A stretch of DNA of 64,000 bases. Origin: Clostridia bacterium (GTDB lineage: Bacteria; Bacillota; Clostridia; Oscillospirales; Acutalibacteraceae). Each line of letters begins with the position of its first letter. Position 1 is the stretch's first letter. The stretch covers positions 1 through 64,000 of the forward strand of contig JAFRJB010000133.1 in the NCBI GenBank assembly GCA_017432485.1. The letters are read 5' to 3'. This document shows, piece after piece, positions 1 through 64,000 of this stretch. Below the pieces are notes generated by a model, which ran no database searches, was not told the DNA's origin, and was given only the letters and a program-made list of their open reading frames with translations. The position numbers and the translations under genes were made by a program.

Positions 1-13
1 GCGAGTGGAACGA

Positions 14-136
14 GCAAAACCACCGCAGTTGGTTCGATGTTCAATTTATCCTCTTCTTGTCGCCCCTTGATGAGGGGAGATGTCACGAAGTGACAGAGGG
101 GTAGACCTATATCGAACACAACTTTTGTGGTTTTGC
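14..136. repeat. Imperfect palindromic element at the window edge
   Basis: Arms at 14-38 and 111-136 are inverted copies: GCAAAACCAC (14-23) against GTGGTTTTGC (127-136), and GTTCGAT (32-38) against ATCGAAC (111-117). The interior has smaller stems, CCCC/GGGG around 63-77 and TGTCAC-GAA-GTGACA around 81-95. No ORF is apparent. It is followed by a 14-bp box (148-161) shared with the elements near 44734 and 53380, so it is probably another member of that family. The element may extend left of the window. Confidence 0.55.
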
Positions 137-144
137 AAACAGCT

Positions 145-164
145 CGACAAACCCTTATTTGTCG
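145..164. repeat. Copy of the CAAATAAGGGTTTG box
   Basis: CAAACCCTTATTTG at 148-161 is the reverse complement of the 14-bp box found in inverted pairs at 44734-44960 and 53383-53427. Here it is flanked by CGA/TCG, giving a CGACAAA...TTTGTCG hairpin. Only one half of the usual pair is visible. It lies just beyond the terminator of the minus-strand protease gene. Confidence 0.6.
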
Positions 165-194
165 AACAAACAAAGGGCACCCTTGCGGGTGCCC
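165..194 (-). terminator. Intrinsic terminator of the minus-strand protease gene
   Basis: Read on the minus strand, a perfect 8-bp stem GGGCACCC/GGGTGCCC (175-182 with 187-194, loop of 4) is followed by TTTGTTTGTT. It sits 15 bases beyond the stop codon of the 2663-aa gene. Confidence 0.8.
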
Positions 195-209
195 TGCGGT
201 TTATTTGAA

Positions 210-3200
210 TTACCGAATCGTTACGGAAGCTTTACCGTAGTTTTCTTCACGCAGAGCGAGTGCAATGTCATCAACGGAAATCATACCGTCTCCGGTGAGA
301 TCCAGCTGCTCATTTTCGCAGCCGTAGATACCGTTGGCAAGCAGCACACTCAGGTCGGCAAAGTCGATGTAATTGTCGGCGTTTACATCACCGATCGGCA
401 TTGCCACCGTTTCTTCACAGATGTACTCATTGTCGGTGATTTCATAGGTTTCTACCGCAATGCACAGGCAAAGGTCGGCGCGCACATAAATGCGGTAAGT
501 GTCGACAGGAATATCATTAATCTCGAATCTGCCGTCTGTCGAAGTGACTTCGTACTCGGCATCATCACTCTTGAAGATGAGTGTGGCTTCCTGTTCCGCC
601 AAAGAGGGAACAATGTAGTATAGCGGCAATCTGTCGGTACGTGTATCATCGTACATATCTTGACAGCGTTCACACTCATGGTGTGTGTAGCCGCCGTTGC
701 GGTAGGTCGGTGCAATGACCGTGTCTTTGTAATTATGCCCTAATGCATCGACATAGTCACCGATGTAAGAAGCCTCACAGCGAGAACAGTTGTAGGTAGT
801 GTAACCCTGTTCGGTACAAGTCGGGTTCGTGACGGTCGACACATAATCGTGACCGAGTGCTGTTACCGGTCTTGTCTCGGTGTGGTTCGCATCTCTCTGG
901 CAAACTCTCGTTTCCACGCCTTCGCCTTCACAGGTCGGGGCAGTGGTGACAGCCCAGTCGCCCCAGTTGTGGCCGAGGGCAGGAATGTCCTTAGTTTCTC
1001 TGGAGAGTTCTTCTTCACAAACAGAGCAGTAAACAACAGAATCATAACTGCCTTTTTGTTCGCAGGTGGGTTCGTTTCTGTTTTCTTCCACCGGATCTTT
1101 CGGGGTGTGTCCTAAGGCATCGACATAGTCACCGATGTAGGAAGCTTCACAGCGCGAACAGTTATAAGTGGTGAAACCTCTCTCGGTACAAGTCGGGCTT
1201 GTGACAGTCGACACATAATCGTGACCAAGCGCTGTTACCGGTCTTGTTTCGGTGTGGTTCGCATCTCTTTGGCAAACTCTGGTCTCCACGCCTTCGCCTT
1301 CACAGGTCGGGGCAGTGGTGACAACCCAGTCGCCCCAGTTGTGGCCGAGGGCAGGAATGTCCTTAGTTTCTCTGGAGAGTTCTTCTTCACATACCGAGCA
1401 GTAAACAACAGAATCATAACTGCCTTTTTGTTCGCAGGTGGGTTCGTTTCTGTTTTCTTCCACCGGATCTTTCGGGGTGTGTCCTAAGGCATCGACATAG
1501 TCACCAATGTAGGAAGCTTCACAGCGCGAACAGTTATAAGTGGTGAAACCTCTCTCGGTACAAGTCGGGTTCGTGACAGTCGACACATAATCGTGACCGA
1601 GTGCTGTTACCGGTCTTGTTTCGGTGTGGTTCGCATCTCTTTGGCAAACTCTGGTCTCCACGCCTTCACCTTCACAGGTCGGGGCAGTGGTGACAGCCCA
1701 GTCGCCCCAGCTATGACCGAGGGCGCTGACAGGTCTTGTCTCGGTATGGTTCGCATCTCTCTGGCAAACTCTGGTTTCTACGCCTTCGCCTTCGCAAGTC
1801 GGCGCGGTGGTTTCATTCCAATCACCCCAGTTATGCCCGAGGGCGGCAATCGGTTCTGTATAGAACTCACCGCAGCGCGAGCAGGTGTAGGTGGTAACAC
1901 CGGGCACTTCACAGGTCGGTTCCAGTGTGACTGCGGGTACATAGTCGTGACCGATAAAGGTTTCTTCGTATTGTGCGTAGTAATCGGTATCGCCGGTCAC
2001 TTCTTCTAACTCTCTATCCCAACCGGTGAAGGTGTAAGTATAATCGCCGGCTGCATAATCATCGGGTGTAAAGCCTTCCGGCACAAAGCCTTCAGTGGTG
2101 GGCTGTACGGTAGTTTGCTCTTCACCGCCATCGCTGTACCAGTGGAAGGTAACATCACGTTTCGGGTTAAAGTCTTTGGAGAAGAGCAGGGTAGTGCTGT
2201 TAACCATACCGGCGCTTTCTTCGGCGCTGGTAACATAGGATAAACCGTCCATGACACCGGGAGTAGCACTGTCGGCAAGATCGGCAACCGTTGCCAGTTT
2301 GATGGCATCTTTTGCATCCTGCAGTGTTTTTCCGTCTTCTAATGCCAAGTACAGATGCAGTACAACAAACTCCGGTCTGTCAATATCATCTTCATTCAAA
2401 TAACCGAGATCATTGTAGCCGGACAATTGAATGAGCACTTTATCCAAGTTCGGATTGTAGGTTAAAGTAGACATCGTGCTTAAACCAAAGATAATCATAT
2501 CCATTTCATCCGCTTCTTCATACGGTGCAATGGGGCTGGCTATGACCGCCCAATCCTGCTTGGCGTTGATGTGGTTATATTCACTCTCAGCAACCAAATC
2601 CATCATTGCCTGCATATTCGGCTGGCCTCTGGTTGCTCTTGCGCGGCTGACAGTTCCGACAACATCGGGGTCTATGGAAATGATTTGGTTAAATATGCGC
2701 AGGGTTTTTTCGCCATCGGTTTCCAATTGCGTGTAGTCAATCGCAATCTTTAAACTCACATCAATTAACCCCTTGTAGTTTCCGGTGGAAGCATCGGCAA
2801 TACCGACATCTACCGTGAAGTCGGTAGCGTCACCGATTTTTGTGTGAGGCAGAGAGCCGGTTGCAGGAATTATCCTTGTTTCAATATGAGAGGCATTTCT
2901 GCTGCACACCCTGCATTCTTCACCGTCTTGGTCGAAGGTTGCAGGTGTAGTGACAGTCCATTCACCCCAGCGGTGACCGAGTGCGGCGGTGAAGTCTGTT
3001 ACATAAGAGGCATCACAACCGGTGCAACTGTAAGTAGTATATCCTCTTTCGGTACAAGTCGGGTCAGTAACAGTCGGCACATAATTGTGTTCATGCAGTG
3101 CTGCGCGCGCTTGCTGTAAAACAAGATAGTCTGCATCGAGTTCTGCGGCAGAAGCATATGTCAAGGTATCAAGATGATTCTTGATACTGTCATATTGCGC

Positions 3201-6200
3201 CTTTAAGGTATTGTAAGTATCGGCGCTGAAGCGCTGCGGAACCGTTTCACCGCGCAGTTCGGGAATCTCTGTTTCCAGTTCGCTCAGATAAGTCTCTACT
3301 TCTTCGGTCTTCTCAATCAAGGCTTGAATCTCGGCTAAGATAGTATCAATCGCCAAGGAGAGTTCTTTGCGGTTGGTCGCAGTGGCTTCTTGAGCGACCA
3401 GGTCGCGCAGCGTTTGCGGAATGTATTTTGCGTTTTCGCTGTTATCTAAAGCAGCAAATGCTTCTAAAGAATCGTTGTAATCGCCGTAACCGAAGAGGGT
3501 GTCAATTTTTTCTTCGAGTGCATCGGTTTGTGCATCAATGAGTGCCTGTTGGGTTTCATCGTAGGTAAGCACAGCATTATTAACAAAGTCTTGGTAAGCA
3601 GCCAACCTTTGTTCATACAGTTCGGTTTGCTCCCCGTAACTTGCCGCAAGTGCACTCAGAACAGAGGCATCTTCCACTCTTGCCAACTGTGCTTCCCAAG
3701 CGCTGTAATCGCCGGGGTCTAAGGTTCTGTTGACCGTGTTGGAGGTGTAGGAAGCACTGTTGAAGGTTTGCGTGTCGCTGTAATCCAAAGACGAGCGCAC
3801 ATAGGTTCTTAAAGTGGTGACACCGGTATCAAAGGTGCGCGTAAAGTTCCACTGGATATATTCATTCCCTTTTTCATCCGTAGCGGTGGTGTAGTGGTCA
3901 GTATCCGCTAAGGTGAAGGTCATAATCGGGTCGGAATATTTATCGCTGGAAGTGCGCACATAAATGGTATCGGAACCATAGGTGTTGACCGTGTAGTAGA
4001 CGGTGCCGCCGTAGGTCAGCGAAGAAAGCTCCGTATCATAAGTCAGGGACTTGGCAATCGGGCGGTAAGCGTACAGCATCATCGTTGCCGTTGCACCGCT
4101 TTCGAGCGTAGCTGTAATATTGGTATATTTATACTGCGAAGACGTGCTTTCCAAGTCGGTGAGCACTTTTTCCATATCCACATTAATTCTGCCGTTGTAG
4201 TTGGAATACACGCTAAAGTAATCGGTATTGGAAACCGAATAGGTGACACTCTTACAGCAGTCGGCAAGGCTGTTGCCTTCATCATCTGCCGGCAGAATGG
4301 TCAGATTATTCCCGACAACTTTATAGGGCTGCTCGGTGGCATACACGTACTGCGAACCGTTGAACTTTAAACCTGTAGCAGGGGTTTTGGTCGCTGTGCC
4401 GTCACCCAGCGGGTCTGCTGCCACAATGTTCACCGGTTGCATGGCTTTGGAACTTGTCAGCGGTACTTTGATCGACCACAGTTTATAACTGTAGGTGGCA
4501 TTGTAGTTAGCGTAAGAACCGGGGGAAGAACTGAAGGTTGTGGTGATGTGGTTGACATCGGAACTGATATCATCCGTTGTGCCGACACTATATGCCTTCA
4601 CTTCGGTCGCATCGGTATTGGTCTTAACAAGGTATTCCACATAGCCGTCGTTCTTATATGTGGTACCGTTACGAATTTCTACAGTCTTAACTTCCGGCGC
4701 AATGGTGGAAATTTTAGATTCCACATTCATGGTGCTGATATTGCTGTTGCCGATGTAGAAAGTGGCATCGTCCGTCACCGCGGCATTCGGGTAATTGGTT
4801 GCGGTTTTGCCGAAGTAACCGGCACCGTATGCACCGAAATACGAACCGCCGCCGATAAACTTGGAGGTGCCGTAGGCGGTCGCGAGTGAGTAAGTACCTG
4901 CGGGTTTGGCAGGGGAGGAGGAAGTGGTGCCGCAATTGGTGGCATAGAGAGCCGACTGACCGTAGCGGTTAAGCTTGGAGTCATACGTTACATTGAGGGT
5001 ATCGGCAGTAGAAGTCTCCACACTGTCTTTGACATACAGGTAGCCTAAGTACTTATAAGGCGATGTAGACTTGCCGGAAACATCGCCATTGCCGGATGTC
5101 GCATAGGCACCGGAATCGGTACTCGGGTAGACATAGCAGGAGTAGTTGCCCGCTGTTCCGGTAATCGAATCGGGGATAATAAACATTGTCACTTTCGCGG
5201 AGCCGTTGGCGACTGTCGTTTCGGGCATAGGACCGTAAATAACAGTATCACTGCTGCCGCTCTTGACAAATTTCATGTAGACTCTGGTAGCATACTGATT
5301 CGTTGCCACCAAAATACCCGCTTGGTTGCCGGTTTGAAGCACGTGTTCGGAAAGGTATGCATTATAAAGTTCCGGCGCGGTAATGGTTAGTTTAATGGTT
5401 TGCGAAGCCGTCCCCGTGACAGTAGACTTCGCACCGGAAGCTTCGGGCGCTGTACCGGTCAAAGTTAATGTTCTGCAGGAAGTGATTTCTTCCGGAGTAA
5501 CCAGCACCGAACCGTCAGAACCGAAGTAGCCGTCTTCCGAGCAAGTCCAAGTCAGGTAGTTATATTGATTGGCGCCGCTCGGGTAAGCGGTAAAACCGGT
5601 GATAGAGTTTAAGTTGAGGTTACCGCTGCACAATTCATCACGGCTGACAGTCATATCCTCAATTTTAAAGGATGTCATCGGTACAGCGCTGGTGGGAGCG
5701 GTTTGGTTGGAATAAGTAAAATTAATGGTTTCGGCAATCAGGGTGCCGTTTACAGTGTTGTTGCTGGTAATGGTGCTCTTAATGCTGTTTGCCACCGAAG
5801 TGGTCAAACCGGTCATATTGTTGTAGTCGACATAGAAATTAATGGTATCGGAATTAAAATCTTTATCGTGGTAAGCACCTTTGTAATTATATAACTGCAT
5901 ATGGTCGCTCAGTTTGTTGTGCGACAAATCAATATAATTCAAGAAATCCGAAGCGAAAGCCGGGTTCGGGTCTTGAATCTGGTTGTTATTGAGTTCAATG
6001 CGCTCGATATGCGTCATTCCCGATAGGGCGGAAATATCGACAATCGCATTGGAGTTTGCATACAGGTATCTTAAAGAAGTGAACTTTTGGATCGAACTGA
6101 GAGTAGTAATATTATTGGAACTGATGTTCAGATAATGCAGGTTCGAAAAAGCAGCATTCGCTAAGCAACCGAGGTTACCTAAGGGGGAAGCGGTCTTCAA

Positions 6201-8201
6201 ATTCAGGTGCACAATCGTTGCCGGACACTTGGAAATGACATCGGCAATATTGGAACTTGTCACCTTTGTGGAGCCGGATAAATCCAAGTAGTTAAGACCT
6301 GTCAGTTTCGTTAAATCCGAGTAATCGGAAATGCCTTTGCGCGTACTGTCCGAGCTCCAATACATGAGACTGACGCGGCGCATAGCGTAGGTATCCAGTT
6401 GGGATGCACTCAAACCGGTCGCATTGACAACACCGTCGCGTATAGTGGAGTTATTAAAGCTGACTGTGGTGGTGCTCGCAAACGGGCTGGTGCTCAGCGA
6501 AGACATTCTGCTGAAGAGGTACTTCAGGTTCATGACTTTAAAAGAGGAACCTTTTTCATATGCTACCGGATGAGTGGAGGCTGAGTAGGCGCCGCAGGAA
6601 AGGGTATTGCCGCTGTAGTTCATTAAGTATTCCACTTCATATTGGTATTGCGCGGGGGTCCAATCCCAGCCCTTCACATATTTAATGTAAGACATAAAGC
6701 TCGCAATCATACCTGCAGCGGCAGGAGTTGCCATAGATGTCCCGTTTTTGGTCTCGTATTCGTTTGTTGCGTAATTGTTATCGGTTGAACTTTTAAGGGA
6801 ATAAATAGAAGTGCCGGGAGCAACGACTTTGTAAAAATTGCCGCTCGTATCGTAGTTCGTGAAAGTGGCAAGTTTCGTTCTGTTGCTGCTGTTTCCCAGT
6901 GCCATAACACCCATCACGCAGGATGCAGCGGAGGGGAAGTGGAGTTTTTCGCTGGTATCAAACGCATCGTTACCGGCAGCGCAGACGATTAAGCTTGTGG
7001 AGGAGACAGTTTGGTAAGTGCGGTAAGTGGCGTAGGAAAAGCTGTAACTGCCTAAACTCATACTAATAATATCGGCGCCGTATTCTTTGGCTTTGTTTAA
7101 ACTGGTAATCAACTCACTGTCAAAGAAAGAACCTTTTCCGGTGTTACGGTCGGCTTTCATGACCATCAGCGAGCACTTGGGCGCCACACCGATACCGCCG
7201 ACCAGATTGTCGCCGCTCATGGCTATCGTGCCGCAGCAGTGAGAACCGTGACCATTGGCATCCATATTTGCCTGATCTTTCAGAATATTTTTACTTTCAT
7301 ACGCATAGTAACCGCACTGACCGGAACTACCTGTCCAAAGATTGTCGCGGATATCTTCATGTGCGGTATTACAGCCTGTATCAATAACTGCTACATTGAT
7401 GCCTTTACCCAAGCCGTAGCCGGTGGTAGTGTCGCCATAGGTTGACCAGGCAGAGGACACTTCGCAGTAGTCAAACCACCACTTCAAGTAATTGGTATAG
7501 CCGGTAGTATTAAAGGCCGCCGGGTCGGTATAACTTGCAACAGAGCTTTCACCGCCTTTTGCGGTGGCAGTCGGTTCCTGCGCAACGGGATCCTGTTGCG
7601 GTTCGGTAGTCTGCTCTTGCACATCGCTTTGCGGCGCAGTGGTTTCTTCTTCCGGCTGCTCGGCGGGTTGGCTGAGGTCTGCCGCTTCGGTTTCATCGCA
7701 GATTTCGTATTTAAAGTTAGGCTGTGCATTAAACACTTCATCGCGCGCATTGAGCGCATCGCACAAAGCGATAATATCATCCTCTTGAGTGCTCATGAAG
7801 TAGGTGGTAAGAATGCTTTCGCCTTCATCAATAGAGGAAACTTGTGCTTCACCTTCATCTTCGAATTCAGTGGTGCTGAGTATTCTTTCTACCTTTAAAT
7901 CAAATTCATCTTCAAAGGAACTGATGCTTGCAGCGGCATTGGAAGGGGAAGAGGTGATTTCTAAAATCAACTCATTTGGTGCATAGTCTCCTTCTTTTGC
8001 CTCGTGGTAATCATACCCCGAGCGCTCGGAGAATTCTTCCAAGTCGTCCGCTTGGATTTGAGCATCCGATTTACCGGCATTGACAGAAGCAGGGTGCGCT
8101 ATCGCATAGCTTTGCCCGGCCGCAGATACCAGGTAGCCGGCACACATCAGCACTGCCAAAAGCAGCGCCAGTGCTTTTCTACTGAATTTTTGAATAGTCA
8201 T
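210..8201 (-). CDS. Giant secreted subtilisin-like (S8) protease with LRR, Cys-rich repeats and dockerin-like C-terminus
   Basis: A predicted secreted serine protease of 2663 aa. The N-terminus is a signal peptide (about residues 1-34), followed by a pro-region and an S8 catalytic domain. The catalytic Asp lies in VIDTG (near 275), His in NGHGSH (near 320) and Ser in GTSMATP (near 488), so the triad is intact. Leucine-rich repeats follow (about 630-775), then Ig-like/beta modules and a helical region. Cys-rich repeats of the pattern PTCTERG...NCSRC...ALGH occur at about 1710-1790 and 2085-2520. A small carboxypeptidase-regulatory-like domain and two dockerin-type calcium loops (DVNADNYID, DLTGDGMIS) end the protein. 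The start has AGAGGT a few bases upstream. It lies 65 bp downstream of a paralogous protease on the same strand, probably in one operon. The dockerin suggests docking to a cohesin-bearing scaffold or surface protein, but no cohesin is visible here. The substrate is unknown. Confidence 0.9.
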   Translation of the reverse strand: MTIQKFSRKALALLLAVLMCAGYLVSAAGQSYAIAHPASVNAGKSDAQIQADDLEEFSERSGYDYHEAKEGDYAPNELILEITSSPSNAAASISSFEDEFDLKVERILSTTEFEDEGEAQVSSIDEGESILTTYFMSTQEDDIIALCDALNARDEVFNAQPNFKYEICDETEAADLSQPAEQPEEETTAPQSDVQEQTTEPQQDPVAQEPTATAKGGESSVASYTDPAAFNTTGYTNYLKWWFDYCEVSSAWSTYGDTTTGYGLGKGINVAVIDTGCNTAHEDIRDNLWTGSSGQCGYYAYESKNILKDQANMDANGHGSHCCGTIAMSGDNLVGGIGVAPKCSLMVMKADRNTGKGSFFDSELITSLNKAKEYGADIISMSLGSYSFSYATYRTYQTVSSTSLIVCAAGNDAFDTSEKLHFPSAASCVMGVMALGNSSNRTKLATFTNYDTSGNFYKVVAPGTSIYSLKSSTDNNYATNEYETKNGTSMATPAAAGMIASFMSYIKYVKGWDWTPAQYQYEVEYLMNYSGNTLSCGAYSASTHPVAYEKGSSFKVMNLKYLFSRMSSLSTSPFASTTTVSFNNSTIRDGVVNATGLSASQLDTYAMRRVSLMYWSSDSTRKGISDYSDLTKLTGLNYLDLSGSTKVTSSNIADVISKCPATIVHLNLKTASPLGNLGCLANAAFSNLHYLNISSNNITTLSSIQKFTSLRYLYANSNAIVDISALSGMTHIERIELNNNQIQDPNPAFASDFLNYIDLSHNKLSDHMQLYNYKGAYHDKDFNSDTINFYVDYNNMTGLTTSVANSIKSTITSNNTVNGTLIAETINFTYSNQTAPTSAVPMTSFKIEDMTVSRDELCSGNLNLNSITGFTAYPSGANQYNYLTWTCSEDGYFGSDGSVLVTPEEITSCRTLTLTGTAPEASGAKSTVTGTASQTIKLTITAPELYNAYLSEHVLQTGNQAGILVATNQYATRVYMKFVKSGSSDTVIYGPMPETTVANGSAKVTMFIIPDSITGTAGNYSCYVYPSTDSGAYATSGNGDVSGKSTSPYKYLGYLYVKDSVETSTADTLNVTYDSKLNRYGQSALYATNCGTTSSSPAKPAGTYSLATAYGTSKFIGGGSYFGAYGAGYFGKTATNYPNAAVTDDATFYIGNSNISTMNVESKISTIAPEVKTVEIRNGTTYKNDGYVEYLVKTNTDATEVKAYSVGTTDDISSDVNHITTTFSSSPGSYANYNATYSYKLWSIKVPLTSSKAMQPVNIVAADPLGDGTATKTPATGLKFNGSQYVYATEQPYKVVGNNLTILPADDEGNSLADCCKSVTYSVSNTDYFSVYSNYNGRINVDMEKVLTDLESTSSQYKYTNITATLESGATATMMLYAYRPIAKSLTYDTELSSLTYGGTVYYTVNTYGSDTIYVRTSSDKYSDPIMTFTLADTDHYTTATDEKGNEYIQWNFTRTFDTGVTTLRTYVRSSLDYSDTQTFNSASYTSNTVNRTLDPGDYSAWEAQLARVEDASVLSALAASYGEQTELYEQRLAAYQDFVNNAVLTYDETQQALIDAQTDALEEKIDTLFGYGDYNDSLEAFAALDNSENAKYIPQTLRDLVAQEATATNRKELSLAIDTILAEIQALIEKTEEVETYLSELETEIPELRGETVPQRFSADTYNTLKAQYDSIKNHLDTLTYASAAELDADYLVLQQARAALHEHNYVPTVTDPTCTERGYTTYSCTGCDASYVTDFTAALGHRWGEWTVTTPATFDQDGEECRVCSRNASHIETRIIPATGSLPHTKIGDATDFTVDVGIADASTGNYKGLIDVSLKIAIDYTQLETDGEKTLRIFNQIISIDPDVVGTVSRARATRGQPNMQAMMDLVAESEYNHINAKQDWAVIASPIAPYEEADEMDMIIFGLSTMSTLTYNPNLDKVLIQLSGYNDLGYLNEDDIDRPEFVVLHLYLALEDGKTLQDAKDAIKLATVADLADSATPGVMDGLSYVTSAEESAGMVNSTTLLFSKDFNPKRDVTFHWYSDGGEEQTTVQPTTEGFVPEGFTPDDYAAGDYTYTFTGWDRELEEVTGDTDYYAQYEETFIGHDYVPAVTLEPTCEVPGVTTYTCSRCGEFYTEPIAALGHNWGDWNETTAPTCEGEGVETRVCQRDANHTETRPVSALGHSWGDWAVTTAPTCEGEGVETRVCQRDANHTETRPVTALGHDYVSTVTNPTCTERGFTTYNCSRCEASYIGDYVDALGHTPKDPVEENRNEPTCEQKGSYDSVVYCSVCEEELSRETKDIPALGHNWGDWVVTTAPTCEGEGVETRVCQRDANHTETRPVTALGHDYVSTVTSPTCTERGFTTYNCSRCEASYIGDYVDALGHTPKDPVEENRNEPTCEQKGSYDSVVYCSVCEEELSRETKDIPALGHNWGDWAVTTAPTCEGEGVETRVCQRDANHTETRPVTALGHDYVSTVTNPTCTEQGYTTYNCSRCEASYIGDYVDALGHNYKDTVIAPTYRNGGYTHHECERCQDMYDDTRTDRLPLYYIVPSLAEQEATLIFKSDDAEYEVTSTDGRFEINDIPVDTYRIYVRADLCLCIAVETYEITDNEYICEETVAMPIGDVNADNYIDFADLSVLLANGIYGCENEQLDLTGDGMISVDDIALALREENYGKASVTIR
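849..1592. repeat. Two near-identical 372-bp tandem repeats inside the protease gene
   Basis: The DNA repeats with an exact 372-bp (124-codon) period, 849-1220 and 1221-1592, with partial copies on both sides (about 741-848 and 1593-1730). Each unit encodes three Cys-containing ALGH submodules. The copies differ at only a few bases (for example NPTC/SPTC, WVVT/WAVT), implying recent duplication or continuing gene conversion. Such near-identity also makes copy number prone to assembly error. Confidence 0.85.
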
Positions 8202-8266
8202 AATTTACCTCTTTCAGTGAATATGTGGGGGTAAATGCTAAAAAACGAATACTTTGTTGTGAGGAA

Positions 8267-11200
8267 TCAACCTGCCATATTTGCCAAGACGATGGACAAG
8301 TCTGAAACCGTAACCATTTCGTCGGCATCAATATCACAAAGAATGTTTTGTGCGCCGGCAGCGGTGCTTGCATAATTGCCGTTTGCCAACAGGATAGAGG
8401 CATCGGCAAAATCAATGACATTGTCACCGTTGAAATCACCGGCAAGAGAAGTAATATCGGCGGGTGTGTCGATATTGTCATCCACTAATGTGTCACCGTC
8501 TACAACAACATGGCGGATAAAGTAAGGTACATAACCGTCGCGCTCAATCTTGATGGTATAGGTACCTGCCGCTACATTGGTGAAGCGATATTCGCCGCTG
8601 TTGGAAACGCCGCCTTGCAGTTTGATGCTTTGCAGAGGGGTTTCATCTTCCATCAACAGGCTGATGGTGGTATCAAAGCGTGTGTTGTAGGCGTAGATGT
8701 TGCCATAGACTTCGTAACCGAAGGCTTCGCCTACCGGGAAGTTGAAACTGCCGGTTGCGGTGGCAAATGCGCTGCTGTCGGTTGCTTTGGTTTTGACAGT
8801 GATGTTGTAGTTGCCTGCAGCCTCGGCACTCAGCGGCACAATCCACTTTTGGTAGTTGTTGCCATGGGAATCGGTTAAAGCATAGCAATATTTACCGGAA
8901 GAAGTGTATTCGCCGAAACCGGTGCCGTTTTGATCAACCAGGCGAATTGCCACACAAGGTGCGGTATAAACAAGTGCAGTGTAGGAAGTTCCGGCGGAGT
9001 AGATGGTGCGCGGGTTCATAATGGAAGCGCCGAGCACATAAGTGTCTTTAACGTTGACATAGAAGGTTCTGACTTTTCCGCTGTCCAGTGTGAGTGTAAT
9101 ATAAGTAGAACCGGCATTGACCGGGTAAACGAATCCCTCGCTGTCAACATAGGCAACGGAACTGTCTTTGACGCGGAAAGTAACGCCGCTTCTGTAATCG
9201 GCACCTTCGGGAATCACACTGTATGGTATTTTCTGTGCTTCACCTTCTAAAGATAAGGTGACATAGTTTTTATTATTTTCAAACACAATGTCTTGCGCCA
9301 TAGTCAGTGCGCCTGTTGCACAGGGAGAGAGCACCAGCTTATACTTCACATTTTCGGCAAAAATAGATTGAAAATCATAATAATTACCGATTTCATCGAG
9401 TAATTGAATGAGCTTTGCGGCGCGGTAGTTGTATTGTGAATCATACTGCACATAGTTGTAGCTTAAATTAATATAGTGCATGCGGTTATTGTATTTACTT
9501 AACTGCATAAAGGGTGCTAACGAAGTGATGCGATTGCCTTTGGAGCCTGAGAGGAAGTAGAGTTCGCCGAACATATCGGTGAAATTCGGGTTGTAGTTGC
9601 CGAAGTATACTTCTTCCAAACTTTTAACACTGATGACCGGCGTGGCATCTTCAATCAAGTTGCCGGGGACATAGAGGTATTTTAAACCGGTTAGTGTGCT
9701 CACAGCTGAAATATCTTTGATTTGGTTGGAGGCAAGGTCAATTTCCGTCAACATGGTAAAGCCGGAAACACCGGCGATATTCTTAATCGCATTGTTGTGG
9801 GCTGTTAAGCGGGTTAAGTAACCGCTGTATCTTGTCAAGAAATCAAGATTTGTTAATTCGTTATCGGAAACATCCAGGATTTGCAGGGTATCCGGCAGAT
9901 ACTGTACCATGGCTTTAGCATCGGCATCGCTCATGTTGGTGCCTGCCAAATTAAGATAGGTCAGTGCCGGGAATTTTGCCAATTCGGAATAATTTTTAAA
10001 TGAGGTATTGCTTAAATCTAAATGGGTAACAGACTCTAAATCATAATTGGTCAGTGTGGAGGGATTGTCGACAGCCAATGCCTCTTTGACTTTAGCATAG
10101 ACTATGCGGTCGTTGAAGGTTGCCTGGGTTGCCGGTTCACAAGTTTGCCCGAGCATGGTTAATGCCGTGGCCTTTTTAAACGAGTAACTCATGGCATCGG
10201 ACATATAGCCTTGCACCATTTCACCGGCATCGCGGATAATGGAGCTTCTTACTTCTGCCGGGGAAAGGGTGGGGTGTTCGGCAACATACAGTGCGGCGAT
10301 ACCGGCCATAAACGGTGTTGCCATGGAAGTACCGGTCATTTCTCTGTATGTGGTATTGCTCAGTGCGGAAATGGAATAAATATCGGTACCGGGGGCTGCT
10401 ACCTGGTAGTATCTGCCGGTTAAGTCATAGTTGGAGTAGTCTGACAGGCGATTGGTATAGGAACCCGAACCGAGCGCCATAACGCCGATGACTGCGCCGG
10501 AAGCCGAGGGATAGTGCAGGGCGGTAGCGGCATTGAGGCCTTCGTTGCCCGCTGCACACAAAATGACAGCACTGTAAGAAGCTCTGGCAAGCGCTTTTTC
10601 CATATTAAAGCTGAAAGCATAGCCGCCAAGGCTCATGCTGATAACATCGGCACCGTTGGCAACGGCATATTCCAAACTTTTAATCAGGTTGGCGTTGGTA
10701 AAGTAACCGGTCGAAGAGGTGACAGCATTGCACATCATAATTGTCGCTTTAGGTGCGACACCGACCAAGCCGCCGTTGGAAGCTTCCATGCCGATAATAC
10801 CGGCACAGTGAGAACCGTGGGCGGGACCGCCGTCAAGCTTGCCGTAAATATCGTGGTTATTAAACTCTGCATTGTAGCCGTGGTTGCCGTTGCCATCGTC
10901 CCACAATCTGTTTTTGATTTCGTTGTGAGTGGCATTTAAACCGTTGTCAATCACGCAGACCAAAGTGCCTTCGCCGAGGTTGGAGTAGGTTTGCCAGGTC
11001 GAAGGAATGTTCATATTATCAAAATACCACTTTTGCATACTGTTATAGGAAGAAGAGCTGCTGATTTCCGTAGGCATAACGAAACTGTCGGGAGCATAAG
11101 TATAATTAGGCTCGCAATCCGTAACGGTGGGCAATTCGTTCATTGCCTTGCACAGCTCAAATACGCTGGCTTTGGTACTATCGAATGCAGCGCGGTAAAG

Positions 11201-11536
11201 TGTTTGGTTTTCGCCGCCTTCGGAGGAAGTTTGCGCATTGGCAATCAAAGCACTTTGGTCAATGGTTTCCAAAATTTCCAATCCGAATCCCGCTTCGATA
11301 GAGGAGAGGGAGTAGGCGTTGTTTTCACCGGGTGCATAGTTAAAAAGAATTTCACCTGCTACATAATCTTCCCCTTCGGTCAGATCCTGTGCATCGGCAC
11401 CTGTTGCCAAATAGTTTTCATAGTCTGCATTTACAATGTCTTCCACACTGTCACTTTGCGCAAAAGAAAGCGGAAGAGCACTCACCAAAAGAGCAATGGT
11501 GAGGATGATTGCAAACATTTTTTTGATGTTTTTCAT
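8267..11536 (-). CDS. Secreted subtilisin-like (S8) protease with LRR and dockerin-like C-terminus
   Basis: A predicted secreted serine protease of 1089 aa, paralogous to the larger downstream gene. The signal peptide is followed by a pro-region and an S8 domain with Asp in VIDNG (near 195), His in AHGSHCAG (near 240) and Ser in GTSMATP (near 404), a complete triad. LRRs occupy about 500-650, then an Ig-like Big2-type region, a carboxypeptidase-regulatory-like module (about 935-1020) and a dockerin pair (DFNGDNVID, DIDADEMVT) at the C-terminus. I start it at MKNIKK because GGAGGT lies 8 nt upstream; the frame remains open eight codons further but the region spans that ribosome binding site. 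A good promoter lies upstream at 11576-11604. Confidence 0.9.
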   Translation of the reverse strand: MKNIKKMFAIILTIALLVSALPLSFAQSDSVEDIVNADYENYLATGADAQDLTEGEDYVAGEILFNYAPGENNAYSLSSIEAGFGLEILETIDQSALIANAQTSSEGGENQTLYRAAFDSTKASVFELCKAMNELPTVTDCEPNYTYAPDSFVMPTEISSSSSYNSMQKWYFDNMNIPSTWQTYSNLGEGTLVCVIDNGLNATHNEIKNRLWDDGNGNHGYNAEFNNHDIYGKLDGGPAHGSHCAGIIGMEASNGGLVGVAPKATIMMCNAVTSSTGYFTNANLIKSLEYAVANGADVISMSLGGYAFSFNMEKALARASYSAVILCAAGNEGLNAATALHYPSASGAVIGVMALGSGSYTNRLSDYSNYDLTGRYYQVAAPGTDIYSISALSNTTYREMTGTSMATPFMAGIAALYVAEHPTLSPAEVRSSIIRDAGEMVQGYMSDAMSYSFKKATALTMLGQTCEPATQATFNDRIVYAKVKEALAVDNPSTLTNYDLESVTHLDLSNTSFKNYSELAKFPALTYLNLAGTNMSDADAKAMVQYLPDTLQILDVSDNELTNLDFLTRYSGYLTRLTAHNNAIKNIAGVSGFTMLTEIDLASNQIKDISAVSTLTGLKYLYVPGNLIEDATPVISVKSLEEVYFGNYNPNFTDMFGELYFLSGSKGNRITSLAPFMQLSKYNNRMHYINLSYNYVQYDSQYNYRAAKLIQLLDEIGNYYDFQSIFAENVKYKLVLSPCATGALTMAQDIVFENNKNYVTLSLEGEAQKIPYSVIPEGADYRSGVTFRVKDSSVAYVDSEGFVYPVNAGSTYITLTLDSGKVRTFYVNVKDTYVLGASIMNPRTIYSAGTSYTALVYTAPCVAIRLVDQNGTGFGEYTSSGKYCYALTDSHGNNYQKWIVPLSAEAAGNYNITVKTKATDSSAFATATGSFNFPVGEAFGYEVYGNIYAYNTRFDTTISLLMEDETPLQSIKLQGGVSNSGEYRFTNVAAGTYTIKIERDGYVPYFIRHVVVDGDTLVDDNIDTPADITSLAGDFNGDNVIDFADASILLANGNYASTAAGAQNILCDIDADEMVTVSDLSIVLANMAG

Positions 11537-11575
11537 GGCAATACCTCCAAAAAAAATCAATAATATTTCAGTTAA

Positions 11576-11604
11576 ATTATATCATATTAATAATTATACA
11601 GCAA
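11576..11604 (-). promoter_or_regulatory. Sigma-A-type promoter for the protease operon
   Basis: On the minus strand TTGCTG (-35, 11599-11604) and a consensus TATAAT (-10, 11576-11581) are separated by exactly 17 bp. It lies 40 bp upstream of the start codon in the AT-rich divergent intergenic region. Confidence 0.65.
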
Positions 11605-11658
11605 TAGATATATAAATATTACAGGCGCAAAAGTAAATAAAATTTAAGGAGAAAGTTT

Positions 11659-12366
11659 ATGCAAAATGTTAAGAAACACAGATTTTCGCTGCTCAAACTG
11701 CTGCTCGTACAGGCTGTGGTGGTGAGCATTTTATTGGCAGTGCTATATGCCGTTAAAAAAGTTTCTCCGAAAGATTATGATACGATTGCCAAAAAATATG
11801 TGGATGTTGCGGAGAACGAGCAGGCAAATGAAGGTGTCAAAAAAGCCTGGAGCAAAATCAAAGCCTTCTTTGTCGATGAGAATAATCAGAAGCAATCCAC
11901 CGAACAAGCCGGCGGTAAGGATGAAGATGTCAACGGGAATCGTTACCCCGATAATTGTACAGCTTCCAAATATGTGATCTCGGAAAATATTTGCCGCCCG
12001 GCACAGGGAAAGATTTCTTCGCCCTTCGGTTACAGAATCAACCCGGTCAGCGAAAAATTGAGTTTCCATACCGGCATTGATATCGCCGCAGACAGCGGCG
12101 ATAAAGTTAGCGCTGCCTACTATGGAATTGTTGAAGAAGCAGGGGAAGACGATGTGTACGGTAAATACATAAAAATCAATCACGGCAACGGCATTCAAAC
12201 CTTCTATGCGCACTGTTCCCGCTTATATGTCGCGGTTGGCGATAAAGTTGATGCGGGCGAAACCGTTGCGCTGGTCGGCTCCACCGGCTGGTCAACAGGA
12301 CCGCACCTGCATTTTGCGATTATCATTAACGGGATTTACTGCAACCCGACATATGTGATAGATTAA
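11659..12366 (+). CDS. Membrane-anchored M23 (LytM-type) metallopeptidase, SpoIVFA/SpoIIQ-like
   Basis: A 235-aa protein with one N-terminal membrane segment (about residues 12-27), a charged linker and a C-terminal M23 domain. Zinc-binding motifs HTGID (near 137) and HLHF (near 216) are both present, so the domain may be catalytically active, unlike degenerate LytM proteins. AAGGAG precedes the ATG. The stop codon overlaps the start of an M50 protease gene by one base. That arrangement matches the SpoIVFA-SpoIVFB pair of endospore formers, where the M23-like partner tethers and regulates the intramembrane protease that activates pro-sigma-K. The sporulation role is inferred from synteny; a cell-wall hydrolase remains possible. 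Confidence 0.8.
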   Translation: MQNVKKHRFSLLKLLLVQAVVVSILLAVLYAVKKVSPKDYDTIAKKYVDVAENEQANEGVKKAWSKIKAFFVDENNQKQSTEQAGGKDEDVNGNRYPDNCTASKYVISENICRPAQGKISSPFGYRINPVSEKLSFHTGIDIAADSGDKVSAAYYGIVEEAGEDDVYGKYIKINHGNGIQTFYAHCSRLYVAVGDKVDAGETVALVGSTGWSTGPHLHFAIIINGIYCNPTYVID

Positions 12367-12974
12367 TGCGTTTTTCTATTGGCGGGGTTCGCATTGAAAT
12401 ATCTTTTTTATTCTGCATTTTGCTCAGCTGTCTTGTTTTATTTGATCGCGGTGTATTTCTTTTTGCTTTTTTGATGGTGTGCGTTCATGAGATCGCGCAC
12501 CTTTTTGCGATGCTATTATTCGGCGTGAAAATTGACGGCATAGCGCTCGAACCGTTTGGGATACTCATCAAAAAAGAATTGAAAGCATTGTTGTACTATC
12601 AAAATATGTGTATTGTTTTTGCGGGTTGTTTTGCCAATTTTTTGTTAGCAGGCATCTGTATATTTTTGTACTGTTTTTTTGAGAAAAACAACATTTTTAT
12701 GCGGTTTTTTTCCATCAATATTGCGTTGGCTGTTTTCAATCTTTTACCGATTACCGGGCTTGATGGCGGGCAGGCACTGCAATTAATGATCGCTCATTAT
12801 AGAAGTGCAAAAAATGCTGAAATTATAGGGAAAATTGCTTCTTCAATAGGTTGTGTTTTACTTTTAATTTTCGGTATGATAATATGCTTTAAAATACGAT
12901 TAAATCCCTCCTTGTGCTTTCTTTCTCTGTTTCTGCTCATAGAAACTTTTACCCGCCGTACACAAAGCGATTGA
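12366..12974 (+). CDS. M50 site-2 intramembrane metalloprotease, SpoIVFB-like
   Basis: A polytopic membrane protein of 202 aa with the zinc motif HEIAH (near residue 41, within a membrane segment) and the second metal motif NLLPITGLDGG (about 131-141), the two hallmarks of site-2 proteases. Its short length and position directly after an M23 protein (TAATG overlap) favour a SpoIVFB-type processing enzyme over a general RseP-type protease; there is no PDZ domain. Expected activity is intramembrane cleavage of a pro-sigma factor. No sigma factor gene is in the window, so the substrate is inferred only. Confidence 0.82.
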   Translation: MRFSIGGVRIEISFLFCILLSCLVLFDRGVFLFAFLMVCVHEIAHLFAMLLFGVKIDGIALEPFGILIKKELKALLYYQNMCIVFAGCFANFLLAGICIFLYCFFEKNNIFMRFFSINIALAVFNLLPITGLDGGQALQLMIAHYRSAKNAEIIGKIASSIGCVLLLIFGMIICFKIRLNPSLCFLSLFLLIETFTRRTQSD

Positions 12975-13033
12975 AAAAGTGCACTTATTCATTTATAATA
13001 GTGTTATCTTGGAAGTCCGAAACGGGAGTTATT

Positions 13034-14887
13034 ATGAGAAGCAAACAAATAGAAAAAATACTGCCCTTTGTGCAAAAACCGGCGCGGTATACAGGCGGTG
13101 AACCGAATAGCGTTGTGAAAGAGAAAACGCAAGTAGATGTGCGCTTTGCTTTCTGTTTTCCGGATAAGTATGAAATCGGGATGTCGCACCTTGGCATGAA
13201 AATTCTTTACGGTCTGCTCAATGAAATGCCCGGCGTTTGGTGCGAGCGCTGTTTTGCGCCTGATATTGATATGGAAGAAATCATGCGCACAGAGGGTATC
13301 GAGCTTTTTGCGCTCGAAAGCGGCGATGCGCTCAAAGACTTTGATTTTATCGGTTTTACCCTGCAATATGAAATGTGCTACACCAATGTGCTTAATATGC
13401 TCTCTTTAGCGGGAATACCGCTGTTAAGTAAAGACAGAGAAGGGCTGCAAAATATCGTGATTATGGGCGGTCCTTGTGTCTGTAATCCGGAACCGATTGC
13501 GGATTTTGCCGATGTGATTTGCCTTGGTGAAGGCGAAGAACTGCTGCCGGAAGTGGTCGAATGTTACCGCCGCTGTAAGCAAAACGGTGAGAGCAGAGCC
13601 GAATTTTTAAGGAAAGCCGCACAGATTGAAGGCGTTTATATTCCCTCATTTTATGAAGTGGAGTATTACGAGGATAATACGGTTAAAGAGGTTATTCCGA
13701 AATACGATTTTGTGCCTGCAACTGTCAAAAAGCGCGTTGTGGCGGATTTAGATAAGATGTATTTTCCCGAAACCTTTGTGGTACCTTTCGTGCAGGCGGT
13801 GCACGACAGGGCAACAGCGGAAGTATTTCGCGGCTGCATTCGCGGCTGCCGCTTCTGTCAGGCGGGGTTTATTTATAGACCGATTCGAGAGAAATCCAGC
13901 GAAACGGTGCGCAGGCAGTCAAACACTTTGTGCGAAAATACAGGTTACGAAGAACTGTCGCTATGCTCTTTAAGCACAAGTGATTACTCTGATATTGAAA
14001 CGCTACTGAGTGAACTGATTGACGATTGCGAGGCGGAGAAGGTTAATTTGTCGCTGCCGTCACTGCGTGTGGATAATTTTTCCGAAAGCCTTGCCGAAAA
14101 ATTGGCAAAAGTGCGCCGCAGCGGTTTAACCTTTGCGCCCGAAGCGGGCACCCAGCGCCTGCGCGATGCGATTAATAAAAATGTGAGTGAAGAAGAACTG
14201 ATGAACACCTGCCGCAAAGCTTTTTTAGGCGGGTGGACATTGGTCAAACTATACTTTATGATGGGCTTGCCTACGGAAACCGAAGAAGATGTGGCGGGCA
14301 TTTCCGCACTTGCCGATAAAGTGGCGGAACTGTTTTATCAGCTTCCGGACAGACCGAAGGGGCGCAATGTCAGCATCAATGTCAGCTGTGCATCGTTTAT
14401 CCCGAAGCCTTTTACACCCTTCCAATGGGAAGCGGCGGACGACAGCGAGACGTTAGAGCGCAAAAAAGAAATACTACTCTCTGCCAATAAATCCAAGCGC
14501 GTTTCCATTTCCTACAACAACAGCACCGATACACTCATTGAAGCGGTGCTTGCCAAGGGCTCGCGCAAATTATGCCCGGTAGTATTGCAGGCATTTCAGA
14601 ATGGTTGTAAGTTTGATTCCTGGGATGAATATTTTAATTATGAAGGCTGGCAAAAAGCGTTTGAAAGCTGCGGTGTAGACCCGAAATTCTTTGCCAACCG
14701 CAAAATTCCCTTTGATGAGGTATTACCTTGGGATCACCTTGATTACAGTATTCGCAAGGACTATTTAATCAGCGAGAACAAAAAGGCGCATGAGAGCATT
14801 ACCAGCCCTCATTGCCGCCAAAAATGTGCCGCTTGCGGGGCGGACAAGCTGTCGGGAGGTGTGTGCCATGCGCGAAGTAAGGCTTGA
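13034..14887 (+). CDS. Radical SAM protein of the YgiQ-like/TIGR03960 type
   Basis: A 617-aa radical SAM protein. The 4Fe-4S motif CIRGCRFC (CxxxCxxC, about residues 268-275) is intact and preceded by a cobalamin-binding-like N-terminal region (SHLGMKILYGLLN, GGPCVCNPEPIADFAD). A Cys cluster near the C-terminus (CRQKCAACG) may bind a further cluster. I start at MRSKQIEK, where GGGAG lies a few bases upstream; an upstream in-frame ATG at 12914 would run into the M50 gene. The gene overlaps its DUF2344 partner by 20 nt. These two proteins usually occur together in Firmicutes and their reaction is not established; a role in RNA or ribosome modification is only a guess. Confidence 0.85.
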   Translation: MRSKQIEKILPFVQKPARYTGGEPNSVVKEKTQVDVRFAFCFPDKYEIGMSHLGMKILYGLLNEMPGVWCERCFAPDIDMEEIMRTEGIELFALESGDALKDFDFIGFTLQYEMCYTNVLNMLSLAGIPLLSKDREGLQNIVIMGGPCVCNPEPIADFADVICLGEGEELLPEVVECYRRCKQNGESRAEFLRKAAQIEGVYIPSFYEVEYYEDNTVKEVIPKYDFVPATVKKRVVADLDKMYFPETFVVPFVQAVHDRATAEVFRGCIRGCRFCQAGFIYRPIREKSSETVRRQSNTLCENTGYEELSLCSLSTSDYSDIETLLSELIDDCEAEKVNLSLPSLRVDNFSESLAEKLAKVRRSGLTFAPEAGTQRLRDAINKNVSEEELMNTCRKAFLGGWTLVKLYFMMGLPTETEEDVAGISALADKVAELFYQLPDRPKGRNVSINVSCASFIPKPFTPFQWEAADDSETLERKKEILLSANKSKRVSISYNNSTDTLIEAVLAKGSRKLCPVVLQAFQNGCKFDSWDEYFNYEGWQKAFESCGVDPKFFANRKIPFDEVLPWDHLDYSIRKDYLISENKKAHESITSPHCRQKCAACGADKLSGGVCHARSKA

Positions 14888-15536
14888 TTACACCAAGTGC
14901 GGTAACGCCAAGTACATCTCCCATCTGGATTTGAACCGCGTCTTTTTTCGTGCGGTGCGCAGCGCGCACATTCCGATTTGGTTTACGGAAGGCTACAATC
15001 CGAAACCCTATTTTCGCTATGCGCAAAGCCTGCCTTTAGGAATTGAGAGTTTCTGCGAAAGCTTGGATATTCGCTTGTTGGATGACAATCTTTCCAACAG
15101 CGAACTCAAGGCAAAGCTCAATGCGGTATTGCCGGAAGGCATAGAAATTCTGCGCGTGCACGAGCCGAAAATGAAGCCGCAGGAAATCTATGCTGCGGTG
15201 TATGAACTACGCTACGAACTTGCAGATGTATCGCAAGCTGCCGTACAAATCGAAGCGGTGCTCGGCGGCGAAGCGCTATATGTAAGCAAAAAAGTCAAGC
15301 ACGGCAGAAAAAAAGTGGAAGAAGATGTGGATGTGCTGCCGAATGTCATCACATACGCATTGGAAGAAGAGCAGGGAAAACTGCTCTTGAGATTGCTTGC
15401 AACTGCCTCTCAAAACAATACGCTCAATGTCTTTTTATTCGCCGCTGCGTTGGAAAAAGCAGCAGGGTTCGACTATGAAGCGCGCAGCATTACCAAGTGT
15501 TGCGTGGTCAATGAAATGTATCGTTATTTTAAATAA
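14868..15536 (+). CDS. DUF2344 (TIGR03936-type) partner of the radical SAM protein
   Basis: A 222-aa soluble protein. The N-terminus (LDYTKCGNAKYISHLDLNRV, then FTEGYNPKPYFRYAQSLPLG) matches the DUF2344 family, found either fused to or next to TIGR03960 radical SAM proteins. The start at MREVRLDY is set by GGGAGGT 8 nt upstream; it overlaps the preceding gene by 20 nt, indicating translational coupling. The molecular function is unknown. Co-occurrence suggests it supplies substrate recognition for the radical SAM enzyme. Confidence 0.82.
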   Translation: MREVRLDYTKCGNAKYISHLDLNRVFFRAVRSAHIPIWFTEGYNPKPYFRYAQSLPLGIESFCESLDIRLLDDNLSNSELKAKLNAVLPEGIEILRVHEPKMKPQEIYAAVYELRYELADVSQAAVQIEAVLGGEALYVSKKVKHGRKKVEEDVDVLPNVITYALEEEQGKLLLRLLATASQNNTLNVFLFAAALEKAAGFDYEARSITKCCVVNEMYRYFK

Positions 15537-15559
15537 ATTACGTGTTTACAAAAAAATGC

Positions 15560-15588
15560 TTGATTATTTTAAAAGCATATGCTAATAT
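15560..15588 (+). promoter_or_regulatory. Sigma-A-type promoter for rplS
   Basis: TTGATT (15560-15565), a 17-bp spacer and TAATAT (15583-15588), preceded by TG one base upstream of the -10 (extended -10). Transcription would begin near 15595, leaving a leader of about 150 nt before rplS. Confidence 0.7.
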
Positions 15589-15594
15589 ATACAG

Positions 15595-15738
15595 GCTGAG
15601 TTTTGGAACGCATTGCCAAAACCGGCATGCATTTTGTTTCCGCCGAAGTCAATTCGGTGCGGTTAGTGCCTTAGGCATTAAAAAGGCGAGTCCTCTGCAG
15701 CAATAGCTTTATTGATGCACGAACGCCTGAATTATGGG
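15595..15738 (+). promoter_or_regulatory. Structured 5' leader of rplS, possible L19 autoregulatory leader
   Basis: About 150 nt of untranslated leader precede rplS. It contains short inverted repeats such as TGCC-TTA-GGCA (near 15667-15677) and no good ORF. Autoregulatory L19 leaders are known in Firmicutes. I could not match this one to the published consensus by eye, so the assignment rests on position, length and local structure. Confidence 0.4.
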
Positions 15739-15749
15739 AGGAAATAACG

Positions 15750-16091
15750 ATGGATGCTTTGAAAATGATGTCAGCGGATTCCTGCAAAAAGGAAGTACCT
15801 GCGTTTAACATCGGTGATACCATTCGTATCGAAGTGAGAATTACCGAAGGTTCCAGGTCCAGATTGCAGGCTTTCGAAGGTACCGTGATTGCCAAGAAGG
15901 GCAGCGGTGTTTCCGAAACATTCACAGTGCGCCGTATTTCTTACGGTGTCGGTGTTGAAAGAGTGTTCCCGCTCCATTCACCGAATGTGGAAAGCATTAA
16001 AGTAGTGCGCCGCGGTAAAGTGCGCCGCAGCAAGCTGTATTATCTGCGCGATAGAGTCGGTAAGGCTGCTAAAGTTAAGCAGGCGCTTTAA
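15750..16091 (+). CDS. rplS: Large ribosomal subunit protein bL19
   Basis: A 113-aa protein of normal length for bL19, with the family segments [44 protein letters not shown] and [14 protein letters not shown]. It sits at the 30S-50S interface. A strong GGGAGGAAA ribosome binding site precedes the ATG. The gene starts a run (rplS-lepB-rbgA-rnhB-yraN) conserved in many Firmicutes. A terminator-like hairpin follows before lepB, so the neighbours are probably transcribed at a lower level by readthrough or from their own promoter. Confidence 0.97.
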
Positions 16092-16149
16092 TGCGAAGTG
16101 TGCTTGTTAAAATAAATGCGGTTTTAACAGCACTTTGTGTAACAAAGAG

Positions 16150-16203
16150 GGGATGCCGGGGGTCTTGACTGCTTCGCAGTGAAGGCGCTGCATCCCGTTT
16201 TTG
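16150..16203 (+). terminator. Intrinsic terminator after rplS
   Basis: GGGATGC (16150-16156) pairs with GCATCCC (16190-16196), with an inner ACTGC-TTC-GCAGT stem, followed by GTTTTTG. It lies 59 bp after the rplS stop and would insulate the strongly expressed ribosomal protein gene from lepB. Confidence 0.65.
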
Positions 16204-16231
16204 CTACAATTATTGATTTAGGAGATTTGTG

Positions 16232-16774
16232 ATGACTGAAAAAAGCAAAAAGAGCAACTTTATTGCAGGTGCTTTGGATATTGTGGAAATCATTGTGCAG
16301 GCATTGGTGATTATTTTTATCATCTTTACTTTCTGTTTCCGTATTTCCGGCGTGGTCGGGCAATCGATGGAGCCGACTTTGCAAAACAACGATTGGCTGG
16401 TGCTTTCGAATGTAAAATACCAACCTAAACAAGGCGATATTGTTGTCATCACACAGCCGACAGCGGCAAATGAACCGCTCATCAAGCGCGTTATTGCCAC
16501 CGAGGGGCAGGTAGTCGATATCAATTTTGATACCGGCGAAGTGAAGGTAGACGGGGAAGTGCTGCAGGAAGATTACATTGCTGCGCCCACATTCAGAAGC
16601 TTCGATGTGCAGTTCCCGCACACGGTGAAAGCCGGTTGTGTATTCTGCATGGGTGATAATCGTAATGAATCGTGGGACTGCCGCGATTCCGGCATCGGCG
16701 ACATTGATGTGCGCTATATTATCGGTGAAGCAAATTTCCGCCTTTTACCCTTTGGTAAGTTCAAAATAGGTTAA
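16232..16774 (+). CDS. lepB: Signal peptidase I
   Basis: A type I signal peptidase of 180 aa that removes signal peptides from exported proteins at the outer face of the membrane. One N-terminal membrane segment (about 18-36) is followed by the catalytic Ser in GQSMEPT (near 45), the catalytic Lys in IKRVIA (near 85) and the conserved GDNRNESWDCRDSG box. The length is typical of the SipS group. I choose the ATG at 16232 (6 nt after GGAGA) over the adjacent GTG. This enzyme would process the large secreted proteins of this window. Confidence 0.95.
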   Translation: MTEKSKKSNFIAGALDIVEIIVQALVIIFIIFTFCFRISGVVGQSMEPTLQNNDWLVLSNVKYQPKQGDIVVITQPTAANEPLIKRVIATEGQVVDINFDTGEVKVDGEVLQEDYIAAPTFRSFDVQFPHTVKAGCVFCMGDNRNESWDCRDSGIGDIDVRYIIGEANFRLLPFGKFKIG

Positions 16775-16776
16775 GT

Positions 16777-17652
16777 ATGGCTGATTCTATTAAAACAACC
16801 GTGCAGTGGTTTCCGGGGCATATGGCAAAGACCCGCCGGCAAATCGGCGAGGCGCTCAAACTTGTCGATGCCGTTACGGAAATCCGCGATGCCAGGCTGC
16901 CCGAGTCTTCAAAAAACCCGGAGATAGACAGCATCATCAGCGGCAAACCGCGCATTATTCTGCTTAATAAGGCAGATTATGCGGATGAAAATGCCACTGC
17001 CAAGTGGATATCATATTACCAACAACAAGGCATTTATGCACTTGCCGTGGATTGCAGAATCGGTAAGGGGCTGAATGCCTATTTACCTTTAGTCAAAAAA
17101 GTTCTCGCGCCTGTCATTGAAAAAAACAACCAAAAAGGTATGGCAGGCAAATCGCTGCGCTTAATGGTGGTCGGCATTCCGAATGTCGGCAAATCCTCAT
17201 TTATTAACCGTATGGCAAAAAACGGCAAGGCAAAAGTTGCCGATATGCCCGGTGTCACGCGCGCCAACCAGTGGTTTGTCATTGGTAAGGGCGTGGAACT
17301 GTTAGACACACCCGGTGTCTTGTGGCCGAAATTTGAGGATAAAGCGGTTGGCGACAAACTCGCTTTTACCGGTGCTATCAAGAGCGAGGTGCTTGACAGT
17401 GAAACCATGGCACTGCGCCTGATTGATTACATTAAAGATTACTATGCGCCGCGGCTGTGCGAGCGCTATAAATTAGAGAGTATTGAAGGGCTTGATTCCT
17501 GGGAAATTCTTGAAGCTATCGGCAGAAAACGCGGTATGCTCATCAGCGGCGGTGAAGTCGATACCGAGCGCGCAAGCGTGACCCTGCTCGATGAATTCAG
17601 AAAGGGAAAACTCGGGAAATTCACTTTTGAAATGCCGGAGGATTTTGCATGA
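16777..17652 (+). CDS. rbgA: Ribosome biogenesis GTPase RbgA/YlqF
   Basis: A circularly permuted GTPase of 291 aa needed for late assembly of the 50S subunit. The permuted motif order is visible: G4 LLNKAD (near 64) comes before G1 GIPNVGKSS (near 133) and G3 DTPG (near 177). The N-terminal PGHMAKTRRQ and the C-terminal helical domain fit RbgA. It begins two bases after the lepB stop and overlaps rnhB by 4 nt (ATGA), so it is translated in a coupled operon. Confidence 0.95.
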   Translation: MADSIKTTVQWFPGHMAKTRRQIGEALKLVDAVTEIRDARLPESSKNPEIDSIISGKPRIILLNKADYADENATAKWISYYQQQGIYALAVDCRIGKGLNAYLPLVKKVLAPVIEKNNQKGMAGKSLRLMVVGIPNVGKSSFINRMAKNGKAKVADMPGVTRANQWFVIGKGVELLDTPGVLWPKFEDKAVGDKLAFTGAIKSEVLDSETMALRLIDYIKDYYAPRLCERYKLESIEGLDSWEILEAIGRKRGMLISGGEVDTERASVTLLDEFRKGKLGKFTFEMPEDFA

Positions 17653-18254
17653 ATTGGCTTGCCTATGAAGAAGAAGCCTTAGCCGAAGGCTATGAAGTGG
17701 TGTGCGGTATTGACGAAGCGGGCAGAGGTCCGCTGGCGGGTCCCGTGTGCGCCGCTTGTGTGGTGTTACCCAAAGGCATGGTACTCGAAGGGGTCAATGA
17801 CTCCAAGAAACTCAGTGAAAAAAAGCGCGATGCGCTTTATGATGTCATCAAGGAACAGGCGCTTGACTACGGCATTGCCTTTGCAAGCGAAAAAGAAATT
17901 GATGAAATCAATATTTTACAAGCTACCTTTTTGGCAATGCGCCGTGCGGTGGAAAAGCTGCAGAAGGTGCAGCCCGATATTGCGCTTATTGACGGCAATA
18001 AAACCCCCGGCTTAGCTATTGCCGAGAGGTGTATTATTAAAGGCGACGGGAAGAGCGCCAATATTGCGGCGGCTTCCATTCTCGCCAAGGTGACAAGAGA
18101 CAGATATATGCTGGACTTGGCAAAACAGTACCCGCAATATCAGTTTGAAAAGCATAAGGGCTACGGCACCAAACTGCACTACGAAATGATTGAGAAATAC
18201 GGTGTCAGTGACATTCACAGAAGGTCATTTCTCAAGAAGATTTTGGAAAAATGA
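17649..18254 (+). CDS. rnhB: Ribonuclease HII
   Basis: A 201-aa RNase HII that nicks RNA/DNA hybrids and removes misincorporated ribonucleotides from DNA. The signature GIDEAGRGPLAGPV (near 20-33) carries the catalytic Asp-Glu pair; further acidic residues are in ALIDGN and AAASILAKVTRD. The C-terminal HKGYGTKLHYE is also typical. It overlaps rbgA and yraN by 4 nt on each side, a common arrangement in Firmicutes. Confidence 0.96.
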   Translation: MNWLAYEEEALAEGYEVVCGIDEAGRGPLAGPVCAACVVLPKGMVLEGVNDSKKLSEKKRDALYDVIKEQALDYGIAFASEKEIDEINILQATFLAMRRAVEKLQKVQPDIALIDGNKTPGLAIAERCIIKGDGKSANIAAASILAKVTRDRYMLDLAKQYPQYQFEKHKGYGTKLHYEMIEKYGVSDIHRRSFLKKILEK

Positions 18255-18610
18255 ACGAGGCAGGAGAGTGGGGCGAAATCTATGTTGCCCGCTATTTGAG
18301 AGAAAAAGGCTACGATATTGCAGCCACCAATTTTCGCTGCCGTTTCGGCGAAGCGGATATTATCAGTTTCCATAAAAAAACACTTGTCATTACGGAAGTG
18401 AAAGCCAGAAGCGGTCACAGCATTGCGCAACCTGCTGAATTTGTGGGGGTTGAAAAACAGCGCAAATTGGCATTGACGGCGGCTTCCTTTGCTTCGCGGC
18501 AAAAGTTCGATTGCCCCATTCGTTTTGATGTGGCAGAAGTGTATTTTCCCGAAGCAAACAACTATAAGGTATATAAAATAAACTATATCATAGATGCATT
18601 TCGCGTTTAG
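18251..18610 (+). CDS. YraN/UPF0102 family nuclease-fold protein
   Basis: A 119-aa protein of the UPF0102 family with a restriction-endonuclease-like fold. GEIYVARYLREKGYDI, NFRCRFGEADIIS and VITEVKAR contain the E...D...ExK-type catalytic arrangement of this fold. The biological substrate is not established; the frequent link to rnhB suggests DNA recombination or repair. It overlaps rnhB by 4 nt and is followed 13 nt later by thrC. Confidence 0.9.
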   Translation: MNEAGEWGEIYVARYLREKGYDIAATNFRCRFGEADIISFHKKTLVITEVKARSGHSIAQPAEFVGVEKQRKLALTAASFASRQKFDCPIRFDVAEVYFPEANNYKVYKINYIIDAFRV

Positions 18611-18623
18611 AAAGGCGGATTAT

Positions 18624-20123
18624 ATGTATTACACCAGTACCAGAGATTCATCGGTAAAGGTAACGGCAGCGCAGGCAATTACCAACGGTATTTCCGAAGA
18701 AGGCGGCTTATTTGTGCCATGCGAAATACCGAGTGTCAGCCGCGATTTTATTAAGGAACTCGCGCAGCTTGATTATATCGGCAGAGCGAAAAAAATACTT
18801 TCTCTTTATTTGACGGATTTCAGTGAAGAAGAGTTAGATTACTGCGTTGGCGGTGCTTATGCGGCGGGTAAATTTACCGCCAAAGAAGTTGCGCCGACCG
18901 TGACACTTGAAAGCGGTGTGAGTATTTTGGAACTGTGGCACGGCCCGACCTGTGCTTTTAAAGATATGGCGCTGCAGCTGCTGCCGTATCTGTTGACCAC
19001 CTCTGCCAAAAAGACGGCAGACGGCAAGCAAATTGTTATCTTGGTGGCTACCTCCGGCGATACCGGTAAAGCGGCACTGGAAGGCTTTAAAGATGTGGAA
19101 AACACCAATGTACTTGTCTTTTACCCGAACGACGGTGTGAGCGCAATGCAGAAACTGCAAATGTGCACACAAGAGGGTGCCAATGTGGCGGTTTGTGCGA
19201 TTAAAGGCAACTTTGATGATGCACAAACGAGTGTCAAAGAGATATTTACCAGTGATGCGGTCAAAGCCAAATTGGCTGAGAATAATATGATGTTCTCTTC
19301 CGCCAACTCCATTAACTGGGGTAGATTGGTGCCGCAGATTGTGTACTATTTTTCGACCTATTGCGATTTGCTCAATCAAGGGAAAATCGAGTTGGGCGAT
19401 AAAATCAATATTGTTGTACCTACAGGCAATTTTGGTAATATTTTGGCGGCGTATTATGCGCGGGAAATGGGTGTGCCGATTAAAAAACTCATCTGCGCTT
19501 CCAACGCCAACAATGTCTTGACCGAGTTTATTGAAAGCGGTTTCTATAATAAAGACAGAGATTTTTATACCACCATTTCACCCTCCATGGATATCTTGGT
19601 TTCGAGCAATTTGGAAAGATTGCTCTACCACTTGAGCGGCGACAATGATGCCTTTGTTAAAGACTGTATGGAAGGGCTGTTTGAGGATGGCAACTATACG
19701 GTGAATAAGGCGGTTTATGAAAAAATCAGAGGGATTTTTGAAGGCGGTTTTTGCGATGATGATGCGACAAAAGCCACTATCGGCGATATTTACAAGCGCT
19801 TTGATTATCTGTGTGATACACATACGGCAGTGGCGGTAACGGTCTATTACAATTACTTACAAAAGACTGCAGACAGTACGCCGACTGTCGTTGCTTCCAC
19901 AGCTTCTCCCTATAAGTTCAGCCCTGCCGTTTTGGAAGCGGTCGGCTCAAAAGAAGTCAATGATGCGGATGGTTTTGCCCTCATGCAGCAGTTAAATGCC
20001 ATCACCGGTGTGCCGATTCCCGCACCTTTGGCAGCTATTCAAAATAAGCCGGTGCGTTTTGATAAAGTAGTTGAGCGCAGCGGCATGACCGATGTGGTGC
20101 TGGATATGCTTGGCATTCAATAA
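18624..20123 (+). CDS. thrC: Threonine synthase
   Basis: A PLP enzyme of 499 aa that converts O-phosphohomoserine to threonine. The N-terminus (MYYTSTRDSSVKVTAAQAI) and the PLP-lysine motif GPTCAFKDMALQLLP (Lys near 113) identify the family, and ATSGDTGKAALEGFKD and PTGNFGNILAAYYA line the cofactor site. The length fits the class 1 enzymes. I start at MYYTST, with AAAGGCGG just upstream; a further in-frame ATG at 18594 would overlap yraN. No other threonine pathway genes are nearby. Confidence 0.95.
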   Translation: MYYTSTRDSSVKVTAAQAITNGISEEGGLFVPCEIPSVSRDFIKELAQLDYIGRAKKILSLYLTDFSEEELDYCVGGAYAAGKFTAKEVAPTVTLESGVSILELWHGPTCAFKDMALQLLPYLLTTSAKKTADGKQIVILVATSGDTGKAALEGFKDVENTNVLVFYPNDGVSAMQKLQMCTQEGANVAVCAIKGNFDDAQTSVKEIFTSDAVKAKLAENNMMFSSANSINWGRLVPQIVYYFSTYCDLLNQGKIELGDKINIVVPTGNFGNILAAYYAREMGVPIKKLICASNANNVLTEFIESGFYNKDRDFYTTISPSMDILVSSNLERLLYHLSGDNDAFVKDCMEGLFEDGNYTVNKAVYEKIRGIFEGGFCDDDATKATIGDIYKRFDYLCDTHTAVAVTVYYNYLQKTADSTPTVVASTASPYKFSPAVLEAVGSKEVNDADGFALMQQLNAITGVPIPAPLAAIQNKPVRFDKVVERSGMTDVVLDMLGIQ

Positions 20124-20175
20124 AGTGAATGCAGTAGAACAGGAAGGCTTTGCCCGCCTGATTTACAGCTTACAT

Positions 20176-20204
20176 AAAAAAAATCGGGCGGTGTACCGCC
20201 CGAT
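20176..20204 (-). terminator. Intrinsic terminator of the DUF1540 gene
   Basis: A perfect 10-bp stem ATCGGGCGGT/ACCGCCCGAT (20183-20192 with 20195-20204), with eight U residues on the minus strand. There is no T-run on the plus side, so it serves the minus-strand gene and not thrC. Confidence 0.8.
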
Positions 20205-20211
20205 TGGCATA

Positions 20212-20364
20212 TTAAGCATTTTTGTCTGCTTTAAAAGTGGAACAAATCGTATCATTACTACTGTTGGCGTAGTGAGGGCCGACTTCGATTTCCGAAGCGC
20301 AGCAGTAGTTTTCTTTGTCATGGTATTGACAGTTAGTGACATTGCATTTAATACATTCGTGCAT
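20212..20364 (-). CDS. Small DUF1540 Cys-rich protein
   Basis: A 50-aa protein encoded on the minus strand between thrC and the phosphoesterase gene. It reads MHECIKCNVTNCQYHD at the start and has Cys at positions 4, 7, 12, 21, 22 and 41. The spacing CxxC...C plus the IEVGPHYANSSNDTICSTF ending fits the DUF1540 family of short, probably metal-binding proteins of spore formers. AAAGGAG lies 8 nt before the ATG and a strong terminator follows, which supports a real transcript. Function unknown. Confidence 0.88.
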   Translation of the reverse strand: MHECIKCNVTNCQYHDKENYCCASEIEVGPHYANSSNDTICSTFKADKNA

Positions 20365-20423
20365 ATTCAACACTCCTTTCACATTTAGTGTTGGAAAAAA
20401 TTTCGTAATTATTCGAGGGAATT

Positions 20424-21113
20424 ATGTCAGTTTACGCGATTGCGGATTTGCATTTATCGTTTGGTGTCGACAAGCCGATGGATATCTTCTTCGGCTGGGA
20501 TGATTATGTCCGAAAACTCGAAAATAACTGGAAAAAATTGGTGGGTGAGGGCGATACGGTCATCATTCCCGGCGATATTTCCTGGGGCATCAATTACAGT
20601 GAAGCCATTCCCGATTTGCAGTGGATTGATCGCTTGCCGGGAAAAAAAATACTGCTCAAAGGCAACCACGATTTATGGTGGGATACCATGAGCAAAAATG
20701 AGCGCCAAAAAGAGGAACATTCCCTAAATACCATCGATTTTCTCTTTAATAACTCTATCGAAGTGGAAAACATTGCTGTTTGCGGCACAAGGAGTTGGTT
20801 TTTCGATGCCGAGAAAAGTGCCGACAAAAAGGTGCTTTTGCGCGAGGTCGGCAGGCTGCAGCGCAGTATTGATGCCGCAAAACTAAGCGGCAAAGAGCCT
20901 GTGGCGTTTTTGCACTATCCGCCGCTATCTTTGCTCGAAGAGTGTCAAGAGGTGATGGAGTGCCTGGTGCAAAACGGTATTCGCCGCTGTTACTACGGGC
21001 ATATGCACGGTAAAGCGGCGCAGAGTGCGTTTGAAGGCGAGAAGTACGGTATTCAATTTAAACTTATAGCGGCAGACAGATTGGAGTTTTGCCCGTATTT
21101 GATAGAAAAATAA
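20424..21113 (+). CDS. Metallophosphoesterase of the calcineurin-like fold
   Basis: A 229-aa predicted phosphohydrolase. The metal-binding motifs are in order: DLHLSF (Asp/His near 8-10), IPGDISWG (Asp near 50), LKGNHDLWW (near 78), a His in FLHYPPLS and the GHMHG box near the end. It is closest to the COG1768-type hydrolases. The substrate is unknown. It is monocistronic by appearance: GAGGGAATT ribosome binding site, own terminator, and the tig promoter immediately downstream. Confidence 0.88.
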   Translation: MSVYAIADLHLSFGVDKPMDIFFGWDDYVRKLENNWKKLVGEGDTVIIPGDISWGINYSEAIPDLQWIDRLPGKKILLKGNHDLWWDTMSKNERQKEEHSLNTIDFLFNNSIEVENIAVCGTRSWFFDAEKSADKKVLLREVGRLQRSIDAAKLSGKEPVAFLHYPPLSLLEECQEVMECLVQNGIRRCYYGHMHGKAAQSAFEGEKYGIQFKLIAADRLEFCPYLIEK

Positions 21114-21143
21114 AGCGTTGCTATGACAATGCTTTATTTTTTT
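21112..21143 (+). terminator. Intrinsic terminator after the phosphoesterase gene
   Basis: AAAGCGTTG (21112-21120) pairs with CAATGCTTT (21127-21135) with one mismatch, followed by a T-rich run. It overlaps the stop codon region. Confidence 0.75.
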
Positions 21144-21175
21144 ACAGTCAACAGCCAGCCTAATATAAAAAAATC

Positions 21176-21204
21176 TTGATTATATTATAATTATATGCTA
21201 TAAT
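21176..21204 (+). promoter_or_regulatory. Strong sigma-A promoter for tig
   Basis: TTGATT (21176-21181), a 17-bp spacer and TATAAT (21199-21204) with an upstream TG, i.e. an extended -10. Predicted transcription start is near 21212, about 30 nt before the start codon. Confidence 0.8.
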
Positions 21205-21244
21205 GCCATTCGTATAATATTATTTATCTATGGAGGATATGAAA

Positions 21245-22522
21245 ATGAGTTTAGACGCAGTAAACCAGGTAGAGGCAAATGTGCTGGAAATCACTGTTAG
21301 TGCCGATGCCGAGCAGTTTGAGGCGGCTTGCCAAAAGGCTTACAATAAAGCAAGAAAGAAGATTGCTATTCCCGGCTTCCGTAAAGGTAAGGCTACCAGG
21401 AAGATGGTGGAAAGAGTATACGGTGAGGGCGTATTCTATGAAGATGCACTCGATATTCTGTACCCCGAAATCGTGGGCGAAGCGCTTGAGGGCTTAGAGA
21501 GAAAAGCCGTTGCTGCTCCTTACGATTTAGATGTTAAGAAAATCGGCAAAGAAGGCTTGGAACTTGTAATGAAAGTCGTTGTAGAGCCCGAAGTGGAAGT
21601 GGGCGAGTACAAGGGAATCAAAGCCAAGAAAAAGGCTGTGCGCGTGACAGAAAAAGAAATCAATGAAGAAATTGCCAAGCTGCAGGAGAGAAACTCCACC
21701 ATTGAAGCGGTGGAAGACAAAGAAGCGGCAGAAGGCGACATTTGCGATATCGCTTTTGAAGGTTTTGTAGATGGAGAAGCGTTTGACGGCGGCCAGGCAG
21801 ATAACTTCGATTTAACCCTCGGCTCCGGTCAGTTTATCCCCGGCTTTGAAGACCAGATTGTCGGTCACAAGGCAGGCGATGAGTTTGATGTTGTCGTGAC
21901 CTTCCCCGAAGATTACGGTGCAGAGAACCTTGCCGGTAAAGAGGCTACTTTTAAAGTGAAACTGCACGAAGCGAAAGTGAAAGTGCTCCCCGAGCTTGAC
22001 GATGAGTTTGCCAAAGATGTTTCCGAGTTTGATACTTTAGATGAGTTGAAGGCAGACGAAAAGAAGAAGATTAAAGAAAACAAGCAAAAAGAAGCGGAAA
22101 ATGATTTTGAAAACGCTGTGATTGATGCTTTAATTGAAGGCATGAAGGCGGAAATCCCGCAGCAGATGATTGATGCGCGCATTGATGAAAACCTCAAGCA
22201 GTTCGAGCAAAATCTGCAAATGCAGGGTTTAAACCTTGAAACCTATGTGAAGTACACCGGCGGCGATGTTTCCGCGCTCAGAGAGAGCCTTAAGCCGCAG
22301 TCCGAAAGACAGGTTAAAATCAGACTGTGCTTAGATAAAATTGCCGCGCTTGAAAACATTGAGGTCACCGAAGAAGAAATCGATGCCGAAATGCAAAAGT
22401 ATGCCGATGCTTACAAAGTTGAATTGGATGTCATTAAGGCTGCCATTCCGGTGGATGATGTCAAGGCTGACTTGGCTGCCGAAAAGGCAATGAATTTGGT
22501 CAAAGAGAACTGCAAAGCATAG
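21245..22522 (+). CDS. tig: Trigger factor, ribosome-associated chaperone and prolyl isomerase
   Basis: A 425-aa trigger factor that binds near the ribosomal exit tunnel and folds nascent chains. The N-terminal ribosome-binding signature is present (IPGFRKGKATRKMVERVYG, near 43). The central FKBP-type domain reads GDICDIAFEGFVDGEAFDGG to PGFEDQIVGHKAGDEF (about 160-245), and a C-terminal helical domain follows. Three in-frame ATGs lie close together; I choose the third because GGAGG ends 8 nt before it. Its position before clpP-clpX-lon is the classical order. Confidence 0.96.
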   Translation: MSLDAVNQVEANVLEITVSADAEQFEAACQKAYNKARKKIAIPGFRKGKATRKMVERVYGEGVFYEDALDILYPEIVGEALEGLERKAVAAPYDLDVKKIGKEGLELVMKVVVEPEVEVGEYKGIKAKKKAVRVTEKEINEEIAKLQERNSTIEAVEDKEAAEGDICDIAFEGFVDGEAFDGGQADNFDLTLGSGQFIPGFEDQIVGHKAGDEFDVVVTFPEDYGAENLAGKEATFKVKLHEAKVKVLPELDDEFAKDVSEFDTLDELKADEKKKIKENKQKEAENDFENAVIDALIEGMKAEIPQQMIDARIDENLKQFEQNLQMQGLNLETYVKYTGGDVSALRESLKPQSERQVKIRLCLDKIAALENIEVTEEEIDAEMQKYADAYKVELDVIKAAIPVDDVKADLAAEKAMNLVKENCKA

Positions 22523-22538
22523 AAAACGATGAATCGTT

Positions 22539-22573
22539 TTCAGTGTTCGGTTTTCAGCGTTCAGTGTTCAGTA
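22539..22573. repeat. Heptad array (TTCAGTK-like, five units)
   Basis: Five contiguous 7-nt units: TTCAGTG, TTCGGTT, TTCAGCG, TTCAGTG, TTCAGTA. The array sits right after the tig stop and a small GAAAACGAT-GA-ATCGTTTTC hairpin (22523-22542), upstream of the clpP promoter. The same 7-nt period recurs near 39691, 41750, 44778, 44884, 53270 and 53351. Confidence 0.75.
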
Positions 22574-22592
22574 GCAGAATAATTTTGAGCAT

Positions 22593-22620
22593 TTGACCGA
22601 TAATTTAGTTACGATAGTAT
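22593..22620 (+). promoter_or_regulatory. Probable promoter for clpP
   Basis: TTGACC (22593-22598), a 16-bp spacer and TAGTAT (22615-22620), 15 bp before the clpP start. No clear CtsR or CIRCE operator overlaps it. Confidence 0.5.
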
Positions 22621-22635
22621 TTTAGAGGTGTTATT

Positions 22636-23217
22636 ATGGCATTAGTACCTTATGTAGTCGAACAAACAGGTAACGGCGAGCGCTCTTATGATATTTTTTC
22701 GCGCTTGCTCAACGACAGAATTATTGTTCTTTCCGATGAAGTCAACGATGCAACCGCTTCTTTGGTGATTGCACAGTTGCTGTATTTGGAAAGCCAGGAC
22801 CCCGAAAAGGATATCAGCCTGTATATTAACAGCCCCGGCGGTTCCGTATCGGCGGGCTTGGCAATCTATGATACCATGCAGTACATTAAGTGCGATGTTT
22901 CCACTATTTGCATGGGTATGGCGGCAAGTATGGGCGCCTTCCTGCTGGCAGCAGGTGAGAAAGGTAAGCGCTATGCACTGCCGAATGCGGAAATTATGAT
23001 TCATCAGCCGCTCGGCGGCGCAAAAGGGCAGGCAACCGAAATTATTTTGGCTGCCGACCATATTAAGAAAACGCGCGAAAACTTAAACCGTATTCTTTCC
23101 GAAAACACCGGAAAGCCGTTGGAAGAGATTGAAAAAGATACCGAAAGAGATAACTTTATGTCGGCAAATGAAGCAATGGAATACGGCATTGTGGATAAAG
23201 TGATTGCAAAGAGGTAA
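22636..23217 (+). CDS. clpP: ATP-dependent Clp protease proteolytic subunit
   Basis: A 193-aa serine protease subunit that forms the ClpP barrel. The catalytic Ser is in GMAASMGAF (near 98), His in IMIHQPLGG (near 123) and Asp in DTERDNFM (near 172). The oxyanion segment SPGGSVSAG is also intact. The gene lies 2 bp upstream of clpX, its unfoldase partner, so the ClpXP complex is made from one transcript. Confidence 0.98.
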
Positions 23218-23219
23218 AG

Positions 23220-24518
23220 ATGGCTAACCAAATCGAAAGATGTTCTTTTTGCGGTAAAACGCAGGCACAAGTTGAAAAACTGATTGCGGGTGAAGGTGTT
23301 TTCATCTGCAATGAGTGTATTGAGTTGTGCAATCAAATCATCGAAGAGGATGCGCATGACAGGCAAAGAAAGAGTGCAAAAGACAGCGAAAGTCTTGTGC
23401 TCCCTAAGCCGCAGGAAATCAAAGCGCAGTTAGATGATTTTGTCATAGGGCAGGAAAAAGCAAAAATCGCTTTGAGCGTTGCCGTGTATAATCACTACAA
23501 GAGAGTATATTTCGGCGGCGATAGTGACGATGTGGAAATTCAAAAGAGCAATGTGCTTTTGCTCGGTCCCACCGGCGTGGGTAAAACCATGCTTGCGCAG
23601 ACCTTGGCAAAAATCCTCAATGTACCTTTTGCGATTTCCGATGCGACAACATTGACCGAAGCCGGTTATGTGGGTGAAGATGTGGAAAACATCCTATTAA
23701 GACTTATTCAAGCGGCAGATTTCAATGTTGAAAAAGCAGAGCACGGCATTATCTATATCGATGAAATTGATAAAATTGCCAGAAAGAGTGAAAATCGCTC
23801 TATTACCAGAGATGTCAGCGGCGAAGGCGTGCAGCAGGCGCTGTTGAAAATTTTGGAAGGCACGACTGCCAATGTTCCGCCCAACGGCGGCAGAAAGCAT
23901 CCGCAACAGGAATTTATTCAAATTGATACTTCCAATATTCTCTTTATTTGCGGCGGTGCGTTTGACGGTATTCAAAAAGTCGTCGAAAAGCGCTGCAGCG
24001 GCTCTGCGATGGGCTTTGGTGCCGATGTTAAAGAGAAGAAAGAGATGGATAAGACCGAAGCGTATGCTAAGGTTACCAACGCCGATTTGGTCAAATACGG
24101 CTTAATTCCCGAACTTGTCGGCAGAATTCCCGTGATTACTTCTCTCGAGCAGCTGGATGAAGAAAGCCTTGTCAGAATTCTTGAAGAACCGAAGAATTCT
24201 TTGATTAAGCAGTACACGAAGCTCTTCTCGCTGGATAATGTGGAACTGGAATTCGAGCATGAAGCTCTGGTAGAGATTGCAAGAAAAACCTTAGAAGCAA
24301 ATACCGGCGCGAGAGGGTTGCGCACCATTATGGAAGAAGTCTTAATGCCGATTATGTACAATATGCCTTCGGATTATGAAATTGAGAAGGTCGTTATTAC
24401 CAAAGATTACATTTTAGGCGAAGCGGATGCGCAGTTTATTAAGAACGCGGACCGAGAACCGGTTGTACTTACAAAGCCGGCGCCGCGCAGAAAACGCCCC
24501 GGCGGTAAATATGCATAA
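23220..24518 (+). CDS. clpX: ATP-dependent Clp protease ATP-binding subunit ClpX
   Basis: A 432-aa AAA+ unfoldase. The N-terminal zinc-binding domain has CSFCGK and CNECIELC (about residues 9-40), used for substrate and adaptor recognition. Walker A is GPTGVGKT (near 116), Walker B is [11 protein letters not shown], and the sensor-2 region [11 protein letters not shown] lies toward the C-terminus. An IGF-like ClpP-docking loop reads [10 protein letters not shown]. It follows clpP by 2 bp and ends with a terminator before lon. Confidence 0.98.
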
Positions 24519-24525
24519 TTCAATG

Positions 24526-24558
24526 GCGGTGGGCAAACAAAACGCCCGCCGCTTTTTT
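24526..24558 (+). terminator. Intrinsic terminator between clpX and lon
   Basis: GCGGTGGGC (24526-24534) pairs with GCCCGCCGC (24544-24552, one G-T pair), followed by six T. lon begins only about 35 bp later, so lon is transcribed by readthrough or from a promoter I cannot see. Confidence 0.7.
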
Positions 24559-24591
24559 AAACTGAAATAAACCCGAAAAGTGGTGAAACAA

Positions 24592-26988
24592 GTGAACGAT
24601 ACAATGAAAATATTACCGGTGCTGCCTTTACGCGGGCTGGTACTGTACCCGAAAATGATATTGCACTTTGATGTCAGCCGCGATGTTTCCAAAGCGGCAC
24701 TGGAGAGGGCAATGAAAAACGGCAGAGAAATCTTTGTTGTCTGCCAAAAAGATATCAAAACCAAAAATCCTTCCGTAGATGATTTGCATTCTATCGGTGT
24801 GATTGCTTCCGTTAAGCAAGTCATGAAGTTGCCAAACTCCGATATGGAGCGCGTTGTGGTCGAAGGGATGTGCCGCGCTATGCTCGGCTCATTTGCTGTC
24901 GGCGGCAAGTGTATTACGGCACAGGTCACACCGCTGGAGGAAATGCGTGTGAGCGGTTTTTCGCGCGAGTATGAAGCGGCGGTAGTGCGGCAGGGCAAAG
25001 CTGCGTTTGAAGCGTATGCCGCCACGATTTCCAAGATTTCTTCCAACATTGTGATGGATATTATTTCTGCCGAAAAGGCGGAAGAATTGGCGGATGTCAT
25101 TGCCATTAATGCGCCGTTTTCCTGGGAAAAGCATCAGGAAATTCTCGAAATCATCAATCCGGTTAAGCGCTTGGAGCGCCTGCTTGTGATTTTGGAGGAA
25201 GAAACAAACCTTAACCTTATCGAGCAAAAGATTAAAGATATGGTGCAGGAAAACATCGACCAAAATCAAAAAGAGTATTACCTGCGCGAGCAACTCAAAG
25301 CCATTTCCGATGAATTGGGTGAAGGGGAAGATACCGGTACCGAACTCGAAGAGTATTTGCAAAAAATTAAGGAAATCGGCTTTTCGGAGGAAACCGAAAC
25401 AAAACTTGTTAAAGAAGCGCAAAAGCTTGCCAAAATGGCATCTTCTTCGCAAGATGCTTATGTAGTGCGCAACTATTTGGATACGGTGCTTTCACTGCCG
25501 TGGAACACCTATTCGAAAGATAGTCTGAACATCAAAAAGGCGCGCAAAGTGCTCGATAGAGACCATTACGGTATTCAAAAAGTTAAAGACCGCGTGCTCG
25601 AACTGATTGCAGTGCGGCAAATAAAACCCGATATCAGCGGGCAAATCATTTGTCTTGTCGGCCCTCCCGGCGTGGGCAAAACCAGTATTGCCAAGTCTTT
25701 GGCAGAAGCGATGGGCAGAAAGTATGTGCGCATTTCGCTCGGCGGTGTGCACGATGAAGCCGAAATCAGAGGGCACCGCCGCACCTATATCGGCGCAATG
25801 CAGGGCAAGATTATTTCCGCCATTAAAACGGCGGGAACATCCAATCCGCTGATGCTTTTTGATGAAATTGATAAACTCGGCTCGGATTATAAAGGCGACC
25901 CGTCGTCTGCGATGCTTGAAGTGCTTGACAGTGAGCAAAATAACGCGTTTATGGATAACTTTATCGACATTCCTTATGATTTGTCGAAAGTGTTCTTTAT
26001 CACCACTGCCAATGATGCGGCGGCAATTCCCGCACCGCTCTATGACAGAATGGAAGTCATTGAACTTTCTTCTTATACTCAAGAAGAAAAATTCCAAATT
26101 GCCAAAAAGCATTTGCTCAAGAAAGAATTGGCGCGCCACGGCTTAACTGCGAAGCAGGTACATATCAGTGACGATGTTATCAAAATGCTCATTGACCACT
26201 ACACTTCCGAAGCGGGTGTGCGCGAATTGGAGCGCACTATCGGTACACTGATGCGCAAAGCGGCAGCCGAGATTGTGGAAAACGGTAAGAGCAGAGTCTC
26301 TTTTACTTTGAAAAACATTCAGTCCTATCTCGGTACACCGAAGTATAAGAAAGAACAGCTGCTTGCAACCGACAGTGTCGGCATTGTCAACGGGCTTGCG
26401 TGGACAAGTGTGGGCGGCAAAATCCTGCGCGTGGAAGTCAATGTGCTCGATGGCAGCGGTAAGGTGGAATTTACCGGCTCTCTTGGCGATGTGATGAAAG
26501 AATCCTGCTCGGCGGCAGTCAGCTTTATTCGCAGTATCAGCGACCGGTATGCCATTGAAAAGGATTTTTATAAAACGAAAGATATTCACATTCATTTCCC
26601 GGCGGGCGCTACACCGAAAGACGGCCCGAGCGCCGGTATCGCCATTGCTACTGCCGTGCTTTCCGCACTCTCCAATGCGCCTGTCAAGCGCGATATTGCC
26701 ATGACCGGCGAAATCAGCTTAAAGGGCAGAGTGCTGCCGATTGGCGGCTTGCGCGAAAAGGCGATGGGCGCGTACCTTGCGGGTGTGCGTAAAGTTCTGA
26801 TTCCTGCCGACAATGTGTCGGATTTGGATGATGTGGATGACATTGTCAAAGCCAATGTAGAATTTGTCAGTGTGGAGAGCCTCTATGAGGTGTTTGAGCA
26901 GGCATTTGCCGATATTCCGATGAAAGAAGAAACAAAAGCACCGGTTATTCCCGCAAAAACCGGTAAAAGAACCGAGATAAGGCAATGA
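24592..26988 (+). CDS. lon: ATP-dependent protease La (Lon)
   Basis: A full-length AAA+ protease of about 798 aa. The N-terminal LON substrate-binding domain (ILPVLPLRGLVLYPKM) is followed by the ATPase with Walker A GPPGVGKTS (near 357) and the protease domain with catalytic Ser in KDGPSAG (near 679) and Lys in GGLREKAMGA (near 723). The start is uncertain: I use the GTG at 24592, with GGTGA 5 nt upstream; GTG at 24580 or ATG at 24604 are alternatives that change the N-terminus by only four residues. It overlaps engB by 4 nt. Confidence 0.95.
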   Translation: MNDTMKILPVLPLRGLVLYPKMILHFDVSRDVSKAALERAMKNGREIFVVCQKDIKTKNPSVDDLHSIGVIASVKQVMKLPNSDMERVVVEGMCRAMLGSFAVGGKCITAQVTPLEEMRVSGFSREYEAAVVRQGKAAFEAYAATISKISSNIVMDIISAEKAEELADVIAINAPFSWEKHQEILEIINPVKRLERLLVILEEETNLNLIEQKIKDMVQENIDQNQKEYYLREQLKAISDELGEGEDTGTELEEYLQKIKEIGFSEETETKLVKEAQKLAKMASSSQDAYVVRNYLDTVLSLPWNTYSKDSLNIKKARKVLDRDHYGIQKVKDRVLELIAVRQIKPDISGQIICLVGPPGVGKTSIAKSLAEAMGRKYVRISLGGVHDEAEIRGHRRTYIGAMQGKIISAIKTAGTSNPLMLFDEIDKLGSDYKGDPSSAMLEVLDSEQNNAFMDNFIDIPYDLSKVFFITTANDAAAIPAPLYDRMEVIELSSYTQEEKFQIAKKHLLKKELARHGLTAKQVHISDDVIKMLIDHYTSEAGVRELERTIGTLMRKAAAEIVENGKSRVSFTLKNIQSYLGTPKYKKEQLLATDSVGIVNGLAWTSVGGKILRVEVNVLDGSGKVEFTGSLGDVMKESCSAAVSFIRSISDRYAIEKDFYKTKDIHIHFPAGATPKDGPSAGIAIATAVLSALSNAPVKRDIAMTGEISLKGRVLPIGGLREKAMGAYLAGVRKVLIPADNVSDLDDVDDIVKANVEFVSVESLYEVFEQAFADIPMKEETKAPVIPAKTGKRTEIRQ

Positions 26989-27572
26989 TCAATTTTAACA
27001 GTATTGAGTATAAATATTCCTATGGCACGGCGGCGCAACTCAAAGAAAGCGAACTGCCGGAAATTGTGTTTTCCGGGCGCTCGAATGTGGGTAAATCTTC
27101 GTTGATTAATAAAGTGTTTAACCGCAAGAATTTGGCGCGGGTTTCCTCGGTGCCGGGGAAGACCATTACGATTAATTTTTTCGGTTGCGACAGTGTCAAT
27201 TTTGTTGATTTGCCGGGCTACGGCTATGCCAAGCGCTCGGCAAGCGAAATCAAGCGCTGGGGTGAGATGATTGAAGCCTATTTTGCTGCCGAGCGCGATA
27301 TTGCACTGGTGTTTCAGCTTATTGATTTTCGCCGCAAGGCAAGCGGGGAAGATATCCAAATGCTTGAATACTTAACGCAAAAGCACATTCCTTTTGTGAT
27401 TGTGTTTACAAAGTGTGACAAGCTCAATAAAACCCAAACCCTGCAAAGAATGGAAGAAATCGGCGAGGAATTAAGCGATTTTGATGCCGATGCCATTCTC
27501 TTTTCCGCGCTGTCGGGGCAGGGGGTAGAAGAAGTTAAACAAAAGATTATCGAAGTAACAGAGGTACTGTAA
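26985..27572 (+). CDS. engB: Ribosome biogenesis GTPase EngB/YsxC
   Basis: A 195-aa GTPase needed for assembly of the 50S subunit. G1 is FSGRSNVGKSSLIN (near 29-42), the G2-like segment is PGKTITINFF, G3 is FVDLPGYGYAK and G4 is FTKCDK. The length is typical. It overlaps lon by 4 nt (ATGA), the usual lon-engB arrangement of Firmicutes, and overlaps the downstream methyltransferase start by one base. Confidence 0.96.
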   Translation: MINFNSIEYKYSYGTAAQLKESELPEIVFSGRSNVGKSSLINKVFNRKNLARVSSVPGKTITINFFGCDSVNFVDLPGYGYAKRSASEIKRWGEMIEAYFAAERDIALVFQLIDFRRKASGEDIQMLEYLTQKHIPFVIVFTKCDKLNKTQTLQRMEEIGEELSDFDADAILFSALSGQGVEEVKQKIIEVTEVL

Positions 27573-28306
27573 TGTATGAGCAATTTGCTGATTTCTATGA
27601 TGCATTCACCACGGATGTAGATTATGAGCGCCGCGCTGCATATTTTGACAGCCTCATCGCACAATACGGCAGCGGCAAGGGCATTTTGCTTGACCTTGCC
27701 TGCGGCACAGGCTCTTTGAGTTTTGCGATGGAAGCACTGGGCTACGATGTCATCGGTGTGGATTGCAGCGAGGAAATGCTGGATGCGGCGCTTGCAAAGA
27801 AAATTGAAAAGCAGTCTGCCGTCATGTTTTTAAACCAGGATATGACAGCACTTGACTTATTCGGTACGGTGACTTCCACTATTTGTGCGCTGGACTCTTT
27901 AAATCATTTAGACAGCATCGAGAAGGTGCAGCAGGCTTTTGAAAAAGTCTCTCTGTTTACTGAAGCGGGCGGCGTTTTTATCTTTGATGTCAATACACTC
28001 TATAAACACACAAAGGTCTTAGGCAATCAGGCGTTTTTGTTTGAAAACGAGGATTGTTTTTTGGCGTGGCAAAATGAGTTGTGCGAAGATAACAGTGTGA
28101 ATATGTACCTGGATTTCTTTGTATCGCAGGGCGAAGTCTACAGCCGCGAAAGCGAGTTTGTCAAAGAGTATTATTATAGCGATGAACAGTTAAAAAGCGC
28201 CGCAGAGAAAGCGGGTTTTTCACTGTGCGGTATCTTTGATGATTTGAGCACACAGGCGCCCGGCGAAACGAGCGAAAGAAAGATTTTTATTTTTAGAAAG
28301 GCATAA
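27572..28306 (+). CDS. Class I SAM-dependent methyltransferase
   Basis: A 244-aa protein with a Rossmann methyltransferase core. Motif I is LLDLACGTGSLSFAM (near 29-43), the acidic residue after strand 2 is in IGVDCSEEMLD, and motif IV is TICALDSLNHL. The C-terminal part has a beta-rich insertion typical of small-molecule or unassigned methyltransferases of this Clostridial type. The substrate cannot be read from sequence. It is translationally coupled to engB and followed one base later by hslO. Confidence 0.85.
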   Translation: MYEQFADFYDAFTTDVDYERRAAYFDSLIAQYGSGKGILLDLACGTGSLSFAMEALGYDVIGVDCSEEMLDAALAKKIEKQSAVMFLNQDMTALDLFGTVTSTICALDSLNHLDSIEKVQQAFEKVSLFTEAGGVFIFDVNTLYKHTKVLGNQAFLFENEDCFLAWQNELCEDNSVNMYLDFFVSQGEVYSRESEFVKEYYYSDEQLKSAAEKAGFSLCGIFDDLSTQAPGETSERKIFIFRKA

Positions 28307-28307
28307 A

Positions 28308-29186
28308 ATGTCAAAAGTAGTCAGATGTATAACCAAAGAAGGCGCCATTGTGATGATGGCGGCAGATACTACCGATATTGTGGCAAGAGCGGAGCAAATT
28401 CATCAAACTTCCGCAGTGACCACAGCGGCACTCGGCAGGCTGTTAACTGCCTGTTCTTTGATGGGACAATCGCTTAAAGGTAAGGATGAAAGCATTTCCT
28501 TGCAGCTCAAAGGCGGCGGTCCCGCCGGAACTGTCGTTGCGGTCAGCGATGCCGGCGGCAATGTGCGCGGCTATATTGAAAACCCGGTTGTAGAGCTGCC
28601 GCTTAACGGGCAGGGCAAGCTCGATGTGGGCGGTGCTGTCGGCAAAAACGGCAACCTCTATGTTGTTAAAGACTTGGGGCTCAAAGAGCCTTATGTCGGG
28701 CAAGTGCCGCTCGTTAGCGGCGAAATTGCCGAAGATATAACTTCTTACTTTGCCGTGAGTGAACAAATCCCGACCGTTTGCGCATTAGGCGTTTTGGTCA
28801 ATCCTGATTTGAGCTGTAAAGCGGCAGGCGGTTTTATTATTCAACTGCTGCCCTCGGCGATGGAAGAAGATATTGTATTTGTCGAAGAAGCTGTCAAAGG
28901 CTTGGAAAATGTCAGTTCCATGATCGCGCGCGGGATGTCGCCGGAAGAGATTTGCCGCTTTGTTCTCAAGGGCAGAGAGGTAGATGTTCTCGATGAGAGT
29001 GATTGCACTTACCGCTGCAACTGCTCGCGCGAGCGCATTGAGCGCGCCTTGATTTCCACCGGCAAAAAGACATTGGAAGAATTGGCGAAAGAAGGTAAAA
29101 GAGAAGAAATTAACTGCCAATATTGCGATAAAAAATACTATTTTGACAAGGCGGATTTTGAGCGATTACTCAAGCAGTGCCAATAG
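28308..29186 (+). CDS. hslO: Redox-regulated chaperone Hsp33
   Basis: A 292-aa holdase chaperone activated by oxidation. The zinc/redox switch Cys residues are present as CNCS (near 237-240) and CQYC (near 270-273) at the C-terminus, within the expected spacing. The N-terminal domain (LGRLLTACSLMGQSLKG; YIENP) fits the family. It closes the tig-clp-lon-engB quality-control block; in an anaerobe it probably protects proteins during oxygen exposure. Confidence 0.96.
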   Translation: MSKVVRCITKEGAIVMMAADTTDIVARAEQIHQTSAVTTAALGRLLTACSLMGQSLKGKDESISLQLKGGGPAGTVVAVSDAGGNVRGYIENPVVELPLNGQGKLDVGGAVGKNGNLYVVKDLGLKEPYVGQVPLVSGEIAEDITSYFAVSEQIPTVCALGVLVNPDLSCKAAGGFIIQLLPSAMEEDIVFVEEAVKGLENVSSMIARGMSPEEICRFVLKGREVDVLDESDCTYRCNCSRERIERALISTGKKTLEELAKEGKREEINCQYCDKKYYFDKADFERLLKQCQ

Positions 29187-29274
29187 GCGAAAGCAAATAT
29201 TTTTGTAATTAATAAAAACTATATTTTATAAAGGCAATAAAAGCTAAAAAATTGAAAAAATATCAAAAAAGGTG

Positions 29275-29303
29275 TTGACAAACAGCCTTAAATAGTGTAT
29301 ATT
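29275..29303 (+). promoter_or_regulatory. Consensus promoter of the tRNA cluster
   Basis: TTGACA (29275-29280), a 17-bp spacer and TATATT (29298-29303), preceded by A-tracts that could act as an UP element. GTGTTGACAAACAG around the -35 is identical to the -35 region of the tRNA-fMet gene at 44543. Confidence 0.8.
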
Positions 29304-29345
29304 AATATCCGTCGCTGATCACCAATAATAGCGACAGGGACATGG

Positions 29346-29421
29346 GGGAGCATAGCTCAGCTGGGAGAGCACCTGCCTTACAAGCAGGGGGTCACAGGTT
29401 CGAACCCTGTTGTTCCCACCA
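29346..29421 (+). tRNA. tRNA-Val (anticodon TAC)
   Basis: A full cloverleaf of 76 nt. The acceptor GGGAGCA pairs with TGTTCCC, the anticodon loop CTTACAA gives anticodon TAC, the T-arm reads GGTTCGAACC, and a genomic CCA is present. First gene of the cluster, just after the promoter. Confidence 0.96.
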
Positions 29422-29429
29422 ATAAATAT

Positions 29430-29506
29430 GGCCCGGTAGTTCAGCTGGTTAGAACGCCAGCCTGTCACGCTGGAGGTCGTCGGTTCGAGCCCGATCCGGG
29501 TCGCCA
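29430..29506 (+). tRNA. tRNA-Asp (anticodon GTC)
   Basis: A 77-nt cloverleaf with acceptor GGCCCGG pairing with CCGGGTC (one G-T), anticodon loop CTGTCAC (GTC), discriminator G and encoded CCA. It lies 8 nt after tRNA-Val. Confidence 0.96.
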
Positions 29507-29513
29507 TATTTTT

Positions 29514-29589
<76 letters not shown>

Positions 29590-29595
29590 TTATAT

Positions 29596-29671
29596 GCGGA
29601 TGTAGCTCATCTGGTAGAGCGCCACCTTGCCAAGGTGGAGGTAGCGGGTTCGAGCCCCGTCATCCGCTCCA
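29596..29671 (+). tRNA. tRNA-Gly (anticodon GCC)
   Basis: A 76-nt cloverleaf with acceptor GCGGATG pairing with CATCCGC, anticodon loop TTGCCAA (GCC), discriminator T and encoded CCA. A terminator follows 7 nt later. Confidence 0.96.
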
Positions 29672-29678
29672 GTTTTCA

Positions 29679-29711
29679 GGGAAGTTATCATTGTTTAACT
29701 TCCCGTTTTTT
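29679..29711 (+). terminator. Intrinsic terminator inside the tRNA cluster
   Basis: A perfect 9-bp stem GGGAAGTTA/TAACTTCCC (29679-29687 with 29696-29704), then GTTTTTT. It separates tRNA-Gly from tRNA-Cys, so tRNA-Cys depends on readthrough or on its own weak promoter. Confidence 0.8.
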
Positions 29712-29736
29712 GAAAAAAATTATTAACATTGAATAC

Positions 29737-29811
29737 GGCAACATAGCCAAGGGGTAAGGCACGAGTCTGCAAAACTCTGATTCCCCGGTTCAAATCCGGG
29801 TGTTGCCTCCA
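29737..29811 (+). tRNA. tRNA-Cys (anticodon GCA)
   Basis: A 75-nt cloverleaf with acceptor GGCAACA pairing with TGTTGCC, anticodon loop TCTGCAAA (GCA), discriminator T and encoded CCA. It lies beyond the terminator that follows tRNA-Gly. Confidence 0.95.
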
Positions 29812-29816
29812 AAAAT

Positions 29817-29848
29817 AAAACTGCTCTTAAACGAGCAGTTTTATTTTT
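29817..29848 (+). terminator. Intrinsic terminator after tRNA-Cys
   Basis: AAAACTGCTC (29817-29826) pairs perfectly with GAGCAGTTTT (29833-29842), then ATTTTTG. Confidence 0.8.
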
Positions 29849-29924
29849 GTGTTTGTGTCCGCAGGGCACAACTGCGTTTGAGTGTGCCTCAACTTTAGCA
29901 GTTGAAAAAAGTTTTTTCAGATGT

Positions 29925-29953
29925 TTGTAAAACTCACAAATATATGGTATAAT
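29925..29953 (+). promoter_or_regulatory. Sigma-A-type promoter for the M14 carboxypeptidase gene
   Basis: TTGTAA (29925-29930), a 17-bp spacer and TATAAT (29948-29953), about 48 bp before the start codon. Confidence 0.65.
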
Positions 29954-30001
29954 AATCAAAAAATTTTTTTAGCAAAAATCCTAAAGAAATGAGTTAGCAA
30001 A

Positions 30002-32776
30002 ATGAAGAAGTTTATTGCATTGTTGTTAGTGGTTTTAACATTGTATTCGGTATTTTCTTTCGCTGTTTTTGCGCAAGAACCTGTGCCGTGTGAGTCGAGC
30101 GAATTGCCTCAAATTGAGTTGAATTTTACGGTGTACAAAAATATGCCGATAGAGAGTGATAACGACTGCGTACATCCGACAGTTCAGCTGTGTTCGGGCG
30201 AAACTTTTCAACTTGAGTCGAATGCGCCAAGCACAACATATGAAGTAAACAAACCGGATTTGATTTCTGTTAATGAAACCGGTCTTTTAAACGTTACAGC
30301 CGTTGATACGATGGATAGTGCTGTTGATCGAGAGGTAAAATTAACTGCAAAAGCGCCGGGGTATTCTGATACGGAATATTGGATTTATATTAACCGTTGT
30401 AACTATCATGAAGACAAAGCCGATTTAAAGCTTTATTTTTTAAATATTAATCAACAAGACGGCTATCGGACTTTAGCGGGTAAAAAAATTAAAGTTTTGT
30501 TCGATTTTAAAAGTGAGAAGGAGCAGTATCAAAATCTGCCGGATGAGCACTCGAAAAATGACTATCAATACAGTGATATCATGCAAAATCAATCCGTATC
30601 GGTTTTTTCTTCCAATGAGGATGTTGCAACAGTCGCTTTTCAACGCATAAAAGACAGGCACATTGATGCGCAGTCGGAAAACTATAACTATATCAAATAC
30701 CTTGATATTGACTGCATTCGCGCGGGTGTGACCACGATTACGGTCGCTACGACAAACGGTTTTCGGGAATCATTTAAACTGTATGTTCAACAAAATGACC
30801 CTGCGCGCAAAGCAATCGGTATCGGAGAAAAATTTGCTCCAAAATATTCGGATGAAAATCCTGCATTTAACCGAAACAACGCTAATATTTCATTTAGCGG
30901 TAAATATGTCGTGGGCAATAAAGTCGGCAAAGCGACAGCTTCTTTGCTATATAACGGCAACAGAGAGCGGATCTATTTTGAAGTGAAAAATGCGCCTGGT
31001 AAAATTGTTTTAAACGCTTCCAATATAGTATTGTTGCCCAACTGTACCTTTGATTTAAACAGTTCCGTACCGAAGGGATGCGCTTCATACAGCAGAAAAT
31101 ACACTTCAGATAACACGAATATTGCCACTGTTCACCCGACAAACGGTCTGGTGAGCGCAAAAAAAACAGGAACCTGTACGATAACTGTTAAAACATATAA
31201 CGGTAAAGTAGCAAAATGTGCAGTCACTGTCATAAGTCAAAAAGATTTAATAACAAAAATTGCACCGGCAGATCCGGCTTCGAAAAGCATTAATCTTGCA
31301 TTGTATCAATCAAGGAAATTGAATATTGAGGTTACGCCTAAAGGTTCTAAAAGTCACGTTAGCTGGTCCGTTGCCGATAAAAAAATCGCATCTGTTTCGG
31401 CACAAGGTGTAGTGACAGGTTTAAAGACCGGTAAAACCACCGTGACAGTTGCTGCTATTGACGGGAGCAGCAAAAGCCTCACATATACGCTGACTGTTAC
31501 GGCGAGAAAAGGCTCAAACAGCCTGAGCACAAAAAATTGCACAGTTGTAAACACAAATAAAACAGCATACCCATATGCGCAAATGTGCAAAGATATTACG
31601 AGCCTAAAGCAGAAATATCCTTATATTTTTGATTATGTCAAACTCGGCACAAGCTATGATAATCGAGGCATATTTGAAATTGTAATTGGCAATAAAAACG
31701 CCAAAAATAAGGTGTTTGTTCAAGCTTCTATTCATGCAAGGGAATACATTAATTCCATGCTGGTAATGAAGCAGGCGGAAACCTTATGCGCCAATTACTA
31801 TACGGGAACCTACAGGGGCAGATATTATAGTGAAATGTTGGATAACTGCTGTTTTTATATTATTCCGATGGCCAATCCCGATGGCGTCAACATCAGTATT
31901 TACGGAGCAAAAGGAATTAATGACAAAACGCTGCGTTCCAAAGTTGTCGGTTTATGTAACAAATACGGCTCAGGAAGTTCTTACTATTACACGCAGTGGA
32001 AAGCAAACGCCAGAGGTGTGGATTTAAACAGGAATTGGGACTGCAATTGGAACAGAGGCAGAAATGCAATTAACTATGCTTGCGCTGAAGGGTATAAAGG
32101 TCCTTCTCCCGCTTCCGAAAAAGAGAGCAAAATCCTAAAAAAAGAGGTTGAAAGATTAAAACCGAAAGCAGTTATCAGTTATCACTCTTTCGGCTCCGTG
32201 ATTTATTGGGATTTTATTCAGTCCGGTTCGCTGCAAAGAAAATGCTCTGATTTGTTTCGCTTAACAAGCAATCTTACAGGTTACTCTTCTGCGGAAAACC
32301 CGAGTGCTTACGGATACTCTCCATCTATACTTGCTCCATGTTTTGGCGATTGGGTTGCCAATGTTAAAAAAATTCCCACATTAACTATTGAGACCGGTAG
32401 AGTGGCATGCCCGATTTCGGCAAGTTATTTTCCCGGTATTTGGAAAGAAAACCAACATGTTTTACCGGCTATCGCTTATTATGCTTTGAATGATACCGCT
32501 GTGAATGTCGGTTCGGTAATAGCAGCGCGCAAAGGGTTTGTTCTGTCAGCCTCGAAAAGTAGTGCCAAAAACTTTGCTTATCAAATTGCTTATAGCACAA
32601 ACTCGAATTTTGACAATGCCAAATATGTAGAGTTTTCCGCAAGCAGCGGTAGTTTAAAAATCTCTAATCTGAAAGCAAATAAAAAGTATTATGTTTGTAT
32701 CAGAACTGTCAAGAAATACGGATTGATTGCTTTTTACGGCAGATGGTCATCAGTCAAAAGTTGCAAAACAAAGTGA
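30002..32776 (+). CDS. Secreted M14 zinc carboxypeptidase with bacterial Ig-like domains
   Basis: A 924-aa exported protein: signal peptide (MKKFIALLLVVLTLYSVFSF, cut near Ala24), several Big_2-type Ig-like modules (for example SDNTNIATVHPTNGLVSAKK and WSVADKKIASVSAQGVVTG), an M14 peptidase domain and a C-terminal fibronectin III-like module. The zinc ligands are HARE (His and Glu near 579 and 582) and a His in ISYHSFG (near 728); the catalytic Glu is in TIETGR (near 797). The substrate-binding segment GVDLNRNWDCNW is present. It probably trims peptides or cell-wall peptide stems outside the cell. The ribosome binding site is weak. No sortase motif or dockerin is visible. Confidence 0.92.
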   Translation: MKKFIALLLVVLTLYSVFSFAVFAQEPVPCESSELPQIELNFTVYKNMPIESDNDCVHPTVQLCSGETFQLESNAPSTTYEVNKPDLISVNETGLLNVTAVDTMDSAVDREVKLTAKAPGYSDTEYWIYINRCNYHEDKADLKLYFLNINQQDGYRTLAGKKIKVLFDFKSEKEQYQNLPDEHSKNDYQYSDIMQNQSVSVFSSNEDVATVAFQRIKDRHIDAQSENYNYIKYLDIDCIRAGVTTITVATTNGFRESFKLYVQQNDPARKAIGIGEKFAPKYSDENPAFNRNNANISFSGKYVVGNKVGKATASLLYNGNRERIYFEVKNAPGKIVLNASNIVLLPNCTFDLNSSVPKGCASYSRKYTSDNTNIATVHPTNGLVSAKKTGTCTITVKTYNGKVAKCAVTVISQKDLITKIAPADPASKSINLALYQSRKLNIEVTPKGSKSHVSWSVADKKIASVSAQGVVTGLKTGKTTVTVAAIDGSSKSLTYTLTVTARKGSNSLSTKNCTVVNTNKTAYPYAQMCKDITSLKQKYPYIFDYVKLGTSYDNRGIFEIVIGNKNAKNKVFVQASIHAREYINSMLVMKQAETLCANYYTGTYRGRYYSEMLDNCCFYIIPMANPDGVNISIYGAKGINDKTLRSKVVGLCNKYGSGSSYYYTQWKANARGVDLNRNWDCNWNRGRNAINYACAEGYKGPSPASEKESKILKKEVERLKPKAVISYHSFGSVIYWDFIQSGSLQRKCSDLFRLTSNLTGYSSAENPSAYGYSPSILAPCFGDWVANVKKIPTLTIETGRVACPISASYFPGIWKENQHVLPAIAYYALNDTAVNVGSVIAARKGFVLSASKSSAKNFAYQIAYSTNSNFDNAKYVEFSASSGSLKISNLKANKKYYVCIRTVKKYGLIAFYGRWSSVKSCKTK

Positions 32777-32801
32777 TTTATTTATAATCCGGCGAAGTAC
32801 A

Positions 32802-32845
32802 AAAGAGTCTTAGAGGAGTGAACAAATCCTTTAAGGCCCTTTTTT
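32802..32845 (+). terminator. Intrinsic terminator after the carboxypeptidase gene
   Basis: A long stem of about 16 bp between 32802-32817 and 32827-32842, with one mismatch and two G-U pairs, followed by T-rich sequence to 32845. Confidence 0.7.
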
Positions 32846-32908
32846 CGAGAAAAGTCAGGTAATATCAAGAAATTAAATAAGTAAATAGTTACATAGAGTA
32901 TTACTCAC

Positions 32909-32938
32909 TTGCAAAACTATATACACTTATGTTATTAT
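32909..32938 (+). promoter_or_regulatory. Candidate promoter of the partner-switching locus
   Basis: TTGCAA (32909-32914), an 18-bp spacer and TATTAT (32933-32938) with an upstream TG (extended -10). It lies 31 bp before the start of the STAS-kinase gene. Spacing is at the edge of the usual range. Confidence 0.45.
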
Positions 32939-32968
32939 ATAGTATATTAAGTTTTATGGAGTAGAATG

Positions 32969-34141
32969 ATGAAACATACTTTTGAAAACAACACATTAAC
33001 CGTGTATTTGGCAGGCAGGATTGATTCCTCCAATGCTGCCGATGTGGAAAAGGAAATTCTCGATATCGGCTTTGCGCCGGATGTGAAGGTCATTGTAGAT
33101 ATGCAAGATCTTGAGTACATATCCAGTGCCGGTTTGCGCGTGATCCTCCGACTGAAAAAGTCCAATGCCGACACCGAGATTATCAATGCCTGCTCGGATG
33201 TTTACGAGATTTTTGATATGACCGGTTTTACCGAGCTGATGTCCATCAGCAAGGCATACCGCGAAATCAGTGTAGAGGGCTGCGAAATCATCGGTGAGGG
33301 CGCCAACGGTTTAGTTTACCGCATTGATGCCGATACAATTATTAAGGTTTACAAAAACCCCGATTCGCTCGATGAAATTCACAACGAGCGCGAATTGGCG
33401 CGCAAGGCGTTTGTGATGGGCATTCCTACCGCTATTCCGTATGATGTGGTGAAAGTCGGCAATTTATACGGCTCTGTGTTTGAACTGCTCAACGCCGAGG
33501 GCTTTGCCAAACTGTTGATTGAAGACCCGTCGCGCAGCGATGAACTCGCCAAAGAGAGTGTGGAAATTCTCAAAGCCATTCACTCCACGCACTTAAAGCC
33601 GGGTGAGTTACCGGATAAAAAGAAAACAGCCATCCGCTGGGCAGAGCATACCAAAGCCTATGTTGACCCTGCAGTCGGTGACAAGATTTTAGAGATGATG
33701 AAGGCTATTCCCGATACCGATACCATGCTGCACGGCGACTACCATATTAAGAATATTATGAAGCAAAACGGTGAAAACCTGCTCATTGATATGGATACAC
33801 TGGCAATGGGGCATCCGATTTTCGAATTTGCCGGTATCTTTATGGCATATGTCGCTTTCAGCAGTGTTGACCGCGACAATGTGAAAGGCTTTTTGGGCAT
33901 TGATTACGAGTGCGCCGTGCAATTTTGGAAATCGACTTTAAAGTATTACTTTGAAGGCAAAGACCAAGCCTTTATCGATGATGTCGAAAAGAAGGCGGCA
34001 ATGATTTGCTTTACGCGGTTGGTGCGCAGGACCGCCGAAAAGGTAGGGCTTGACAAACCGGGCGCTCGAGCATTTTTTGAGTATTGTAAAAACTATCTTG
34101 AAACCAACATTGATACAGTAGATTCGCTGTACTTTGAATAG
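32969..34141 (+). CDS. STAS domain fused to an aminoglycoside-phosphotransferase-fold kinase (TIGR02172-like)
   Basis: A 390-aa two-domain protein. Residues 1-98 form an anti-sigma-antagonist STAS domain with the phospho-acceptor segment YISSAGLRV (Ser near 51-52). Residues 105-390 form a kinase of the APH/choline-kinase fold: Gly-rich loop IIGEGANGLVYRI, Lys in IIKVYK, catalytic loop LHGDYHIKNIM (near 254) and metal Asp in LIDMDTLAMGHP (near 273). All core residues are present, so activity is plausible. The kinase resembles the TIGR02172 family; the substrate is unknown and the protein is unlikely to be an antibiotic-resistance enzyme. The second of two adjacent ATGs is chosen (7 nt after GGAG). 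The next two genes are a free STAS protein and a phosphatase/anti-sigma-kinase fusion, which points to a role in partner switching. Confidence 0.85.
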   Translation: MKHTFENNTLTVYLAGRIDSSNAADVEKEILDIGFAPDVKVIVDMQDLEYISSAGLRVILRLKKSNADTEIINACSDVYEIFDMTGFTELMSISKAYREISVEGCEIIGEGANGLVYRIDADTIIKVYKNPDSLDEIHNERELARKAFVMGIPTAIPYDVVKVGNLYGSVFELLNAEGFAKLLIEDPSRSDELAKESVEILKAIHSTHLKPGELPDKKKTAIRWAEHTKAYVDPAVGDKILEMMKAIPDTDTMLHGDYHIKNIMKQNGENLLIDMDTLAMGHPIFEFAGIFMAYVAFSSVDRDNVKGFLGIDYECAVQFWKSTLKYYFEGKDQAFIDDVEKKAAMICFTRLVRRTAEKVGLDKPGARAFFEYCKNYLETNIDTVDSLYFE

Positions 34142-34150
34142 GAGGAGCAA

Positions 34151-34447
34151 ATGGATATTACAAAAGAAATTAACGGTAGTAAAATGACTGTCAAAATTAA
34201 CGGTAGGTTAGATACAAACTCCGCGCCCGAGCTCGAAAGCGAAGTTATGGAGAATATTGAAGGCATTGAAGAGTTGGTCTTTGATTTATCGCAAATGCCC
34301 TATACTTCTTCGGCGGGCTTGAGAGTGTTCCTCAAAGCGCAAAAGCAAATGAATAAGCAGGGGAGCATGAGCGTTATCGGCGCGTGTGAAGATGTGCTTG
34401 AAGTGTTTGAAATTACCGGTTTTTCCGATATTATTAATATTGCATAA
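34151..34447 (+). CDS. STAS-domain anti-sigma factor antagonist
   Basis: A 98-aa single STAS domain (RsbV/SpoIIAA type). The phospho-acceptor segment MPYTSSAGLRVFLKA (Ser near 54) is intact. In partner-switching systems the unphosphorylated protein sequesters an anti-sigma kinase. AGGAGG precedes the ATG. It is sandwiched between the STAS-kinase fusion (9-bp gap) and the phosphatase/ATPase fusion (9-bp gap), whose phosphatase domain presumably acts on it. Confidence 0.92.
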   Translation: MDITKEINGSKMTVKINGRLDTNSAPELESEVMENIEGIEELVFDLSQMPYTSSAGLRVFLKAQKQMNKQGSMSVIGACEDVLEVFEITGFSDIINIA

Positions 34448-34456
34448 GATTTTTAT

Positions 34457-36499
34457 ATGAGTTTGCTGAAAAAGCTTAGAAGAAGCCTATCGTTTAATAT
34501 TATCGCCGCCATTGTATTAGTGTTGGTGTTTTTCAGTGCAGTCGTTACGACCATCGGCTATATCAGTTTTATCCATGCGCTGGAAAAAGAGTATAACGAA
34601 ACGACTTTTGCGATTTGCGACACGGCGGCTTCTTTGTTTGATGCCGACAAGTTAGATGAGTATCTTGCCACTAAAGGGCAAACGCAAGATTATAAGCAGG
34701 CGTTGCGGCGCATGGATAATCTGTGCGACAAAATGAATGTATCACTGATTTATGTCATTCAAGTTGATACATCCGATTACAACAGTTTTACTTCCATTTT
34801 AAACTCTATTAACCCCGAAACAACCGACTACATTCGCTGGGAAATCGGTTATAAGCGCCAGACCACCAATGATGAGTACAAAGAGATTTACAAAAGGCTC
34901 TACACGAAAGAAACTTCGCAAGAGTACATTTTGAGAACTTCTCATTTAAACGGCGCGCCGCCTCACATCACTTCTTTGATTCCCGTAAAAAACAGCAAAG
35001 ATGACGTGGTAGGGGTTTTGTGCGTGCAGCGGCCTTTATCTGCACTCGAAGCCGGGCGAAAACCGTATTTGGCATCGGTTGCTGCTTCTGTTGTGATAAC
35101 CTCTGTTTTGGTGGCATTCTTTGTGGTCAATTTCTTCTCGAAGCAGTTTACCAAACCGATACGCTGTATTAAAGATGAAGCAAAGCGTTTTTCGCAGGAA
35201 CAAACGCTCGGAAAGCGCGATAAACTAACGCGGCTGAGCAAAATAGATGATATTGAAATTTTGGCGAATTCCATCGAAAAGATGGAACAAGATACGCTAA
35301 GTTATATTGATAACCTGACAGCGGCAACTTCCGAAAAGGAGAGAATCGGTGCAGAGCTGAATGTAGCAAAAAATATTCAAGAAAACTCAATTCCGAATAC
35401 TTTCCCGGCGTTTCCGGACAAAACGCAGTTTGACATTTATGCCAGTATGACTCCGGCAAAAGAAGTGGGCGGCGATTTTTACGACTTTTTCTTTATTGAT
35501 GATCATCATTTAGGCTTTACGATGGCGGATGTTTCCGGTAAGGGTGTTCCTGCGGCGCTGTTTATGATGGTGACAAAGATTTTAATTAAAGAGCGCAGCA
35601 CCATATCCGGCGGGACTCCGGCGGAAATACTTGAGTTTGTCAATTCGCGCATTTGTGAAAATAATAGTTCGGATATGTTTGTCACGGTTTGGTTCGGTAT
35701 TTTGGATATTCATACCGGCACCGTTACGGCGGCAAACGCCGGTCACGATGACCCCGCGGTTTATCGCAAAGACAAGGGCTTTAGCTTTTTTAATACGAAA
35801 CACGGCTTGGTCATTGGCGCGCTGGAAAACTGCAAATATCATAATTATGAAATACATTTAAAACCGGGCGATAAGATTTTCTTATATACCGATGGTGTAA
35901 CGGAAGCGACCAATGAGCATGATGAACTGTTTACCGCGAAAAATTTGCTCAAAACGCTCAATACTGTCTGCGAAAGCAGTCCGGAAGAGATTTTAAAAGA
36001 GGTGAAAACGGGAATCGACCGCTTTGTGGGCTATGTCCCGCAGTTTGATGATTTAACTATGCTTTGTTTAGAATTTAAAGGTGACAACGGTGCCCCGCAA
36101 AAGGCGCTGCATATTCAAGCCAATACCGCTAATTTAGATGAAGTCAATTCGTTTTTGTGTGCATATTTAGAAGCGGTTGGCTGCCCGCACAGAGCGCAAA
36201 TGCAAATCGGGCTGGCGGCAGAGGAAATCTTCACGAATATTTCCAACTATGCTTATGCGCCGGATAAGGGCTTTGCCGATATTCGCTTAGACTGCGAAGA
36301 GAATGCTGTGAGCATTGTGTTTGAAGACAGCGGTGTTCCTTATGACCCGCTCAAAAAAGAGGATCCGGACATTACTTTGAGTGCCGGTGAGCGGCAAATT
36401 GGCGGTTTGGGCATTTATATGACCAAAAAGCTGATGGATGATGTACAATACGAGTACAAGGACAATAAAAATATCCTCAAACTCATCAAGAAATTCTGA
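34457..36499 (+). CDS. Membrane sensor with RsbU/SpoIIE phosphatase fused to an RsbW-type ATPase domain
   Basis: A 680-aa protein. Membrane segments at about 13-37 and 207-229 bracket an extracytoplasmic sensor region. A HAMP-like linker and coiled coil (about 230-300) follow, then a PP2C/SpoIIE phosphatase with its metal Asp residues in GGDFYD (near 338), ADVSGKG, DGVTEA and DDLTML. The C-terminus (about 555-680) is an HATPase_c domain with the N-box EEIFTNISNYAY (near 590), DSGVPYDP and GGLGIYMTKKL. Phosphatase and opposing serine-kinase activities thus sit in one chain. The expected substrate is the adjacent STAS protein. No sigma factor is encoded nearby. The start codon has only a poor ribosome binding site. 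Confidence 0.9.
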   Translation: MSLLKKLRRSLSFNIIAAIVLVLVFFSAVVTTIGYISFIHALEKEYNETTFAICDTAASLFDADKLDEYLATKGQTQDYKQALRRMDNLCDKMNVSLIYVIQVDTSDYNSFTSILNSINPETTDYIRWEIGYKRQTTNDEYKEIYKRLYTKETSQEYILRTSHLNGAPPHITSLIPVKNSKDDVVGVLCVQRPLSALEAGRKPYLASVAASVVITSVLVAFFVVNFFSKQFTKPIRCIKDEAKRFSQEQTLGKRDKLTRLSKIDDIEILANSIEKMEQDTLSYIDNLTAATSEKERIGAELNVAKNIQENSIPNTFPAFPDKTQFDIYASMTPAKEVGGDFYDFFFIDDHHLGFTMADVSGKGVPAALFMMVTKILIKERSTISGGTPAEILEFVNSRICENNSSDMFVTVWFGILDIHTGTVTAANAGHDDPAVYRKDKGFSFFNTKHGLVIGALENCKYHNYEIHLKPGDKIFLYTDGVTEATNEHDELFTAKNLLKTLNTVCESSPEEILKEVKTGIDRFVGYVPQFDDLTMLCLEFKGDNGAPQKALHIQANTANLDEVNSFLCAYLEAVGCPHRAQMQIGLAAEEIFTNISNYAYAPDKGFADIRLDCEENAVSIVFEDSGVPYDPLKKEDPDITLSAGERQIGGLGIYMTKKLMDDVQYEYKDNKNILKLIKKF

Positions 36500-36540
36500 T
36501 TTGTGCGTTTTCGTGGCACATTTCAATAAAAAAAGTCAAA

Positions 36541-36569
36541 AAACACTGTCACTCTTGACAGTGTTTTTT
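36541..36569 (+). terminator. Intrinsic terminator of the partner-switching locus
   Basis: AAACACTGTCA (36541-36551) pairs with TGACAGTGTTT (36556-36566), followed by further T, for an 11-bp perfect stem with a CTCT loop. It closes the three-gene locus 41 bp after the stop. Confidence 0.85.
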
Positions 36570-36581
36570 ATTATTTAATTA

Positions 36582-36590
36582 TGTTATAAT
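36582..36590 (+). promoter_or_regulatory. Extended -10 element upstream of the DUF6935 gene
   Basis: TGTTATAAT gives TATAAT at 36585-36590 with the TG of an extended -10. No convincing -35 is seen because the preceding terminator occupies that space. Confidence 0.4.
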
Positions 36591-36622
36591 ATAAAGTGAA
36601 TAAAACTATAGGAGTAGTGAAT

Positions 36623-37123
36623 ATGGATAATATTAAATCTGTTGTGTTTTCTGCGCTACCGCAAACTTTTGAAGAGTTTCAGGCTCTGCCGCAGATTACC
36701 ATGGCTACCCCGCATGATACAGCGGCACTGTGTGTAGCTGCATTATGCGCTTATCCGAACAATAAAGAGGGGGCACTGCAAATGCTTGATTATCTGCGGG
36801 GACCGCGCCCGTTGAGTCAATTTGAAAAGCAGTTTATTGCCGACCGCTTTATGGATGGTAAAGATTATATCCCGCGCTCTTATTTCAGCGGTGCTGTTCC
36901 GACAAATGATTATACGCCGGCGCAGCCGTTAACTTTGCTTATCGGTGAAAATCCTTATTCGTATCAAAACGAAGGTTACGCAAAGTTACTGCTCAAATCC
37001 GGCGGAGCAGATACCCCGCGCGAAATTGTTCTGCGCTTAGCCAAAGACGGAAAATGGTATTTGTGGGACCAATTTTTGCTCGCCGGTATTCGCGAACCGG
37101 AAAGCGCCAATCCGTGGGCGTAA
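36623..37123 (+). CDS. DUF6935-like protein of unknown function
   Basis: A 166-aa soluble protein without signal or membrane segment. The segment LRGPRPLSQFEKQFIADRFM followed by KDYIPRSYFSGA and the YTP...PLTLLIGENPYSY region match what I recall of the DUF6935 family. I start at MDNIKS, 8 nt after GGAG; an upstream in-frame ATG at 36596 lies right at the promoter. It sits between a signalling locus and a membrane-stress-like module, with its own probable promoter. Function unknown. Confidence 0.8.
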   Translation: MDNIKSVVFSALPQTFEEFQALPQITMATPHDTAALCVAALCAYPNNKEGALQMLDYLRGPRPLSQFEKQFIADRFMDGKDYIPRSYFSGAVPTNDYTPAQPLTLLIGENPYSYQNEGYAKLLLKSGGADTPREIVLRLAKDGKWYLWDQFLLAGIREPESANPWA

Positions 37124-37161
37124 AAGTTTATTGATTTTCTCTGTTTTTATAAAAGAATTTG

Positions 37162-37189
37162 TTGAAACAGGGTGAATATATAGTATAAT
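37162..37189 (+). promoter_or_regulatory. Promoter of the SPFH/zinc-ribbon/TPM module
   Basis: TTGAAA (37162-37167), a 16-bp spacer and a consensus TATAAT (37184-37189), 37 bp before the SPFH start. It looks like an ordinary sigma-A promoter, not the ECF-type AAC/CGT pattern seen in Bacillus sigma-W operons. Confidence 0.65.
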
Positions 37190-37226
37190 CAAGATATAAC
37201 TAAATCATTGGAAAGGATTGATTACT

Positions 37227-38582
37227 ATGGGACTTATTAAAGCAGGCGTTGGCGCACTTGGCGGCGCTATGGCAGACCAGTGGAAAGAGTTTTTCTACTG
37301 TGATTCGTTAGAGAAAAATGTTTTGGTTGTCAAAGGGCAAAAGAAAACAGGTTCTCGCTCTTCCAACACAAAGGGGAACGACAATATTATTTCAAACGGT
37401 TCCCTGATTGCGGTTGCCGATGGTCAGTGTATGATTATCGTAGAGCAGGGCAAGATTGTTGAAGTTTGCGCTGAACCCGGTGAATTTACTTATGATACTT
37501 CGACCGAACCGAGCGTTTTTGCCGGCAGTCTCGGCACCAGCATTGTCGATACATTTAAGACTATCGGCAAGCGTTTTACCTTTGGCGGCGATACCGCGAA
37601 GGATCAGAGAGTGTATTATTTTAATACCAAAGAATTGATAGATAATAAGTTTGGTACCCCGAACCCGATTCCGTTTAGAGTTGTTGATAAAAATATCGGC
37701 TTGGATATCGATGTTTCCATTCGCTGCAGCGGTGTGTATTCCTACAAAATTACCGACCCGCTTCTTTTCTACACCAATGTTTGCGGTAATGTAGAGCAGG
37801 CGTATACCAGAGAAGAGATTGATACCCAACTGAAGACCGAATTCATCAGCGCATTGCAGCCGGCATTCGGTAAACTCAGTGAGTTGGAATTAAGACCGAA
37901 TCAGATTGTTTCTCACTCCACTGATTTGGAAAATGCCATGAATGAAGCACTCACTTCCAAATGGTCCGGTTTAAGAGGTCTCTCCGTTGTGTCGATTGCA
38001 TTGAATCCCATCACACTTCCCGAAGAGGATGCAGAGCTTATCAAGCAGGCACAGCGCACGGCAATTATGCGCGACCCGACTATGGCAGGCGCAACCCTTG
38101 TCGGCGCTCAGGCGGATGCGATGAAAGCTGCCGCTGCCAACGAAGGTGGTGCGATGAACGGCTTTATCGGTATGGGTATGGCAATGAATGCCGGCGGAAT
38201 GGGCGGCATGAATGCTTCTAACCTCTTTGCTATGGGACAACAGCAGCAAGCGCAACAGCAGCAGTATCAACAACCCCAGCAGCAGGCACCTCAAGCTCCC
38301 GCAGCGGGTGCGTGGACTTGCTCTTGCGGTGCGCAGGCGACCGGCAAGTTCTGCCCGAATTGCGGTAAAGCGAAACCGGAACCGCAGGCGGCTGACGGCT
38401 GGACCTGCCAGTGCGGCACAGTCAATCAGGGCAGATTCTGCCAGAATTGCGGCGCGCAAAAACCTGCCGGTGCCCCGATTTATAAATGCGACAAATGCGG
38501 CTGGACCCCTGCTGACCCGCATAATCCGCCTAAATTCTGTCCTGAATGCGGCGATCCTTTTGATACCAATGATATGCAGTAA
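37227..38582 (+). CDS. SPFH-domain protein with C-terminal zinc ribbons, YdjI-like
   Basis: A 451-aa protein. The N-terminal two-thirds is an SPFH/band-7-like domain of the YdjI type (MADQWKEFFYCDSL near the start, then IRCSGVYSYKITDPLLFY and ISALQPAFGKLSELELRPNQI). A Gly/Met-rich stretch and a Gln-rich linker (about 335-355) lead to three zinc ribbons with CxC/CxxC pairs (WTCSCG...FCPNCG, WTCQCG...FCQNCG, YKCDKCG...FCPECG). Bacillus YdjI works with PspA, YdjG and YdjH at stressed membranes. Here YdjG- and YdjH-like genes follow, but no PspA. I use the ATG 10 nt after GAAAGG; a TTG three codons upstream is possible. Confidence 0.88.
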   Translation: MGLIKAGVGALGGAMADQWKEFFYCDSLEKNVLVVKGQKKTGSRSSNTKGNDNIISNGSLIAVADGQCMIIVEQGKIVEVCAEPGEFTYDTSTEPSVFAGSLGTSIVDTFKTIGKRFTFGGDTAKDQRVYYFNTKELIDNKFGTPNPIPFRVVDKNIGLDIDVSIRCSGVYSYKITDPLLFYTNVCGNVEQAYTREEIDTQLKTEFISALQPAFGKLSELELRPNQIVSHSTDLENAMNEALTSKWSGLRGLSVVSIALNPITLPEEDAELIKQAQRTAIMRDPTMAGATLVGAQADAMKAAAANEGGAMNGFIGMGMAMNAGGMGGMNASNLFAMGQQQQAQQQQYQQPQQQAPQAPAAGAWTCSCGAQATGKFCPNCGKAKPEPQAADGWTCQCGTVNQGRFCQNCGAQKPAGAPIYKCDKCGWTPADPHNPPKFCPECGDPFDTNDMQ

Positions 38583-38590
38583 TAAAAATA

Positions 38591-38612
38591 GGAGGGCAAA
38601 GTGTTGCCCTCC
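38591..38612 (+). terminator. Hairpin between the SPFH and DUF4428 genes, weak terminator or processing site
   Basis: A perfect 9-bp stem GGAGGGCAA/TTGCCCTCC with loop AGTG, followed by TGCCTTTC and not a true T-run. It may attenuate transcription or protect the upstream mRNA. Confidence 0.4.
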
Positions 38613-38645
38613 TGCCTTTCATATTTATAATTAAGGAGAAATACT

Positions 38646-39677
38646 ATGGGACTTTTTGATAAGAAAGAATGTGCGATTTGCGGCAAATCCGTCGGCTTAT
38701 TAGGCGCCAGAAAAGTGGAAGACGGCACCATTTGTTCGGATTGCACCAAGAAACTTTCACCTTTTTTCAGTGAGAGAAAAAAATCGACAGTAGCCGATAT
38801 TAAAGCACAGTTGGATTACAGAGAGCAAAACCGCCAAAATCTCAATTACTTTAATCCTTCAAGAGTTTACGGAAACGGCACTAAAATTTATTTTGATGAT
38901 GCGCAACGTAAATTCTGTGTTACCCACAAGAGCGATTACCGCGCGGCAAATGCGGATTTAATTGATTACTCGCAGGTGACAAGTGCAACCTACAGAGTGG
39001 ATGAAGACAGAACCGAGCGCTATCGTACCGATGCACAGGGTAATAAGGTATCCTACAGCCCGCCGCAGTATGATTGCAGCTATGAATTTGAAATTTATCT
39101 TAGTATTAACAGCCCGTATTTTAGCGAAATCAGGTTTGATTTAACCGGCACATTCGGCAGACCAAACAGCCAATTTACCGATGAATACCGCCGCTTGGAA
39201 CAGATGGCAAATGAAATTGTTTCCACCTTTGGCGGCAGCGGTACAGGACCGATGGGCGGCAGTTTCGGTGTCGGCATGGGCTCCGGTATCGGCGGCGCAG
39301 TTGCTGCCGGAATCGGTGCGGCAATCAACGGCTTTCAACAGCAGCCGATGCAGGGCGGTTATCAGCAGATGAACAACCAGCCGATGCAGGGCGGTTATCA
39401 GCAGATGAACAACCAACCGATGCAGCAGGGTTACCAGCAGCAACAGCCGATGCAGCAAGGCTACCAGCAACAACAGCCGATGCAGCAGGGGTATCAACAG
39501 CAGCCGATGCAGCAGGGCTATCAGCAACAACAGCCGATGCAGCAGGGGTATCAACAGCAGCAACAACCACCGATGCAGCAGCCGCAACAACAGCAGCCGA
39601 TGCAGTGGACTTGCCCGAATTGCGGCAGCATTAACTCGACTAACTTCTGCCAAAACTGCGGCACACCAAAGCCGTAA
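38646..39677 (+). CDS. DUF4428 zinc-ribbon protein with Gln/Met-rich repeats
   Basis: A 343-aa protein. The N-terminus is a treble-clef-like zinc site of the DUF4428 type (CAICGKSVGLLGARK...CSDC, residues 8-33). A middle domain of unknown fold (about 60-195) includes IYFDDAQRKFCVTHKSDY. A Gly-rich hydrophobic stretch (about 197-230) precedes low-complexity repeats of the form QQPMQQGYQQ (about 231-318), and a terminal zinc ribbon (WTCPNCG...FCQNCG) ends the protein. The ribosome binding site is AAGGAG. Sharing both ribbons and Gln-rich linker with its neighbours suggests joint assembly. Function unknown. Confidence 0.82.
   Translation: MGLFDKKECAICGKSVGLLGARKVEDGTICSDCTKKLSPFFSERKKSTVADIKAQLDYREQNRQNLNYFNPSRVYGNGTKIYFDDAQRKFCVTHKSDYRAANADLIDYSQVTSATYRVDEDRTERYRTDAQGNKVSYSPPQYDCSYEFEIYLSINSPYFSEIRFDLTGTFGRPNSQFTDEYRRLEQMANEIVSTFGGSGTGPMGGSFGVGMGSGIGGAVAAGIGAAINGFQQQPMQGGYQQMNNQPMQGGYQQMNNQPMQQGYQQQQPMQQGYQQQQPMQQGYQQQPMQQGYQQQQPMQQGYQQQQQPPMQQPQQQQPMQWTCPNCGSINSTNFCQNCGTPKP
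39339..39603. repeat. Low-complexity CAGCCGATGCAGCAGGG-type coding repeat
   Basis: About nine imperfect units of roughly 24-33 bp built on CAGCCGATGCAG and GG(T/C)TA(T/C)CAGCAGCAA encode the QQPMQQGYQQ tract. Unit lengths vary in multiples of 3, so the reading frame is kept. Prone to slippage and copy-number change. Confidence 0.75.
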
Positions 39678-39690
39678 GCGAGGCTTGCGC

Positions 39691-39756
39691 AGTGAATAGT
39701 GAATAGTGAATAATTTCGGGCGGGACACCCGCACCCGATTATGAAGCATTATTCAT
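39691..39756. repeat. Heptad array and hairpin (AGTGAAT units)
   Basis: Three exact AGTGAAT units (39691-39711). The last one runs into a hairpin in which GTGAATAAT pairs with ATTATTCAT across an inner CGGG/CCCG stem. This is the same 7-nt periodicity as at 22539, 41750, 44778 and 53270, but with different unit sequence. It lies between two genes of the module. Confidence 0.6.
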
Positions 39757-39774
39757 TTTTGATGAGGAGGAACT

Positions 39775-40890
39775 ATGGCAGCTAATCTTGATTATAAATG
39801 CTTAGCGTGCGGCGGAAACCTTGAGTTTGATACCGCAACGCAAAAAATGAAATGTCCGTACTGCGGTTCTACGTTTGATGTGAGTGAATTGCAGCAGATG
39901 GATACTGTTTTGGACACACAGCAGGCGGATATGGGGCAACCGCAACAGCCGCAGCAGCCGCAAGGGGATTCTTTTGATTGGAATACCTCCGGCGGCGAGC
40001 AGTGGATGGAAAACGATATGAATGTTTTTGTCTGCAAATCCTGCGGCGGTGAAATTGTAGCGGACCCGACTACGGCGGCAACTTCTTGCCCGTATTGCGG
40101 CAATGCGACCGTTCTCAGCGGCAGGCTTTCCGGTGTGCTTAAACCGAACTATGTGATTCCCTTTAAACTCAATAAGGAGCAGGCAAAAGCAAAACTCAAA
40201 GAGTACACAAGTAACCGCAAATTTGCCCCGAGAGCTTTTAAGGATGAAAACCGCTTAGAAGAAATAAAAGGCGTGTATGTACCGTTTTGGTTGTTTGATT
40301 CCAATATCAATGCCTCTGTGCAATATGAAGGTACGACGGTCAGAACCTGGCGCGACAGTAAATATCAGTATACCGAAACAAGTTTTTATGATATCTACCG
40401 CCAAGGCAATATGAGTTTTAACAATATTCCGGTTGACGGTTCCACCAAAATGCCGGATGACTTAATGGAATCCATTGAGCCGTTTAACTTTGCTGAAGCA
40501 GTTGATTTCCAAACCGCTTACCTTGCCGGTTATCTTGCCGATAAGTATGATGTGGGAATGGAAGAGAGTATTCCCAGAGCCAACGAGAGAATTAAACATT
40601 CCGCGGAAGATACCTTGCGCGGTACGGTGCAGGGCTATGCTACCGTTACCCCGCGCTTTAGTTCGGTGCAGTTGCTCAACGGTGTTTCCAAGTACGCACT
40701 TTATCCGGTTTGGATTTTAAATACCGACTATAAGGGCGAAAAATACACCTTTGCCATGAATGGGCAAACCGGTAAGTTTGTCGGTAATTTGCCGATTGAT
40801 AAAGGCAAGTTATGGGGACTCTTTGCCGGTGTGGCGGCAGGTGTCGGTGCGTTAACATATTTAATTTGTATGTTATTAAATCTTTTTTAG
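39775..40890 (+). CDS. Membrane-anchored zinc-ribbon protein, YdjG-like
   Basis: A 371-aa protein with two TFIIB-type zinc ribbons, CLACGG...CPYCGS (residues 9-31) and CKSCGG...CPYCGN (about 87-108), separated by a short Gln/Pro-rich linker (QPQQPQQPQ). A long middle domain contains VYVPFWLFD, the conserved segment of this family, and a C-terminal membrane anchor (LWGLFAGVAAGVGALTYLIC) ends the protein. This matches the architecture of Bacillus YdjG, which recruits PspA with YdjH. AGGAGG lies upstream of the ATG and the TPM gene follows 13 bp later. Confidence 0.86.
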   Translation: MAANLDYKCLACGGNLEFDTATQKMKCPYCGSTFDVSELQQMDTVLDTQQADMGQPQQPQQPQGDSFDWNTSGGEQWMENDMNVFVCKSCGGEIVADPTTAATSCPYCGNATVLSGRLSGVLKPNYVIPFKLNKEQAKAKLKEYTSNRKFAPRAFKDENRLEEIKGVYVPFWLFDSNINASVQYEGTTVRTWRDSKYQYTETSFYDIYRQGNMSFNNIPVDGSTKMPDDLMESIEPFNFAEAVDFQTAYLAGYLADKYDVGMEESIPRANERIKHSAEDTLRGTVQGYATVTPRFSSVQLLNGVSKYALYPVWILNTDYKGEKYTFAMNGQTGKFVGNLPIDKGKLWGLFAGVAAGVGALTYLICMLLNLF

Positions 40891-40903
40891 GAGGTGCAGT
40901 GAG

Positions 40904-41704
40904 ATGAAAAAATTATTATCAATCAGCTTGGTTCTTTTGCTCATTGCAGCTCTTATGGTGCCTGCGTTTGCAGCAGAAGAAAAGAAATACTGTGTAGATG
41001 ATTGCGGTTTTTTGCAGGAAAATGAGTTAAGTGAGGTCGAAAACCGTCTTGCTACACTCAGTGACAAAATGAATATGGATTTTGTTGTTGTCACGACCGA
41101 TAATTTGGAAGGCAAAACCAAAACGGCATATGCCGATGATTATTATGACTACAATGGCTATGGTGAAGGCAGACAAGGCGACAGAAGCGGTGTGTTACTG
41201 CTTGTTTACAAACTCAGTGACGGCAGCACCGAGCGCTGGATTAGCACCCGCGGCTATGGTATTACCGCTTTTACGGACTACGGCATCCAATATGTCGGTA
41301 AGCAGTTAGTGCCGCTGATGGATGACGGTCAGTGGAAAGAAGCGTTTCTGCTCTATGCCGATTTGTCGGAAGATTTGGTCAATCGCGCCAATGAAGGCAA
41401 ACCGTTAGATTCCAACAATGCGCCGAAACAGCACAATGTATTCATGGGCGTTGTGATTGCGTTAGTAGTCGGTTTATTGGTGGCTTTCATTGTGATGAGC
41501 AGTATCAAGAAAAAATATAAGCCCGTTACTTTCAAGGCAAATGCAACCGATTATTTGGTAGGCGGCTCTTTGAATGTTACCGGTGCTTACGATAACTTCA
41601 GAACGACATCGGTCACCAGAACAGCCATTCAGAGTAATTCCGGCGGCGGTTCTTCGACCCACAGGTCTTCTTCCGGTGCTTCGCACGGAGGCGGCGGATT
41701 CTAA
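40904..41704 (+). CDS. TPM-domain membrane protein, YdjH-like
   Basis: A 266-aa protein with a signal peptide (to about residue 23), an extracytoplasmic TPM domain (about 25-165: YCVDDCGFLQENELSEVENRLATL, MDFVVVTTDNL, DRSGVLLLVY, ISTRGYGITAF), one membrane segment (about 170-192), then a cytosolic tail ending in SSGASHGGGGF. That Ser/Gly/His tail is typical of TPM proteins of this group. Position after a YdjG-like gene matches the Bacillus ydjGH order. The domain is linked to membrane-stress complexes; enzymatic activity is uncertain. Confidence 0.88.
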   Translation: MKKLLSISLVLLLIAALMVPAFAAEEKKYCVDDCGFLQENELSEVENRLATLSDKMNMDFVVVTTDNLEGKTKTAYADDYYDYNGYGEGRQGDRSGVLLLVYKLSDGSTERWISTRGYGITAFTDYGIQYVGKQLVPLMDDGQWKEAFLLYADLSEDLVNRANEGKPLDSNNAPKQHNVFMGVVIALVVGLLVAFIVMSSIKKKYKPVTFKANATDYLVGGSLNVTGAYDNFRTTSVTRTAIQSNSGGGSSTHRSSSGASHGGGGF

Positions 41705-41711
41705 TAATTAA

Positions 41712-41745
41712 AAATGCTGTAGGCGCGTTACCTACAGCATTTTTT
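41712..41745 (+). terminator. Intrinsic terminator of the SPFH/TPM module
   Basis: AAATGCTGTAGG (41712-41723) pairs with CCTACAGCATTT (41731-41742), 12 bp without mismatch, followed by T. Confidence 0.85.
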
Positions 41746-41749
41746 AGTG

Positions 41750-41777
41750 TTCAGTTTTCAGTTTTCAGTGTTCAGTT
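41750..41777. repeat. Heptad array (TTCAGTT/TTCAGTG, four units)
   Basis: TTCAGTT, TTCAGTT, TTCAGTG, TTCAGTT in perfect 7-nt register, placed between two terminators at the convergent end of two transcription units. Confidence 0.75.
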
Positions 41778-41800
41778 GTGCCGCTTCGCGGCACTTTTTT
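41778..41800 (+). terminator. Second terminator at the convergent junction
   Basis: A perfect stem GTGCCGC-TTC-GCGGCAC (41778-41794) followed by six T on the plus strand. It ends at the stop codon of the convergent minus-strand small gene. Confidence 0.7.
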
Positions 41801-42056
41801 ATGTGTAGTAATGCCTGTTGTCAAATGCTTCGGCGCGCAGTTTAACAAGTTTCATGCGTTCCATTTCATCGGCATTCAGTGCATCGCTATCTAATAAAAG
41901 GTCGGCGATTTCACCGGGGCTGAATCCGAGATCCTCATATAATCCCAACCTTTCAGTGAGCACATCATCTCTAAATTTGGTAGTATAGCTTGTACTTTCA
42001 CCGATTTCATCTTCTTTGAAGCATACTCTTTTTGTAAATCTTTCGCTGTAATCCAT
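41799..42056 (-). CDS. Small acidic protein with a phage/mobile-element-like YEDxGxxPxEI motif
   Basis: An 85-aa soluble protein, MDYSERFTKRVCFKEDEIGE at the start. The segment RLGLYEDLGFSPGEIADLLLD resembles the RLxxYEDTGLTPEEI motif common in small proteins of Firmicutes phages and conjugative elements. I start at MDYSER because GGGAGAAAAC lies just upstream; a longer in-frame reading would overlap the leader terminator. It stands alone, with an elaborate leader (42057-42260) on its strand. Function unknown. Confidence 0.7.
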   Translation of the reverse strand: MDYSERFTKRVCFKEDEIGESTSYTTKFRDDVLTERLGLYEDLGFSPGEIADLLLDSDALNADEMERMKLVKLRAEAFDNRHYYT

Positions 42057-42069
42057 GTTTTCTCCCAAT

Positions 42070-42096
42070 AAAAAAGTGCGTAGCAAAGCCACGCAC
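42070..42096 (-). terminator. Terminator-like hairpin in the leader of the 85-aa gene
   Basis: Read on the minus strand, GTGCGTGGC-TTT-GCTACGCAC (42076-42096) is followed by six U, only 13 nt before the start codon and next to the ribosome binding site. As it lies between promoter and gene it would act as an attenuator. Confidence 0.65.
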
Positions 42097-42113
42097 GAAA
42101 AACACATGACTCA

Positions 42114-42225
42114 TTTGCTGCGACACAAAATTTTCAACAACTAATGCGTGAAAATTGAGCCTGTATTTTTACCGAGATAAAAATACACGCAATTAGTTGT
42201 GAAAAATAAAATTTTATGTCGCAAA
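42114..42225. repeat. 112-bp imperfect palindrome in the leader of the 85-aa gene
   Basis: Outer arms TGCGACA/TGTCGCA and AAAATTTT pair. An inner 14-bp arm (CAACTAATGCGTG on one side, CACGCAATTAGTTG on the other, with one bulge) and an apical ATTTTTA/TAAAAAT stem follow. Transcribed from the promoter at 42229-42257 (minus) it would fold into one long hairpin. It could instead be a DNA-level palindromic element. The rest of the gap up to 42331 holds GCAGTG/AACTGC-rich short repeats and no gene. Confidence 0.7.
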
Positions 42226-42228
42226 GTT

Positions 42229-42257
42229 ATTTTAACATAATCATCAGTAAAAATCAA
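42229..42257 (-). promoter_or_regulatory. Sigma-A-type promoter reading into the structured leader
   Basis: On the minus strand TTGATT (42252-42257), a 17-bp spacer and TAAAAT (42229-42234) preceded by TG (extended -10). Transcription would start near 42221, exactly at the base of the long palindrome. Confidence 0.6.
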
Positions 42258-42330
42258 CTGCACGCAGTGCAACTGTGAGCGCAGCGAAAACTGTAAACGC
42301 AGTGAACAACTGCGCATGAAATGCGTAACT

Positions 42331-42368
42331 AAAAAACTGCTATCAGGAATTCCTGATAGCAGTTTTTT
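42331..42368 (-). terminator. Perfectly symmetrical terminator after the carboxylesterase gene
   Basis: A perfect inverted repeat centred at 42349/42350 (AACTGCTATCAGGAATTCCT and its complement) with A- and T-runs on both sides, so it can terminate in both directions. It overlaps the esterase stop codon. Confidence 0.85.
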
Positions 42369-43708
42369 TAAATCGGTCCATCGTTATGGATAGTTTTATC
42401 AAACATGTATTTTTTATCCCAGGGCATCATTTTTGTGTCTTCGCAAAAGCGCATCGGGGTTTTAATGCCGGGTTTCCACTCCGGTATTTCGGGGCAGTTC
42501 GGGTCGCCGGTTTTAACAAAAGCGGCGAGGGATTTACTCATTTGGTTGGCAATGGTGTGGTCAATTTCCTCAAAGGGGCGCCAACTAATATCCAAAGTAT
42601 TAAACACATACAATAAATCGGAAGAATGCCAAGCGCCCATATTATCACCCGGAAGAGCGCGGGCAAAGTTTGCCATCCAAACCTTATTGCCGCCGCGCAT
42701 ACCTTTTTTGGCAAAGGCTTGGCTCATTTTTAAGAGTGCAAAGCAAAACATATCTTTGGAAGTGACACTGACTACCATCGGGAAGTTGGTCGGTACGGTC
42801 TTCATTTTGAAGTTTTCTTTGGTGATAAGTTCGCCATCATAAGTCGGCAGGGCGCTCATAAGTGAAATTTTGCATTCCTCAAAAGCCTTGCGCCACGCCC
42901 AATAGAGCTCTTCATCACTCAGTTCATCGCGCACTTGAAGAATGGTTTCTTTGCCGGCATACTGCACCACTTTATCCCAAAACTCTTTGGTTTTTTCAGG
43001 GGTTTTGGGCTTAACAATTTTTCTTTGTATCCCGGCGGCGCTCATAATGACCGCACCGTGCAGTTTGATATGCTTCATCCTCTCGGTCGAGAGCAGTAAA
43101 TCTACACTCATACCGCCGGCGCTTTCGCCGGAGAGGGTGATTTTGTCGGGGTCGCCGCCGAATGCGGCAATATGTTTTTTTACCCACTCAATGGCGAGCA
43201 TCTGGTCATACAGACCGTAGTTACCGCATTTGCCGTTTTCATCTTTTAAATCGGGGTGGGAGCAAAATCCATAGGGGGTAACGCGGTAGTTCATTGCCAC
43301 CCAAATAATGCCGTTTTTGGCGCTTTCCACACCGGTGGTGTGCCCTTCATCGGCACTGCCGCTGACAAAGCCGCCGCCGAAGGTGTAGATGAGCACCGGG
43401 CAGTTTTCGGCATCTTTCGGGGTGACAATATTCAGATTCAGGCAGTCTTCATTATAGGTAAAACTTTGCCCCTCTCTGAATTCTTTGTAGAAAAAAGGTG
43501 ATGTTTCTTTATCATCGGTAAAGCCGCGCTCCTGCGGGCAGCAGGGACCGTAAGCCGTGGCATCAAAGACACCTTCCCACGATTCAATCGCAGTGGGGTA
43601 TTGCCAGCGGCCGGCTGCGGCATACTTGATACCGCGAAATTCGTACCGGTCTTCAAACTCAAGACCTTTAATCTCACCCATTGGGGTAGAAATAGTTTTG
43701 GTTTGCAT
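42368..43708 (-). CDS. Type B carboxylesterase (alpha/beta hydrolase)
   Basis: A 446-aa esterase without a signal peptide. The oxyanion-hole segment FGGGFVSG, the nucleophile elbow GESAGG (Ser near 199) and a late His in GAWHSSDLLYVF are present; EDCLNLNIVTP is a family signature (carboxylesterase type B, PnbA-like). The start at MQTKTI follows GAGAGGAAA; a slightly longer in-frame start exists. It probably hydrolyses small esters or deacylates imported plant or drug-like compounds; the natural substrate is unknown. Apparently monocistronic. Confidence 0.9.
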   Translation of the reverse strand: MQTKTISTPMGEIKGLEFEDRYEFRGIKYAAAGRWQYPTAIESWEGVFDATAYGPCCPQERGFTDDKETSPFFYKEFREGQSFTYNEDCLNLNIVTPKDAENCPVLIYTFGGGFVSGSADEGHTTGVESAKNGIIWVAMNYRVTPYGFCSHPDLKDENGKCGNYGLYDQMLAIEWVKKHIAAFGGDPDKITLSGESAGGMSVDLLLSTERMKHIKLHGAVIMSAAGIQRKIVKPKTPEKTKEFWDKVVQYAGKETILQVRDELSDEELYWAWRKAFEECKISLMSALPTYDGELITKENFKMKTVPTNFPMVVSVTSKDMFCFALLKMSQAFAKKGMRGGNKVWMANFARALPGDNMGAWHSSDLLYVFNTLDISWRPFEEIDHTIANQMSKSLAAFVKTGDPNCPEIPEWKPGIKTPMRFCEDTKMMPWDKKYMFDKTIHNDGPI

Positions 43709-43783
43709 AGTGTTTCCTCTCATACATTGTAGTTGGAAAAGTGCTAATTATATTGTAAATGATTTAAAATGATTTCACAAGAT

Positions 43784-44476
43784 TCAGGAAAGGTTAGAAA
43801 GAATGTATTCCAGCGCTTGGGTGCAGTTTTGTACTTGAACAGTTGCTTTTTGCGGCTCTTTTAATTGAATGCCGATGGAAGTAGCAGTATACTCAAACAT
43901 GGTGTAATCATTGGCGCTGTCACCGACTGCAACCATGTCAGCCGGTGAAATATGCAGATATTCGGAGAGATACTCCAGCGCCGCTCGCTTGCAAATGGGT
44001 TTTGGAATAAAATCAACGACATCGTTGAAGTATTCGATATGGACATTCTCTAAGCGCTCCCTATTGCGCGCAATCACTTCTCTGACAGCAGCGAATTGGG
44101 CTTCGTTTTTCGGAAAAGGTGAGAGGTTGATTTCATTGGGCTGAAACCACATATCCGGTGCGGCTTGCAATATTTCCTGCTTGATAGCGGCGAGTGTTTC
44201 CCGAACTTCTATACTGTATGGCATTGTAAACACATGTTTTGGCGGATACTCCACACCAAATTGAATCCCGGCACCGACTTCTCCTACCAATATAGGTTCT
44301 TGCAGCTCCACTTGACGGAACATACCGCAAAGGTAGCCTAAGGGCTTGCCGGAACAAATGGCAATGCGCACACCGCGAGATTCAATTTGTTTGAGTAAAT
44401 CAATATCTCGATGAAGAATACCTTTGCCGTGTTGGGCAAGTGTGCAGTCCAAGTCTAAAGCTGCTAATCGAATCAT
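43784..44476 (-). CDS. HAD-superfamily phosphatase of the Cof type
   Basis: A 230-aa HAD hydrolase. Motif I is ALDLDCTL (nucleophile Asp8, Asp10), motif II lies at AICSGKPL, motif III is a Lys in PICKRAALEYL and motif IV is GDSANDYTMF. The large cap between motifs II and III places it in the Cof/phosphoglycolate-like group. AGGTGAAATA precedes the ATG. The substrate, a small phosphorylated metabolite, cannot be decided from sequence. Confidence 0.88.
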   Translation of the reverse strand: MIRLAALDLDCTLAQHGKGILHRDIDLLKQIESRGVRIAICSGKPLGYLCGMFRQVELQEPILVGEVGAGIQFGVEYPPKHVFTMPYSIEVRETLAAIKQEILQAAPDMWFQPNEINLSPFPKNEAQFAAVREVIARNRERLENVHIEYFNDVVDFIPKPICKRAALEYLSEYLHISPADMVAVGDSANDYTMFEYTATSIGIQLKEPQKATVQVQNCTQALEYILSNLS

Positions 44477-44542
44477 TATTTCACCTGCTTTCTTCCTTTA
44501 TTATACAAGAGCTGTCGAAAAAAAGCAAAAGAAAAAATAGTG

Positions 44543-44571
44543 TTGACAAACAGAACGTGATGTGCTAATAT
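44543..44571 (+). promoter_or_regulatory. Consensus promoter of the initiator tRNA gene
   Basis: TTGACA (44543-44548), a 17-bp spacer and TAATAT (44566-44571) with an upstream TG. The block GTGTTGACAAACAG is identical to that at the tRNA cluster promoter (29272-29285). Confidence 0.8.
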
Positions 44572-44592
44572 ACTTGAGCAACAAAAATATAT

Positions 44593-44668
<76 letters not shown>

Positions 44669-44674
44669 AAAAAG

Positions 44675-44703
44675 AAAGACATTGCTTTGGCAATGTCTTT
44701 TCG
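44675..44703 (+). terminator. Intrinsic terminator after tRNA-fMet
   Basis: AAAGACATTGC (44675-44685) pairs with GCAATGTCTTT (44690-44700), followed by T. Confidence 0.85.
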
Positions 44704-44716
44704 ATTTTGGCAGAGC

Positions 44717-44734
44717 CCGGGTTATGAGCCCGAC
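44717..44734 (-). repeat. Inverted 18-nt copy of the tRNA-fMet anticodon arm
   Basis: CCGGGTTATGAGCCCGAC is the exact reverse complement of 44618-44635 (anticodon stem and loop of the initiator tRNA). It directly abuts the composite repeat element whose first box begins at 44734. It could form a hairpin with the tRNA gene or be a remnant of an insertion event. Confidence 0.85.
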
Positions 44735-44777
44735 AAATAAGGATTTGTCGAGCTGTTTGCTCGACAACCCTTATTTG

Positions 44778-44813
44778 TCAGTTTTCAGTTTTCAGCTTTC
44801 AGTTTTCAGTTTC
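44778..44813. repeat. Heptad array, five units (TTCAGTT type)
   Basis: TCAGTT followed by TTCAGTT, TTCAGCT, TTCAGTT and TTCAGTT in 7-nt register, on the left side of the composite element. Confidence 0.75.
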
Positions 44814-44883
44814 ACCCACCGCGCGCTAGGCGCGCACCGCCCTTGATAGGGCGGTTTCATAAAATGCAAGGCGTAGCCTTGCG

Positions 44884-44911
44884 ACTGAACACTGAACACT
44901 GAACACTGAAC
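44884..44911. repeat. Inverted heptad array, four exact ACTGAAC units
   Basis: Four perfect ACTGAAC units, the complement of the heptads at 44778-44813, on the right side of the composite element. The two arrays can pair over about 28 bp. Confidence 0.8.
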
Positions 44912-44960
44912 CCTCAAATAAGGGTTTGCGAGGTCGTCGACCTCGACAAATCCTTATTTG

Positions 44961-44989
44961 TTGATTTCTTATTGACTTATTAATATAAA
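44961..44989 (+). promoter_or_regulatory. Candidate promoter for the zinc-ribbon foldase gene
   Basis: TTGATT (44961-44966), a 17-bp spacer and TATAAA (44984-44989), in AT-rich DNA immediately beyond the repeat element. A leader hairpin (about 45012-45047, GTATTTT...AAAATAC) follows before the start codon. Confidence 0.4.
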
Positions 44990-45103
44990 TATTATAAAAT
45001 ATAATTTAGGTATTTTACGAAAAGCTTTGCCTTTTCGGCAAAATACGAATACTTTAACATTTACAATGAAAAAACTGCTTTTGCAGAGCAAAGGGGTTAT
45101 ATG

Positions 45104-46786
45104 ATGGACGAAAACAAAAAAGAACTCATTGAAAATGAAAGTGAAAAAGTAGAAGCGGTAGAAGCGACTGCTGCCACAGAAAGTGTTGTGGAAGAAACTG
45201 TTGCGGTAGAAGCAGCTGAGGAAACAACAGCTGAAAATAATGCGGCAGAGGAAATCGAAACTGTTACCGAAGATGCACAGGAAGATAGCGATAGCACTTT
45301 TTCTGTTGAAAAGGTTGACAGTCAGGAAGCTCTCAATGACTTTTTAAGCGGTGATGCTACGGAAGATACCGATGAAGCCGAGCAGGAAATGAAGCTCGCA
45401 AAGTATGCTGCAGACTGTGAAAGCTGCGCTACAAAGGTGTTTTTTGAACTTGATGATTTAAATGAAGACGGCAATCTGTTGTGCCCGAATTGTCAAGAGG
45501 AAATTGAAATCGACCACGATGCGATTGACTACTATTTAGTTAATAAAGAAGAAGCCAATGAGCCTGATGGCGGTGCATTTGTTGTTGATTGTAATTCTTG
45601 CGAAGCTGTAGTGCATTTTAAAGAAGATGACATTGATCAAGACGATAATATCGTTTGTCCGCAGTGCGGTGAAAAGATTCATATTGAAATTGAAGTGCTG
45701 GATGCTTACAGAGAAAACGATTTTGAAAAAGCACTTAAGAAAAAGAGAAGATTTAAGAAGGTTCTCGCGTGTGTCAGTGGCGTAGTCATTGCTTTGGCAA
45801 TCTGTTTTGCAGTGATTTTCATTGCAGGCAATAAAAGTGTTGTGAAAGTTGACGGCACTTCCGTACCGATGAACATTTATAAATGTGTTTATTACATTGA
45901 AGGTGCTTCCAATTATATCGGCTCCGGTTACAGCCCTGATGAAAAAGCCAGTAAACAGGCGTATGAAAACAGTGATGATTATGATACTTGGGATGACTTT
46001 TTAAAAGCACAAACTGAAGATGTCTTAAAACTTTATTACGGTATTTATAATGCCGGTAAAAAAGCCGGTTATGAATTGAGCGACAAAGACAAAGAAAGTA
46101 TCGAAACGGCGATTGAAAGTATTCAATCCGGCGCTGATACAGCAAAATTGACTTTTGAAGACTTTATGAAATCCAATTACGGATTGAAAATTGATGAAAA
46201 GAATTTTAGAGAGTATTTGGCATTAACTGTCTATGTAAATTCTTATTATAAAGAAGTTATGAAAGCGGATGTCAGTGAAAAGCAGCTCAAGGAGTTGTAT
46301 GAAGCTAATCCCGAAAATTATGAAGTTGTGACTTTCAGATATTTATATTTGGCAATTGATGACAGCCTTTCTAAAGAAGATGCGCTCAAAGCCGTAAAGA
46401 ATATCGCAAAGGCAAAAAATGAAAAAGAATTCAAGAGCCTGTTGCTTAAGAATGTTGCTAAAGATAAGGCGAGTCAGTACAGTGATGATAGTGCAACGCT
46501 TGTTAAAGATATGGCTTGCGCCAATATTCAAGACCGACCGGTAGCAGAGATGCTCACCAACCCGAAGACAAAGAAATATCAAACAGAATATGGTGTTTCG
46601 GATGATGGAACCTATGCGGAAGTCGCCATGCTCATAGAGCCGCGCCATAAAGATGATGATTTGATTATGGATACGGCTGTCAGCCAGGTGTCTTCCGAAA
46701 AAGGGCAGGCATATATTGATGATATTCGCGAAAACACGACGGTTAAGTCTTCATTGGGTATGATCATAAGGAATTTGACTTTTTAA
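45104..46786 (+). CDS. Membrane-anchored SurA/PrsA-like protein with cytosolic zinc ribbons
   Basis: A 560-aa protein in four parts: an acidic, Glu/Ala/Thr-rich disordered N-terminus (about 1-85); two zinc-ribbon-like units (CESC...CPNC near 105-130 and CNSC...CPQC near 163-185); a membrane segment (about 225-246); and an extracytoplasmic SurA-N-like helical region (KVDGTSVPMNIYKCVYYIE onwards) without a recognisable parvulin core. The next gene is a true parvulin foldase, so the two probably act together on exported proteins. I choose the second of two adjacent ATGs, 7 nt after AAGGGG. The role of the cytosolic ribbons is unknown. Confidence 0.78.
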   Translation: MDENKKELIENESEKVEAVEATAATESVVEETVAVEAAEETTAENNAAEEIETVTEDAQEDSDSTFSVEKVDSQEALNDFLSGDATEDTDEAEQEMKLAKYAADCESCATKVFFELDDLNEDGNLLCPNCQEEIEIDHDAIDYYLVNKEEANEPDGGAFVVDCNSCEAVVHFKEDDIDQDDNIVCPQCGEKIHIEIEVLDAYRENDFEKALKKKRRFKKVLACVSGVVIALAICFAVIFIAGNKSVVKVDGTSVPMNIYKCVYYIEGASNYIGSGYSPDEKASKQAYENSDDYDTWDDFLKAQTEDVLKLYYGIYNAGKKAGYELSDKDKESIETAIESIQSGADTAKLTFEDFMKSNYGLKIDEKNFREYLALTVYVNSYYKEVMKADVSEKQLKELYEANPENYEVVTFRYLYLAIDDSLSKEDALKAVKNIAKAKNEKEFKSLLLKNVAKDKASQYSDDSATLVKDMACANIQDRPVAEMLTNPKTKKYQTEYGVSDDGTYAEVAMLIEPRHKDDDLIMDTAVSQVSSEKGQAYIDDIRENTTVKSSLGMIIRNLTF

Positions 46787-46787
46787 C

Positions 46788-46818
46788 ACAAAATGAATTG
46801 AAAAATAATTCATTTTGT
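46788..46818 (+). other. 12-bp perfect inverted repeat between the two foldase genes
   Basis: ACAAAATGAATT (46788-46799) pairs with AATTCATTTTGT (46807-46818) around a 7-nt loop. There is no T-run after it. It could be a weak terminator, an mRNA-processing hairpin or an operator for the downstream gene. Confidence 0.5.
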
Positions 46819-46860
46819 AGTATGATAAAAAAATATTGATGCGAAAGGGGCATTCCAATA

Positions 46861-48576
46861 ATGGCAAAAGAAAAATTAACCGAAGCTGAAAAGTACAGGT
46901 TAGAAAGAAAAAAGAGAATTGAGAAAGAGAAGAAAAAGAAAAACAGTTATATCAACCGCAATCGCCAGCAAGTGAAAAAGGTGGAGAAAACGGTAGGTAT
47001 TGTTGTAGCGGCAGGTGTGGTGGTAACCATCATTTGCCTGTTGTTAAGCTTTTTCGGTGTTTTCAACAGAATGATTACTGCTGCAGTTGTCGGTGATCAA
47101 AAAGTTACTGTTGCTGAAATGAACTGTGCATTTGCAGATGTTAAAAACCAAGTTTACAACGCCAGTCAGCAGTACGAGCAGTCTGCCGGTCAAGGTTTCT
47201 ATTCCAATGAAACCAAGAGCACGGATCCTTGCGTATACGACAGCACTAAAACTTGGGGTGAATATTTCCAAGAGCAGGCTTTAGAGCATGTCAAGCAGGT
47301 TTATGCGTTTAAAGACGGCGAAGGCAACACTTTAACCGAAGAGCAGTCCAAAGAGATTAGTGAAACATTTGAAACACTTGACAGCTCGGCACAAGAGAAC
47401 AATTATTCCCTGAATGCGTATATTAGAGAAGTATACGGTACCGGCGTTAACGCAAAAGTGTTACGTACCTGGTTGGAAAATGTCTATAAAGCGCAAAATG
47501 CCCAGACCAATGCCAGCGAAACCTATGAAAAATCCATAAAGTCGGAAGATATCAAAAAGTATTATGATGACAATACTCAAAAATATGTGAAAGCTTCCGC
47601 AATGGCATATAGCGTTCCTGTTGATACGACTGAGGTTGCAAGTCAACTTGAAAAAGAAGATATCTCCAATGAAGAAATCGATAAAATTATTGCCGATGCA
47701 GTCAATGCAACTAAGAAAAAAGCTGAAGTCATTTATGATCAGGTTAAGGCAGATCCGGATGATTTCAGAAGCGCTGTAAACGCATATGAAAAAGACGAAA
47801 AGAAGGAAAGCGCCACTACCTACACGAATGATACCTTAACCCTTACCGGTAAAGTCAGCGAGAAGATGTCTGCACTCGGCGAAAAGGGTCAGCTTTGGGT
47901 GGCTCACTCTAAAGAGAAAGATCAGGTGAATCTTGTTTACTCTGCAGATTATGATACAAAATCCTTCCAGTTTGACATCATTCGTATTTTAGAACCGGCA
48001 GAAAACTTTAATACAGTGGCAGTGCGCCATATCTTAATTCAGCCGAGCGATACGGAAGATGATGCTTCTTGGGAAGAAGCTAAGGAGAAGATTCAAACTA
48101 TCTATGACAAGTGGAAGAAAAAGCCCACTGAGGACTATTTTTCAACGCTTGCTACCGAAGAGACTTCTGATACGGGTTCGAAGGAAAACGGCGGTCTTTA
48201 TGAGAATGTTGAGCCCGGTCAAATGGTGGATACTTTCGACGCATGGTGCTTCGATTCTGACAGAAAATCCGGCGATACGGGCATTGTGAAAACAACCTAC
48301 GGTTATCACTTAATGTATTTTGTTAAGAATAACGGGGCCTATTGGAAGACTCAGGTACCCTCGGATATGGCTAATGAATATGTGGAGAAAAATATCCAAG
48401 AAAAATTAGATAGCCTCAAAGCCGAACAGGTAAACTTTGGTTGGAACAAGATTAAAGAAGTTAAGGATTATAAGAAGGCACAAAAATCCACTACCACAAC
48501 CGTTGAAGAAACAACAGCGGAAGAGGCAGCGGCTGCTGAAACAGCCGACACCGAAACCACTGCGGCAGCGGAATAG
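46861..48576 (+). CDS. Membrane-anchored parvulin-type peptidyl-prolyl isomerase (PrsA/SurA-like)
   Basis: A 571-aa foldase anchored by one N-terminal membrane segment (about 44-64) after a very basic cytosolic tail (ERKKRIEKEKKKKNSY). An extracytoplasmic SurA-like helical region follows, then a parvulin domain (about 387-490: VRHILIQ, GGLYENVEPGQMVDTFDAWCF, GIVKTTYGYHLMYF) and a Thr/Glu/Ala-rich tail. It probably folds exported proteins such as the large secreted enzymes of this window. It is not a lipoprotein, unlike Bacillus PrsA. GAAAGGGG precedes the ATG. Confidence 0.88.
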   Translation: MAKEKLTEAEKYRLERKKRIEKEKKKKNSYINRNRQQVKKVEKTVGIVVAAGVVVTIICLLLSFFGVFNRMITAAVVGDQKVTVAEMNCAFADVKNQVYNASQQYEQSAGQGFYSNETKSTDPCVYDSTKTWGEYFQEQALEHVKQVYAFKDGEGNTLTEEQSKEISETFETLDSSAQENNYSLNAYIREVYGTGVNAKVLRTWLENVYKAQNAQTNASETYEKSIKSEDIKKYYDDNTQKYVKASAMAYSVPVDTTEVASQLEKEDISNEEIDKIIADAVNATKKKAEVIYDQVKADPDDFRSAVNAYEKDEKKESATTYTNDTLTLTGKVSEKMSALGEKGQLWVAHSKEKDQVNLVYSADYDTKSFQFDIIRILEPAENFNTVAVRHILIQPSDTEDDASWEEAKEKIQTIYDKWKKKPTEDYFSTLATEETSDTGSKENGGLYENVEPGQMVDTFDAWCFDSDRKSGDTGIVKTTYGYHLMYFVKNNGAYWKTQVPSDMANEYVEKNIQEKLDSLKAEQVNFGWNKIKEVKDYKKAQKSTTTTVEETTAEEAAAAETADTETTAAAE

Positions 48577-48590
48577 ACCAAATAAATCAT

Positions 48591-48626
48591 CAATTAGCCG
48601 AGAGTTCTTATCTCGGCTAATTGTTT
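48591..48626 (+). terminator. Hairpin terminator after the parvulin foldase gene
   Basis: CAATTAGCCGAGA (48591-48603) pairs with TCTCGGCTAATTG (48611-48623), 13 bp, followed by TTTAG. The T-run is short, so termination may be partial before ispF. Confidence 0.6.
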
Positions 48627-48646
48627 AGTGGGAAAGGCGGTATAAT

Positions 48647-49117
48647 ATGAGAGTCGGGCAAGGGTATGATGTTCATCGCCTGGCAGAAGGCAGAAAGTTG
48701 ATTATAGGCGGTGTGGAAATACCGCATGATAAAGGGCTTTTAGGGCATTCGGATGCGGATGTGCTCTTACACGCGATTGCCGATGCGCTGTTGGGCGCAG
48801 CGGCACTTGGAGATATTGGCAAACACTTTCCTGATACCGACGATGCTTTTAAAGATGCAGACAGCCTGAAACTACTTGCAAAGGTGGCTGAAATAGTATG
48901 TGCGGCAGGGTTTACTGTGCAGAATATTGATGCAACGATTATCGCTCAAAGACCAAAGATGAGCCCTTATATTGATCGTATGAGGGAAAACATTGCTGCA
49001 GCCATCGGTATAGATGTGAGTGCAGTGAGTGTAAAAGCGACTACCGAGGAGGGGCTTGGCTTCACCGGGCACCAAGAAGGTATTAGTGCTCTTGCAGTTT
49101 GTTTAATAGATGATTAA
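48647..49117 (+). CDS. ispF: 2-C-methyl-D-erythritol 2,4-cyclodiphosphate synthase
   Basis: A 156-aa enzyme of the MEP isoprenoid pathway that cyclises CDP-ME 2-phosphate. The zinc ligands Asp8 and His10 are in GYDVHR and His42-type residue is in [29 protein letters not shown] and [12 protein letters not shown] are family signatures. The length is normal. IspD, the usual neighbour, is not next to it here. GGAAAGGCGG ribosome binding site. Confidence 0.97.
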
Positions 49118-49141
49118 AAACCAAATAGAGGTATATTTTGA

Positions 49142-49179
49142 CAAGGCAGTTCCATTTTGTGAACGCCTTGTTTATTTTT
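49142..49179 (+). terminator. Intrinsic terminator after ispF
   Basis: CAAGGC-GTTC (49142-49152, one bulged A) pairs with GAAC-GCCTTG (49161-49170), followed by TTTATTTTTA. Confidence 0.7.
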
Positions 49180-49227
49180 ATTGACTAACTAATTAATTAT
49201 TTAATATAGTTAATAAATTTCAATCTA

Positions 49228-49256
49228 TTGCATATTACTTTTAATTGTTATATAAT
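49228..49256 (+). promoter_or_regulatory. Promoter of the 1295-aa secreted protein gene
   Basis: TTGCAT (49228-49233), a 17-bp spacer and consensus TATAAT (49251-49256), 65 bp before the start codon in very AT-rich DNA. Confidence 0.65.
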
Positions 49257-49321
49257 CACATTAGGTATAAATATTTAAAAGTATATTTTTTATTTTTTCG
49301 ACTGTTATGGAGGTCTTCAAC

Positions 49322-52300
49322 ATGAAAAAAGTCAAAAAAATATTAGCATTGGTTTTATCAGTTGCAATGCTTTCCACGGGTATGGTTTTCACTATGCCTG
49401 CGGCATCTGCAGCGTCTTTTCCAAGTGGCTTGTATAACGGCACCAAGCAGGTGGTTTATACTGCCGGCGATGCCGCAAAAGGAAAGTACCTTGTGGAAAT
49501 AGATGCGGTGAAGTATAATCCCAACATTGCGCAGGAATCGCAGGCGATTGCCAGCGAAGCGGGTGATATCATCATCACTTACCGCCCGAAGAACGGTACT
49601 GCGCCCGAAGTGACCGAGCGCTTTGAAGATGTGATTGCGATGAATGCGTTTAATTATGTCGGCGAAGGCAGTTTTGTTTATTACGCCGTGTTAGACGGAT
49701 ATCCGCAAAAAGCAACGATTTCCGCGAGAAAGACCAATATGGCGGATAATGATAGCGGTATCTATGCCGGTATTAAGATTTGGAACACGGAAGTCGGTTC
49801 TTTCGAGAATATTTATGATTTTTCCAAAATTGAGCGCTCCAACGGTGCCGATACCAGCAGTTTGCTTTTCAGTAATGTCAGTGTTTTGGCACAGTATTTT
49901 CCGTTTGCCAAACAAGGCAGCGCCACCGGCGGCAACTTAACATTGCCTGCCGGCTTAAGTGCGAACAGTGCTGTTCAGACTTTCACCGCGACCGACCAGT
50001 GGGGCGTTACGATGATTGCGCCGAATATTGATTATACCCCGGTGACCGGCTTGACTTTCTCCCAAAATCAAAACGTGATGACACTTAAGGGCACAGGTGA
50101 TGCCAACAATCCCAACGGATCAAGCAGATCGGTAGTTTTAACTGCTACCTATGACACGATGAATACTTCTGTTGCCAATACATTCAGTTTGACTAAAAAT
50201 GTGACAGTGAGCAACAGTTCTCCCGTAACGTATGCGCCGACCTTTGCCAACAGGGAAAAGGCAGGTTTGCAGTTATCTTTTAAAACAAGCTCGAGTTCTT
50301 CCATCGAAAAATTTGAGCTGAACTCTTCTTATCAAATGACAACGACCAACTACCTTGTTGTCAAAAACAATGCTTCGAGAAAAGCCAGCATCAAACTTGC
50401 TTCAACTGCGAATGATAAAGTCAATTTTTCTTCCAGTACTTTGACTTTGGAAGCAGGTGCAAGTACAAACATACAGTTACTTGACTTAAAGTCGGCAAGC
50501 GCAAACTATACACTTGATGTGACTGCTACATACACTTTAGAAGGTTTGTATGATGCAGCGACCGGTTCTCTTGAAAGCCTGACTGCAGGCAGTGCTATTC
50601 CGCTGGTTTACAGCAATTATAATTATGCGCCTTCCGGCGTTGTCTATCAAGCGGGCGGCTTTATGTATAGTGAGATTAATATGGATGTCAGGTTGGAATC
50701 TACCAACCATTCGGTTCTTTTTGAGGAAACCACGCCGATGTATTTACATACCGATCCGGATGAATATATGTGGGGTGTCAATGTTTATGTTGACAGAAGC
50801 AGAATCAATACTTATCAAGATGCCGGTATGCGTTTCTTCTTTACGAGCCGGAAAAACCACCAGTATTACTTCCAAGATCAGGATGATTACTTAGGGCCAT
50901 ATTATTTAACAGGTTCCTATAATAATTCCGGTACATTTGCTTTTAATGCCGAACCGGGCGCTTATACTTCCGCACATAAAGAAAAAGTCGGCTTAGACCT
51001 CGGTAAGGGTGTCGGCGTGACAAAAACGCAGAATTTCAACGGTACCATCTTTACCGGTTCCACATCAGTGGATGCGCCTGCAACTTTGTATCTTGACCAT
51101 ATGCAGATTCACGCATGGGGCAGCGGTTCCGCTTACTTTACTTTACCGCTGAATATTTATGCATACAACAAGACAGAGTTGAAGAGCCAGATTAATACTT
51201 GCTTGCAAAAGAATCTGCTTTCCTGTTACTACAGCGCAACCGCGTATTCGAACTACGCTTCGATGAATTCCTCCGCCATGAAAACTGCTCTTGAGCAGCG
51301 CGGTGTGGATAAGACCAGCCAGTATAAGGTTTCGACAGCGAAAACACAGTTAAACTCTGCGTTTAACAACTTAGTGAATTCTTCCGTGGCAAACGGCACC
51401 TACAGTTTGATTCACAACAAACATGTGGGCGATATTACTACGGCAATTGAAGAAACTTCGGTAGACTTTTATGTATTCGAAAACGGATCTTCCAACGCGC
51501 TCAAATTCAAGGCGGCTTATGCAGATGCTTGCAACAAGCACTCCGATGCTTATATGCCGACTATGACCACCAGCGGGACTTACGAGCACACATTTGATTA
51601 TTGGAATATCGATTTTTCCGATCTGAATGCATTGCTGGCACTCTATGCGGAAGTAGCTCCGGCAGGTCAATTTGTCAATGTAGATGAAGCGGTCGGCAGT
51701 GAGTTGCGCGCTGCGAGAAATTTGGATACGACTTCAGCTACTGCGAATCCTTCCAAGCAAACCGATGTGGAAATCATTGTCAATAACCTCAAAGCGGCGA
51801 TGAGAAACTTGAAGTACAAGTCCTATAATATGCATGTGTACCACAAGATGCTCACTCCTTCCGGTACAGAGGAGATTGACAACGATATTATTCACAACTA
51901 TCTGGAAACCTACAACAAAACCGCAACCTACGGTGAAGTGGAAGACGGTACCGCTGTTTTGACAGACGGCACCTACACGGTTAAAGGTTATCACTTTGAA
52001 CCGCAGCCTGACAGCACCTTTAAAGAGTATGCTTCCCGCTATTACTATCAAGGTATTTCTTCGGAATATCTTTGTGAAGGCGAGAAGGATATCACCATGG
52101 TTTACTATGCCAAATCTATCGAAAGTACGCAGTTAGCCCAAGATATTAACGAAGTGGAAACACATGTCGATGAATGGGACGGCATGTATACCGAAAACTC
52201 CATTAATGCGTTTGTTGATTGGTTTGATGCAAAGTATGATGCCGGTGAATTAACCAAGATATTCTCGGTATTTGATCAGGCGGAATATGATGCTCTGGTC

Positions 52301-53209
52301 GCAGAATTTGAAGCGGAAATGGCAAAATTAGATCGTATTGCTACCGAAGAACAGGTACAGCAAATTGAGCAATTTATTGCCAATTACGAAATGCTGCAGG
52401 ACTTTGGTGATGCGTTCTGCCATGCAGCAGATATGATTGCAAATTATGCCGATGCTTATACACAGGCGCAGGAATTGTCTGAACTCGCACAGACCAACAA
52501 TGCGGGCACCAATGCTGCTGCAGCGGTGCTGGATAGTGTTAAAGACTTTAAAGTTGAGATGCATGTGAGCGGTGCGCACAGTTTGGTAACTGCACCGAAA
52601 GACGGTGTAGACGGTTCTTATTCATTGCTGTGTTCTAACTGCGGCAATATGATTGATTCCGGCATCTTTGCAAGCCCGAAATTTAATAGATTCAGTTTTG
52701 ACGGCTATAACTACAGCAACCGCGGTGCTTCTTTGAGAATCAAAGGCGAGTCAGCGGCAAGTGATTATCAAGATGTTCGTTTTACTGCCTCCTGCAATGT
52801 GCCTGACGGCGCGGAAGTAACCGACTTCGGTTTTGTGTATACACAAACTAAATATCTTAACGGCGGTGCTGAACCGAATGACAACACACCGATTAATGTT
52901 GACCAACTCGTAGAGGGCGGCATGTATGTGACAAAGTTCTCAATGTTTGATGGTCAGTATTCTATCCATGCATCGGATGATGGCGATGTATATACATTTA
53001 ATCTTGTGTTGAAGCTCAGAAGAAATAACTGGAATACGCATTATGCAGCAAGAAGTTATATTACATACGAACTTGATGGCATTGAAGTCACGGTTTATGA
53101 TGCTTCCTATTCTTCGAGGACAGCGAAATATATCGCTGAGTGTGCGGTTAATAATCCGTATGAGAGCCCGAGCACCAAAGCATACCTGACCGAAAAATTC
53201 GGCTTATAG
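49322..53209 (+). CDS. Large secreted protein of unknown function
   Basis: A 1295-aa exported protein. The signal peptide runs to about residue 32 (MKKVKKILALVLSVAMLS...AASA). The first half is beta-rich and Ser/Thr/Asn-rich with Ig-like character (TFTATDQWGVTMIAP, LKGTGDANNPNGSSRSVVLTATY). The second half holds helical FIVAR-like segments (LKSQINTCLQKNLL, VEIIVNNLKAAMRNL, EVETHVDEWDGMYTENSINAFVDWFDAKYDAG), a Cys pair (CSNCGNMIDSG) and a beta-rich end. No LPXTG motif, membrane anchor or dockerin is seen. Start chosen 7 nt after GGAGGT. I do not recognise a catalytic motif; adhesion or glycan binding is only a guess. Confidence 0.85.
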   Translation: MKKVKKILALVLSVAMLSTGMVFTMPAASAASFPSGLYNGTKQVVYTAGDAAKGKYLVEIDAVKYNPNIAQESQAIASEAGDIIITYRPKNGTAPEVTERFEDVIAMNAFNYVGEGSFVYYAVLDGYPQKATISARKTNMADNDSGIYAGIKIWNTEVGSFENIYDFSKIERSNGADTSSLLFSNVSVLAQYFPFAKQGSATGGNLTLPAGLSANSAVQTFTATDQWGVTMIAPNIDYTPVTGLTFSQNQNVMTLKGTGDANNPNGSSRSVVLTATYDTMNTSVANTFSLTKNVTVSNSSPVTYAPTFANREKAGLQLSFKTSSSSSIEKFELNSSYQMTTTNYLVVKNNASRKASIKLASTANDKVNFSSSTLTLEAGASTNIQLLDLKSASANYTLDVTATYTLEGLYDAATGSLESLTAGSAIPLVYSNYNYAPSGVVYQAGGFMYSEINMDVRLESTNHSVLFEETTPMYLHTDPDEYMWGVNVYVDRSRINTYQDAGMRFFFTSRKNHQYYFQDQDDYLGPYYLTGSYNNSGTFAFNAEPGAYTSAHKEKVGLDLGKGVGVTKTQNFNGTIFTGSTSVDAPATLYLDHMQIHAWGSGSAYFTLPLNIYAYNKTELKSQINTCLQKNLLSCYYSATAYSNYASMNSSAMKTALEQRGVDKTSQYKVSTAKTQLNSAFNNLVNSSVANGTYSLIHNKHVGDITTAIEETSVDFYVFENGSSNALKFKAAYADACNKHSDAYMPTMTTSGTYEHTFDYWNIDFSDLNALLALYAEVAPAGQFVNVDEAVGSELRAARNLDTTSATANPSKQTDVEIIVNNLKAAMRNLKYKSYNMHVYHKMLTPSGTEEIDNDIIHNYLETYNKTATYGEVEDGTAVLTDGTYTVKGYHFEPQPDSTFKEYASRYYYQGISSEYLCEGEKDITMVYYAKSIESTQLAQDINEVETHVDEWDGMYTENSINAFVDWFDAKYDAGELTKIFSVFDQAEYDALVAEFEAEMAKLDRIATEEQVQQIEQFIANYEMLQDFGDAFCHAADMIANYADAYTQAQELSELAQTNNAGTNAAAAVLDSVKDFKVEMHVSGAHSLVTAPKDGVDGSYSLLCSNCGNMIDSGIFASPKFNRFSFDGYNYSNRGASLRIKGESAASDYQDVRFTASCNVPDGAEVTDFGFVYTQTKYLNGGAEPNDNTPINVDQLVEGGMYVTKFSMFDGQYSIHASDDGDVYTFNLVLKLRRNNWNTHYAARSYITYELDGIEVTVYDASYSSRTAKYIAECAVNNPYESPSTKAYLTEKFGL

Positions 53210-53218
53210 TTTCTAAAA

Positions 53219-53251
53219 AAAATCCTCGCACTTTTGTGCGGGGATTTTTTT
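53219..53251 (+). terminator. Intrinsic terminator after the 1295-aa gene
   Basis: AATCCTCGCAC (53221-53231) pairs with GTGCGGGGATT (53236-53246, one G-T pair), flanked by A- and T-runs. Confidence 0.85.
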
Positions 53252-53269
53252 AGACAAAAGGATTTGCTG

Positions 53270-53380
53270 CAGTTAACAGTTTACAGATGACAGACAACAG
53301 AGATGAGTGGGCTTCGTCTATACTTATAAAGGATATGGGCGATAGCCTATCTGTATTCTGTGCTCTGTATTCTGTAGTCT
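53270..53380. repeat. Inverted pair of heptad arrays (CAGNNNA / CTGTANT)
   Basis: Left array: CAGTTAA, CAGTTTA, CAGATGA, CAGACAA, CAGAGAT (53270-53304). Right array: CTGTATT, CTGTGCT, CTGTATT, CTGTAGT (53351-53378). Both keep a strict 7-nt period and are roughly complementary, around a spacer of about 46 bp. Unit sequence differs from the TTCAGT arrays but the design is the same as at 44778-44911. Confidence 0.65.
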
Positions 53381-53430
53381 GACAAATAAGGGTTTGCGCG
53401 TTCAAAGAACGCGCAAACCCTTATTTGTCA
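53380..53430. repeat. Perfect 24-bp inverted repeat built from two CAAATAAGGGTTTG boxes
   Basis: 53380-53403 and 53407-53430 are perfect inverted copies around AAA. Each arm holds the 14-bp box (53383-53396 and 53414-53427), and GCGCGTTC/GAACGCGC forms the centre. It lies between the terminator of the 1295-aa gene and the DUF3343 gene. The remaining DNA to 53498 holds no gene. Confidence 0.85.
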
Positions 53431-53498
53431 GTTTGTCCCATTTGCGCATAGAATAAATGGAGTTAGAAATGACTCAATTTTAACAAAGAGGTGATTTG

Positions 53499-53726
53499 TT
53501 GGCTGAAATTCGAGTGAAAGTCGGCTCTGTAACCAATGCCCAAAAAGCCAAGAAAGTGCTTTTAAACAATGGAATTCATGCTGCAATAAAACGCGCTGTG
53601 CAAATAAAAAAAGGTGACGGCTGCGGCTATAGTGTTGTATTTGTCGGCGAGAGAGAGCCTGCGTTGCTGTATTTGAAGCAAGCGGGTATAAAAATCATTT
53701 CAGTTACCGCTAATGATATATCTTGA
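53499..53726 (+). CDS. DUF3343 protein, putative Se/S carrier
   Basis: A 75-aa protein beginning at a TTG codon set by AGAGGTGA (an adjacent upstream TTG is too close). The pattern VGSVTNAQKAKKVLLNNGI and GDGCGYSVVF (Cys near 41) fits DUF3343, a small family often described as a putative selenium or sulfur carrier. It overlaps the following cysteine desulfurase by 14 nt, so the two are translationally coupled and probably pass persulfide or selenide. No selD or other selenium gene is in the window. Confidence 0.82.
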   Translation: MAEIRVKVGSVTNAQKAKKVLLNNGIHAAIKRAVQIKKGDGCGYSVVFVGEREPALLYLKQAGIKIISVTANDIS

Positions 53727-54849
53727 TAACAGTGCTACCTCTTACCCGAAACCACCGGAGGTTTTTGAAGCTTATAAAAAGGCGATAAAATACTACCATT
53801 CAAACCCGGGGAGAGGAGGCTATGATAATGCGTTGCTAACAGCAGAAAAAATCTTTGAAGTCAGAGAAAAGACGGCAGTTTTTTTCGGCGAAAAACAATG
53901 TGAAAATGTTTGTTTTACTGCCAATTGCACACAAGCAATCAATACTGTGATAAAAGGAATTTTAAAAGAGGGGGACCACGTGGTCATCTCGGATTTAGAG
54001 CATAATGCCGTGCTTAGACCATTGGAAAAATTAAGGCTACAAAGTAAGATAACATACGATACATTTACATCTGATTTTTATGATGAGAAAAAAACGATAG
54101 AATCTTTTCTCGGTTGTTTAAATGATCATACAAAGTTAGTTTTTTGTACCCACGCTTCCAATGTGTTAGGAGTTAGCCTGCCGCTTCAAAAAATCGGAAA
54201 GATTTGTAAAGAGCGCCGCATTATTTTTGCAGTAGATGCCGCACAGAGCGGGGGAATACTTTTGATGGATAAGCAGGCGTTTCATATTGATTATTTATGT
54301 CTTGCAGCGCACAAAGGTTTATTTGCGCCGATGGGATTAGGTGTATTAATCGGCAACGGTTCCAAACTGGAAACGTTGGTTGAAGGCGGGACAGGTTCTC
54401 AATCTGCAAATGCCGTTCAGCCTGATTTTATGCCGGACAGGTTGGAAAGCGGCACTGCCAATGTCAGCGGAATTATTGCTTTAGGCGCAGGAATTGATTT
54501 TATTGATAGAACCGGCAGAGAAAATATACACAAAAGTGAAAAAGATATCATATTGCATATTTATGACAGTTTCTGCCATTGCAGTGAGATAAATTGTTAC
54601 GTCAATTATGAGCAATTAGCCCAGTTTTCGCCTGTGTTGTCCTTTAATATTGCAGATGTGCCCGGTGAAATCGTTGCACAAAAACTTGCTCAACAGGGCA
54701 TCTGTGTGCGCGCCGGGCTGCACTGTGCACCGTTAGCCCATCGTAAAATCGGCACCGATGCATGCGGTACGGTGCGTATTTCTCCGTCATTTTTCACAAC
54801 TGAAAAGGAGATAAATTGTGCAATCAGCTGCATAAAAAAATTGATTTAA
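53713..54849 (+). CDS. Cysteine desulfurase family (class V aminotransferase)
   Basis: A 378-aa PLP enzyme. The start MIYLDNSATSYPKPPEV and HSNPGRGGYDNA are typical of the am_tr_V_EGC cysteine desulfurase subfamily (TIGR01977). The PLP Lys is in LAAHKGLFAPMG (near 200) and the catalytic Cys lies in RAGLHCAP (near 337). It releases sulfur, or selenium, from cysteine or selenocysteine. The 14-nt overlap with a DUF3343 gene suggests that protein is the acceptor. No iscU follows, so a dedicated sulfur/selenium transfer role is more likely than general Fe-S assembly. Confidence 0.9.
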   Translation: MIYLDNSATSYPKPPEVFEAYKKAIKYYHSNPGRGGYDNALLTAEKIFEVREKTAVFFGEKQCENVCFTANCTQAINTVIKGILKEGDHVVISDLEHNAVLRPLEKLRLQSKITYDTFTSDFYDEKKTIESFLGCLNDHTKLVFCTHASNVLGVSLPLQKIGKICKERRIIFAVDAAQSGGILLMDKQAFHIDYLCLAAHKGLFAPMGLGVLIGNGSKLETLVEGGTGSQSANAVQPDFMPDRLESGTANVSGIIALGAGIDFIDRTGRENIHKSEKDIILHIYDSFCHCSEINCYVNYEQLAQFSPVLSFNIADVPGEIVAQKLAQQGICVRAGLHCAPLAHRKIGTDACGTVRISPSFFTTEKEINCAISCIKKLI

Positions 54850-54872
54850 AACTTTTAAATAACATAAAAAAG

Positions 54873-54881
54873 TGTTATAAT
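54873..54881 (+). promoter_or_regulatory. Extended -10 element upstream of cdaA
   Basis: TGTTATAAT with TATAAT at 54876-54881, about 29 bp before the cdaA start. The -35 region is only AT-rich, so strength is uncertain. Confidence 0.45.
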
Positions 54882-54909
54882 ATCAATAACTATATATTTG
54901 GGAGATATT

Positions 54910-55779
54910 ATGACTGCTTTATCTTCATTCTTTGATCAAGTGATTGCGGTACTATCCAGCTACCGCCCTGTGCAGGATACGTTAGATATCCTGCTTGTCA
55001 CATTAATATTGTATGAATTAATGAAACTCATTCGCAAAACCAGATCGGTGCAAATTGTGAAGGGGCTTGCAATTTTATTTGTTGTTTATATTGCTGTGAT
55101 TATTTGCGATATGCCCGTAATGAAGTCGATTTTTGAAACGATTTTTTCAAGTGCCCTTGTTATCATTATCATCCTTTTTACGCCGGAAATCAGAAATGTG
55201 CTGGAGAGAATGGGTAGAACATCCGTATTTAAGATTTTTTCACAAAAGCAATATTCCGGCGCTTCTACCGTAAACGCCATTAATGCCGTGTGCAGCGCCT
55301 GCTCGGAAATGAGTGATGATAAAATCGGCGCACTTATTGTGTTTGAAAGAAAATCCATGCTTGGCGAAGTGATGAAAACCGGCACAAAAATCAATGCGGA
55401 TGTCAGCTCGGCTTTAATAAGAAATATTTTTTATCCGAAGTCACCACTGCATGACGGTGCGCTTGTCATCAGTTCCGGAAAGGCTGCCAGTGCCGGCTGT
55501 ATTCTGCCTTTGACCGATACCAGAAATATGGATTCTAAGTTCGGTACCAGGCATAGGGCTGCGGTGGGCATCACCGAACAGTCCGATGCGGCGGTCGTTG
55601 TTGTCAGCGAAGAAACAGGTGCTATTTCCTTTGTCAACCGTGGCAGAATTGAGCATGATGTCACTTCTGCCGAATTAAGAGAATGCTTGCTCAAAGCGCT
55701 TAATATTGAAAACAACGAGGAAAAGAAAACACTGTTCTCGTCTTTAAAATCAAAGAAAGGCGGGAAAAAAGATGAATAA
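54910..55779 (+). CDS. cdaA: Diadenylate cyclase CdaA
   Basis: A 289-aa membrane enzyme that makes cyclic di-AMP from two ATP. Three membrane segments lie in the first 85 residues, followed by the DAC domain with SPLHDGALVI (DGA near 182) and GTRHRAAVG (RHR near 214), both catalytic motifs. Start at MTALSSF with GGGAG 5 nt upstream. It overlaps cdaR by 8 nt. cyclic di-AMP controls potassium and osmolyte uptake and wall homeostasis. The glmM gene that often completes this operon is absent. Confidence 0.95.
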   Translation: MTALSSFFDQVIAVLSSYRPVQDTLDILLVTLILYELMKLIRKTRSVQIVKGLAILFVVYIAVIICDMPVMKSIFETIFSSALVIIIILFTPEIRNVLERMGRTSVFKIFSQKQYSGASTVNAINAVCSACSEMSDDKIGALIVFERKSMLGEVMKTGTKINADVSSALIRNIFYPKSPLHDGALVISSGKAASAGCILPLTDTRNMDSKFGTRHRAAVGITEQSDAAVVVVSEETGAISFVNRGRIEHDVTSAELRECLLKALNIENNEEKKTLFSSLKSKKGGKKDE

Positions 55780-57028
55780 AATTAAAAAATTCAGTTTAGG
55801 TGCACTGTTTGACAACAACAAGTTTGTGCTCGTTGTTTCACTGATTTTAGCTTTTGCGATTTGGCTTGGCTATTCCATGTATGGCGGTGAGCAGCAGGAG
55901 AAAAGCATTGAAGTGCCCATTCAAATGGACTCTATGACAGTGCCAAAACAGTTTAATTTACAGCAGTTCGGCGAATATTCAAATTCTGCCGTTACGGTTA
56001 CGATTGTGGGTAAAAAAGCCGTTATCGGTACAGTAAATGTCGACGACATAAAAGTGACTGCATCTACGCTGGATGTCAATACGGCGGGCAAACACACTTT
56101 GCCGCTTTCCGTTTCAATTGACAGCACAAAAGACTTCCAAATTCTAAGCACTAACACGCTTTCCGTGGAAGTGTATTTTGACACCTATAAGGAAGTGAAA
56201 GTCGCCGTAACGCCCGACTTATCGACTGAGCCTTCCGTGCCCTCGGGATATGAGTTAGGCACTGTCATTTTGTCGGAAGATAAGCTGTTGGCACATGGTC
56301 CTTCGACAGAGGTCTCCAAGATTGACAAAATACTTGCCAAAGCGGAGATTGATGAGAAACTAACTAAGACCAAAACATATGAAGCAACGATTGTTGCCAT
56401 CGACCAGTACGGTAATGAAATTCAAAATATTGAAATTGATAAATCCGATGATTTTACCATTACCATACCGGTATTTAAGTTGGCAAACCTGCCTGTCAGT
56501 GTTGAGTTCACCAATATGCCTGACGGCATCTCAATCGATGATTTGGATGTGCATTACTCTGTCAATAATATGAATATTGCAGGCGAAGCGGCAACGATTG
56601 ATAAAATGAAAAGTGTTGTTATCGGAACGATTGATTTTTCTGAACTGAACAACACTAAGAATTCGTTCAATTTTGATGTCTCTTCGCTGGCGGGTATTGT
56701 TGTCAAGAGCAAGATCAGTTCCATCGATGTGGGTGTGGATTTATCTTCGTTTAAATCGAAAGACATCACTTTACCGGCTTCTAAAATCGAGATAGTGAAT
56801 GCGACTGCTTTTAATGCAAAAGTAACAGATGCTGAATTTACAGTAACCGTTGCGGGATTAACCGATACGGTAGATGATATTTCGGCTTCTGATATTTCGG
56901 CAATTGTAAAGGTGGATGACAATGTCAAAGCCGGCAAAAATCAAAAAATGGAAGTGACTGTTAAAGTTAACAACGGGGAAGGAATATGGGTGACAGGCTC
57001 GTATTATATTAAAGCCGATATCGCATAA
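55772..57028 (+). CDS. cdaR: CdaA regulatory protein CdaR with YbbR repeats
   Basis: A 418-aa protein with one N-terminal membrane segment (about 19-36) and extracytoplasmic YbbR repeats (for example IEVPIQMDSMTVPKQFNL, VKVAVTPDLSTEPSVPSGYELG and VFKLANLPVSVEF). In Bacillus and Listeria CdaR binds CdaA and modulates its activity. It is encoded directly after cdaA with an 8-nt overlap. A strong terminator follows. Confidence 0.93.
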   Translation: MNKIKKFSLGALFDNNKFVLVVSLILAFAIWLGYSMYGGEQQEKSIEVPIQMDSMTVPKQFNLQQFGEYSNSAVTVTIVGKKAVIGTVNVDDIKVTASTLDVNTAGKHTLPLSVSIDSTKDFQILSTNTLSVEVYFDTYKEVKVAVTPDLSTEPSVPSGYELGTVILSEDKLLAHGPSTEVSKIDKILAKAEIDEKLTKTKTYEATIVAIDQYGNEIQNIEIDKSDDFTITIPVFKLANLPVSVEFTNMPDGISIDDLDVHYSVNNMNIAGEAATIDKMKSVVIGTIDFSELNNTKNSFNFDVSSLAGIVVKSKISSIDVGVDLSSFKSKDITLPASKIEIVNATAFNAKVTDAEFTVTVAGLTDTVDDISASDISAIVKVDDNVKAGKNQKMEVTVKVNNGEGIWVTGSYYIKADIA

Positions 57029-57040
57029 TTCGTTTATTTT

Positions 57041-57071
57041 AAACACCGAGATTGTTTCTCGGTGTTTTTTT
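57041..57071 (+). terminator. Intrinsic terminator after cdaR
   Basis: AAACACCGAGA (57041-57051) pairs with TCTCGGTGTTT (57057-57067), 11 bp, followed by T. Confidence 0.85.
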
Positions 57072-57103
57072 GTTGCTGTAAGTTATAAATATTAATAATA
57101 ATC

Positions 57104-57131
57104 TTGATTTTTATACTTCTTATGTTATAAT
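57104..57131 (+). promoter_or_regulatory. Promoter of the surface-protein/two-component operon
   Basis: TTGATT (57104-57109), a 16-bp spacer and TATAAT (57126-57131) with an upstream TG. It is followed by a GGAGG site and a TTG-initiated gene. Confidence 0.7.
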
Positions 57132-57167
57132 ATATTTTAATAATATTAAAATAGGAGGAAAAGGCTT

Positions 57168-58469
57168 TTGAAATTGAGAGTACGCCAGGCAATATATGCT
57201 ATTTTGGCAGTTGCTGCATTTGCATTGCTGATTATTGTCATTACCAATTCTCAATCCCCCGAAAGTTTGATGAATCCTCCCGAAGCGGCAGGCGATTATA
57301 AAAACATTCAAAATGTCATCGAGAAGTCTTTGGGCGATGGTATTATTTTGAAAGCACCAAACGAAGGTGAGTATACCACTTCCATTACGTATTTGGATTT
57401 GAATACCGATGGTGAAAACGATGCGGTTGCTTTTTACCGCATAAAAAATGATGATACTTCGGCAATCTATATGAGTGTACTGCTCAAAAGCGATTCGAAG
57501 TGGCTGGCAAGCGAACCGATAAAGGGAAAGGGTAACGATGTCTTGGAGTTTTCTTTCGGCGATTTAAATTATGATTCCGTTCCCGAAATCGTCGTCGGTT
57601 GGAATATGTTTGACAGCAAAGATAATAACACTTTGAGTGTATACGGAGTCAGCAACAAAAATGGCGAAACCCAAGTCGAAACCTGTGACTCTGTTATTTA
57701 TACAAAAATGTGCGTAGCGGATGTATGTGCAGAAGGCAGAAACGAAATTCTTTTGATTAAGAATACATTTAACGATGAAACAAGCCCTGCAACCGCAACG
57801 GTGTATGAATTTGTAGATAATAAGTTAAAAGTTATTGATACGGCACAGCTCGTGGCTGCAGTGAGTGATTACAGGCAGCTTCAGCTACAGAATGTCAGCG
57901 GTACCAACGTGTTCTATTTAGATGGCGTAGTTGAAGCCGAGAATATGATAACGGAAATCATTTATTGGAACAAAACCGCCGCAGCTCTTGAAAACCCGAC
58001 TTATGCCAAAGAGGCACAAGAGGTTGTTTCCTACAGAGAAGGAACTGTTTGCTCAAGCGATATCAATAATGACGGTATTATCGAAATACCTTTTGCTGCC
58101 GGAAAAGCCGCTGAGCAGTATGTGGAATTAACCGACTGGAAACAGTTTGAGTTTAAAGATTATGTCAATATAGCAAGCGGTATTTGCTCCGATGAATTGG
58201 TTTTTGTTTATCCGCAACAGTGGGAAAATGCGGTTGCGGTCAGTCATAAGGGAAAGGTGTGGTCATTCTATGATATACGCAGCGGCGAACCGGAGAAACT
58301 TTTTGATTTAGTCGTATCGGATATTTCAGAATGGCAAACACTCAGTAAGCAATATGATAAGCTGACAATTTATTACGGAACGATATACGGTGTGAAATTG
58401 ATTTCTTCCGATTCCGATTTATCCCTTTCAAAAAATGAAATTACAGATTGTATTATAAATAATCGTTAG
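57168..58469 (+). CDS. Exported or membrane-anchored protein with FG-GAP/VCBS-like repeats
   Basis: A 433-aa protein starting at TTG, 9 nt after GGAGG. A single N-terminal hydrophobic segment (about 8-26) lacks a lipobox and may be an anchor. The extracytoplasmic part has three calcium-loop-like motifs, DLNTDGENDAVAF, DLNYDSVPEIVVG and DINNDGIIEIPF, which are characteristic of FG-GAP/VCBS beta-propeller blades. No enzyme motif is seen. The gene sits 9 bp before a response regulator and histidine kinase in one operon, so it may be an accessory sensor or the product of the pathway they control. Confidence 0.75.
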   Translation: MKLRVRQAIYAILAVAAFALLIIVITNSQSPESLMNPPEAAGDYKNIQNVIEKSLGDGIILKAPNEGEYTTSITYLDLNTDGENDAVAFYRIKNDDTSAIYMSVLLKSDSKWLASEPIKGKGNDVLEFSFGDLNYDSVPEIVVGWNMFDSKDNNTLSVYGVSNKNGETQVETCDSVIYTKMCVADVCAEGRNEILLIKNTFNDETSPATATVYEFVDNKLKVIDTAQLVAAVSDYRQLQLQNVSGTNVFYLDGVVEAENMITEIIYWNKTAAALENPTYAKEAQEVVSYREGTVCSSDINNDGIIEIPFAAGKAAEQYVELTDWKQFEFKDYVNIASGICSDELVFVYPQQWENAVAVSHKGKVWSFYDIRSGEPEKLFDLVVSDISEWQTLSKQYDKLTIYYGTIYGVKLISSDSDLSLSKNEITDCIINNR

Positions 58470-58478
58470 GAGGTTCAT

Positions 58479-59171
58479 ATGAAAAGAGTTTTAGTAGCGG
58501 AAGATGAAGCGACCATTCGAGATTTTATAGTTATTAACCTGAAAAGAGGCGGTTACCAAACTGCCGAGGCTTCCAACGGAAAAGAGGCTTTGGAACTATA
58601 TGAAAGTGCAGGCGGTGATTTTGATGTTGCCATTTTAGATATTATGATGCCGGAAATGGACGGATTGGCTTTGTGTAAAGAGCTCAGAAAGCGTTCACCG
58701 GGAATCGGCATTATTTTTCTGACCGCCAAAACACAGGAGATTGATAAAGTAACCGGTTTGATGGTGGGTGCCGATGATTATGTCACCAAACCTTTTTCAC
58801 CTGCCGAATTAATGGCAAGGGTGGATGTGTTGTACCGCAGAGTGAGTATGAATGCTGCTCCGGCTTCCGATGAAGATGAAATTACTTTGGGCAGATTTAC
58901 GCTCAACACAAAGAACCGCACTTTTACCAAAGACGGAAATCCCATTGTATTAACCCAAGTGGAATTCCAAATGATGGAGTATTTTTTCAAAAACCCCGAC
59001 GCGGCGTTAGATAGAGATGATATTTTAGAGAAAATTTGGGGTCACGGCTTTTATGGCGACAAGATTGTGGATGTTAACATTCGCCGCTTGCGCATGAAAG
59101 TGGAAGACGATCCCTCCAACCCGCAACATTTAATGACAGTTTGGGGATTAGGCTATAAGTGGATTAAGTGA
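58479..59171 (+). CDS. OmpR-family response regulator
   Basis: A 230-aa two-domain regulator. The receiver has the acidic pair in VAEDEATIRD, the phospho-acceptor Asp in AILDIMMPEMDG (near 54), Thr in FLTAKTQ and Lys in TKPFSPAEL (near 104). The C-terminal winged-helix DNA-binding domain includes LTQVEFQMMEYFFKNP, ILEKIWGHGF and VDVNIRRLRMKVEDDP. AGGAGG precedes the start. It overlaps the histidine kinase gene by 4 nt (GTGA). Confidence 0.95.
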   Translation: MKRVLVAEDEATIRDFIVINLKRGGYQTAEASNGKEALELYESAGGDFDVAILDIMMPEMDGLALCKELRKRSPGIGIIFLTAKTQEIDKVTGLMVGADDYVTKPFSPAELMARVDVLYRRVSMNAAPASDEDEITLGRFTLNTKNRTFTKDGNPIVLTQVEFQMMEYFFKNPDAALDRDDILEKIWGHGFYGDKIVDVNIRRLRMKVEDDPSNPQHLMTVWGLGYKWIK

Positions 59172-60646
59172 GTGAGGATTTGCAAGAATTAAAGTCTACA
59201 AAAAAACTGAATTTAAGCAAAAAGATTGAGCAAACACTGCACCCCGTTTCTTTGGAAACGCGCTGGGAAAAAACCGCTTTGATTGCCGTGCTTGTATTTA
59301 TTGTGATTTTTTCCGTGGCATTAACGGTTATTATTAACATGTTTTATACCAATGCTGTTAGAGAGCGTATCAACTCTTTACATACCGATACGGTGGATGC
59401 TTACTTTTCTTCTTACACAGATTCGGAAAGTTCTTTTACCAACGGGGCGATACAGTTTACCAATAATTTTCGCTATTCCGACAAAATGGAGGTTTGGATT
59501 ATTTCCGCAGCAGGAAAACCGCTCATTTCTTCAAGCGGCCTTTTGATTGATAATGCTGTCAAAATGCCGGACTATGAGTTAGCTCTTAATTCCGCCGAAG
59601 GCAGAGGTGAGTGGAAAGGAAAAATGAACGGTTCCGAGTCGGTGATGGCAGTGACCAACCTTCTTGAGAACGAAAATGGTGAACGTATTGGTGCAGTCAG
59701 GTATATTACATCATTAACAAAGCTTAACACACAAGTATTTTTAATTATGCTTTCGGTTATCTTTTTGATTATTTGTGTGGCGGCGTTGTTGTTCTCTTTT
59801 AATAAGTCCTTTATACGTTCCGTTACTTCGCCTATTAAAGCGCTTAAAGATACGGCAGCTTCGATTGCGAAGGGCGATTTTGATGTTAAACCCGAATACA
59901 ACCGTAAGGATGAAATCGGAGAGTTGTATGACTCCATGGGGTACATGGCAACAGAGCTGGGCAGAATTGATAAGATGAAAAATGAATTCATCACCACCGT
60001 TTCCCATGAGTTGCGTACACCGTTGACTGCCATCGGCGGTTGGGGAGAGACCCTCATCAGTATGGAAGATGTTGACCCGGAACTGAACAAAAAAGGGTTG
60101 CAGGTTATTGTCAATGAGTCGGAGCGATTGAAAGGCTTAGTGGAGGAACTGCTTGATTTTTCCAGAGTGCAGCAAGACACCTTCATTTTAAAGAAAGAGC
60201 CGATTGATGTGCTTGCGGAGCTTGATGAAATTGCACTGGTGTTTGGTGAAACCGCGCGCAGAGACGGTAAACAGTTTCTCTATGATGCACCGGATATCCC
60301 GGCAATGTGTAAGGGGGATGCCGATAGGATTAAGCAGGCATTTGTCAATGTTATCGGCAACGCAATTAAGTATACCGATGAAGGCGGTTTAATTGATATT
60401 CACGCTAACATTGTAGACGAGGAACTCGTTATCTTTGTCAGAGATAACGGTTGCGGCATTTCCGAAGAAGATTTACCGCGCGTGAAAGAAAAGTTCTTTA
60501 AAGCCAATGACAGGGTGCACGGCAACGGCATCGGCTTGGCTGTGGCAGATGAAATCATTGTTCGCCATGGCGGCACATTGGATATTAAAAGTACACTCGG
60601 AGAGGGCACGATTGTTAAAATCACCCTGCCTCTGGGTTTAGATTAG
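59168..60646 (+). CDS. Membrane sensor histidine kinase
   Basis: A 492-aa sensor kinase starting at GTG within the response regulator stop. Two membrane segments (about 38-62 and 193-213) enclose an extracytoplasmic sensor domain. HAMP, HisKA with TTVSHELRTPLTAIGG (His near 280) and HATPase_c follow (N-box NVIGNAIKYTDEG near 395, DNGCGISEEDLP, GNGIGLAVADEI). The architecture resembles ResE/PhoR-type kinases of Firmicutes. The signal is unknown; the upstream propeller-like protein may contribute. Confidence 0.93.
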   Translation: MSEDLQELKSTKKLNLSKKIEQTLHPVSLETRWEKTALIAVLVFIVIFSVALTVIINMFYTNAVRERINSLHTDTVDAYFSSYTDSESSFTNGAIQFTNNFRYSDKMEVWIISAAGKPLISSSGLLIDNAVKMPDYELALNSAEGRGEWKGKMNGSESVMAVTNLLENENGERIGAVRYITSLTKLNTQVFLIMLSVIFLIICVAALLFSFNKSFIRSVTSPIKALKDTAASIAKGDFDVKPEYNRKDEIGELYDSMGYMATELGRIDKMKNEFITTVSHELRTPLTAIGGWGETLISMEDVDPELNKKGLQVIVNESERLKGLVEELLDFSRVQQDTFILKKEPIDVLAELDEIALVFGETARRDGKQFLYDAPDIPAMCKGDADRIKQAFVNVIGNAIKYTDEGGLIDIHANIVDEELVIFVRDNGCGISEEDLPRVKEKFFKANDRVHGNGIGLAVADEIIVRHGGTLDIKSTLGEGTIVKITLPLGLD

Positions 60647-60655
60647 AGGATGTGT

Positions 60656-61723
60656 ATGAAAAAGCAACAAGAATGTGAGGTTCTCAGAAAGACCTCTGTG
60701 GGCGGCGAAGCCTTAATTGAAGGCATAATGATGCGTGGACCGAAAGGCAGCGCAGTCGCTTGCCGCCTGCCTGACGGCACGGTGGAAACCGAGTTTATTG
60801 ATTACAAACCCATTTCCGCCAAAACCAAATTTTTTAAAGTGCCGATTATTCGCGGTTTTGTCAATTTTATTGATTCGATGCTCTTGGGCTATAAAGCGAT
60901 GATGCTCAGCGCCGAAAAGCAGGGGATTGATGATGACATTAACGAGGAAGAGTTATCTAAGTTCGATAAATGGTTAGTCAAGCATTTTGGCGATAAAGTG
61001 ATGAGTATTGTCTCAACGGTCGGCATGGTGCTCGGTTTATTACTTGCCTTTGTGCTGTTTTTCTGGATGCCGACTTTCCTGTTTCAGGCAATCAGTGTAG
61101 GCGCGGCAAAAGGCTTTGGCTGGATGTTCCAAAACTTCGGCTTACTCTTTTCAAAAGGCGATGTCATCAATAGCATACTGGCCGCTTCCGCGTTAGCACC
61201 GTTTAAAGCACTGTTTGAAGGTGTGCTGAGAATGATAATTTTTATTCTTTACATTCTTTTAATTTCAAGAATGAAAGATATTCAGCGTGTCTTTCAGTAC
61301 CACGGTGCCGAGCACAAGACAATTTTCTGTTATGAAAAAGGCTTGCCGCTGACAGTGGAAAATGTCAAAAAGCAAATCAGGTTTCACCCGCGCTGCGGCA
61401 CAAGCTTTATCTTTATGATATTGATTGTCAGTATTATTTTTTCTACCATTCTTTCGTATGTGATGCCTGATTTTATCGTGCAGACCAGAATGCTGTGGAT
61501 AGCGATTAAGATATTACTGCTGCCGTTTATGATGGGCATCGGTTATGAACTGATTAAGTATGCGGGAAAGCATGACAACATCTTAGTTCGAATTGTTTCC
61601 GCACCCGGGCTTTGGATGCAGCGATTGACCACCAAAGAACCCTCGGAGGATGCCATCATCGAAATCGGCATTGCATCCCTGCAGGCGGTGATTACCGATA
61701 ACCCTGAGGATGACAGCATATGA
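60656..61723 (+). CDS. DUF1385 membrane protein (YqhQ-like)
   Basis: A 355-aa polytopic membrane protein. The N-terminal GGEALIEGIMMRGPKGSAVACR and the central YHGAEHKTIFCYEKGLPLT...IRFHPRCGTSF are the conserved blocks of DUF1385. The His/Cys residues in these blocks suggest metal binding. The start is placed at the second ATG, 6 nt after AGAGG. It overlaps prmC by 4 nt, a pairing frequent in Clostridia. Function unknown. Confidence 0.9.
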   Translation: MKKQQECEVLRKTSVGGEALIEGIMMRGPKGSAVACRLPDGTVETEFIDYKPISAKTKFFKVPIIRGFVNFIDSMLLGYKAMMLSAEKQGIDDDINEEELSKFDKWLVKHFGDKVMSIVSTVGMVLGLLLAFVLFFWMPTFLFQAISVGAAKGFGWMFQNFGLLFSKGDVINSILAASALAPFKALFEGVLRMIIFILYILLISRMKDIQRVFQYHGAEHKTIFCYEKGLPLTVENVKKQIRFHPRCGTSFIFMILIVSIIFSTILSYVMPDFIVQTRMLWIAIKILLLPFMMGIGYELIKYAGKHDNILVRIVSAPGLWMQRLTTKEPSEDAIIEIGIASLQAVITDNPEDDSI

Positions 61724-62547
61724 GAGCAGGCGAACTTGCCAAAGCGCTTACCGAGCGCTTATCACCGGTGAGTGATTGCGCTGATTTTGAAGCGAGGTGC
61801 TTATTGCAGCACTTTTGCAGTTTGACTTTGAGTGATATCTATCTCGATAAAGAGGTAGAGCGCATCCCCGAAGAAGCGCTTGAAACAGCTGTCGAGCAGC
61901 GCTTAGCGCACCGACCGCTGCAATACATTTTAGGCAAGTGGGAATTTATGGGCAACCCTTTCATTGTAAATGAAAACGTGCTCATTCCGCGACCGGAAAC
62001 GGAATTGCTTGTCGAATGCCTGCTTGATAGCATTCAACAAAGCTCTGTTGTGTATGACCTTTGCAGCGGCAGCGGCTGTGTGGCAATCAGTGTTGCTAAG
62101 CTCACCGGCGCAAAAGTGTATGCCGTTGAAAAATACCCGCAGGCGCTCGAAGTGCTACAAAAGAACATTGCACTCAACAGCGCCGAAACGCTCGAGGCTT
62201 TGCAATGGGATATCACCCAAGCACCCGGTGCAGATTGGGAAAAAGCCGATTGTATTCTTTCCAACCCGCCATATATTGAAGATGCTGTAGTCAAAACCCT
62301 GCAGACGGAAGTGCAGCAAGAACCCTTTGCGGCACTGGCAGGCGGGGAAGACGGATTGGATTTTTACCGCGCGATTGCTTCAAACTATACCGATTTGCTC
62401 AAACCGGGCGGCTGGTTGGCTCTTGAAATCGGTGAAGGGCAGGAAAGCGCACTCAAAGAAATATTTAAGGATTTGCGCTATGTGCGCACAGTCAGTGACT
62501 ATAATAACATAGCAAGAATTGTGATTTTCAGAAAGGAACAGCAATGA
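61720..62547 (+). CDS. prmC: Release factor glutamine methyltransferase
   Basis: A 275-aa SAM-dependent enzyme that methylates the GGQ glutamine of peptide release factors. The N-terminal helical domain contains RPLQYILGKWEFMG, motif I is VYDLCSGSGCVAIS (near 107-120) and the catalytic NPPY motif reads LSNPPYIED (near 179). It overlaps both neighbours by 4 nt. prfA is often adjacent in Firmicutes but is not seen here. Confidence 0.96.
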   Translation: MRAGELAKALTERLSPVSDCADFEARCLLQHFCSLTLSDIYLDKEVERIPEEALETAVEQRLAHRPLQYILGKWEFMGNPFIVNENVLIPRPETELLVECLLDSIQQSSVVYDLCSGSGCVAISVAKLTGAKVYAVEKYPQALEVLQKNIALNSAETLEALQWDITQAPGADWEKADCILSNPPYIEDAVVKTLQTEVQQEPFAALAGGEDGLDFYRAIASNYTDLLKPGGWLALEIGEGQESALKEIFKDLRYVRTVSDYNNIARIVIFRKEQQ

Positions 62548-63242
62548 TTATATCCTATCTTTTATCCGGCGATTTCAAAACAGCACTGATTAACTTGCTG
62601 GTATTGGCGTTTGTCGTGTTCTGCATCAATCCAGTGCATGAATATGCCCACGCGTTAGCAGCGTATAAACTCGGTGATAACACTGCCAAGAACGCAGGCA
62701 GGCTCACGATGAATCCGTTGGCATCTTTTGATTTGTTCGGTACGTTAATGTTTTTACTTGTCGGTATCGGTTGGGCGAAGCCTGTGCCGATTAATCCGCG
62801 CAATTTTACAAAGACCTCGCGAAAAGTCGGTACCGTGATTACGGCGGCAGCAGGACCCTTCTCGAATTTGCTGGTGGCCTTTCTGAGTGCACTGGTCATT
62901 GGCGCAATATATAAATTTGCACCGCATACCGATATGTGGGTGACAATCGTACAGGCATGTGCCGTGCTCATTCAAATTAATGTGGTGCTTGCTGTCTTCA
63001 ACTTGATCCCGATTCCGCCGCTTGACGGTTCACGTATTGCAGCCGGATTATTGCCGGATAGAATTTATTTTAAAATTTTTCAATATGATCGTTTTATCCG
63101 CAACGGATTAATGGGCTTTATGCTTTTAGCGATGATTTTAAATCGCTTTAACATTGATTTATTCTACCCGATTCATTGGTTGGAAAGTGTAATTACAAAC
63201 GGATTTATTAACTTGGCATTTCTTATCTTTGGTGTGAAATAG
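62544..63242 (+). CDS. Site-2 protease family (M50) membrane protein
   Basis: A 232-aa polytopic membrane protein with the zinc motif HEYAH (near 31) and the second motif NLIPIPPLDGSRI (about 154-166). These identify a small M50 peptidase of the YwhC/Rip-like group without PDZ domain. The substrate is unknown. It is located between prmC (4-nt overlap) and scpA (8-bp gap), the usual position of this M50 subtype in Clostridia. Confidence 0.9.
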   Translation: MIISYLLSGDFKTALINLLVLAFVVFCINPVHEYAHALAAYKLGDNTAKNAGRLTMNPLASFDLFGTLMFLLVGIGWAKPVPINPRNFTKTSRKVGTVITAAAGPFSNLLVAFLSALVIGAIYKFAPHTDMWVTIVQACAVLIQINVVLAVFNLIPIPPLDGSRIAAGLLPDRIYFKIFQYDRFIRNGLMGFMLLAMILNRFNIDLFYPIHWLESVITNGFINLAFLIFGVK

Positions 63243-63250
63243 GGGACTAT

Positions 63251-63976
63251 ATGGAAATATCCTATCGAGTGGCTGATTTTGAAGGACCTTTGGATTTGCT
63301 CCTTCACTTAATCAACCGGCATAAACTGAATATTCACGACATCCCCATTTTCGATTTGGTGGAGCAGTACATCGAAGCGGTGCGGCAGATGCAGCAAAAC
63401 GATGAGATGGATACGGCGAGTGAATTTGTGGATATGGCTTCGCGCCTTATCTATATCAAAACCGTATCGCTGCTGCCGGTGCACGATGAAGCGGATGAGC
63501 TCAAGCGCGAGCTGGAAGGCGAACTGATGGAATATCAGGAGTGCAAACTCATCGCCGAAAAGCTATCGAAGATGACGGAGGGATTTGGCTACTTTGTTAA
63601 ACAGCCGGAAGAAATTGAGGTCGACAAAACCTACCACGGCGTGCACGAGCCTTTTGAAATTACCACGGCTTATATGTATGCGGTCGGCAAAGGCAAGCGC
63701 AGACTGCCGCCGCCGAAAGAATCTTTCCAGCCGATTGTGCAGCGGCGCATTGTGCCGGTGCACGCGCGCATTTCCTATGTGATGCGCAAGCTCTTTAAGA
63801 AAGGTAAAATGAAATTAACAGCACTGTATTACGCCAGCGAAGACCGCTCCGAACTGGTCGCTACATTTTTGGCAATTTTGCAGCTTGCCAGAGATAAAAA
63901 GATATATATTGACGGCGACGGTGCGGACACACAGATAACGGCATTAGCAGGAGAAAACGAAAATGGCAATCAGTAA
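63251..63976 (+). CDS. scpA: Segregation and condensation protein A
   Basis: A 241-aa kleisin subunit of the SMC-ScpAB complex. The N-terminal signature ISYRVADFEGPLDLLLHLINRHKLNIHDIP is divided here into FEGPLDLLLHLI and NIHDIPIFDLVEQY; the C-terminal winged helix (LKFKKGKMKLTALYYASE-like segment, VATFLAILQLARDKKI) is also present. It joins the SMC heads for chromosome compaction. AGGGGACT precedes the ATG. It overlaps scpB by 14 nt. Confidence 0.95.
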   Translation: MEISYRVADFEGPLDLLLHLINRHKLNIHDIPIFDLVEQYIEAVRQMQQNDEMDTASEFVDMASRLIYIKTVSLLPVHDEADELKRELEGELMEYQECKLIAEKLSKMTEGFGYFVKQPEEIEVDKTYHGVHEPFEITTAYMYAVGKGKRRLPPPKESFQPIVQRRIVPVHARISYVMRKLFKKGKMKLTALYYASEDRSELVATFLAILQLARDKKIYIDGDGADTQITALAGENENGNQ

Positions 63977-64000
63977 TAAATCTGCGATTGAAGCGATGCT
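63963..64000 (+). CDS. scpB: Segregation and condensation protein B, 5' end only
   Basis: The first twelve codons (MAISNKSAIEAM) of a gene starting 8 nt after AGGAGA and overlapping the end of scpA. The SAIEA opening and position after scpA fit ScpB. It is cut by the window edge. Confidence 0.75.
   Translation, partial: MAISNKSAIEAM

Follow-up and report, generated by a model that had tools for sequence, protein, structure and literature searches.

What does a partner switch control when one of its STAS domains is built into a kinase? Partner switches are viewed mainly as controls of sigma factors, with a few diguanylate cyclases as further outputs. The locus considered here lies on the forward strand of a 64,000-nucleotide stretch of contig JAFRJB010000133.1 from a Clostridia bacterium, an anaerobe of the gut type (the whole stretch is referred to below as the window). 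It encodes the phosphatase, kinase and STAS components of such a switch, together with a kinase of the aminoglycoside phosphotransferase (APH) fold. The reading that we favor, with a probability of about 0.68 on the sequence evidence, is a self-contained partner-switching operon in which the APH-fold kinase would be the effector.

The operon (32966-36499) consists of three genes, all on the + strand and separated by gaps of 9 nt and 9 nt, for which the names S*-APH, S and U-W are used. S*-APH (32966..34141; 391 aa) combines a STAS domain with an APH-fold kinase in one chain, as judged by Pfam. It starts at an adjacent pair of ATG codons, the second of which is at 32969, and the reading frame was taken from 32966. 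Its STAS domain (residues 8-97; 32987..33256; Pfam STAS, 6.6e-11) includes a predicted phosphosite, Ser54, in the motif ISSAGL (codon at 33125..33127). The kinase core (residues 107-296; 33284..33853; Pfam APH, 1.1e-15) contains the catalytic loop HGDYHIKN and the metal-binding motif IDMDT (residues 256-278; 33731..33799). S (34151..34447; 98 aa) is a free STAS protein of the antagonist type (Pfam STAS, 2.5e-16, and above the cut-off of TIGR00377), with its own predicted phosphosite, Ser54, in TSSAGL (codon at 34310..34312). Both serines presumably occupy the position of SpoIIAA Ser58, with which they were aligned by motif. U-W (34457..36499; 680 aa), a predicted membrane sensor, carries a PP2C (SpoIIE) phosphatase domain (35498..36076; Pfam SpoIIE, 8.1e-48) and an RsbW-type HATPase_c_2 kinase domain (36116..36490; Pfam HATPase_c_2, 8.7e-22). 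N-terminal to the phosphatase are two hydrophobic stretches (residues 7-42 and 203-231), which make U-W a likely membrane protein. The domain make-up that had been predicted for the three genes (STAS-APH; STAS; phosphatase plus RsbW-type ATPase) is thus borne out by the Pfam matches. A terminator-like stem-loop follows the operon (36538..36569, +; 14 pairs, a loop of 4 and a T-rich tail) and is predicted to function on either strand; a promoter scan at the operon gave signals scarcely above chance level.

All of these proteins appear to be intact. The PP2C motifs of U-W (VGGDFYDF, ADVSGKG, TDG and FDD) and its HATPase motifs (EEIFTN, DSG and GGLG) are complete, and residues S54, H256, D258, H260, N263 and D275 of S*-APH are invariant in 53 sequences. 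Conservation across all loci extends to the metal-binding aspartates of PP2C, the N-box, DxG and GGLG motifs of the HATPase domain and the SSAG of S (at least 97% in 59 free STAS neighbors). A decayed enzyme is ruled out by the integrity of every motif, and chance or artefact by the E-values together with the conservation in relatives. The loss of catalytic residues in homologues, which the original prediction had named as evidence against it, was looked for, and the residues turned out to be conserved. By its components, a phosphatase, a STAS protein and a HATPase with intact motifs, the locus resembles a partner switch of the RsbU/V/W type.

What kind of kinase does the switch carry? S*-APH matches PF01636 with 58.5 bits (gathering cut-off 23.2), and the catalytic motifs and fold agree in placing it in the APH superfamily. 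The AF2 model (pLDDT 95.5) retrieved MTR kinase and APH(2'') in Foldseek, a fold of small-molecule kinases. The match to TIGR02172 covers the whole length (6e-33) but its 114.5 bits are well short of the cut-off, 228.2, so that S*-APH is not a member of that family. It shares the Brenner-type HGDxHxxN and D-x-D motifs with TIGR02172 and the APH-fold phosphotransferases, but differs from them in the STAS domain fused ahead of the kinase. Going by the fold, the target would most likely be a small molecule; proteins are also possible targets of APH-fold kinases.

The fold is also like that of aminoglycoside and capreomycin phosphotransferases, as would be expected if S*-APH served in drug resistance or detoxification and the switch did no more than regulate it. 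However, the identity to these enzymes is only 14-16%, no relatives of S*-APH were found on the 72,556 plasmids or in the 50,697 phage records searched, and the kinase is coupled to dedicated HD or PHP hydrolases in its relatives, as described below. A resistance function is therefore extremely improbable. Relatives are patchy in occurrence, mostly in rumen and gut Clostridia: within the family to which the window's genome belongs, 18 of 150 genomes have S*-APH, as do 24 of 391 in the class (the threshold there letting in HD-APH proteins too) and 5 of 398 in a phylum sample (with the threshold set more strictly). When named genomes were scanned, at least 562 relatives came up, and the best 80 of these come nearly all from bins, chiefly from rumen, other gut or faeces. 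The taxon labels among these 80 include Clostridia, Oscillospiraceae, Lachnospiraceae, Erysipelotrichaceae, Treponema and similar, bin labels being sometimes unreliable. An arrangement confined to the window is ruled out by the relatives' loci.

How firmly are the components tied to each other in these relatives? Neighbors were counted at the 77 loci whose flanks extend for 3 kb or more on either side, admitting partners on the same strand within 3 kb. In this set, which is rich in close relatives and should not be taken as representative of the family as a whole, S*-APH is accompanied by S in 38 loci, U in 35, U-W in 22 and free W in 12, and W forms one chain with S*-APH in 22. At least one of S, U or W is found at 59 of the 77 loci, and 12 loci, mainly those of more distant S*-APH relatives, are without a recognized partner nearby. 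These loci were drawn from incomplete bins, their genes are mechanical reading frames with uncertain starts, and their domain labels come from profiles seeded from the window's proteins or its neighbors; a partner not seen near a contig end may still be in the genome. The exact gene order of the window recurs only in the genus mate (L022), where the downstream neighbors are syntenic as well, in L026 (same genome as L072) and in L187. Linkage of the three genes beyond this genome, on which the original prediction had been staked, is accordingly widespread for the components, while the order itself is shared by few loci. In other words, it is the components that are conserved and not their order.

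W is found on U, as a free protein or on S*-APH, and a tree of 113 S*-APH sequences (obtained by a short search and with many weak forks) calls for at least 13 changes in the location of W. In 36 of the 113 relatives, W is fused to S*-APH. The fused W domains are 43-64% identical to the W of the window and are no more distant from it than the W of other U-W proteins (medians of 57% and 46%, respectively); an AF2 model of the STAS/APH/W triple fusion was read for its domain folds alone. A domain that one genome attaches to the phosphatase and another to the kinase commonly signals functional coupling. Since W relocates and fuses to S*-APH while the association is kept, S*-APH is the likely effector of the switch. 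The kinase had originally been proposed as a second output or an input; the fusions favor the former, and it is probably switched.

The same data bear on two other ways of reading the locus. The genes might be neighbors without a joint function, the STAS part of S*-APH being a passive module, which would fit the 12 loci that have no recognized partner nearby and the rarity of the window's exact order. Against this, W and S*-APH are covalently joined in about a third of the relatives, the association has been kept through at least 13 rearrangements, and Ser54 of S* is invariant, so that a fortuitous neighborhood is very unlikely. Alternatively, W could act as an anti-sigma factor on a sigma factor encoded at a distance, with S as its antagonist and S*-APH as a second antagonist or as an input whose kinase tunes the switch. 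W does fall into the RsbW/SpoIIAB-like HATPase_c_2 group, and S passes the anti-sigma-antagonist model TIGR00377. However, no sigma factor was recognized in the operon and none recurs among the neighbors at 97 loci clustered without supervision, the sigF-type operon of the window's genome has its own SpoIIAA/AB-like pair, and the fusion of W to S*-APH suggests the kinase as the partner. We consider sigma-factor control unlikely. The earlier suggestion of an output other than a sigma factor drew on the lack of one nearby; a target sigma factor may be encoded elsewhere.

If the kinase is the effector, what does it act together with? The unsupervised clustering of neighbors brought out two hydrolases. 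In 31 loci, an HD protein of ~190 aa is encoded on the same strand directly upstream of S*-APH; in about 22 loci there is a PHP protein of ~290 aa, usually directly downstream. The HD protein is a RelA/SpoT-type HD domain alone. Its match to TIGR00691, the model of the RelA/SpoT hydrolase region, has an E-value of 2e-27, none of the residues that hydrolysis should require varies, and the protein has the sequence characteristics of a small alarmone hydrolase. The PHP protein matches NF041577 (3',5'-nucleoside bisphosphate phosphatase) over nearly its full length (111 bits, 4.8e-32; cut-off 400), making it a relative of that family by sequence and not a member. PHP relatives are annotated for 3'-phosphorylated nucleotides.

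The two hydrolases are mutually exclusive (77 loci; Fisher p 8e-4) and are exchanged for each other at least 5 times on the S*-APH tree. In two loci (L178 and L181), HD occupies the customary place of PHP, downstream of an S*-APH-W fusion. The split between HD and PHP is largely correlated with the fusion of W, but the repeated changes and the placement in these two loci speak against its being a mere consequence of that fusion. Of the 150 genomes from the family, 8 encode the HD subfamily (matches at E 1.7e-76 or better, followed by long RSH proteins near 1e-32), every one with S*-APH (p 8e-9), and 6 encode the PHP subfamily (matches at E 8e-129 or better, followed by one at 4e-76), again every one with S*-APH (p 1e-6). 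One or the other thus occurs in 14 of the 18 genomes with S*-APH and in 0 of the 132 without it (p 2e-16; kinship is ignored in all three values). In G015 and G087 the hydrolase is on a different contig from S*-APH, and the association is therefore more than adjacency.

Of the 8 genomes with a strong HD match in the class sample, 7 also encode S*-APH or HD-APH; in two of these 7, HD and APH are directly fused. One genome (G465) has a strong HD and no S*-APH detected, and weaker HD relatives (at most 216 bits) occur without an adjoining S*-APH, so that the link is strong, not absolute. HD-APH fusions without STAS are found in G262, where a MazG-type nucleotide pyrophosphohydrolase gene is next in line, and in G286, and PP2C-HD fusions in L132 and L137. 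Judging from these associations, the HD and PHP subfamilies belong to the S*-APH system in the relatives. On the other hand, subfamily searches found neither of them in the window's genome or in its genus mate. The window's genome does have a long RSH protein, in a frame of 743 aa, along with two PHP proteins of a generic kind (33% identity); these are ruled out as members, neither subfamily having been found there. The window's genus would thus have a reduced system, or one that uses a general hydrolase, and the hydrolase link is not directly applicable to it.

How might such a system work? U-W would sense a signal at the membrane and set the phosphorylation of Ser54 on S, and probably also on S*: W would phosphorylate the serine and PP2C would dephosphorylate it. 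W would alternate between two partners, free S and S*-APH, and the binding or phosphorylation of S* would switch the APH kinase. In most relatives, a dedicated HD or PHP phosphohydrolase would share the metabolite pool of the kinase; in the window's genus, this hydrolase would be missing or have a general one in its place. That two unrelated hydrolases alternate beside one kinase, and that one of them is also fused to it, suggests such a shared pool. A more specific version casts S*-APH as the writer, and HD or PHP as interchangeable erasers, of a phosphorylated nucleotide-like messenger, so that the membrane-sensing switch would directly set a new signal of the alarmone type; we offer it tentatively and regard it as doubtful. 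If it were true, the window's genus would have only the writer as a dedicated component. In any case, the coupling to two unrelated nucleotide-type hydrolases provides a direct handle on the substrate of the kinase and possibly on a new second messenger used by anaerobes of the rumen and gut, and many genes annotated separately as "STAS," "SpoIIE" and "APH" would gain a common purpose.

How does this operon compare with known systems? With RsbU/RsbV/RsbW and SpoIIE/SpoIIAA/SpoIIAB it shares a PP2C phosphatase, a STAS protein with a phosphosite serine and a HATPase kinase; it differs in that U and W are in one membrane protein, that a second STAS domain is on an APH-fold kinase and that no sigma factor is recognized in the operon. 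The combination of phosphatase and kinase in one chain with a free STAS partner is known from HsbR/HsbA/HsbD of Pseudomonas, in which HsbA acts on a diguanylate cyclase (PMC6482189), from SypE/SypA of Vibrio (PMC10120452) and from CrsR/CrsA of Shewanella. The bifunctional U-W fusion proposed in the original prediction is therefore present but not new. HsbR, CrsR and SypE, however, have receiver domains and are driven by phosphorelays. U-W is not of the HsbR/CrsR type, as Pfam found no receiver domain in it; here, there is a membrane sensor region instead, and the APH-fold kinase brings a STAS domain of its own. Full-text searches, which left subscription papers mostly outside their coverage, found no description of a STAS-APH fusion or of this gene set. 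Nor did they turn up an account of a STAS-bearing kinase of the APH fold serving as effector, of W joined to such a kinase, or of its link with HD or PHP hydrolases. The HD partner resembles small alarmone hydrolases in its RelA/SpoT-type match and expected catalytic residues, but differs in its association with an APH kinase and in the fusions to APH or PP2C that some genomes encode; characterized members hydrolyze (p)ppGpp, pppApp and NADPH (PMC9765508). Enzymes as outputs of partner switches are likewise already known: in SiaA/B/C/D of Pseudomonas, the output is the diguanylate cyclase SiaD (PMC8457831). The present system is like it in that the probable output of the switch is an enzyme, and differs in the type of enzyme and in the STAS domain that S*-APH has in the same chain, the effector here appearing to be an enzyme with the fold of an antibiotic kinase.

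Downstream of the window operon, positions 36596-41704 encode a DUF6935 protein, an SPFH/band 7 protein with zinc ribbons and further zinc-ribbon proteins, a block that is syntenic with the locus of the genus mate (L022). On the other side, between a five-tRNA-gene cluster and the operon, lies the gene for a large M14 carboxypeptidase with Big_2 domains (30002-32776), for which no match was found in the genus mate locus. Among the relatives, the gene for the fused STAS and APH-fold kinase (S*-APH) is followed immediately 3' by one for a DUF218 membrane protein in loci L028, L088, L091, L109, L140, L148 and L183.

The APH kinase can also be joined to a hydrolase. In two loci (L197:6062-8061 and L172:1477-2973), a RelA/SpoT-type HD hydrolase is fused directly to the kinase, without STAS, and in L197 the next gene encodes a MazG nucleotide pyrophosphohydrolase. 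L190 carries two S*-APH copies (5167-9415), and ahead of either copy lies a gene for a tyrosine-phosphatase-like protein in which the motif VPNARQLGGY is present; the first of these proteins matches Pfam Y_phosphatase3 at 1e-53. This protein is possibly another alternative hydrolase.

MATE transporters with a fused C-terminal HATPase_c_2 domain also recur near S*-APH (L119:3249-5021, L036:4658-6415 and L109:9488-11260), and one is found in the window's own genome (L062:11579-13324). Since the fused domain has a degenerate N-box (Asn), DxG and GGLG, it may serve for docking rather than as a kinase. The last of these fusions belongs to a second partner-switch cluster of that genome, at about 5.3-15.3 kb of L062 (C67:1-20000), together with a STAS gene, another U-W protein (membrane PP2C plus RsbW-type kinase) and an NRPS of 1976 aa that contains two AMP-binding domains as well as condensation and terminal reductase-like ones. 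Elsewhere in this genome, at 4959-8258 on the minus strand of L060 (C120:16000-32000), a free STAS protein carrying an ISSAGL motif is encoded directly upstream of a 995-aa NRPS-like protein with AMP-binding and condensation domains. In the window's own genome, partner-switch parts are repeatedly found next to NRPS genes.
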